Shown here piece after piece: positions 1 through 33,809 of a DNA stretch of 33,809 bases; positions within the stretch are counted from its first letter, which is position 1, and the number at the start of each line of letters is the position of its first letter. The stretch is from Sebaldella sp. S0638 (GTDB lineage Bacteria > Fusobacteriota > Fusobacteriia > Fusobacteriales > Leptotrichiaceae): the NCBI RefSeq assembly GCF_024158605.1, contig NZ_JAMZGM010000041.1, positions 1-33,809 on the forward strand. The letters run 5' to 3'. The notes under the pieces were generated by a model. It worked only from the letters and a program-made list of their open reading frames with translations. It had not been told where the DNA came from and made no database searches. The translations under genes were made by a program, and so were the position numbers.

Positions 1-75
1 TTCATAATAAAGTCCTCCTGTTTTTAGTTTATCATAAAAAGATTTTTTTATTTACAGACTTTTTATCACAGGCTC
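1..75 (-). mobile_element. End of an inserted element with the start of a leftward gene
   Basis: Read leftward, this stretch carries a strong ribosome site (CAGGAGGACT, bases 11-20) followed by an ATG at bases 5-3, so a minus-strand gene starts at the window edge. A possible -10 (TATGAT) lies at 31-36. To the right, from about base 76, the sequence is autotransporter coding DNA homologous to the large gene at the other end of the window. The change is abrupt, as expected for an insertion sequence whose transposase starts about 70 bases inside its end. The outer end reads GAGCCTGTGATAAAA, which loosely recalls IS256-type termini, but I do not assign a family. The gene body lies outside the window, so calling it a transposase is inference. 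Confidence 0.45.
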
Positions 76-3000
76 GAAAATTCCGTTGTTCTTTTGGACA
101 GCAGTTCAAATATAAGTGCTGTAGGCGATGAAGTAATAGGAGCCTCGTTAAATGGTGTATATAACGGCGGTATGCCGTATGCATTTACAGGTACAGGCGA
201 AACAGCAGACAGAGAACTTATCAATAAAGGAGAAATAACACTAAATAACAGTTCTATAGCCTTACATGTAAAAGATAATGCAGGAGTTCTGAATTCCGGT
301 TTAGTTTCTGTGAATGAAAATTCTGTGGGTATGTATGCAGATAATACAAATAATGTGGAAAATTCTGGAATAATAAATATCGGAAGTAATTCTTCCGGAA
401 TATATCTGAAAGAAAGTGTAATAGCATCAACTGTAAATACAGGGAAAATTCTGAGCAGTTCAGATCATGCTACAGGGATATATTCTGAATATTCAGGAAC
501 TGCACCGTCATTAATTAAATCTGATAATGAAATATCACTGACAGGAAAAAATTCTACCGGAATTTATACTTCAGGAAGCGGTGTATATAATATAGAAAAT
601 GCGGGTACTATTACAATAGGAAATTCTGATAGTATTACAGACCCAAGTATTGCAATATACAGTGATAATTCTTCCAATGTTATAAAAAATACCGGAACAC
701 TGAATATAGGGGAAAATTCACTTGGTATTTTTAATAACGGAGGCAGTGTAGATGAATCAGGAAGTATTAATATTCTTGATTCAGGAATAGGAATATATTC
801 AGACGGAGGAACAGTAACAGCGAGTTCTGCGCAAATCACTGCCGGGAAAAATTCGGCAATTGGAATTTATGCCAAGAATAACGCAGCAGTAGTGAATAAC
901 TCTTTAAATATAAGTGTAGGAGATAAGAGTTACGGATTTGTTCTGGAAAATAATTCGGAAGTTCTGAATAACGGTTCTGCTGATATAGGAAATGAAAGTA
1001 TTTTTGCTTATGCTTCACAAAACAGTAATATAATAAATAATGGCAATATTACTTCTGCTGGAAACAGTAATATAGTTTTATATTCTGTAAACGGAGGGAT
1101 TACTGAGAATACCGGTTCACTGACAGTAGACAGCGGTAGTGGAAATATAGGGATATACAACGAAAAAGGTGAAATAAAAAATACCGGAATAATAAAAACA
1201 GGAGATTCCTTAATAAGTATAGATCCTGTTACAGGAAAGCCCGTAAAAGAAAATACCAGATATGCAATTGGTATCTACGGAGAAGGGTCTAAGATATATA
1301 ACAGCGGAGATATAGAAATTGGAGAAAATGCAATAGGGATATATGCAAAAAACAGCATTGGAATTGTGGAAAATCATGGGAATATTACTTCAGGCTCACC
1401 GGCGGATTATAATAATAATTCAGTGGGAATAGTCGCAGAAGGCGGCAGCGGACTTATAAATTACGGCGATATTAATCTTTTCGGCGACGGAGTTATTGGT
1501 ATTTATGCCAAGTCGGCAGGCCATGTTATAAATGAAGGTAAAATAAATATTACCGGTAAGGAAGCAATAGGAATATACGGAATGGTAAATACAGTTGTGG
1601 AGAATAACGGAGAAATTAATGTGTCAGGAAATGGAAGTATAGGAATAACCGCTCCTTCGGGAAAAATAATCAATAACGGAATAATAAGAGTATCTGACGG
1701 GGCAGCAGATATAAGCGAAGGAAATAAATATCCTCTGCCGTCGCTGGTAAATATGGGAATAATAGAAGTAGACGGAAGATTTGAGAATACAGGTATGGAT
1801 ATTTCGATTAAGCCTGATCTCAGCAGTATAAAAGAATCAACAGCAGCAAATGTAGATTTTGTACTGCAGAGCGGAAGTATTTATGCAGATGAAATTAATC
1901 TGACTGATGTAGTTAATATTCTTCCGGATTTTTCACAGGGTACAAATGCAAAAGTTTATAAACTGGAAGATGTATTCTTAACAAGCAGCGGTGTAGTAAC
2001 AAGTTCTGGGGACAAACTTCCCGTAATAAGTAAGTCTCTTACGTGGGAAGCGACTCCTGTATTGAATGACAAGGGGAACGTGGATATATATATGCAGAAA
2101 ATAGACTACAGAAACTTTACAGACGGCTTATGGTATGAAAATCTTGGAAGTGTATTTGATGAAAAATATTATGGTGCATCAGGAAAAGCAGGGGAGATAT
2201 TCGATAAACTGGATCTTATAGAAACCGAATCAGATTTCAGAAATATTATGTCAAGCCTTGCTGGTGATGTGTATGCCAATATTAATCAAAGAGAGAAGAA
2301 TATTGCCGGAACATTTGAAAATGCATTATTTACATTACAGGATTCAGAAAACAACACAAAAGAAAACGTAAAAATAAATATAATAGCCGGAAAAGGGAAA
2401 AATACAGAAAAAACAGACGGAGTGACTGATTATGACTATACGACCACTGGAGTTCTGGCATTAAGAGAAGTAGAAAGAACATACAGACATACTTTTGGTT
2501 ACTCTTTTGGATATCTGCATACAGGCTTTGAATTTAAAGACGGAAACAATAGTGAGGAATGGGTCGATACGCTTCAGCTGGGAATACATAATAAATATAC
2601 TGCAAATGGATGGAAACTTCGTAATGATATCACAGGAAGAGCAAGTATTCATAATATAGACAGAAATATAGACTGGCCGAGTCCGGGGAAAAGATCTGAA
2701 ATGGACGGAACATATGAAACATATAGTATAACAAGTGATAATGTATTAGGAAAAGAATTCGGAATGGGAAAACGTGCAAGCATAATGCCTTATGGTGCAT
2801 TCAAAGCTATGTATGTAACAAGACCATCATTTACAGAATCTGGTCTTGAAGCTCTTCAAGTGGAAGGAAATGACGCGTGGAGTGCAAAGCCAAGAGCTGG
2901 AGTAGAAATAAAAGGTTCGGTACCGTTGAGTGAAAAGTCAGCATGGAAGCTTAAAGGAGCTTTGGATCTTGCTTATGAATATGAATTAGCTAATTTGAAT

Positions 3001-3210
3001 GAGGAAGAAAATGCCAGATTAGCAGCAATTGAAGATGGGTATCATAAATTGGCAAAGCCGGAAGAAGAAAAAGGATCGTTTACGGCAAAAGCAGCTATAG
3101 GAGTGGAGATAGAAGACAGATACGGAATATTTCTTACCGGGCAATACTCTGCAGGAAGTGATAAAGACAATGATTATAGAGCGGGAATAGCTTTGAAAGC
3201 AGTATTTTAA
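76..3210 (+). pseudogene. 5'-truncated autotransporter: passenger fragment plus beta-barrel
   Basis: This is the C-terminal part of a type Va autotransporter. The frame is open from TTG 94, but homology starts further upstream at about base 76 (ENSVVLLDSSS against KNSAVLLDAGS in the gene at 27926), so TTG 94 is probably not a true start. No ribosome site or signal peptide is present. From TTG 94, residues 1 to about 560 are short repeats of about 20-26 residues built on G(I/V)Y and NNG/NTG, typical of a beta-helix passenger. Residues about 570-750 form a linker. Residues about 760-1038 form an autotransporter beta-barrel ending in Phe, the usual outer-membrane C-terminal signature. By comparison with its paralogue it lacks about 1370 N-terminal residues. 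It could not be exported as it stands. The passenger/barrel identity is secure. Its status as a remnant follows from the junction at about base 75. Confidence 0.85.
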
Positions 3211-3234
3211 TTATAAATATCTATTTTTCATTTG

Positions 3235-3265
3235 AAAAAGACGAAACTAAATGTTTCGTCTTTTT
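3235..3265. terminator. Bidirectional rho-independent terminator
   Basis: A perfect 13-bp stem (3235-3247 with 3253-3265) closes a 5-nt loop (TAAAT). It has an A-run on the left flank and a T-run on the right, so it can act on both strands. It lies between the convergent autotransporter fragment (stop 3210) and the minus-strand lipoprotein gene (stop 3322). Confidence 0.88.
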
Positions 3266-3321
3266 GTATGTCTGATTAAAGAAAATAATAATATTATCAG
3301 AAAATCTGATTTAAGTTTATA

Positions 3322-3765
3322 CTAGTCAAAATCTTTCATTATTTTTAAAATATTTTTTTTCCTCTCCAGCGGACAGTCTGCATAAATAAGCATTTCATCT
3401 TTCAGCCGCACTATTTTGATGTTATCATCTGTTTCAAGAATATATTTAGAGCCGCCGTGAAAAAGATCATGTGTTATATTTTTGGATTTATCCTTTTTTT
3501 TCTTGGAATCTTCAAGATTATGAATATAAGAATAATAAAAATAATAAAATCCTTCAGAGTATCCTTCAAGATATTCTACTTTACACCCGTCTTTCAAGGC
3601 AACAGTTTTCTCAGCTGGAGGAATAAATTTATCATCTATTATTTTACTTATTTCATAATCGTAATCTTTCATTATATCTTCAAATTCTATACGTGTAAGT
3701 GATTTTTTATATCCGCAGTTAATAAATAAAAATATAATAATAAGAATAAAAAAGACTTTTCTCAT
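3322..3765 (-). CDS. Small lipoprotein of unknown function
   Basis: A 147-residue protein. I start it at ATG 3765, 20 codons inside the longest frame, because AAGGAGAG sits 6 bases upstream and the protein then opens with MRKVFF and a hydrophobic stretch ending in FINC-G. This is a lipobox, with Cys17 the probable lipidated residue. The mature part is charged, with a lysine-rich loop near residue 90 and several Tyr/Phe residues; no catalytic motif is visible. It is the last gene of a minus-strand trio, 64 bases after the DUF3806 gene, and is followed by the shared terminator at 3235-3265. I do not recognise the family. Envelope localisation is well supported; function is unknown. Confidence 0.75.
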   Translation of the reverse strand: MRKVFFILIIIFLFINCGYKKSLTRIEFEDIMKDYDYEISKIIDDKFIPPAEKTVALKDGCKVEYLEGYSEGFYYFYYSYIHNLEDSKKKKDKSKNITHDLFHGGSKYILETDDNIKIVRLKDEMLIYADCPLERKKNILKIMKDFD

Positions 3766-3829
3766 AGAATCTCTCCTTATTTTGTATATACATTTTAATG
3801 AATGGTAAGTATTATGTTTTGCCAATTAT

Positions 3830-4273
3830 TTAAACAGGCTTATAAACTGACTCAAAATGCCCGAGAATTGCTTTTACCGAATCTTCAAATAAAGAATATA
3901 TATTCACTTCAATACCGTCTTCAATGCGTTTTGATATCATTGTCTGAGGGAAAATAAAAAAATCAGTTTCGTGAAATCTGAGAGCAGGGTCTGTTCCGTA
4001 TTCATCAAAATATTCAACCCATTTCAAGCCTTCCAGATGCTGAATCAAAGCATCACCGAAAGTAATACCCAGACACTGAAGCTTCAATGTTTCGGATTTA
4101 TCAATCCATTTGTTTTCAATGATTGCATTTAATAAGTTTAGTTTACCTTCAAGAGATTGATACAGTTCTTCGCCGTTTTCAATATAATGTCCGTAAACCC
4201 AGCTTCTTTTTGCTTCAAGATTTTTTATCATTTCGGGAGAAAGTGCAGAAACCCTGAAGTTATCATCATTCAT
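3830..4273 (-). CDS. DUF3806-domain protein
   Basis: A 147-residue soluble protein with no signal peptide or membrane segment. The second half (about residues 65-135: FGDALIQHLEGLKWVEY, then ALRFHETDFFIFPQTMI, then a helix with SLFEDSV) matches my memory of the DUF3806 family, whose function is not established. The start is set by AAAGGAGG about 9 bases upstream of ATG 4273. It lies 24 bases downstream of the HAD phosphatase gene and is probably co-transcribed with it. The sequence gives no clue to a role. Confidence 0.75.
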   Translation of the reverse strand: MNDDNFRVSALSPEMIKNLEAKRSWVYGHYIENGEELYQSLEGKLNLLNAIIENKWIDKSETLKLQCLGITFGDALIQHLEGLKWVEYFDEYGTDPALRFHETDFFIFPQTMISKRIEDGIEVNIYSLFEDSVKAILGHFESVYKPV

Positions 4274-4297
4274 AAGGAAATACCTCCTTTGGATAAT

Positions 4298-4978
4298 TTA
4301 GTTTTTTAGAATACTCATATCGAAATCATAAAAATTATTTATAATTTCTGACACACCAGAAACTTTTTCTGCTTTTTCCCGTTCTTCAAAAGTAGAGGCA
4401 ACAGCAATTATTTTTCCGATTCCGGCTTTATAAGCTGCAGTAAGACCAGCTTTGGAATCTTCGAAAACAAGACAGTTTTCGGGATGAACCCCTATAGTTT
4501 CCGCCGCTTTAATATAAATGGCAGGATCAGGTTTTCCCGGGAAAGTGTTGTCGTTATAAATAATTTTTTTTGTATCGAACCACTTTTCAAGGGAAAAAGA
4601 TTTTATATAAAATTCAAGATTTATTATTTCTGATGCTGTGGCAATAGTGTGCGGAATATTTTCGCTGCTGATATAGTCAAGAAGCTCCGCTGCACCGGGA
4701 ATAAGCCTGAAATTAGGCGTATCTTCCATAACAAGTCTTCTGTATATTTTTTCTTTTTCCTGTTCAAGAGATAAGACCTCTTCAGTGGAAAGTGTCTTTT
4801 CGTAAAGATATTCAAGAGCCTTTTTATTAACAACACCGTGAATATTTTTTTCAAATTCTTCATCTGGTATCTCTTTATTACAAAATTCTCTTGCGAAAAT
4901 CCGCCATGCTTTTTCATGTTTATCAGAATCAAACAAAAGAGTACCATTAAAATCAAAAATAATTCCTTTTATTTTCAT
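4298..4978 (-). CDS. HAD-superfamily hydrolase (beta-phosphoglucomutase/phosphatase-like)
   Basis: A 226-residue subclass IA haloacid-dehalogenase-like phosphatase. Motif I is FDFNGTL with nucleophile Asp9; motif II is the Thr of TIATASE; motif III is the Lys of FPGKPDP; motif IV is VFEDSKAG. The helical cap lies between motifs I and II (about residues 17-80). I start it at ATG 4978 rather than ATG 4987, because AAGGA directly abuts the upstream ATG but is 9 bases from the chosen one. Position 11, the +2 residue usually Asp (general acid/base), is Asn here. I recall DFNGT in other HAD subgroups, so this need not mean loss of activity. The substrate cannot be told; phosphorylated sugars are typical for such proteins. 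It is first in a minus-strand trio. Confidence 0.85.
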   Translation of the reverse strand: MKIKGIIFDFNGTLLFDSDKHEKAWRIFAREFCNKEIPDEEFEKNIHGVVNKKALEYLYEKTLSTEEVLSLEQEKEKIYRRLVMEDTPNFRLIPGAAELLDYISSENIPHTIATASEIINLEFYIKSFSLEKWFDTKKIIYNDNTFPGKPDPAIYIKAAETIGVHPENCLVFEDSKAGLTAAYKAGIGKIIAVASTFEEREKAEKVSGVSEIINNFYDFDMSILKN

Positions 4979-5177
4979 TGATATCATTCCTTATAATTTT
5001 TTGTGTTTTAAATTAATTTTGAAATAAAAAATAAAAAAATATATTAGAAAATATATATACTAATAGTAGCAAATAACTAAGAAAATTACAATAAAAAAAA
5101 ACATTAGACTGCCACAGTATAAGAAAAAAATGAATGATAAAAAAATTACTGAATAAACAAAAGCTTATTTATGAGGT

Positions 5178-5216
5178 ATAATGTAGTATGGAAAAATTCT
5201 AAGGACAAATGTCCTA
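5178..5216 (+). promoter_or_regulatory. Candidate -10 box and operator upstream of xdhA
   Basis: TATAAT at 5178-5183 has no convincing -35. About 20 bases downstream is the inverted repeat AGGACA-AA-TGTCCT (5203-5216), which stands out in this AT-rich spacer. If transcription starts near 5190 the repeat lies at about +13 to +26, a repressor position. Relative to the second -10 (5291) it would lie near -93, compatible with an upstream activator. The arm length and spacing suit a dimeric helix-turn-helix regulator. The regulator is unknown. Confidence 0.4.
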
Positions 5217-5290
5217 GCATTATAAAAAAAAAAGGTATAGAATTAGCCAAGAGAAACACCATAAAATAAGTTTTTTATTAAAATACTGTA

Positions 5291-5316
5291 TATAATTAAA
5301 TTATTTGAGAGGAGGA
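5291..5316 (+). promoter_or_regulatory. xdhA proximal -10 and ribosome-binding site
   Basis: A TATAAT box (5291-5296) is followed by a strong ribosome site, GAGAGGAGGA (5307-5316), 4 bases before ATG 5321. There is no good -35, so if this promoter is used it may need an activator. The ribosome site fixes the xdhA start. Confidence 0.45.
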
Positions 5317-5320
5317 ATTT

Positions 5321-7612
5321 ATGAGCTATAAAACAATAGGGCAGAGTGTGGAAAGATGGGATGCAATAGCAAAAGTACAAGGAAAAGCAGACTATACAGC
5401 AGACCTGCCCAAGAAGAATGTGTTATACGGAAAAATTTTGAGAGCAACTATAGCCCATGGATTAGTAAAGAAGCTGGATGTCAGTGAAGCGTTAAAAGTA
5501 GAGGGAGTAATAAAAGTCCTAACTCCAGATGATCTGCCGGATTTTAAGTTTCCCACAGCAGGTCACCCGTATGCTCTTGACCCTAAACAGGCAGACATTG
5601 CAGACAGAAATATTCTTACGAAAAGAATCAGATTATACGGTGATGAAATAGCAGCCGTAATCGCTGAAAATGAGCTTGCAGCGGAAAAAGCACTGGAAAA
5701 AATAAAGGTAGAATATGAAGAATTTCCTTTTTATCTTTCACCGGAAGAATCACTTGCAGAAAGAGCAATGGAAATTCATGACGGAACAAAAAATTTAATA
5801 GCTTCTACAAAGGCCGTAGTAGGAGATTTGCAAAAAGGTCTGGAAGAAGCTGATCATGTAATAGAAGGAGAGTACAAAACACAGATAGTTCAGCACTGTC
5901 ATATGGAAAATCAGATTGCTTATGCCTATAAAGGTTCTGACCAGAGATGGGTTTGCGTATCATCAACACAGATACCGCACATCTGCCGTCGTATTTTAGG
6001 TGAAGCATTTGGAATGCCTTGGGGGCAATTCAGGGTAATAAAACCATTTATAGGAGGAGGTTTTGGTAACAAACAGGACGTTACTATAGAGCCGCTTGCT
6101 GTGGCCATGAGTATGGCTGTAGGCGGGGAGCCTGTAATGGTGGAACTTCAGAGGGAAGAAAGTATTGCATGGACAAGGGTAAGACACGCAATATCATATA
6201 AAACGAAACTTGGTCTGAAAAAAGACGGTACTATAACTGCAATGGAAATGGAAGCAATATCAAATAACGGGGCATATGCGTCACACGGACATTCTATAGC
6301 AGGAAAGGGAGCAGGAATATTACAGTCATTATATAAAATGCCTAATATGGAATATAATTCAAAAACTGTGTATACTAACACCGCAGCAGCAGGGGCAATG
6401 CGTGGATACGGAGTTCCTCAGGTAATATTTGCAATGGAATCAATGATCGAAAAAGCTGCGAAAGAACTGGGGATTGATCCTATTGAATTAAGAATGAAAA
6501 ATCTGGTAGAGCCGAATACAGAAAATCCTATAAGCCATGTAATGTTTTACTCTAACAAACTAAAAGAATGTGTAGAAGAAGGAGTAAAAGAGTTTGACTG
6601 GGATAAAAGAAAAGAAGAAGCGGAAAAACAAAAAACAGGAGATTTTCGAAGAGGTGTAGGTATGTCGGTATTTGCCTACGCTACAGGAGTATATCCAAAA
6701 AGTCTTGAGATAGGCGGATGCCGTCTTACATTAAATCAGGACGGGACAGTAAAACTAATGGTCGGAGCTACTGAAATAGGACAGGGGTCTGATACAGTAT
6801 TTAAGCAGATGGTAGCTGAAACTACAGGAATACCATATAATCATATTTATACGGATATGAATACAGATACGGATTATTCGCCTTTTGATACAGGGGCTTA
6901 TGCTTCAAGACAGAGTTATGTATCAGGAATGGCAGTAAGAAAAGCTGCTATAGAATTAAAAGAAAAAATACTCGATGCTGTTAAGAAATTTGATGATATA
7001 GATCCTCTTCATGCAGATATAGTAAACGGAAATATTGTGTATAAGCACAGCGGTGAAGTAATACAGAGTGTTGGTGATCTTGCGCTGAAATCTTATTATG
7101 ATCTTGCTAAAGGTGAATGTATAACAGCAGAAGTATCAAATAATTTCCATAGTAATTCAAATGCAATGGGAGCCACTTTTGCAGATGTGGAAGTAGATAT
7201 AAAAACAGGAAAAATAAAGATTTTAAATATACTAAATGTTCATGATTCCGGACAGATACTGAATCCTAAGCTCGCAAGCGGACAGGTAGAAGGCGGAATG
7301 GGAATGGCAGTCTCTTATGCCCTGGCAGAAGAGCTGAGATATGATGAAAAAACAGGAGCACCATTGAATAACAACCTGCTTGACTATAAAATGCCTACTT
7401 CTATGGATCTTCCCGATCTTCACACATTATTTGTAGAAGAGGATGACCCGATGGGGCCTTATGGAAACAAGGCACTTGGAGAACCGCCGATATGCAGTCC
7501 CGCAGCAGCAATCAGAAATGCCGTTTTGGATGCTATAGGTGTAGAGGTTGACGAACTCCCTATAAAACCTCAGAAATTAATGGAAATATTAAAAAATAAC
7601 GGGATAGTTTAG
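5321..7612 (+). CDS. xdhA: Xanthine dehydrogenase, molybdenum-binding subunit
   Basis: The large catalytic subunit (763 aa; E. coli XdhA is about 750) of a three-subunit xanthine dehydrogenase, which hydroxylates hypoxanthine/xanthine to urate or works in reverse on urate. Visible motifs are the aldehyde-oxidase/xanthine-dehydrogenase a/b hammerhead (residues 1-140), the cofactor loop GGGFGNKQD (245-253), substrate Arg361 in MRGYGVPQ, the ATEIGQG cofactor loop, and catalytic Glu721 in ALGEPP near the C-terminus. It is first in the operon xdhA-xdhB-xdhC. The xdhB ribosome site AGGAGGG overlaps its stop, 13 bases before xdhB. No molybdenum-cofactor maturation gene lies nearby. Family membership is firm. 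Purine substrate is inferred from subunit order and length, and another N-heterocycle is possible. Confidence 0.9.
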   Translation: MSYKTIGQSVERWDAIAKVQGKADYTADLPKKNVLYGKILRATIAHGLVKKLDVSEALKVEGVIKVLTPDDLPDFKFPTAGHPYALDPKQADIADRNILTKRIRLYGDEIAAVIAENELAAEKALEKIKVEYEEFPFYLSPEESLAERAMEIHDGTKNLIASTKAVVGDLQKGLEEADHVIEGEYKTQIVQHCHMENQIAYAYKGSDQRWVCVSSTQIPHICRRILGEAFGMPWGQFRVIKPFIGGGFGNKQDVTIEPLAVAMSMAVGGEPVMVELQREESIAWTRVRHAISYKTKLGLKKDGTITAMEMEAISNNGAYASHGHSIAGKGAGILQSLYKMPNMEYNSKTVYTNTAAAGAMRGYGVPQVIFAMESMIEKAAKELGIDPIELRMKNLVEPNTENPISHVMFYSNKLKECVEEGVKEFDWDKRKEEAEKQKTGDFRRGVGMSVFAYATGVYPKSLEIGGCRLTLNQDGTVKLMVGATEIGQGSDTVFKQMVAETTGIPYNHIYTDMNTDTDYSPFDTGAYASRQSYVSGMAVRKAAIELKEKILDAVKKFDDIDPLHADIVNGNIVYKHSGEVIQSVGDLALKSYYDLAKGECITAEVSNNFHSNSNAMGATFADVEVDIKTGKIKILNILNVHDSGQILNPKLASGQVEGGMGMAVSYALAEELRYDEKTGAPLNNNLLDYKMPTSMDLPDLHTLFVEEDDPMGPYGNKALGEPPICSPAAAIRNAVLDAIGVEVDELPIKPQKLMEILKNNGIV

Positions 7613-7625
7613 GAGGGTAAAAGGA

Positions 7626-8498
7626 ATGTATGATATAAAAACATATACTGAGGTAAATACTGTACTGGAAGCTGTGGGATTACTGGCAGATAATGAAAAT
7701 GCCCAGATAATAGCCGGAGGAACTGATGTTCTTATTAAATCAAGAGAGAGAAAAAACGGATATGTTGGAAGAGATTTAATTGGAATTACAAGAATTCCGG
7801 AATTAAAAGAGATTAAAACAGACAGTAACGGGGATATAATAATAGGAGCTGCAGCTACATTTACAGAAATAGAAGGTAATGAAATTATAATAAAGAACCT
7901 GAAAAGTCTGTCTGATGCAGTAGGAAGTGTGGGAGGACCCCAGATAAGAAACGTAGGGACAGTAGGAGGAAATATCTGTAACGGAGCTACTTCCGCAGAC
8001 AGTGCCTCGACATTGTTTGCCTGTGATGCAGTGCTTATGATAACAGGGAAAAACGGAAATAAAGAAATAGAGATAAAAGATTTTTATCTCGGGCCGGGAA
8101 AGGTCAGCCTTGAACAAGGTGACGTACTTAGGGCAGTAAAAGTTAAAAAGGAAAATTACGAAGGATATAAAGGGCATTATATAAAATTTAGCCCTAGACA
8201 GGCAATGGATATTGCTACATTGGGATGTTCTGTTTTATTAAAAGAAAATAACGGAATTATCGAAGATATAAGAATTGCCTATGGCGTAGCAGGGCCTACA
8301 CCGCTTCGGGCTGTGAATGCCGAGGAATTTGCCAAGGGAAAACAGATAAATGATGAAACATTGAATGAAATAGGTAAATTATGCCTTGAAAGTGCAAGAG
8401 CAAGAGATTCATGGAGAGCTTCCAAAGCATTTAGAGAACAGCTGGTGGAAGAACTGCCTAAAAGAGCTGTGAAAGCTATAGTCGGAGGTGGCAGATAA
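7626..8498 (+). CDS. xdhB: Xanthine dehydrogenase, FAD-binding subunit
   Basis: The 290-residue flavin subunit (about the length of E. coli XdhB) that passes electrons from the iron-sulfur subunit to its acceptor, NAD+ in well-studied relatives. The N-terminal FAD-binding loop is AGGTDVLIKSRE (about residues 31-42). The second FAD motif is GGPQIRNVGTVGGNICNGATSAD (about residues 103-125; the string spans the VGGN...SAD signature). A C-terminal CO-dehydrogenase-flavoprotein-type domain follows. It sits 13 bases after xdhA. Its TAA stop overlaps the ATG of xdhC by one base (TAATG), indicating translational coupling and a 1:1 complex. Confidence 0.9.
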   Translation: MYDIKTYTEVNTVLEAVGLLADNENAQIIAGGTDVLIKSRERKNGYVGRDLIGITRIPELKEIKTDSNGDIIIGAAATFTEIEGNEIIIKNLKSLSDAVGSVGGPQIRNVGTVGGNICNGATSADSASTLFACDAVLMITGKNGNKEIEIKDFYLGPGKVSLEQGDVLRAVKVKKENYEGYKGHYIKFSPRQAMDIATLGCSVLLKENNGIIEDIRIAYGVAGPTPLRAVNAEEFAKGKQINDETLNEIGKLCLESARARDSWRASKAFREQLVEELPKRAVKAIVGGGR

Positions 8499-8971
8499 TG
8501 GTAAAAAATATTACTTTTACTGTAAACGGTAAAGAATATAATATAAATGTAGATGTGAGAAAATCACTGCTTGAAGTATTAAGAGAAGAGCTGAATTTTA
8601 CCGGGACAAAACAGGGATGTGCAGTGGGAGAATGCGGGGCGTGTACCGTGATCATAGACGGTGTTACCGCAGATTCATGTATATACCTTGCTGTATGGGC
8701 AGACGGTAAAACTATTAAAACAATAGAAGGAGTGTCAGACCGCGGGGGAAATCTTTCTGATATTCAGGAAAGCTATATAGATGCAGGAGCAGTGCAGTGC
8801 GGATTTTGTACTCCCGGGCTGATACTTTCCACTGAGGTACTTCTTGATAATAAACCTGAGCCTACAAGAGACGAGATCAGAAGAGGTATCTCAGGGAATT
8901 TATGCAGATGTACAGGGTATCAGAAAATTATAGATGCTGTAGAAAAAACTGTAGAGAAAAGAAAAGGGTAA
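8498..8971 (+). CDS. xdhC: Xanthine dehydrogenase, [2Fe-2S] subunit
   Basis: A 157-residue iron-sulfur subunit that carries electrons from the molybdenum site to FAD. Its two cluster domains are clear. A plant-ferredoxin-like domain has Cys41, Cys46, Cys49 and Cys61 (GCAVGECGACTVI). A helical domain has Cys101, Cys104, Cys136 and Cys138 (QCGFCTPG and NLCRCTGYQ). All eight ligands are present, so it should be functional. The start overlaps the xdhB stop by one base. A terminator follows 12 bases after the stop, closing the operon at three genes. The protein is of the short bacterial type, not fused to FAD or Mo domains. Confidence 0.9.
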   Translation: MVKNITFTVNGKEYNINVDVRKSLLEVLREELNFTGTKQGCAVGECGACTVIIDGVTADSCIYLAVWADGKTIKTIEGVSDRGGNLSDIQESYIDAGAVQCGFCTPGLILSTEVLLDNKPEPTRDEIRRGISGNLCRCTGYQKIIDAVEKTVEKRKG

Positions 8972-8982
8972 AAATATATAAA

Positions 8983-9013
8983 GGAGCTGTATTAGAAAAT
9001 ACAGCCCTTTTTT
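8983..9013 (+). terminator. Rho-independent terminator of xdhABC
   Basis: The stem GCTGTATT (8986-8993) pairs with AATACAGC (8998-9005) around loop AGAA, can be extended by GG/CC across one bulged A, and is followed by a T-run (9008-9013). It lies just after the xdhC stop at 8971. Confidence 0.85.
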
Positions 9014-9035
9014 AAATTATGAAAATCACGATTAT

Positions 9036-9140
9036 TTATTTTATAACTATCAAATCTCCGTCATTAAAACCAGTAGTTATATGTTTTACTTTAAACAGGC
9101 TGATGTCAAGTTCGTTTTTTATATATTTAAAGATTATTAT
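9036..9140 (-). pseudogene. Possible C-terminal remnant of an unknown gene
   Basis: On the minus strand, 34 sense codons between two stops read ...NELDISLFKVKHITTGF, then NDGDLIVIK and a stop at 9038-9036. The composition (GAA, CTT, GAC, AGC and CTG codons, amphipathic strands) looks like real protein rather than AT-rich spacer. There is no start codon or ribosome site, and a stop (9143-9141) closes it upstream. I do not recognise the family. It may be the tail of a decayed gene in the 346-base gap between xdhC and the MORN gene. Chance is a real alternative. Confidence 0.25.
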
Positions 9141-9256
9141 TTAATATTTAGAAAAGAGCAGTGAAAAAATCCATATTTGCCGATTAAATGAAAGAAATCC
9201 AGTGTTGATTTTAGGAAATAATATTTTTTGTAAAATTAGAAATTTAGGTCATAAAA

Positions 9257-9312
9257 TGGTATAATACTGTTTGGGAAAATGATTTCAAAACTATGATTAA
9301 GAGAATAAGGAG
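9257..9312 (+). promoter_or_regulatory. Extended -10 promoter and ribosome site for the 9318 operon
   Basis: TGGTATAAT (9257-9265) is an extended -10 box, so it needs little help from a -35, and none is obvious. AAGGAG (9307-9312) lies 5 bases before ATG 9318. Apart from the xdh terminator and the possible remnant at 9036-9140, the rest of the 8972-9317 gap is AT-rich spacer. Confidence 0.55.
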
Positions 9313-9317
9313 TAGAA

Positions 9318-10316
9318 ATGATACTAAAAAAACATTATCAGGAAAAGTTAACAGTAATATTTGCGATAAAAGAAGACTATGATCACAGGGAAGTTTATTA
9401 TTATGAGAATAGAAGATTCGAAGGGGAACTTCATATGTTTTTTGATGATAAAAAACAGCAGCTGGAAAGCATAGGAAGATTCAAGAGCGGTAAAAAATCC
9501 GGAGTTCAGGAGGAATACTATGAAAATGGTGTTTTGAAAATATCGAAAAACTTTATCGACGGTCTTGAAGACGGTAAGTATGAAGAATATTTTGAAAATG
9601 GAGAGGTTAAATTAAGCTGCTTTTACATAGAAGGAAAAAGAAACGGGAAATCACAGGAATTTTATGAAGACGGCGGTTTGAAAGAGGAAAATAATTATTA
9701 TTACGGGAATCTTGACGGGATTTCTTCAAGATTTCATAAAAACGGGAAAATATTATGTACAGGAATGTATAAAGAGGATCTGAAAACAGGTATCTGGAAT
9801 TTCTTTGATGAAAATGAGAGTCTTATAAGAAAAGAAATCTGGAAAGACGGAAAGCTGAACGGGCAGAGAATAGAACTGGAAAACGGAAATGTGCAGATGA
9901 GCTCGAATTATGTGGACGGTGAACTTGACGGAGAATTCATTATATATGATAAGAATAAGAATATAGCACATTTGATTCATTATGAAGAAGGACGAAAAAA
10001 TGGTAAAGAGACTTTTTATAATGAATCAGGAAGTGTAAAAAAAGAAACAGATTATAAAAATAATATGAAATACGGAGCAGAAAAAGAATATTCCGATGAC
10101 GGCGAAATACTTCTTTTAGATGCTAATTATGTGGAAGGACTGCTGCACGGATCATATGCAAGCTACTATGAAGACGGCAACAGAAAATTCGCAGGCAGAG
10201 CCATGGATGGAGAATTTCATGGAGAAGCCTATTTTTATGATGAAAACGGAGATCTGGAATCAGAAGTTTTCTATGAGCATGGGAAAGTAGTGAGGAAAAT
10301 AGAACATAAAAAATAA
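9318..10316 (+). CDS. MORN/YwqK-family repeat protein
   Basis: A 332-residue protein made almost wholly of about a dozen MORN_2-type repeats of about 23 residues, each with the pattern G-x-Y-x-x-(Y/F)-(Y/F)-x-(D/E)-(D/N)-G-x-(L/I/K)-x-x-(E/S)-x-x-(Y/F)-x-(D/E)-G (examples: GKYEEYFENGEVKLSCFY and GKSQEFYEDGGLKEENNY). There is no signal peptide, membrane segment or catalytic motif, so it is probably cytosolic. YwqK-type proteins are often named antitoxins because of linkage to secreted toxins in Bacillus, but no toxin gene is adjacent here. MORN repeats elsewhere bind proteins or membranes. It is the first gene of a rightward run, 24 bases before waaA, which suggests envelope-linked expression. 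Function is unknown. Confidence 0.8.
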   Translation: MILKKHYQEKLTVIFAIKEDYDHREVYYYENRRFEGELHMFFDDKKQQLESIGRFKSGKKSGVQEEYYENGVLKISKNFIDGLEDGKYEEYFENGEVKLSCFYIEGKRNGKSQEFYEDGGLKEENNYYYGNLDGISSRFHKNGKILCTGMYKEDLKTGIWNFFDENESLIRKEIWKDGKLNGQRIELENGNVQMSSNYVDGELDGEFIIYDKNKNIAHLIHYEEGRKNGKETFYNESGSVKKETDYKNNMKYGAEKEYSDDGEILLLDANYVEGLLHGSYASYYEDGNRKFAGRAMDGEFHGEAYFYDENGDLESEVFYEHGKVVRKIEHKK

Positions 10317-10340
10317 TATTAAGATTTATGGTGGGATTAT

Positions 10341-11537
10341 ATGTTGTTTGTTTATAATGCAGTGAGATTTTTTTTATACCCTTTTTTGTTTATTGCGGCA
10401 ATCTTCAAGAAAAAGATAAGAATTTTTCTTCATAACAGATTCAGGGTAGAGAAAATCAACAGGGATAAGTATTACTGGATTCATCTGTCTTCAGTAGGTG
10501 AGATGAATTTATCGGAGAAGTTAATAGAAAACATTTTGGATAATAATAAAAAAATTTATTTAACAGTTATGACAGACACAGGAATGGAGTTATTCAGAAA
10601 AAGATATTCGGGCAATCCTAATATAAAAGGTGCTTATTTTCCTCTGGATGACTATTTTCTGATAAAAAAAACAGTAAATATGCTGGATATAGAAAAACTG
10701 ATTATAATAGAAACCGAAATCTGGCCGAATCTTTATGGAATTGTATCTGAAAAGTCCGATGTAATAGTAGTGAACGGACGTATTTCAGACAGAACATTTG
10801 ATAAATATAAAAAGCTCAGAGGAATTATTTCCGGCACGTTGAATAAATGCACCAGAATTCTCGTTCAGAGTGATCTCGATTTTCAGAGATACAAAGAACT
10901 GGGGGTAAAGGAAGATATATTAAAGGTATATCCTAATCTGAAATACAGCATAGATTATCCGGTCTTAGATGAAAAGCAGAAAAAAGAACTTGAAGAAAGA
11001 GTCAGATTAAACGGGAGAAAGCTGATAACTGCGGGAAGTACAAGAGATGGCGAGGAAAAGATTCTTATTGATATATTCAGAAGAATAAATAAAAATAATG
11101 AATACCAGATGATACTGGTGCCGAGACATATACAAAGAACCGAGGAAGCAGCAGAATTATGCGGGGGTCTTGATTTTTCACTTTATTCAGAAAATAAAAA
11201 AACAGAAATAATAATAGTGGATAAAATGGGGATATTGCGTGAATTATATCAGATATCCGATTTGGTATTCGTAGGCGGGACTTTCACAAATATAGGCGGA
11301 CACTCAATTCTTGAACCTCTTTATTACGGGAAAGTACCAATAATAGGAAAGTATTATTCCAATATCAAAGATGTGGTGGATAGCGCAAAGCCGCTTAATC
11401 TAGTAAATATAGCAGAAACCGAAGAGGAACTGGAAAACTTTTTTTTGGATTCTGATACAGGAAAGAACAGGGAAACATCTGAATTTTTTAAAAAGTATAA
11501 CAAAATAGATGAAATAAGCAATGAAATTTTATCATAA
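10341..11537 (+). CDS. waaA: 3-deoxy-D-manno-octulosonic acid (Kdo) transferase
   Basis: A 398-residue membrane-associated GT-B glycosyltransferase (family GT30) that adds Kdo from CMP-Kdo to the lipid A precursor at the inner face of the cytoplasmic membrane. An N-terminal hydrophobic segment with basic residues (1-25) anchors it. HLSSVGEM (residues 48-55) contains Glu54, matching the catalytic Glu of the family. ETEIWPN, QSDLD..R, GSTRDGEE, LVPRH and GGTFTNIGGHSILEP (CMP-Kdo site) follow in the expected order. GGTGGGA-like pairing upstream and ATG 10341 set the start. It ends 13 bases before trmB. Its presence shows the organism makes LPS and so has an outer membrane, consistent with the autotransporters. 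Confidence 0.92.
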   Translation: MLFVYNAVRFFLYPFLFIAAIFKKKIRIFLHNRFRVEKINRDKYYWIHLSSVGEMNLSEKLIENILDNNKKIYLTVMTDTGMELFRKRYSGNPNIKGAYFPLDDYFLIKKTVNMLDIEKLIIIETEIWPNLYGIVSEKSDVIVVNGRISDRTFDKYKKLRGIISGTLNKCTRILVQSDLDFQRYKELGVKEDILKVYPNLKYSIDYPVLDEKQKKELEERVRLNGRKLITAGSTRDGEEKILIDIFRRINKNNEYQMILVPRHIQRTEEAAELCGGLDFSLYSENKKTEIIIVDKMGILRELYQISDLVFVGGTFTNIGGHSILEPLYYGKVPIIGKYYSNIKDVVDSAKPLNLVNIAETEEELENFFLDSDTGKNRETSEFFKKYNKIDEISNEILS

Positions 11538-11550
11538 TAAAGGAGAGAGT

Positions 11551-12246
11551 GTGGAAAACAAGGAAAAAAAGGAATTATGGCAGTATTTTTTCAATTATCC
11601 GAAAAAACATTATAATATTTATATGGAAAAAATGACTGAATATCCTGAATACATAATATATGACGAAGAAGTAACCGATAGTAAGAAAAATAAGTGGAAT
11701 GAATATTTTGGGAATGAAAATCCGGTATATCTGGAAATTGGGTGTGGAAGCGGAAACTTTACCGCAGGAAATGCACAAAAATTCCCCGATAGAAATTATA
11801 TTGCCCTTGAGCTTAGATTCAAAAGGCTGGTAATGGCAGCAGTAAAATCTGAAAAGAGAGATCTGAAAAATATTGTTTTTCTTAGAAAAAGAGGAGAAAA
11901 ACTTTTGGATTTTTTGGGTGAAGGTGAAATATCAGGGCTGTATATTAATTTTCCTGACCCATGGACTGGTTCGGAACATAAAAGACTCATAAATAAAGAA
12001 TTATTTGATATGCTGGATGTAATAATGAAACCAAAAGGGAAGTTCTTTTTTAAAACAGATCATGAGGGTTATTATTATGATACTTTGGAGTTGTTAAAGG
12101 ATTTAGACGGGTATGAAATAGTCTTTCATACTGATGATCTGTATAATACTGAAAAAATCAGAGATAATATTCAGACTGAATTTGAACAGATGTTTTTAAG
12201 CAAGCATAATATGAATATAAAGTATATAGAAATAATAAAAAAGTAA
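11551..12246 (+). CDS. trmB: tRNA (guanine-N7-)-methyltransferase
   Basis: A SAM-dependent enzyme forming m7G46 in tRNA. The longest frame starts at ATG 11521, inside waaA, but AAAGGAGAG (about 11540-11548) points to GTG 11551, giving 231 residues beginning VENKEKKELW and removing the overlap. Motifs: SAM loop LEIGCGSGNF, acidic ALELRFKR after strand 2, the family signature INFPDPWTGSEHKR, and KTDHEGYYYDT near the C-terminus. It is slightly longer than average at the N-terminus. It lies between waaA and the dehydrogenase with gaps of 13 and 28 bases, a tight operon. The function is housekeeping and the call firm. Confidence 0.92.
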   Translation: MENKEKKELWQYFFNYPKKHYNIYMEKMTEYPEYIIYDEEVTDSKKNKWNEYFGNENPVYLEIGCGSGNFTAGNAQKFPDRNYIALELRFKRLVMAAVKSEKRDLKNIVFLRKRGEKLLDFLGEGEISGLYINFPDPWTGSEHKRLINKELFDMLDVIMKPKGKFFFKTDHEGYYYDTLELLKDLDGYEIVFHTDDLYNTEKIRDNIQTEFEQMFLSKHNMNIKYIEIIKK

Positions 12247-12274
12247 CAGGTTTGCGCATCCTGAAAGGAGAAAC

Positions 12275-13222
12275 ATGAAAATCAAAAGCAGAAAAGTAGC
12301 TGTAATAGGAGTGGGCAATGTAGGGTCACATGTGGCTTTCAGTCTGGTAACCCGCGGTATTGCCGATGAGCTGGTACTGATAGATATAAAAGAAGATAAA
12401 GTAAAAAGTGAAATGCTTGATCTTAAGGATTCTCTTGCTAATTTGAATTCCAATGTAATAATAAAAATACAGGATTATTCAGAACTTAAAGATGCAGAAA
12501 TAGTGGTAATATCAGCAGGGCCTCTTCCGAGATTCGAGCAGACAAGGCTTGATACACTGGATGACGGAATAAAGATAATAGATGATATAATGCCTAAAGT
12601 GCTTGGAAGCGGATTTGAGGGAATATTTCTGGTAATTACCAATCCTTGTGATGTAATAACTCATTATGTGTTGGAAAAATCAGGTTTTCCTAAGAAAAAA
12701 GTAATAGGGACAGGGACTTCACTGGACAGTGCAAGATTTCGAAGAATAGCCGGGGATATTCTGGGAATAGATCCAAAAAGTATTTTGGGTTATTCTCTGG
12801 GAGAACACGGAGATTCACAGATGATTCCATGGTCGCATATTTATGCGGGAGGAAAACCGTTTAAGGAATATATAGAATCGAAAGAAGAACTGAAAAATAC
12901 AGATTTAGATAAGATATTAAAAGATACCTCATATGCAGGCTGGGAAGTGTTGCTGGGAAAAGGAGCTACATGTTTTGGAATAGGAACAGCAGCTTCCACA
13001 TTGATAAAATCTATGTTTAATAATGAACACAGAGTATACTCGGTTTCAGTATCGCTAAACGGGGAGTACGGCTTGGAGAATGTGTGTTTAAGTGTGCCTG
13101 TAATACTGGGGAATGAAGGTGTCGAAGAGATAATAGAACTTAAGCTTACAGAGGAAGAGCAGGGGCAGTTAGAGAGATCAGCAGAAGTTATAAAGACATA
13201 TATAGGGAAGATAATAAAATAA
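12275..13222 (+). CDS. Lactate/malate dehydrogenase-family 2-hydroxyacid dehydrogenase, unusual substrate loop
   Basis: A 315-residue NAD-dependent L-2-hydroxyacid dehydrogenase of the LDH/MDH fold. Visible: Rossmann loop GVGNVGS (12-18), Asp37 at the end of strand 2 (NAD preference), Asn123 in ITNPCD, catalytic Asp151 and His178 (LGEHGDSQ), and substrate Arg154 and Arg91. In the mobile loop AGPLPRFEQTR, the residue six before Arg91 is Pro85. True lactate dehydrogenases have Gln there and malate dehydrogenases Arg, so neither substrate is assured. A branched or bulky 2-oxoacid (as for L-2-hydroxyisocaproate dehydrogenase) is possible. AAAGGAG is 4 bases before ATG 12275. It follows trmB by 28 bases. 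Fold and chemistry are firm; substrate is open. Confidence 0.82.
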   Translation: MKIKSRKVAVIGVGNVGSHVAFSLVTRGIADELVLIDIKEDKVKSEMLDLKDSLANLNSNVIIKIQDYSELKDAEIVVISAGPLPRFEQTRLDTLDDGIKIIDDIMPKVLGSGFEGIFLVITNPCDVITHYVLEKSGFPKKKVIGTGTSLDSARFRRIAGDILGIDPKSILGYSLGEHGDSQMIPWSHIYAGGKPFKEYIESKEELKNTDLDKILKDTSYAGWEVLLGKGATCFGIGTAASTLIKSMFNNEHRVYSVSVSLNGEYGLENVCLSVPVILGNEGVEEIIELKLTEEEQGQLERSAEVIKTYIGKIIK

Positions 13223-13250
13223 TAATACAAAGTTTATTGAGAATTCAGGT

Positions 13251-13315
13251 AATTTTCAGTATGAAAAAATGGAAAATTTTTGTATAATCCCTGTATAAAA
13301 CTATACAAAAGGAGG
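13251..13315 (+). promoter_or_regulatory. Promoter and candidate operator of the first PAP2 gene
   Basis: An AT-rich hairpin (AATTTTC 13251-13257 with GAAAATT 13272-13278, then Ts) may be a weak terminator for the preceding operon. TATAAT lies at 13283-13288. The inverted repeat TGTATA-AAAC-TATACA (13292-13307) covers the expected transcription start, a repressor-like position. AAAGGAGG (13308-13315) is only 2 bases from TTG 13318. Confidence 0.45.
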
Positions 13316-13317
13316 TT

Positions 13318-13878
13318 TTGGAAATTTTTAGCATAGATATAGCAATTGTGGAGGGATTACAAAGGTTACAGGTTCCTGTGGCGAATCAAATTATGATGTT
13401 TTTTTCAGCAATTGGGAATGCAGGAATTGTATGGATAATTCTGGCACTGATTCTGGTAATGAGAAGAAAAACACGTAATTACGGTATAATTATATTAATT
13501 GCTCTTTTAATAACAGCAATTTTGGGAGAAGGAGTATTAAAAAATATTATAAAAAGAGACAGACCATTTGTAGCACTGAGTAATCTGAAACTTTTAATAG
13601 CGCCTCCGGCTTCTTATTCATTTCCGTCGGGGCATACAGCTTCTTCATTTGCAGCATTCGGAGTATTTTACTTTTTGAATATGCGGTATAAATGGGTGGT
13701 TTTTCTTACAGCATTTTTAATAGCTTTCTCAAGAATGTATTTGGGAGTGCATTATTTTTCAGATATTATCGGAGGAATAATTTTAGGGCTGGGAGTTTCG
13801 TATGTTGTATGCAGCTATTACAAAAAGAATTCTGATAAAATAAATTCAAATAAATTTATAAAAAAATTGTTGAACTAA
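13318..13878 (+). CDS. PAP2-family membrane phosphatase (undecaprenyl-pyrophosphate or lipid phosphatase type)
   Basis: A 186-residue integral membrane phosphatase with about five hydrophobic segments. The three PAP2 motifs are complete: K75-(6)-R82-P83, P103-S-G-H106, and S138-R139-(5)-H145-(3)-D149. His145 would be the nucleophile and His106 the acid. Small bacterial members dephosphorylate undecaprenyl pyrophosphate, phosphatidylglycerol phosphate or lipid A on the outer face of the inner membrane; the sequence does not decide which. The start is TTG 13318, or possibly ATT 13324, which has better spacing from AAAGGAGG. Either start aligns with the N-terminus of the paralogue at 15646. It is a single-gene unit. 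Confidence 0.85.
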   Translation: MEIFSIDIAIVEGLQRLQVPVANQIMMFFSAIGNAGIVWIILALILVMRRKTRNYGIIILIALLITAILGEGVLKNIIKRDRPFVALSNLKLLIAPPASYSFPSGHTASSFAAFGVFYFLNMRYKWVVFLTAFLIAFSRMYLGVHYFSDIIGGIILGLGVSYVVCSYYKKNSDKINSNKFIKKLLN

Positions 13879-14144
13879 AAAATATGACAAAATAAATATT
13901 TTAAATATATTTCTTAGAATAAGGGAAGTATATTTAATTTTTTAAAAATGAATATTCTAAATAAAAAATGTATAATAGGCAGGGAGCGTGAGCTCCTTTT
14001 CGTTTAAATAGCAGAGGGAGTCTTGTATAATTATATAATTTTCATGTATTATATCGGGATTTAACAGTTTTGCAACAGTTATGAAACTGTCAGAAAATCA
14101 AGTTTTATTTGGAGTCTTCAGGTATCAAAGAGAGGAGTGGTAAA
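13879..14144. promoter_or_regulatory. Intergenic region with 5' hairpin and promoter-like boxes
   Basis: This gap holds a long-spaced inverted repeat (TTAGAATA 13914-13921, TATTCTAA 13953-13960) and a TATAAT at 13971-13976. About 7 bases after that box is a compact GC-rich hairpin (GGAGC 13983-13987, loop GTGA, GCTCC 13992-13996, then TTTT). The hairpin could terminate PAP2 transcription. It could instead form the 5' end of a transcript starting near 13983, where it would act as a stabiliser or attenuator. A second AT-rich promoter-like stretch lies at 14024-14055. GAGAGGAGTGG (14130-14140) is the ribosome site for the next gene. Confidence 0.4.
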
Positions 14145-14468
14145 ATGGAGTCAGTTTTCAGAATAGAGAAAAACTTAAAATCTAAAAGATATTCTGCAGA
14201 TGATATTTGCAGATATTTAAATTCCCAGAGTATCTCTGTAGTATACTTAGTTTTAAAAGAGATTGCACAAGAAAAAATTGGTAATACTGAAATAATCAGG
14301 GAAGTAAGAGATATAGCAGATAATAAAAAAGAAATATCCGCGGCAGGATTAGGAGTAAGTACGATGCGAATAGCTGCAATAGCTGCTTTATTAGAATTAG
14401 GGATTACAGATTTTTTTAATTCTTTGACTGAATATGAGAAAAACTTAGTTAGAGGAGCTTTTCTTTAA
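14145..14468 (+). CDS. Hypothetical helical protein
   Basis: A 107-residue protein started at ATG 14145, because GAGAGGAGTGG lies just upstream and the extra N-terminal codons from TTG 14109 have no ribosome site. It appears all-helical, with alternating hydrophobic residues (ADDICRYLNSQSISVVYLVL, then helices ending in GITDFFNSL), compatible with HEAT-like pairs. No signal peptide or motif is visible. It is first of three small orphan genes lying between two PAP2 paralogues. I do not recognise it. Small helical proteins in such clusters are sometimes immunity proteins, but nothing here proves that. Confidence 0.6.
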   Translation: MESVFRIEKNLKSKRYSADDICRYLNSQSISVVYLVLKEIAQEKIGNTEIIREVRDIADNKKEISAAGLGVSTMRIAAIAALLELGITDFFNSLTEYEKNLVRGAFL

Positions 14469-14515
14469 TGGAGTTCAGTATAGTAAAACTTAAAATATTA
14501 GATAAAGGATAAAAA

Positions 14516-14891
14516 ATGAAAATAATAGATGATGAGTTATATGAAGAATATGAGCAATTATTTGAAAATGCAATTAGACTATTTTATATAGAAAACAGTA
14601 ATAAATATATTGGATATCTGGGAAGGATATTTTGAAATTATTTTAGTAGGATTGCCGATAGGAATAATAAAAAAAACTAGAAATTCAGCTGAAAACTGGT
14701 TTGATGATAAATGGAAAATACCAGATATAAATAAAGTAGTAAATGAATTTGAAAATTTTGATTTTAAGCTGTTAAAAAGTTTGGAAATTAATTTTTCAGA
14801 AGAAGTAATTCAAAAAGTCATACAAAAAATAGTAGCTTTTTTAAATGATGCTGAAAAAAAGAATATAGATGTATATATAGATACATATTAA
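14516..14891 (+). pseudogene. Frameshifted small hypothetical gene
   Basis: AAAGGA followed by ATG 14516 starts a frame of 39 codons (MKIIDDELYEEYEQLFENAI...) that stops at TGA 14633-14635. The next frame over, from 14610, runs 93 codons to 14891 (LDIWEGYFEIILVGLP...) with no start codon or ribosome site of its own. Joining them at about 14606-14610, as if one A were extra in the A/T-rich stretch, gives a continuous acidic protein of about 124 residues with no internal gap. I read this as one gene with a single-base frameshift, either a real mutation or a sequence error. The family is not recognised. The size, acidity and Trp/Tyr content resemble small immunity-type proteins, which is only a guess. 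Confidence 0.55.
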
Positions 14892-15182
14892 ATGTTTTTT
14901 TAGAATGTACACAAAAAAATCAGGTGAAACCTGAACAGAAAAGTACATTTTATTCAAAATACGGACTCTTTCAATTTTTAGTACACAATATGATTTTAAA
15001 AATGTTTGTTTTGAAAAAAAGACATTGGAAACTGTAAGAAGATTTGAAAATAATATTATAATATTAAATAAACTGAAAAAATTAAACGTTTTTATAATAA
15101 GAGCAAAATATTGGTAATCTTATACAAGATTGATGAAAGTTTTTTTATATTATAAAAAGAATGAAAAATTGAACAATCGAAC
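14892..15182. other. Gene-free stretch with hairpin and a possible coding remnant
   Basis: A 6-bp hairpin (TCAGGT-gaa-ACCTGA, 14920-14934) is flanked on its left by an A-run, so it reads as a rho-independent terminator for minus-strand transcription, though no minus-strand gene lies to its right. From 14935 to 15117 one plus frame is open for 60 codons and reads like protein (segments FSTQYDFKNVCFEKKTLETV and RRFENNIIILNKLKKLNVF) but has no start or ribosome site. It may be the tail of a decayed gene. The rest is AT-rich spacer. Confidence 0.35.
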
Positions 15183-15225
15183 TTGTAAAACAAATCAAAT
15201 TGTGCTAATATCATAATTGAAGGAG
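15183..15225 (+). promoter_or_regulatory. Sigma70-type promoter of the 15233 gene
   Basis: TTGTAA (15183-15188), a 17-bp spacer and TAATAT (15206-15211), with a TGC extended -10 just upstream. GAAGGAG ends near 15225, 7 bases before ATG 15233. The spacing makes this one of the better promoters in the window. Confidence 0.65.
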
Positions 15226-15232
15226 AAATAAA

Positions 15233-15478
15233 ATGGAATACCCAAGTACTGGAAAAACGCTGCTGGGAAGGCTGAAAGACGGAAACCAGCTGCTTTTGAG
15301 AAGAATGTATGCTCAATACAAGCAAAATATCCACTTTCCGGAGATTGATGTATATAAAAGCCTATATAAGACGGATATTGAGATAATGTTCATTTATTTG
15401 CGAAAAGGTTTTCATGAACTTGAAATAAGAGAGGCTTTAAATGAATATAATGATTTTATAAAGAGGTTACAAAAATAA
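15233..15478 (+). CDS. Small hypothetical protein
   Basis: An 81-residue basic soluble protein (MEYPSTGKTLLGRLKDGNQL...), mostly helical, with a central FPEIDVYKSLYKTDIEIMF segment and a C-terminal amphipathic helix. It has its own promoter and ribosome site and is followed by a good terminator, so it is probably a real monocistronic gene. No known domain is recognised. Size and composition would allow a small regulator or an adaptor, but no helix-turn-helix can be claimed. It is the last of the three small genes between the PAP2 paralogues. Confidence 0.65.
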   Translation: MEYPSTGKTLLGRLKDGNQLLLRRMYAQYKQNIHFPEIDVYKSLYKTDIEIMFIYLRKGFHELEIREALNEYNDFIKRLQK

Positions 15479-15488
15479 ATTGTATGAG

Positions 15489-15517
15489 ATAAGAGTAGTA
15501 TTTTTACTCTTATTTTT
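15489..15517 (+). terminator. Rho-independent terminator
   Basis: A perfect 9-bp stem, ATAAGAGTA (15489-15497) with TACTCTTAT (15505-15513), a 7-nt loop and a T-run. It closes the small gene at 15233. Confidence 0.8.
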
Positions 15518-15563
15518 ATTTGTACGTGTAAATATTCTATAAAAAATAATAGCAGAAAATTTC

Positions 15564-15635
15564 ATATAACTTTCAGTTATATCACAGCCGTGTCTATTTA
15601 TTAGATTATATAATTATACTATAATAAACGGACAG
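15564..15635 (+). promoter_or_regulatory. Inverted repeat and promoter region of the second PAP2 gene
   Basis: An 8-bp perfect inverted repeat with 3-nt loop (ATATAACT-ttc-AGTTATAT, 15564-15582) has no T-run, so it is more likely an operator than a terminator. TATAAT follows at 15620-15625 without a clear -35, and CAGGAG lies just upstream of ATG 15646. Confidence 0.4.
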
Positions 15636-15645
15636 GAGTAAGAAA

Positions 15646-16215
15646 ATGTTAAATGTTTTGGATCAGGTAGTGGTAAACACTGTAAATATAATTCAGAATC
15701 CTTTGTTAGACAGGATCATGATATTTTTTACTTCATTAGGAGATAAAGGAATTATATGGATAATGTTATTAATAATTTTATCTGTTAAAAAAGAAACAAG
15801 AAAAACAGCAGCAGCAATGACAGTATCAGTTATAATTGTCTTTATAATTACAAATTACTTAAAAGATACATTTCAAAGAATAAGACCATATGAATACATG
15901 CATTTTATACCAAAAGTGACCACCTCAGGTACATCATCATTTCCTTCGGCACACAGTGCAGTGGCATTTGCAGTCTTTGGAATATCTTATTTTTATAAGC
16001 TGAAATTTAGATACATAATAGGTGTTATTGCCCTTATGATATCAGTATCCAGATTTTATCTGGAAGTTCATTATTTTACTGATGTTTTGGCAGGAGTGAG
16101 TCTGGGCTTTATTATTTCTTATATCTTATTTTATATTCCTGAAGTAATGGTAAAACATATCAGAATAAATAATCTTCATTTATATAAAAGATTTTTTCCA
16201 AGAGAAAAACGGTGA
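15646..16215 (+). CDS. PAP2-family membrane phosphatase (second paralogue)
   Basis: A 189-residue integral membrane protein collinear with the PAP2 protein at 13318: same length, same FFTS-GDKGIIWI opening, same spacing of motifs. Motif 1 is K73-(6)-R80-P81. Motif 3 is S135-R136-(5)-H142-(3)-D146. Motif 2 is P100-S-A-H103, where the usual Gly is Ala; both histidines are kept, so activity is expected. The role is again a lipid or polyprenyl (pyro)phosphate phosphatase of the inner membrane. It has its own promoter region and no obvious strong terminator. The two copies probably arose by tandem duplication and may have split substrates. Confidence 0.85.
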   Translation: MLNVLDQVVVNTVNIIQNPLLDRIMIFFTSLGDKGIIWIMLLIILSVKKETRKTAAAMTVSVIIVFIITNYLKDTFQRIRPYEYMHFIPKVTTSGTSSFPSAHSAVAFAVFGISYFYKLKFRYIIGVIALMISVSRFYLEVHYFTDVLAGVSLGFIISYILFYIPEVMVKHIRINNLHLYKRFFPREKR

Positions 16216-16352
16216 ATAACAAAGGAAAACTAATGATTAAATAAAATATAAGAAATTTAAATAAAAAATTTATACAAAAAAACTGCTGCTAATATTGCAG
16301 GGAAAAGCACTGATTAATAAAAAATAATTCAGCGAAATAAAAATAAAATCTA

Positions 16353-16381
16353 TTGACTTACTTCTTTATATTTGTTAAACT
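16353..16381 (+). promoter_or_regulatory. Promoter of the pyrimidine operon leader
   Basis: TTGACT (16353-16358), a 17-bp spacer and TAAACT (16376-16381), with an extended TGT directly upstream of the -10. Transcription would start near 16388, about 200 bases before the attenuator. Between the second PAP2 stop (16215) and this promoter there is AT-rich spacer with a weak CTGC/GCAG hairpin (16283-16300). Confidence 0.65.
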
Positions 16382-16421
16382 GATAGAAATGTAAAAATAA
16401 AAGAGAGGAGTAAGAGCGAAA

Positions 16422-16604
16422 ATGTCACTAAACTTTATAAAAGAAAAAATTGTCGAAAAGATAAAAGATATTTTTAAAAGTTCTGATTATTTTACTTACT
16501 TATTCGTACTCTTAGTTATTAAGATTACAGAGAATTTTAATTTTTACAATTACTTTATATTTTTAAATAATAAACATAATAAGAATAATGGTTATTTTAG
16601 TTAA
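16422..16604 (+). CDS. Putative pyr operon leader peptide (attenuation)
   Basis: A 60-codon frame with GAGAGGAG upstream (11 bases from ATG, a little far). It starts soon after a good promoter and ends inside the loop of the terminator hairpin at 16581-16623, before carA. The message is very U-rich (runs of UUU, UAU and UUA; protein rich in Phe, Tyr, Leu, Ile and Asn), with one hydrophobic stretch, YFTYLFVLLVIKI. In E. coli pyrBI, low UTP slows RNA polymerase on a U-rich leader so that the translating ribosome catches up and blocks the terminator. The arrangement here is the same. It could instead be a small membrane protein or chance. Function is inferred from layout only. Confidence 0.5.
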   Translation: MSLNFIKEKIVEKIKDIFKSSDYFTYLFVLLVIKITENFNFYNYFIFLNNKHNKNNGYFS

Positions 16605-16623
16605 TAATTATTATTCTTTTTTT
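16581..16623 (+). terminator. Attenuator hairpin upstream of carA
   Basis: AAGAATAAT (16581-16589) pairs with ATTATTCTT (16610-16618) over a 20-nt loop, followed by a run of seven Ts (16617-16623). The leader-peptide stop codon (16602-16604) lies in the loop, so a ribosome finishing the leader would cover both arms. The stem is AT-only and therefore weak, which would suit a conditional terminator. Confidence 0.6.
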
Positions 16624-16748
16624 ATGATCATTTAGTGCTTTGAGTGATTTGTTAATAATAATATAAATCAGAAATAAGTATAAGTGTTTTGACAGAGTCA
16701 GATATCAATTATTTAAATATTAAGTTAGACAAAACATTAGGAGGAATT
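16624..16748 (+). promoter_or_regulatory. Possible second promoter and carA ribosome site
   Basis: A TTGACA box (16689-16694) lies after the attenuator but has only a poor -10 (TTTAAA at 17 bp or TAAATA at 19 bp). If used, it would bypass attenuation. AGGAGG (16739-16744) fixes the carA start at ATG 16749. Confidence 0.3.
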
Positions 16749-17804
16749 ATGAAAGCAAAACTGATTTTAGAAAACGGCATGATTTTTCACGGTGAAGCTT
16801 TCGGTTATCTGGAAGAAACAGTAGGTGAACTTGTATTTACCACGGTTATGACAGGATATCAGGAAGTACTTACAGATCCGTCTTATTACGGACAGATAGT
16901 GGTTATGACTTACCCGCTTATCGGAAACTACGGTATTAATCTCGAGGACATGCAGTCTGACAGGGTAAGGGTGAAGGGATTCATAATAAAAGAGGATGCA
17001 AAATTACCGAATAATTTCAGGTGTGAAATAACTCTTGAGGCGTATTTGAAACAAAATAAAGTAATGGGATTAAAAAATATAGATACAAGACATCTTACAA
17101 GAATAATAAGAAATACAGGAACAAAAAAAGCAGTAATCACAACAAGAGATTTGTCACAGGAAGAGCTGAAAAATATATTTTCATCATTTTCAAATGCTGA
17201 TGCAGTACAGCAGGTCACAAGAAAAGATATTCTGGAAATAAAAGGCAGCGGTGAGAAAATAGCAATAATGGACTTTGGAATAAAGAGACATATAATAGAA
17301 TCGTTTGCAAAAAGAAACTGTGATGTAAGGGTATTTCCTGCTGATACAAAATATGAAACAATAATGGAATATAACCCTGAAGCATTATTTTTGTCAAACG
17401 GGCCGGGAGATCCGGAAGATCTTCCCGAAGTAATAGAGCTTGTAAAAAAAGTCATAGGAAAAAAGCCGGTAATAGGAATATGTCTCGGACATCAGATAGC
17501 AGCGCTTGCTATGGGCGGAAAAACTGCGAAAATGAGATTCGGTCATAGAGGAGGAAATCATCCTGTGAAAGATATAGAAAAGAATAAAATATATATAAGT
17601 TCGCTAAATCATGGTTATAAGGTAACTGAACTTCCAGAAGGTGCGATACTTAGTCATGTAAATCTAAATGACAATTCTGTGGAAGGATTGAAAAATAAGG
17701 AATTAAAAGTATATACAGTACAGTTTCATCCGGAAGCATCACCGGGATCGGAAGAAACAGCGTACATTTTTGATGATTTTCTAGATATGATAAGAGAAAG
17801 CTAA
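16749..17804 (+). CDS. carA: Carbamoyl-phosphate synthase, small (glutaminase) subunit
   Basis: A 351-residue glutaminase that releases ammonia from glutamine for carbamoyl phosphate synthesis. The N-terminal CPSase small-chain domain (1-150) includes EETVGELVFTTVMTGYQEVLTDPSY. The class I amidotransferase domain has LSNGPGDP, nucleophile Cys245 in GICLGHQ, and His327/Glu329 in QFHPE, so the catalytic triad is complete. I start it at ATG 16749 with AGGAGG 4 bases upstream; the longer frame from TTG 16689 adds 20 residues lying over the TTGACA box and has no ribosome site. It is the first enzyme gene of the nine-gene pyrimidine operon, 27 bases before carB. Confidence 0.95.
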   Translation: MKAKLILENGMIFHGEAFGYLEETVGELVFTTVMTGYQEVLTDPSYYGQIVVMTYPLIGNYGINLEDMQSDRVRVKGFIIKEDAKLPNNFRCEITLEAYLKQNKVMGLKNIDTRHLTRIIRNTGTKKAVITTRDLSQEELKNIFSSFSNADAVQQVTRKDILEIKGSGEKIAIMDFGIKRHIIESFAKRNCDVRVFPADTKYETIMEYNPEALFLSNGPGDPEDLPEVIELVKKVIGKKPVIGICLGHQIAALAMGGKTAKMRFGHRGGNHPVKDIEKNKIYISSLNHGYKVTELPEGAILSHVNLNDNSVEGLKNKELKVYTVQFHPEASPGSEETAYIFDDFLDMIRES

Positions 17805-17831
17805 AACGTATTTATCCAGGCAGGAGGAAAA

Positions 17832-20800
17832 ATGAAAAATAATTCTATAAAAAAAGTGCTTGTAATAGGATCAGGGCCTATAGTAATAGGACAGGCAGCA
17901 GAATTCGACTATTCGGGTACACAGGCATGTGAAGCACTGAGAGAAGAAGGAATAGAAGTAGTTCTTATAAATTCAAATCCGGCAACTATAATGACAGACA
18001 GCAAAACAGCAGATAAGGTGTATATAGAGCCGATGAACATACAAACAATAGAGAAAATAATAGCACGGGAAAAACCAGACTCACTGCTTCCGGGAATGGG
18101 CGGTCAGACTGCACTGAATCTGGCTGTAGAGCTGAAGGATTCGGGAATACTGGAAAAATATAATGTAAATATAATCGGGACATCGATAGAATCCATAAAA
18201 AAAGGTGAAGACAGAGAACTTTTCAGGGAAAGTATGATGAAAATAGGGGAACCTGTAATAGATTCCAGTATAGTGATGAATCTCGAAGACGGGCAGGATT
18301 TCGCAGCAAAGATCGGATATCCGGTAGTGGTAAGACCTGCATATACTCTGGGTGGGAGCGGAGGAGGAATAGCGGCAAATCCTGAGGAACTGAAAGACAT
18401 ACTTCTGAAAGGTCTCCAGCTGTCAAGAGTAGGACAGGTTCTTGTGGAAAAATCAATACTGGGATGGAAAGAAATAGAATACGAAGTAATAAGAGATAAA
18501 GACGGAAATTGTATAACTGTATGTAATATGGAAAATATAGACCCTGTGGGAATACATACAGGAGACTCAATAGTAACGGCGCCGTCGCAGACTCTTTCCG
18601 ATAAGGAATATCAGATGTTAAGAACTTCGTCTATAAAAATAATAAATGAGATAGGTATAGTAGGAGGATGTAATGTCCAGTTTGCACTAAATCCCACATC
18701 ATTTGAATACGCCATAATCGAAATAAATCCAAGGGTATCAAGATCATCAGCGCTGGCTTCCAAAGCAACCGGCTATCCAACAGCAAGGGTAGCAGCAAAA
18801 CTTTCACTGGGATATACTCTGGATGAAGTAAGAAATGAAGTAACAGGAGAGACATTTGCCTGTCATGAGCCTGCCATTGATTACGTAGTAGTGAAGATAC
18901 CAAAGTGGCCGTTTGATAAATTTCAGAAAGTGGATAGAAAACTCGGTACAAAGATGATGGCAACCGGGGAAATAATGGCAATAGGAAATAATTTTGAGAG
19001 TGCTTTTCTAAAAGGGATAAGATCACTGGAAATAAACCGTGATAATCTGATGCATCCGGCTTCGGCAAAAAGAAGTCTCGAAGAACTGAAAGAGAGAATA
19101 CAAAAGCCTGACGATGAAAGAATATTTGATCTTGCAGAAATGCTGAGAAGGGGATATGTAAAAAGACAGCTTGCCAAACTTACGGGAATTGATATTTTCT
19201 TCATAGAAAAGATAGAGTGGATAGTAAAGCAGGAAGAGCTTTTGAAAGAGATGTCATTTAATGACCTTGGGGCTGAATGTCTGAAAAAACTCAAGAAGAA
19301 AGGTTTTTCCGATAAAGGAATAGCAGAGCTTATGGGAGTGAGTACAGAAGATATACGGCTGAAAAGAAAAGAATACGGGATAAAACCTGTCTATAAAATG
19401 GTTGATACATGTGCAGCGGAATTCGAGGCAGTTTCTCCTTACTATTATTCTACTTATGATGATTATGACGAAGTGGTAATAAGCAACAGACGAAAGATAA
19501 TAGTGATAGGGTCAGGGCCGATAAGAATAGGGCAGGGAATAGAGTTTGACTATTGCACTGTTCATAATATAGCAGCTTTGAAAAAAATGGGGATAGAATC
19601 AATAATAATAAATAACAATCCTGAGACTGTATCAACTGATTTTTCCACTGCTGATAAGCTCTACTTCGAACCGCTTACAGCTGAGGATGTCTTGGAAATA
19701 GTAGAGAAAGAAAAACCGGAAGGCGTGATTCTTCAGTTCGGCGGGCAGACAGCAATAAAGCTCGCAGGTGAACTGACAAGAAAAGGAATAAAAATAATAG
19801 GGACGTCTTTTGAAAAAATAGATGAAGCTGAAGACAGAGAAAAATTCGATAAGCTTATAGACCGATTGGGAATAAAAAAACCAAACGGCAAAGCTGTGTG
19901 GAATGCGGAAGAAGGAATAAAAATAGCAGAAAATATAAAATATCCTGTCTTGGTAAGACCGTCTTATGTACTCGGAGGACAGGGAATGGAGATATGCTAT
20001 GACGAATATAACCTGAAAAAATATCTTGAGTCTGCATTTTACAGAGATACTGATAATCCCGTTCTAATAGATAAATATCTGAATGGAGCAGAGATAGAGG
20101 TAGATGCTATATGTGACGGTGAAGACATACTGATACCAAGTATAATGGAACACCTTGAAAGAGCCGGTGTCCACTCCGGAGATTCGATTACTGTGTGTCC
20201 TACTCAGAATGTAAGTGAGGATATAAAGAAAAAAGTGGTGGAAACTACAAAGATACTGGCAAGAGAACTGGAGATTTTCGGGATGATAAATATACAGTTT
20301 ATAGCATATAAAGAGGAACTCTACATAATAGAAGTAAATCCGAGATCTTCAAGAACAGTACCGTATGTTTCCAAAATAACAGGAATTCCCATGATTGAAC
20401 TGGCAACAAGGGCAGCATTGGGAGAAAAGCTGAAAGATATGGGATACGGCACGGGAGTATATAAAGAACCAAAGCTTATAGCAGTGAAGGTGCCTGTATT
20501 TTCCACTGAAAAAATAGAGGGAATTGAAATATCTTTAGGGCCTGAAATGAAATCAACAGGAGAAGTGCTGGGAGTAGGGAAAACTTATGAGGAGGCTGTA
20601 TACAAAGGACTTCTTGCAGCAGATAAAAAATACCCCGAAAGCGGAAAAAAAGCTCTGGTAACTTTGAATGACAATGATAAGGGAGAATTCCTGCCGCTTG
20701 CACAAAAACTTCTTGAACAAAAATATAAACTTTTTGCGACAGAGGGGACATACCGGTTTTTGAAAGAAAACGGAATAGAGTCTGAGATCATAAATAAGAT

Positions 20801-21041
20801 CAGAGGAAACTCGCCGAATATAATTGATAAACTGAAAAACAGAGAAATAGATATATTAATAAATACACCCACAAAAGCAAATGACTCGCAAAGGGACGGG
20901 TTTAAAATAAGAAGAACTGCTGTGGAATATGGAATAGAAGTGCTTACATCACTGGACACGCTAAATGCAGTATTAGGAATACTGGAAAAAGGACTGCATA
21001 AAAAAGATACAGAAATTTACGAAATGAACAGTCAAAAATAA
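17832..21041 (+). CDS. carB: Carbamoyl-phosphate synthase, large subunit
   Basis: A 1069-residue synthetase (family about 1070) making carbamoyl phosphate from ammonia, bicarbonate and two ATP. The internal duplication is plain. The first half (about 1-550) has [20 protein letters not shown], the MGGQTALN loop and an ATP-grasp domain. The second half has [24 protein letters not shown] and a second ATP-grasp. The C-terminal MGS-like allosteric domain covers about 940-1069 ([16 protein letters not shown]), the region where UMP and ornithine act in E. coli. CAGGAGG lies before ATG 17832. All core motifs look intact. Confidence 0.96.
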
Positions 21042-21177
21042 GTGATATACAATGCAAAACATATACAGTTACAGCAGAATCAGTTAGCCGGAGGATATAA
21101 GTTCTGAAATATTAATAAGGAACATGTTCTTTAGTTAACCGTAAACCGAAAATTCCAAATTATAAGGAGGCAGTATT
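21042..21177 (+). promoter_or_regulatory. carB-pyrB spacer with palindrome
   Basis: The only long gap (136 bases) inside an otherwise tight operon. It contains the 10-bp palindrome GAACATGTTC (21120-21129) within the near-symmetric AAGGAACATGTTCTTT. AAGGAGG (21164-21170) fixes the TTG start of pyrB. I see no clear promoter or terminator. The palindrome could be an operator or an RNA processing site. Confidence 0.35.
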
Positions 21178-22113
21178 TTGAAAAAGTCTAGAAAAGATAT
21201 TATTTCAATGAGAGATATGAGCAAGGAAGAAATACTTCATATTTTGAAAATATCTGAAGAGGTGGAAAATGATAATAACAAGGGGGAGCTGTTAAAAGGG
21301 AAAATCATATCAACATTGTTTTTTGAGCCGAGTACGAGAACAAGATTATCTTTTCAGTCAGCAGCACAGAGACTGGGGGCTCAGGTATTAGGTTTTGATT
21401 CTCCGGACGGAACATCGGTAAAAAAAGGAGAAACACTGTCTGATACAATAAGAATGGCTGAATCTTACTCAGATCTTATTGTAATAAGACATCCTCTTGA
21501 CGGATCCGCAAGAGTGGCGGCAGAAACTTCGAGAGTACCTGTGTTAAATGCAGGAGATGGGATAAATCAGCATCCGAGTCAGACACTGCTTGATTTATAT
21601 ACGATTCTGAAAGAAAAAAAGACTTTGAATAATCTGAAAATAGCATTTGTGGGGGATTTGAAATATGGAAGAACGGTACACTCACTGGTAAAAGCTATAA
21701 GCCATTTTAATCCGAAAATATACTTTATAGCACCTGAGATACTGAGAATACCTGAATATATAACAGATGACCTGGAAGAACTCGGGATAGAATATGAAGT
21801 GCTTGAGGACTTTAGGGAATGTCTTGCAGATATAGATGTATTCTATATGACAAGGGTTCAGAAAGAAAGATTTCCTGATGATGAAGAGTATGAGAAGGTA
21901 AAAGGGATATATGTTATTTCAAAAGAAAACATACTGGGAAAATGTAAGGATGATATGATAATACTTCACCCGCTTCCAAGAGTGGACGAGATAAATACTG
22001 ATCTGGACGATACTAAACACGCACTTTACTTTCAGCAGGCAAAAAACGGAGTTCCCGTAAGACAGGCAATGATGCTCGTGGCGCTTGGAATAAAAGAAAA
22101 AATAGAAGGGTAG
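21178..22113 (+). CDS. pyrB: Aspartate carbamoyltransferase, catalytic chain
   Basis: A 311-residue enzyme condensing carbamoyl phosphate and aspartate, the committed pyrimidine step. The carbamoyl-phosphate site FFEPSTRTRLSF (about residues 43-54), the HPSQTLLDLYTI segment and HPLPRVDEI near the C-terminus are the standard signatures. It starts with TTG 21178, with AAGGAGG 7 bases upstream. It is followed after 9 bases by pyrI, so the holoenzyme should be the E. coli-like dodecamer of catalytic and regulatory chains, subject to nucleotide control. Confidence 0.95.
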   Translation: MKKSRKDIISMRDMSKEEILHILKISEEVENDNNKGELLKGKIISTLFFEPSTRTRLSFQSAAQRLGAQVLGFDSPDGTSVKKGETLSDTIRMAESYSDLIVIRHPLDGSARVAAETSRVPVLNAGDGINQHPSQTLLDLYTILKEKKTLNNLKIAFVGDLKYGRTVHSLVKAISHFNPKIYFIAPEILRIPEYITDDLEELGIEYEVLEDFRECLADIDVFYMTRVQKERFPDDEEYEKVKGIYVISKENILGKCKDDMIILHPLPRVDEINTDLDDTKHALYFQQAKNGVPVRQAMMLVALGIKEKIEG

Positions 22114-22122
22114 TGAAAAAAT

Positions 22123-22572
22123 ATGGAATTACAAATATCTGCGATAAAAAATGGAACTGTAATAGATCACCTTCCTACAGATACAGCTTTGAAAGTGGTA
22201 GAAATACTTGATCTGAAAAATTTTAAAGAAACTGTAACAGTGGCATTTAATCTTACAAGCAATTCGCTGGGAAAAAAAGGGATAGTAAAGGTAGCATGCA
22301 GAACTCTTACAGAGGAAGAGCTGGAAAAAATATCTCTGTTAGCTCCGGGAGCAACTATAAATATAATAGAGGACTTTAAGGTAAAAGAAAAAAAAGAAGT
22401 TCCCGAACCAAGGGAAATAAATGGTATACTAAAGTGTAACAACAGCAGATGCATAACAAACAGCGAAAATGTGAAAACCAAGTTTATGAATGAAACTGAC
22501 AGCCATGGGAGAAAATACAGATGTGTTTATTGTGAAAAAGTGATAAAATATACAGATATAATATTAAAATAA
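22123..22572 (+). CDS. pyrI: Aspartate carbamoyltransferase, regulatory chain
   Basis: A 149-residue nucleotide-binding regulatory subunit. An N-terminal allosteric domain (1-95) is followed by a zinc domain with Cys105, Cys110, Cys134 and Cys137. This is the same spacing as in E. coli (109, 114, 138, 141), so it should bind the catalytic chain. ATP activation and CTP/UTP inhibition are known for E. coli and inferred here. The ribosome site is weak (GAAGGGTAGTG over the pyrB stop), suggesting translational coupling with pyrB. Confidence 0.95.
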   Translation: MELQISAIKNGTVIDHLPTDTALKVVEILDLKNFKETVTVAFNLTSNSLGKKGIVKVACRTLTEEELEKISLLAPGATINIIEDFKVKEKKEVPEPREINGILKCNNSRCITNSENVKTKFMNETDSHGRKYRCVYCEKVIKYTDIILK

Positions 22573-22594
22573 AAACCGGATAAAAGGAGGGAAA

Positions 22595-23410
22595 ATGGCA
22601 AAGTTTTTAGATGATGTAAAAATTCTGGAAAACAGAGAGATAGGAAAAGACAATTATCTGCTGAGGGTAAAAATGAGCGACGGCTGTGCAGTACCTAAAG
22701 CAGGACAGTTTTATCTTCTGAAATGCCGTGACGGAGCAAAAATTTTGAAAAGGGCGATAAGTCTCCATTGTGTTAATGAAAATGAAAAAATTCTTGAGTT
22801 CGTATATAAAATAACAGGAAAAGGTACTAAGGAAATATCAGAGTATAAAAAAGATGAGTACATAAATATACAGGGACCTCTGGGAAAAGGTTTTGATACA
22901 GGTGTAAAAGATAAAACAGCTGTGATTATAGGCGGAGGCATAGGTCTTGCTCCGCTGAAACAGCTTATTAACAATATAAAAGAAGGTAACAGAATAGTAT
23001 TTATAGCAGGAGGGAGAGATATAGAAGCCCTGAAAATACTGGAAAACTTTGATATAGAAAATGTGGACGTGAGAATATGCAGTGATGATGGAAGTGCAGG
23101 GGAAAAAGCCTTTGTAACAGAGCTTCTTGAGAATTATCTGGAAAAAGGAGCAGCTGATATTATATACACATGCGGGCCGCATATAATGATGGAAAAAATA
23201 TCGGAAATTGCTGAAAAAAATAATATACATTGTGAGATTTCCATGGAAGAAAGAATGGCATGCGGAGTGAAGGCATGTGTAGGGTGTTCCATAAAAACCA
23301 AAACGGGTATGAAAAAGGTATGTCATGACGGTCCGGTATTTGACAGTAAAATTATAATAAAAAACGCTCCTTATACAGAAGGAGAAACGTGTAATGCGAA
23401 GTGCATATAA
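22595..23410 (+). CDS. pyrK: Dihydroorotate dehydrogenase B, electron-transfer subunit
   Basis: A 271-residue FAD/[2Fe-2S] protein that takes electrons from PyrD and reduces NAD+. It has a ferredoxin-reductase-like FAD domain (1-100, with RAIS in the flavin motif), an NAD domain (GGGIGLAPL at 113-121, TCGP at 192-195) and a C-terminal iron-sulfur motif with Cys223, Cys228, Cys231 and Cys243. All four ligands are present. AAAGGAGGG lies before ATG 22595. Together with the adjacent class 1B pyrD it indicates an NAD-linked dehydrogenase, as expected for an anaerobe. Confidence 0.94.
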   Translation: MAKFLDDVKILENREIGKDNYLLRVKMSDGCAVPKAGQFYLLKCRDGAKILKRAISLHCVNENEKILEFVYKITGKGTKEISEYKKDEYINIQGPLGKGFDTGVKDKTAVIIGGGIGLAPLKQLINNIKEGNRIVFIAGGRDIEALKILENFDIENVDVRICSDDGSAGEKAFVTELLENYLEKGAADIIYTCGPHIMMEKISEIAEKNNIHCEISMEERMACGVKACVGCSIKTKTGMKKVCHDGPVFDSKIIIKNAPYTEGETCNAKCI

Positions 23411-23446
23411 AAATAAAACGGGAAAAAATAAATGCGAGGTGGAATT

Positions 23447-24400
23447 TTGAATTTTTTGAAAACAAATTTTGCAGGTTTGAATCTGGAAAATCCTATAATG
23501 ACTGCAAGCGGATGTTTTGGATTTGGTTTGGAATATAAAGATTATTTTGATCCGAATGAACTCGGAGCAATTCTGATAAAGGGACTTACCCCTGAGCCAA
23601 GAGACGGAAATTTTGGGATAAGAATAGCGGAGACTCCGGCAGGAATGCTGAATTCCGTGGGATTGGAAAACCCAGGAATAGATTATTTTGAGAAAGAAAC
23701 AGCTCCGTTATTGGAAAAAGAGCTGAAAGTACCAGTAATAGCAAATATAAACGGGAAGATTCTGGAAGAATATATAGAAATAGCCCAAAGAGCAGAGACT
23801 ATAGATGTAATAAAAGCAATAGAGCTGAATATATCATGCCCTAATGTAAAGGACGGAGGTATGGCATTCGGCGCTAATCCTGATATGGCTGCGAGAGTAA
23901 CAAGGGAAGTGAGAAAGGTAACCAAAAAGCCGCTGATAGTAAAGCTGTCACCTAATGTTACCGATATAGCTGGGATTGCAAAACTGGTAGAGGCCGAGGG
24001 TGCAGATGCATTATCACTGATCAATACACTTCTTGGAATGTCTATAGATATAAATAAAAAGAAACCTTTACTCGGAAATATATTCGGCGGGTTATCAGGG
24101 CCTGCTGTAAAGCCTGTAGCGCTCAGAATGGTATATCAGGTGTCGAATGCCGTGTCGATTCCTTTGCTTGGAATGGGAGGAATAAGCACTACAGAAGATG
24201 CGCTGGAATTTTTTATGGCAGGTGCTTCGGCAATATCTGTAGGAACAGGATTTTTTCAGAATCCTCTTTCAGCTGTAGAAATAAAACAGGGACTCATTGA
24301 ATACTGTGCAGAGAATAAGCTGGCAAATATAAGTGAAATAGTTGCGTATGCTCATACAGATGACGGGAAAGCATACAGGAAAAGAATTTTTTCAGAATAA
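23447..24400 (+). CDS. pyrD: Dihydroorotate dehydrogenase B, catalytic subunit
   Basis: The FMN enzyme oxidising dihydroorotate to orotate; class 1B because it pairs with PyrK and has the Cys of NISCPNVK as catalytic base. Other signatures are NPIMTASGCFGFG near the N-terminus, ANINGK, KLSPNVTDI, and the FMN phosphate loop GMGGISTTEDALEF. The frame is open from ATG 23432, but the best ribosome site (GAGGTGG, 23436-23442) lies inside that extension and points to TTG 23447, giving 317 residues and the usual short N-terminus. ATG 23432 (322 residues) remains possible. It lies 36 bases after pyrK. Confidence 0.93.
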   Translation: MNFLKTNFAGLNLENPIMTASGCFGFGLEYKDYFDPNELGAILIKGLTPEPRDGNFGIRIAETPAGMLNSVGLENPGIDYFEKETAPLLEKELKVPVIANINGKILEEYIEIAQRAETIDVIKAIELNISCPNVKDGGMAFGANPDMAARVTREVRKVTKKPLIVKLSPNVTDIAGIAKLVEAEGADALSLINTLLGMSIDINKKKPLLGNIFGGLSGPAVKPVALRMVYQVSNAVSIPLLGMGGISTTEDALEFFMAGASAISVGTGFFQNPLSAVEIKQGLIEYCAENKLANISEIVAYAHTDDGKAYRKRIFSE

Positions 24401-24418
24401 AAAACGGAGGGTGAAGAT

Positions 24419-25126
24419 ATGAAAGCAAGGAAAAAGGTAATAACGGCACTTGATTATAAAAATATGAGTGATGTAAAAAATCTCGTGACGCTTTTGGGAG
24501 ATGAAATAGAGTATTATAAAGCGGGGCTTGAGATATTTTTGAATACAGGGGGAGAAATAGTAGACTATCTGCATTCTATGAATAAAAAAATTTTTTTGGA
24601 TCTAAAATTTCATGATATAAATAATACAACTAAAATGGCTTGTGAATTCGCAGCAAGAAAAGGGGTGTTTCTCTTTAATATACACGCCTCATGTGGAACG
24701 GAGACTATGTCTGAGATTTCAAAAATGCTGAAAGATATGGATTCAAAGAGTTTATGCATAGCGGTAACAGTATTGACAAGCATGACAGAGAAAAAAATGC
24801 AGGAAACTTTTATGACTGACGTAAGTCTGAATGACATGGTAATGAATATGGCAGAGCTTACCAGTAAAAGCGGACTTCACGGTGTAGTATGCTCTGCACT
24901 GGAAGCAGCAAAGGTAAAAGAAAAATGCGGTGAAAACTTTGTGACGGTTTGTCCCGGAGTAAGACCGGCATGGTCTGTTTCAGATGATCAAAAGCGAATA
25001 ATGACACCTGCCGAAGCTGTAAAAAACGGTGCGGACTATCTTGTAATAGGAAGACCAATAACAAAAGCCGATGATCCTAAAAAAGCCGCAGTGAGAATAC
25101 TGGAGGAAATAGAAACTGTATTATAA
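24419..25126 (+). CDS. pyrF: Orotidine 5'-phosphate decarboxylase
   Basis: A 235-residue TIM-barrel enzyme producing UMP, the last step of the pathway. The N-terminal strand ITALDYKN carries the first phosphate/ribose Asp. FLDLKFHDINNT is the catalytic Lys-Asp array (DxKxxDI). VCPGVRP and VIGRPITKADDP form the phosphate-binding end. It belongs to the bacterial type 1 group of about 230-240 residues. GGAGGGTG precedes ATG 24419, 18 bases after pyrD. Confidence 0.95.
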   Translation: MKARKKVITALDYKNMSDVKNLVTLLGDEIEYYKAGLEIFLNTGGEIVDYLHSMNKKIFLDLKFHDINNTTKMACEFAARKGVFLFNIHASCGTETMSEISKMLKDMDSKSLCIAVTVLTSMTEKKMQETFMTDVSLNDMVMNMAELTSKSGLHGVVCSALEAAKVKEKCGENFVTVCPGVRPAWSVSDDQKRIMTPAEAVKNGADYLVIGRPITKADDPKKAAVRILEEIETVL

Positions 25127-25147
25127 AAATATAAAGAGGGTGAAATA

Positions 25148-26404
25148 ATGCTGTTACGAAATGGAACTCTGGTTAACGGGGAAAAAACAGATATCTTGAT
25201 AATAAATGGCAAAATATATCTTATGAAAAAGGAAATAGATGTTTTTGAAGCTGGCAGGATATTTGCGGAGATTACTGGTGAGGAATTAAAAGTAATAGAC
25301 ATTGAAAATAAATATATAATGCCCGGAGTTATAGATGTACATACGCATATGAGAGATCCAGGATTTACACATAAAGAAGATTTTCTAAGCGGGTCAAAGG
25401 CATGTGCTAAGGCCGGGATAACTACGTTTATAGATATGCCTAATACTAATCCGGCAACTGTAACGAAAGAAGCTTTGGAATTGAAAAGAAAAAGTGCTGG
25501 TGAAAAATCCGTGGTGAATTTCGGGTTTCATTTCGGAGGAAGCAGTGATAATAATGCTGGGGAAATAAAAAAGGTAAGCGGAGTTTTGTCTACAAAGGTT
25601 TTCCTGAATGTAAGTACAGGAAAAATGCTTGTGGAAGATGACAATGTGCTGGAAGATATAGTAAAAGCCGCGAACTTTTTAACTGTTCATGCAGAAGGCG
25701 GGATGATCAATAAAGCTCTTGAATTTAATAAACAGTTTGGGAAAGGTCTTTATGTATGTCATGTTTCTTCAAGGGAAGAAATGAATATCTTAATAAAGGC
25801 AAAAGCTGATAAAGTGTTAAATAATGAAAAACATCCTGTATTTGCGGAAGTTACCCCTCATCATCTGTTTTTGGACGAAGAGATGAAAGATTCGGATGAG
25901 GAAAAAAAGATGCTTTACAGAATGAAACCTGAGCTGAAAACAAAAGCAGACAGGGAATATCTGTGGGAATGTATAGGAAACGGCGCTGTAGATACTATAG
26001 GGACAGATCATGCACCACATCTTATAAGGGAAAAGATGGAAAAAATAACTTTTGGAATGCCCGGTGTGGAAACTTTGCTGGCTTTAATGCTTACAGCGTA
26101 TAATCAGGGAAAGATAAGTCTTGAAAAAATACAGGAGTTAATGTGCGGGAATCCTGCGAAAATATTTGGGATAAAAAATAAAGGCGTGTTGAAAGAAGGA
26201 TATGATGCTGATATTATAATAGTAGACACTAATGAAAAATGGATAGTAAAAAAAGAAGACTTATTATCAAAGTGCGGATGGTCTCCATATGAAGGCTGGG
26301 AATTAAAAGGGAAAAATGTTTTGACAATAGTCAACGGGAATATTGTTTATAAAGACGGAAAAATATTTGAAAATAAAGGGAAGGAAGTCGAAATTGATGA
26401 ATAA
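25148..26404 (+). CDS. pyrC: Dihydroorotase
   Basis: A 418-residue amidohydrolase cyclising carbamoyl aspartate to dihydroorotate. Metal ligands and signatures appear in order: DVHTHMRDPG (two His), FIDMPNTNP, HAEGG, CHVSS, EVTPHHLFL, and the Asp of GTDHAPH. It is of the long type I (B. subtilis-like) form rather than the 350-residue E. coli form. The terminal eight bases overlap the start of pyrE, so the two are translationally coupled. Confidence 0.94.
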   Translation: MLLRNGTLVNGEKTDILIINGKIYLMKKEIDVFEAGRIFAEITGEELKVIDIENKYIMPGVIDVHTHMRDPGFTHKEDFLSGSKACAKAGITTFIDMPNTNPATVTKEALELKRKSAGEKSVVNFGFHFGGSSDNNAGEIKKVSGVLSTKVFLNVSTGKMLVEDDNVLEDIVKAANFLTVHAEGGMINKALEFNKQFGKGLYVCHVSSREEMNILIKAKADKVLNNEKHPVFAEVTPHHLFLDEEMKDSDEEKKMLYRMKPELKTKADREYLWECIGNGAVDTIGTDHAPHLIREKMEKITFGMPGVETLLALMLTAYNQGKISLEKIQELMCGNPAKIFGIKNKGVLKEGYDADIIIVDTNEKWIVKKEDLLSKCGWSPYEGWELKGKNVLTIVNGNIVYKDGKIFENKGKEVEIDE

Positions 26405-27020
26405 TAAAGAAAAAACTGCAAAAATTCTTTTTGATTTGAAGGCGGTAAAAATAAACGTAAAGGAACCATTTACATTTTCTTCGGGAATAAAAAGTCCTAT
26501 TTATTGTGATAACAGGGTAATATTAGGATATCCTGAGGCAAGAGACGGGATAGTACAAGGATTTCTTAGTATTATAGATGCAGAAAATACTGATGTAATA
26601 GCCGGTGTAGCAACTGCGGGAATATCATGGGCAGCTTTTATAGCGGAAAAACTCGGGAAACCAATGGCTTATGTAAGAAGCAAACCGAAAGGGCACGGCG
26701 TGGGACGACAGATAGAGGGAGCTGAGATTGCCGGGAAAAGAGTAGCAATAATAGAAGACCTTATATCTACCGGCGGAAGCAGTATTAATGCAGCAGAAGT
26801 GTTGAGAAAGTCAGGTGCTGAAAGTGTAGAGGTAAAGGCTATTTTTTCATATAATTTCAAAAGTGCTTATGAGAATTTTGATAAGATTAACTGTAAATGG
26901 GATACAATATCGAATTTTGATATTTTGATAGAGCTGTTAAAAAATGAAAAATACCTTAGTGAAGGAGAAGCAGAAACTGCTTTGGAATGGAACAAGAATC
27001 CTGAGAGCTGGGGAAAATAA
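26397..27020 (+). CDS. pyrE: Orotate phosphoribosyltransferase
   Basis: A 207-residue enzyme joining orotate to PRPP to give OMP. The PRPP loop is VAIIEDLISTGGSS (acidic pair followed by TGG). The flexible catalytic loop YVRSKPKGHGVGRQIEG contains the conserved Lys residues and a His. It starts at ATG 26397, inside the last codons of pyrC, with AAGGGAAGG (about 26378-26386) upstream. The longer frame from TTG 26343 lies wholly in pyrC and has no ribosome site. It is the last gene of the operon. Confidence 0.94.
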   Translation: MNNKEKTAKILFDLKAVKINVKEPFTFSSGIKSPIYCDNRVILGYPEARDGIVQGFLSIIDAENTDVIAGVATAGISWAAFIAEKLGKPMAYVRSKPKGHGVGRQIEGAEIAGKRVAIIEDLISTGGSSINAAEVLRKSGAESVEVKAIFSYNFKSAYENFDKINCKWDTISNFDILIELLKNEKYLSEGEAETALEWNKNPESWGK

Positions 27021-27025
27021 ATCAG

Positions 27026-27058
27026 ATTAATTTCTCACAGAAATATTAATAATTTTAA
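27026..27058 (+). terminator. Weak hairpin after pyrE
   Basis: ATTTCT-cac-AGAAAT (27030-27044) followed by an AT-rich tail with short T-runs. This is the only terminator-like structure between pyrE and the next promoter. It is weak, so some readthrough is possible. Confidence 0.3.
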
Positions 27059-27107
27059 TTGTTTTGAAAAATATGATAATCAAAAAAATAAAATTAAATA
27101 TTCATAC

Positions 27108-27137
27108 TTGAAATAAATTGATAATTATTAGTATAAT
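27108..27137 (+). promoter_or_regulatory. Promoter of the DUF4189 gene
   Basis: TTGAAA (27108-27113), an 18-bp spacer and TATAAT (27132-27137). AAAAGGAGAG lies 6 bases or so before ATG 27160. Confidence 0.65.
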
Positions 27138-27159
27138 TGAAATAAAAAGGAGAGCATGA

Positions 27160-27501
27160 ATGAAGAAATTATTATTATTTTTATTTATCAGCATAATGTC
27201 ATTAAGCGATTACTATGGAGCAATAGCCATAAACAGAGATACAGGTGCAACAGGATACAGCTATGATTATTCCAGCCAGTCTTCCGCAGAAAGAGCAGCA
27301 CTAAATTACTGCGGTCAAAATTGTGAAGTAGCTATATGGTATAAAAATACATGTGCGGCAGTGGCGTATTCTTATCAGAACGGGACTTACGGATGGGCGT
27401 GGGGTTCTGATGCACGAAGCAATGAAAGAAAAGCTCTTGCCAATTGTACGGGAAATGATTGTCAGGTAGTATCAAGCGTATGCACTACAAGATATTATTA
27501 A
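27160..27501 (+). CDS. Secreted six-cysteine DUF4189-domain protein
   Basis: A 113-residue exported protein. Residues 1-20 form a signal peptide (MKKLLLFLFISIMSLS, cleavage probably around 16-20). The mature part begins AIAINRDTGATGYSYDY, followed by an S-x-x-AERAAL helix and GTYGWAWGSDARSNERKAL, the two-repeat pattern I recall for DUF4189. The six Cys residues (51, 55, 65, 96, 101, 108) could form three disulfides in the periplasm or outside. It is monocistronic, with its own promoter and terminator. Function of the domain is not known to me. Confidence 0.8.
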   Translation: MKKLLLFLFISIMSLSDYYGAIAINRDTGATGYSYDYSSQSSAERAALNYCGQNCEVAIWYKNTCAAVAYSYQNGTYGWAWGSDARSNERKALANCTGNDCQVVSSVCTTRYY

Positions 27502-27525
27502 GAAAATACAGGGAAAATTTTAGAG

Positions 27526-27554
27526 CAGGACTATATTTATAGTCTTGTTTTTTT
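27526..27554 (+). terminator. Rho-independent terminator of the DUF4189 gene
   Basis: An 8-bp stem, CAGGACTA (27526-27533) with TAGTCTTG (27540-27547), including one G-T pair, a 6-nt loop and a T-run of seven. Confidence 0.8.
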
Positions 27555-27832
27555 GTGAAAATAGGATATTTTGATTTTATATTTATATAATTTATTACTT
27601 TGAAATTTGTTTTTAAATTTTAAAGGTGTATTTTTATATAGATAATATAGATTATAATATCAAAATAAAAGAATATGATTATTGAGTGGTAAGACAATTT
27701 TCGAAAAAATTGATTATTTTAATATAAAGAACGTAAATTTAATTTTTATTGGATTTAAGGATTTTAAGCCATATAATAAAGAATAAGGATAAACTTTTAA
27801 AATAAAACATTTCGTAATTAAAATAAAAAAAC
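27555..27832. other. AT-rich spacer upstream of the autotransporter
   Basis: About 280 bases of very AT-rich DNA between the DUF4189 terminator and the promoter at 27833. Short frames here are broken by stops and lack ribosome sites, and I see nothing interpretable. A-tracts just upstream of the promoter could act as an UP element. Confidence 0.5.
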
Positions 27833-27861
27833 TTGACAAACTGAAAAATATGTAATACAAT
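27833..27861 (+). promoter_or_regulatory. Strong sigma70 promoter of the autotransporter gene
   Basis: TTGACA (27833-27838), exactly 17 bp, then TACAAT (27856-27861): a near-consensus housekeeping promoter, the best in the window. A leader of about 55 bases follows before the ribosome site GGAAGGA (about 27910-27916). Confidence 0.8.
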
Positions 27862-27925
27862 TAGGAGCGAAAATTTAATAGAAATTTAGCAAAAAAATAC
27901 TAAGAAAATGGAAGGATTAAGAAGT

Positions 27926-30900
27926 ATGAAAGATAAGAAGATGTTATTTTTCTTAGCATTGAATGCAGCATCAACGTTGTTTGCTGATACAAATAAAATG
28001 GAGACGGCAAAAAACGGCAGATTATACCAAAATATGTTAAAGAATATTAATGTGAATAAATCAAATGAAAAAAATTACAAACTCATAGAACGAATACTCG
28101 AACAAAAAAATAAAGAATTAAAAAATTTATACTCACAGGGAGACTACATTGTCAAACCGGAATATCTGGAATGGCAGATATTCTTCAGCGGGTTTTATAA
28201 CGAAAAACAGCGCGGCGATAATACAATGGAAAATGCCCTTTATTATTCTAATCCTAAAACATCCGGAGACAGTAATAAAATAAACAGGGAAATATATGAA
28301 AGTATTATAAAAAGCGGAATAAGTGATGATATTTTATATTCCATATTAAATGGAAACAAAGAACTTTATTCAGGATTGACTGCTGATCAGAAAATTCTGG
28401 TTGATAAATTATTCTCAGGAGATCAATATGCGACAGAGGGAGACTTTAAGCCGTATCATAGAGATAATGACTATAAAGTAGTTGATCTGGGTCTTAGCAT
28501 TGATGTAAAAGGAGTAGACAGAGAAGTATCTGACATAAAAGTTTCGGATATTAACATACCGAATATTCAATCTAATATAGTTGAGGTGTTCGCACCTGAT
28601 GAATTAGATATACCAGTATTGGACATAGTATCATTTAATCCTAGTATACCTAATATCACCACTATAAACTTTAATCCGATACCAATTCTTAACCTAAATG
28701 GAACAGGCGGAGGAAATGGCGGAGTAACAGGATTTTTTCCGGCTGGAGATACAAATGGAGGAAATTCTATAATATCACAGATGGATTTAACAAGCGGTAC
28801 AATAAATGTCAGAACACAGAGCAATGATGACTGGTCTCCTAATAATCCGGGATTTTATGAATATACGCTGGATAATGTAGTAGGAGCACCTTCAGCAGGA
28901 TTAAAGTATGATATGAGACAGATTTATGATCCTATAACAGGAATGTGGGATGAGGAACTTGCGGTATTGCCGACAGGAATATATACTGATTCAATTCTTA
29001 ACTATAAAGATATTTATGGAATGCAGGTACAGGGAGTATTTAAAGTAGTAGATAACCCAATAACAAGATTTGGAGTCGCAGGGGGAAATCCTGAAGATCT
29101 GAGAGTAACATTAGAGGGTGACGTAGTTGATGCAGATTATCTGGTACAAATTCTGCACTATGATGAACACTATATGGGATATGATCCTGAAACAGGAGAA
29201 ATGTTAAGATATACACTGACAGATATGGAAAATAACGGCTGGATAACAGCAGGAGAGAAGCAGGAACTGGCTGATAAGTTTTTAGATACCTCATTAGGAC
29301 ATACTGTGGATAACAGATGGTTTCAATATGTAGAGAATAACGGAACATGGGAACTGAAAGGTTCAAATGTAGTAGCGGTAAATCTACAGGCACACGGGGC
29401 ATATGAACCTGCAAACAGCTATTTTACTAACAGAGGAACAATAGTAGGATTGAATGAAGCAAGTACGGTTAATAATCTGCTTGGAAAACAGGTAGCCTTT
29501 ATGTTTACTGAAGGGGATGCTTACAATAAACAGGAAGGTTTTGATAATACAGGTAAAGTGGAAATGAGAGCACCGGAAAGCGTAATTTTTCTCATGACTA
29601 ATAATGCATCTTCAGGTTATTTTATGGAAGAACTCGGCAGTGACGGCGAACATTCTGAATATAAAGGTGACGGAAAGCATGTCATGATGAATAACGGTGA
29701 TATGAAACTTTACGGTAACAGCAGTGTAGGATTCTATACAAATAATGCCGTATATAGTTATTATAGTTACGGTATAGACTATAACGAAGATGGAAGCTGG
29801 AAATGGTATGAATCAGGAAACGGATTATTTAATTCAGAACTGCAGCTTTACAAACCTATAACAGTACTTGGAGATCAGAGTATAGGGCTTGATTTAGAAA
29901 GAAACATTAACTTTGAAAATTCAAAACTAAAAGTAGATGTAGGAACAGAAGATCCGAGACAGGCTGTTGCTAATTCAGCGGGTTATAATGGTTTGGAAAA
30001 CAGCGGTAATATCTCCGGAGGGGACAGCAGTTATACGGAAAATTCTGTAGGTGCATATATTAATCTGACACATGAGAAGAATAACAGTACATATAGTATA
30101 AATGACTGCAGAAGCGGAACATGTATATATGTTACTGAAAATAAAGCCAGACCTGTAGTAATGAATGATTATTACTTTAATGTAGGAGAATATTCAAGAG
30201 GCGGAGCTGCTGTAAGAGTAGAAGAACATGCAGATGTAACACTTGGTTCTTCACAGGATAGTACAAAGTCAAATACGATAAATCTTCTTGCAGGCGGAGA
30301 AAATAATGCCGGGATATATATTTCAGGTGCAGAAGCAGTGGTAAAAACTAACGGACTGATATTAAATATAGACGGAAAAGCACAGGTAGGATCACAGGTA
30401 GAAAATGACGGAGAATTTTTTCATAATAACGGTGTAATAAATGTAAATGGTGTTAATAATACAGGAGTGGCTGTAAGAAGCAGCGGAACCGGGGAATTAA
30501 ATAACAACGCTGTTATAAATGTCGGAATGAGTAATCTTGGTGTATATAATGAAGGTACATTTAATATGAACGGCGGAAGCATAGTATCAAACGGACTTGC
30601 TTCTGTGGGGATATACAGTGAAGCAGGAAATACAGATACAAATCTGAAAGGCGGGAGTATAAGGGCTGAAAACGGAGGAATAGGCCTGTATGCCGGGAAC
30701 AGTTCTGTAATTAATCTTCACGAAGGAGTGAGTCTAAGTTCGGGAAATAAAGGATTGTTATTTTATAACTATGATAATTCCACAGTTTCAGGAAAGTATG
30801 ATATTACAGGAACTGTAGATGCCTCTGTAGAAAATGGAGGAAGTGCATTCTATGTAAAAGAAGGTTCTTCAATAACAGATTATCTGAATAATTCATTTAC

Positions 30901-33748
30901 TGGAAGCGGAAAACTCGAATTGACAATGGGTTCAGGATCAAAACTGTATATTCTGGAAGGAACAGGGACAACATTAAGTCTTAGTTCACTTGACGGAATG
31001 GTAAATCCGGGTTCTTCACTTACAAGTAATGTGGTAATAAGTTCTGCAAGTGCAAGTGACTATATACCGCTGTCGATGAATAAAGGAGCTTTGATTCTGG
31101 ATAGAAATATAAATCTGGACAGTAATAATGAATTATATAAAAGATCAGAATTTTCATCAGTAAAAGTAGATCTGACAAGCGGGAATTCAATAACAGGTTC
31201 ACAGGCAGGGCAGATCGGTATAGCTCAAAGAAACTATGAGAATTCTTCAGGGCAGGATGCAGTAAAAATAACTAATGACGGAGCTATAATTCTTACTGGA
31301 AATAATGCTACAGGAATAGCATCTGACTATGGTCATGTGATAAATAACAGTACCGTTAAAACAACAGGAGATAAATCAGTAGCCATATATTCTACAAACG
31401 GGACAACAACAGAGAATAACGGAGAAATCATAATAGGCGGAAACAGCAGTGCAGGAATTTACGGTGCGAACTATCTGGATGGAATAAATTCATCAGCTGT
31501 GCTGAAATATGGTAATGACAAAATAGATATTTCAAATAACAACAGAATAGTATCTGAAGGAAACGGGAAAGTATACGGAATTTATGCAGACAATAAATAT
31601 ATGTCAAGAAATGATTCTGTTATCACACTGGGCAGCGGTTCTGACATAAATCTGTCGTCTTCAAACGGCGGAGTGGGGATTTACAGTAATAACTCCGTGT
31701 TAACAGGAGAAGGAAGTCTGTCTGTAGGAAACAGCGGAGTAGGGATTTATGCTAAAGACAGTGATGTAAATCTGAATAATTTCATGCTGAATCTTAACGG
31801 AGATAAAGCGCTTGGATTTTATCTGGACGGCAATACTAATTTTGCAGGAAACGGAAATATAAATATAAATGGTAAAGATATTCTGGTATTTAATATAAAT
31901 TCAAACGGAACATTTACAAATGATTTTGTTATAAATTCAGCATCAGGTTCGTCGTATACACTCGGGAATGTAATCAATAATACATTTAGATATACAGGAA
32001 ATGCCAGCCTTGCAGGAAACGGAAGTTTTATATATGGTAAAAACTCAGCTGTACTTTTGGATGCAGGTTCTGTGATAAGTGCATCAGAAGATAATGTAGT
32101 GGGAATTTCCATGGAAGGACAATATAACGGAAGTCTGCCGTCAGGATTTACAAGTGGTGTTGACGGAGAAAACAAAGGAAATATCACATTGGCAGGAAAT
32201 AATTCAGCTGGAATTTATGCTAAAGACTCATCAAGAGTAAAAAACAGCGGAAATATCAGTGTAGGAAACAGCTCGGTAGGAATAAGCACAAAAGGAGCAG
32301 GTTCCACAGCAGTAAACAGCGGAACTGTTTCAATAGGAGAATTATCAACTGGAATTTACGGATCAGAAAGTAATCTTGCAGAAAATACAGCAGATGGGAA
32401 AATACTAAGTAATGCTGCTGAAACAGCAGGTATATACATGGATGGCAGTACGGCAGCACAGGTTATAAATAACGGACTTATAGAATTAAACGGTGATAAA
32501 TCAAGAGGAATTTATGTAAAAGGAAACGGAGCAAAAACTGTTACTAATACTGGAACAGTAAAAATAGGAAATTCATCAGATATAAATAATCCGGGAATAG
32601 GAATTTACAGTGCAGGTTCAGGGAATACAGTAATAAATTCTGGTAATATACTAACAGGAGCAAATTCTGTAGGAATATATGCCGAGGGCGGAATGATAAA
32701 TCAAAGCGGAATAATATCAACAGGTGACAGCGGTACAGGAATTTATGCTGACGGAGCTAATATTGTACTGAACAGCGGTTCGGAAATAAATACAGGAAAT
32801 AATAAAGCTGTGGGTGTTTATGCACTAAATGGCACAAATATAGTAAATAACGGAAAACTTACAGCAGGAGAAAACAGCTACGGATATGTACTGAAGTCAG
32901 GATCAGGAATTGAGAATAATTTCGAAGTAACTTTGAAAAATAATTCGGTTTTTGTTTATGGTGATTCAGCAGGAAATATTAAGAATAATGCAGGAATCAT
33001 AATGAACGGTTCTGATATAACAGGATTTTATGCAGTAAACGGCGGAAATATAGAAAATAACGGAAATATCAACGGTGTTGCGGGAACAGCTAATATAGGG
33101 ATTTATTCACAGAATGGAACTGTAAGAAATACAGGGGAGATAATTCTTGGTGATTCAGTAATAAATGATTTTATGGATACGAAAAAGAACAGATATACTG
33201 TGGGTATATTCGGAGAAAACTCAAATGTATATAACAGCGGAAATGTAAAAGTAGGATATTACGGAATCGGAGTGTACGGTTCAGGCGGACATGTGGAAAA
33301 TCACGGTAATATTACATCTGATGCTGAAGGAGCAATAGGACTTTTCATAGAGAAAGGAACACTTGAAAACTTTGGTGATATAACTCTAAACGGTGAAAAT
33401 TCAATAGGAATATATGCAAATAAACTCTCAACTGTAACAAATCATGGAATAATAACTATGAACGGAGAGTCTTCGCAGGGAGTTTACCTGAATATAGGTT
33501 CTGTTCTTGAAAATAACGGAGTAATAAATATAAATGCCGGGAAAAGTCAGGGAATACTCATAAAAGGAGGAGGAGACCTTGTAAATAATACCGGCGGGAT
33601 TATTAACCTGGGTGCAGGAGCCGGAGGATCAGAAACAGTTTCTTATGGAAGTACTTCTGACTATCTGATTCCAAGTATAATAAACGGAGGAATAATAAAT
33701 GTATCTGAAAATTTCGAGTTAAACGGAATAGATATTGTAGTGCTATAG
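27926..33748 (+). CDS. Giant autotransporter, 3'-truncated (no beta-barrel)
   Basis: A 1940-residue protein, started at ATG 27926 because GGAAGGA lies 9 bases upstream; ATG 27908 adds six residues and has no ribosome site. It opens with a signal peptide (MKDKKMLFFLALNAASTLFA). An N-terminal domain follows with VKPEYLEWQIFFSGFYNE (about 76-93), matching my memory of fusobacterial autotransporter-associated N-terminal domains. A Pro/Ile-rich and glycine-rich linker lies at about 200-285, then a non-repetitive region to about 600. From there to the end are G(I/V)Y/NNG repeats of 20-26 residues that predict a long beta-helix adhesin. The last residues (PSIINGGIINVSENFELNGIDI) match the barrel-bearing fragment at 76-3210 up to its GMDISI, after which the sequence diverges and stops. 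With no barrel the passenger could reach the periplasm but not the surface. Confidence 0.88.
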   Translation: MKDKKMLFFLALNAASTLFADTNKMETAKNGRLYQNMLKNINVNKSNEKNYKLIERILEQKNKELKNLYSQGDYIVKPEYLEWQIFFSGFYNEKQRGDNTMENALYYSNPKTSGDSNKINREIYESIIKSGISDDILYSILNGNKELYSGLTADQKILVDKLFSGDQYATEGDFKPYHRDNDYKVVDLGLSIDVKGVDREVSDIKVSDINIPNIQSNIVEVFAPDELDIPVLDIVSFNPSIPNITTINFNPIPILNLNGTGGGNGGVTGFFPAGDTNGGNSIISQMDLTSGTINVRTQSNDDWSPNNPGFYEYTLDNVVGAPSAGLKYDMRQIYDPITGMWDEELAVLPTGIYTDSILNYKDIYGMQVQGVFKVVDNPITRFGVAGGNPEDLRVTLEGDVVDADYLVQILHYDEHYMGYDPETGEMLRYTLTDMENNGWITAGEKQELADKFLDTSLGHTVDNRWFQYVENNGTWELKGSNVVAVNLQAHGAYEPANSYFTNRGTIVGLNEASTVNNLLGKQVAFMFTEGDAYNKQEGFDNTGKVEMRAPESVIFLMTNNASSGYFMEELGSDGEHSEYKGDGKHVMMNNGDMKLYGNSSVGFYTNNAVYSYYSYGIDYNEDGSWKWYESGNGLFNSELQLYKPITVLGDQSIGLDLERNINFENSKLKVDVGTEDPRQAVANSAGYNGLENSGNISGGDSSYTENSVGAYINLTHEKNNSTYSINDCRSGTCIYVTENKARPVVMNDYYFNVGEYSRGGAAVRVEEHADVTLGSSQDSTKSNTINLLAGGENNAGIYISGAEAVVKTNGLILNIDGKAQVGSQVENDGEFFHNNGVINVNGVNNTGVAVRSSGTGELNNNAVINVGMSNLGVYNEGTFNMNGGSIVSNGLASVGIYSEAGNTDTNLKGGSIRAENGGIGLYAGNSSVINLHEGVSLSSGNKGLLFYNYDNSTVSGKYDITGTVDASVENGGSAFYVKEGSSITDYLNNSFTGSGKLELTMGSGSKLYILEGTGTTLSLSSLDGMVNPGSSLTSNVVISSASASDYIPLSMNKGALILDRNINLDSNNELYKRSEFSSVKVDLTSGNSITGSQAGQIGIAQRNYENSSGQDAVKITNDGAIILTGNNATGIASDYGHVINNSTVKTTGDKSVAIYSTNGTTTENNGEIIIGGNSSAGIYGANYLDGINSSAVLKYGNDKIDISNNNRIVSEGNGKVYGIYADNKYMSRNDSVITLGSGSDINLSSSNGGVGIYSNNSVLTGEGSLSVGNSGVGIYAKDSDVNLNNFMLNLNGDKALGFYLDGNTNFAGNGNININGKDILVFNINSNGTFTNDFVINSASGSSYTLGNVINNTFRYTGNASLAGNGSFIYGKNSAVLLDAGSVISASEDNVVGISMEGQYNGSLPSGFTSGVDGENKGNITLAGNNSAGIYAKDSSRVKNSGNISVGNSSVGISTKGAGSTAVNSGTVSIGELSTGIYGSESNLAENTADGKILSNAAETAGIYMDGSTAAQVINNGLIELNGDKSRGIYVKGNGAKTVTNTGTVKIGNSSDINNPGIGIYSAGSGNTVINSGNILTGANSVGIYAEGGMINQSGIISTGDSGTGIYADGANIVLNSGSEINTGNNKAVGVYALNGTNIVNNGKLTAGENSYGYVLKSGSGIENNFEVTLKNNSVFVYGDSAGNIKNNAGIIMNGSDITGFYAVNGGNIENNGNINGVAGTANIGIYSQNGTVRNTGEIILGDSVINDFMDTKKNRYTVGIFGENSNVYNSGNVKVGYYGIGVYGSGGHVENHGNITSDAEGAIGLFIEKGTLENFGDITLNGENSIGIYANKLSTVTNHGIITMNGESSQGVYLNIGSVLENNGVININAGKSQGILIKGGGDLVNNTGGIINLGAGAGGSETVSYGSTSDYLIPSIINGGIINVSENFELNGIDIVVL

Positions 33749-33809
33749 TAAAGTAGGAACACCAAAATCTAAACAATGATATAATAAAAAAAGAAAGAGG
33801 TGTTTTGAA
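33737..33809 (+). mobile_element. End of a second inserted element with outward promoter and ribosome site
   Basis: Homology to the other autotransporter ends after GATATT (33731-33736). What follows ends the frame within four codons. It holds an extended -10 (TGATATAAT, 33777-33785), a ribosome site (AGAAAGAGGTG, about 33792-33802) and a possible TTG start at 33805-33807 at the window edge. The outer end reads TGTAGTGCTATAGTAAAG; TG-starting ends are common in several IS families, but none is assigned. It differs from the element end at bases 1-75. Calling it an insertion sequence is inference. Confidence 0.42.

Follow-up and report, generated by a model that had tools for sequence, protein, structure and literature searches.

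The window, by which we mean the whole stretch of DNA analysed (33,809 nucleotides from Sebaldella sp. S0638), contains nine pyrimidine genes behind one leader, each scoring above an NCBIfam cut-off. The leader and the genes, all on the forward strand, are listed here by position with the evidence for each.

16353–16381, forward: promoter-like TTGACT-17-TAAACT with TG before the second hexamer (weak match, position kept in relatives)
16405–16410, forward: Shine-Dalgarno sequence GAGGAG of the leader frame (read from the sequence, within conserved GAGAGGAG)
16422–16604, forward: leader frame of 60 codons, MSLNFIKEK...NNGYFS, with its stop in the terminator hairpin (counterpart frames in G024, G025 and G026)
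16491–16580, forward: U-rich 90-nt stretch leading up to the hairpin, where RNA polymerase is proposed to pause (T composition)
16581–16623, forward: proposed attenuator, a 16-bp hairpin (16581–16618) and then TTTTT (folding energy, covariation)
16749–17804, forward: carA (TIGR01368, 450.8 bits, cut-off 307.35)
17832–21041, forward: carB (NF003671, 1548.6 bits, cut-off 599)
21178–22113, forward: pyrB (TIGR00670, 381.2 bits, cut-off 236.95, scanned from 21199; a later start codon is possible)
22123–22572, forward: pyrI, regulatory chain of aspartate carbamoyltransferase (TIGR00240, 160 bits, cut-off 148.55)
22595–23410, forward: pyrK, electron transfer subunit of dihydroorotate dehydrogenase (NF000798, 226.1 bits, cut-off 219)
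23432–24400, forward: pyrD (NF005574, 423.6 bits, cut-off 269, scanned from 23441)
24419–25126, forward: pyrF (NF001273, 283.8 bits, cut-off 193)
25148–26404, forward: pyrC (TIGR00857, 306.3 bits, cut-off 279.05)
26391–27020, forward: pyrE (TIGR00336, 118.8 bits, cut-off 106.8)

The genome is 4.27 Mb in size, and its CarA is 79% identical to that of a Sebaldella MAG and 93% identical to that of G026. By eye, the two very large repetitive proteins of the window (1038 and 1946 aa; 94–3210 and 27908–33748) are autotransporter-like, and three adjoining frames at 5321–8971 resemble subunits of a xanthine dehydrogenase or molybdenum hydroxylase. Two similar membrane proteins (13318–13878 and 15646–16215), the second immediately upstream of the pyr promoter, look like PAP2-type phosphatases.

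The predicted promoter matches the consensus at 9 of 12 positions, a weak match that is by itself at chance level (seven promoter-like sites in 16000–17000, against 6.9 from shuffles), but its position is conserved in four aligned Sebaldella-group sequences. These four sequences also have GAGAGGAG in common, which includes the GAGGAG found 11 nt before the leader ATG at 16422. The frame ends with TAA at 16602–16604; none of 200 shuffles of the window leader yielded such a frame, and its peptide gave no NCBIfam match. The whole frame had been described as U-rich, which applies to its second half, whereas the first half is A-rich in the pool of 105 leaders introduced below. For the zone equivalent to 16491–16580, mean T was 0.47 in the carA leaders of genus g1 (n = 3) vs. 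0.25 in carA.

The hairpin has its 5' arm at 16581–16596, its loop at 16597–16602 and its 3' arm at 16603–16618, followed by TTTTT. Folding of 16570–16630 gave −16.1 kcal/mol (z −6.0), and 0 of 200 shuffles were equally stable. Coordinates, folding and shuffles thus confirm a frame with a ribosome site and a terminator hairpin upstream of carA, with two details amended: the base pairs are nearly, not wholly, AT-only (one G-C and two G-U pairs), and the stop codon begins on the last loop base, with its remainder in the 3' arm. The roughly 100 nt between attenuator and carA (16624–16740) are missing in G026. A TTGACA near 16689, with a second hexamer that is poor by eye, may be a promoter beyond the attenuator or mere decay.

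Occurrence of the leader in Fusobacteriota

We compared the heads of carA and pyrB among 98 Fusobacteriota genomes. A leader frame was counted if it had at least 25 codons, a ribosome site, and a stop located from 12 nt upstream to 45 nt downstream of the stem. carA was present in 78 genomes (E ≤ 1e-60), and 71 of the 89 listed matches were fetched, the remainder being those of 12 g6 genomes (of 13), the second copies of G074, G076, and G077, and fragments at contig ends from G040 and G067 (two). An intrinsic terminator lay within 150 nt of carA in 58 of the 71 heads, and 57 of these 58 had a leader frame, against 0.97 expected when the 260 nt before each hairpin were shuffled. The sole miss came from the script's choice of another hairpin; locus L121 of G070, where the nearer hairpin has a frame though the script picked another, was excluded from the counts. 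The 13 heads lacking a terminator comprise ten with a CarA 44–48% identical to the query, two of genus g23 (59–62%), and G097, where carA comes after pyrE. CarA identity is no clean divide, as G081 is also at 48% yet has the leader.

pyrB was present in 85 of the 98 genomes. We fetched 70 of the 88 matches, setting aside 13 inside carA regions already fetched, a fragment in G091, both matches of G096, and the second matches of G083 and G095. Leaders preceded 48 of these 70 heads, after hand correction of the script's 49: the flagged rows of G083 and G084 were removed, their frame being by eye the end of an upstream gene, and the G018 head was counted although its ribosome site had failed the script. 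Over both genes, 105 leaders were found in 65 of the 98 genomes and 19 of 29 genera, and 37 genomes have a separate leader at each of the two heads. Of the 105 stop codons, 75 are within the hairpin, 16 precede it by at most 10 nt, and 14 follow it. On this comparison the leader architecture is established, and what the relatives keep is the arrangement of frame and hairpin, not the peptide sequence.

A single leader stands before a nine-gene unit in Sebaldella (G000, G026, G024), in G073, and in G004. No pyrI was seen in the unit of G077, and genus g25 has carAB-pyrB. Most heads in family f2 precede carAB alone, with pyrB-K-D-F-C-E elsewhere behind a separate leader. Contigs that end early, e.g., in G079, limit how far an operon could be followed. 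The original prediction placed the whole nine-gene pathway under the leader; that arrangement was seen only in Sebaldella and two other genera, and most other heads belong to separate carAB and pyrB operons. Across the sequences compared, the leader is not confined to the nine-gene operon and occurs over the phylum beyond the window's own family. A frame ending at a terminator recurs in the Leptotrichiaceae as it does phylum-wide, with the exception that genus g6 of this family, which we take to be Leptotrichia-like, has pyrB heads without a leader; a strong pyrD match is absent in 10 of its 13 genomes. In genus g23, carA and pyrB are present with neither such a leader nor a PyrR over the cut-off.

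The two g23 carA heads (L098 of G085, L126 of G083) have no terminator or leader frame and share a similar stretch, AAGTTTAG..., just before carA, which may be another control element. In G025, a Sebaldella-type leader (L158) sits directly before pyrB, and its incomplete genome gave no carA match at E ≤ 1e-60. Loci of xanthine/uracil permeases in the window's genome (nine matches, eight loci) were considered as further targets and rejected, with seven of the eight free of a leader and one giving a weak, U-poor hit.

Uracil content, the proposed mechanism and its competitors

Terminators close before carA or pyrB differ from the others in the fetched DNA. A frame of up to 90 codons ending at the hairpin accompanied 106 of 126 of the former (96 with T ≥ 0.45) vs. 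12 of 380 of the latter, two of them U-rich, one of which is the second carA leader of G059. Over the 90 nt preceding the hairpin, T averaged 0.515 for the 106 pyr-head leaders and 0.312 for 375 of the 380 other terminators, 18 of these 375 also reaching 0.45. Averaged over the 105 leaders, T is 0.25–0.34 from −180 to −91 relative to the stem and 0.45–0.58 from −90 to −1, where C is not raised. For 101 of 105 leaders, the second half of the frame has a T content attained by less than 1% of equally long segments in the gene downstream. The excess extends to synonymous choices, with T/(T+A) at fourfold sites of 0.564 in leaders vs. 0.419 in genes and ATT/(ATT+ATA) of 0.626 vs. 0.394. These pooled codon tests count related genomes as independent and were therefore repeated by genus: the leader exceeds its own gene in U in 27 of 28 genus-by-operon groups (Wilcoxon p = 1.5e-8), and 25 of 28 have a U excess at synonymous positions (p = 4.1e-7). 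The one group less T-rich than its gene is the carA head of G004 (genus g5, L083), whose 31-codon frame has its stop in the hairpin and is U-poor (T 0.21). From the rise in T and the synonymous-site excess, we conclude that U is preferred as a nucleotide in these sequences, in the stretch adjoining the terminator in front of pyr genes, as sensing of UTP by polymerase slowing needs.

Attenuation by a leader frame that senses UTP is a textbook mechanism from enterobacteria. The Fusobacteriota leader has the features of the pyrBI type, namely a terminator before the first pyr gene, an overlapping frame with a ribosome site, a U-rich zone, and no antiterminator. We consider it highly probable that it attenuates transcription in the manner of E. 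coli pyrBI, sensing UTP through coupled translation. In the window, RNA polymerase would start just after 16381 and a ribosome would load on the leader frame. When UTP is low, the polymerase would slow where the frame is U-rich, in its second half, and the ribosome would catch up; by translating to the stop in the hairpin, it would cover the 5' arm, block the terminator, and let the pyr genes be transcribed. When UTP is high, the polymerase would run ahead, the hairpin would form, and transcription would stop before carA. With the stop inside, shortly before, or after the hairpin, a ribosome that terminates there or passes by would be expected to mask the 5' arm. What we infer in this model is that the frame is translated, that the polymerase pauses, that the ribosome occludes the hairpin, and that the system responds to UTP, hence UTP sensing itself; the layout conserved in relatives and the failure to find PyrR in the window's genome support the pyrBI-like reading.

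Among the other readings, each of which we consider improbable, the one that fares best is that the leader is a non-specific sensor of coupling, reporting general translation capacity, with its U-richness a by-product of AT-rich hydrophobic coding. The occlusion geometry would indeed answer any change in ribosome or polymerase speed, the G004 frame does without U-richness, and a hydrophobic peptide in an AT-rich genome also gives U-rich codons, so that the synonymous-site excess alone separates the two readings and fails to do so in three of 28 groups. Against such a general role, the leader hardly occurs in the DNA examined other than ahead of carA and pyrB, and the excess is found in the other 25 groups.

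Slightly harder to credit is an arrest peptide or small protein whose sequence matters, with a ligand acting on the ribosome-peptide complex to set termination. The peptides are hydrophobic and the frame is kept open across the phylum, as this would require, but their sequence is weakly constrained, which disfavors it. Over 21 leader pairs, restricted to equal-length frames differing at 4–30% of sites, pN/pS was 0.49, vs. 0.063 for the genes behind (19 of these pairs had a gene value). The lower pS of the leaders (0.19, vs. 0.39 in the genes) fits a constraint on nucleotides. By eye, the carA and pyrB leader peptides of one genome look unrelated (37 genomes with both), there is no common motif among genera, and the NCBIfam negative for the window's peptide points the same way.

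Amino-acid attenuation of the trp/phe type, in which a ribosome stalled at codons for Phe or another amino acid decides whether antiterminator or terminator forms, finds some encouragement in the share of Phe codons close to the hairpin (21% over the final 90 nt). It is disfavored because upstream pairing of the 5' arm is no stronger than in shuffles (mean z 0.11, with 3 of 105 below −2). Moreover, the genes behind the leader make pyrimidines, the U excess occurs at synonymous sites too, and, with the stop at, in, or past the hairpin, a ribosome finishing the frame would block the terminator and not allow it. We thus judge this reading very unlikely. The hairpin, for its part, is held as a structure in the sequences compared: in 15 hairpins, hand-picked so that the count is illustrative, 10 of 16 pairs had two-sided changes (matched by 0 of 500 shuffles), and 96.5% of cells pair.

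PyrR, which many Gram-positive bacteria use, scored over the NF003549 cut-off in three of the 98 genomes, all of genus g14, with the next best match at 51 bits against 138. The three lack this leader, and none is among the 65 leader genomes. The RNA element RF00515 exceeded its threshold in two of the three and fell just under it in the third, and no leader frame accompanies the terminators that precede pyrB in g14. Leader and PyrR do not co-occur in this set, a single evolutionary contrast that involves one PyrR genus. For the window's genome, we rejected PyrR control, as the original prediction had it, with protein and RNA element both below threshold: the best NF003549 match had 41 bits against 138 and belongs to a hypoxanthine phosphoribosyltransferase by TIGR01203, other PyrR models were far below their cut-offs too, and RF00515 was not found, the whole-window Rfam scan at gathering scores being empty. 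A weak RF00515 match in G071 is far from its pyr genes. That PyrR-type attenuation was missed by the models is the least credible reading, even though the same genes are concerned, g14 and two Alkaliphilus genomes have PyrR (g14 with the RNA element), the phylum-wide protein search used one model (NF003549; related ones were added for the window's genome), and the Rfam scan over many genomes, with stricter filters and 33 candidates scored per genome, could miss weak elements.

An extension to Alkaliphilus was not counted. The carA (L004) and pyrC (L004, L002) heads have a frame and a terminator, with T before the hairpin of only 0.34–0.38, both genomes have PyrR over the cut-off, and the L004 leader contains TCCAGAGAGGC, presumably a PyrR-binding motif.

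Known attenuators and the place of the leader in the phylum

Like E. coli pyrBI, with its leader frame pyrL, the Fusobacteriota leader has a frame with a Shine-Dalgarno sequence overlapping an intrinsic terminator just before pyr genes, and the same script detected pyrL, plus a second overlapping frame there. The two differ in geometry, as pyrL stops after its hairpin and the Fusobacteriota frames mostly within it. The Fusobacteriota hairpins are AU-rich and their frames much richer in U than pyrL, and they act on carAB and larger operons. T in the 90 nt before the E. coli hairpin is 0.34, mildly U-rich in a less AT-rich genome, so the known mechanism does not strictly depend on being very rich in U. 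Work by Donahue from 1994 reportedly dealt, to go by its title, with nucleotide-specific pausing in the pyrBI leader. The window's leader peptide gave no local alignment with E. coli PyrL at E ≤ 100, which for short U-biased peptides is a weak negative; we therefore class the leader as working like pyrBI and not as its homologue. At the expected start site of the window, no run of U was read from the sequence, and hence there is no sign of the reiterative transcription for which pyrBI is known (as described in PMC6245113). Suppression of the pyrBI terminator by coupled translation is described in PMC5021804 (citing Roland 1988).

Bacillus-type PyrR attenuation (RF00515) likewise places a terminator before the same genes but needs both PyrR and its RNA element, neither of which was found in the window's genome. 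Attenuators of the trp type share the leader peptide and the terminator; the present leaders differ from them in having no antiterminator that we could find and a stop at or within the terminator. The carA motif of Polynucleobacter (SRC-12-1) is also an RNA element before carA, set apart by its description as an extended imperfect hairpin of beta-proteobacteria (in the account of PMC8632094).

The open-access literature yielded no report of such a leader in Fusobacteriota, subscription journals lying largely outside this search. Neither Fusobacteria nor pyrB appears in the main text of a survey devoted to premature terminators (PMC2965389), and that of an F. nucleatum transcriptome study with term-seq data, which gives 663 termination sites, has no pyrimidine, uracil, or carA (PMC11005410). 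What appears to be new here is pyrBI logic in a different phylum, with a different geometry, wider use, and no sequence relation found; that UTP-dependent coupling is at work we regard as likely.

With somewhat less assurance, we favor the view that UTP-sensing attenuation is the Fusobacteriota standard, that it predates the split of the main families, arose independently of enterobacterial pyrBI, acts on at least two operons per cell, and was replaced by PyrR in one genus. If it is the standard control of the phylum, transcription and translation would be physically close in Fusobacteriota, and the leader would offer a natural sensor for their coupling, which to our knowledge has been little studied in these bacteria. 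The same logic in 19 genera of another phylum, with no sequence relation to PyrL found, suggests either great age or repeated invention. We name the leader as the probable regulator of the de novo pyrimidine pathway in Fusobacteriota, and the model predicts short leader RNAs that can be checked in existing term-seq data.

Some genomes hold variants of the leader side by side. G061 (L095/L130), G058 (L096/L131), G059 (L099/L129), and G070 (L107/L121) have two carAB copies each, every copy with its own leader; the paired leaders differ in the first three and are alike in G070. The carA heads of G053 and G054 (L101, L102) have near-identical leaders, in which a small insertion shifts the stop from inside the hairpin to just before it.
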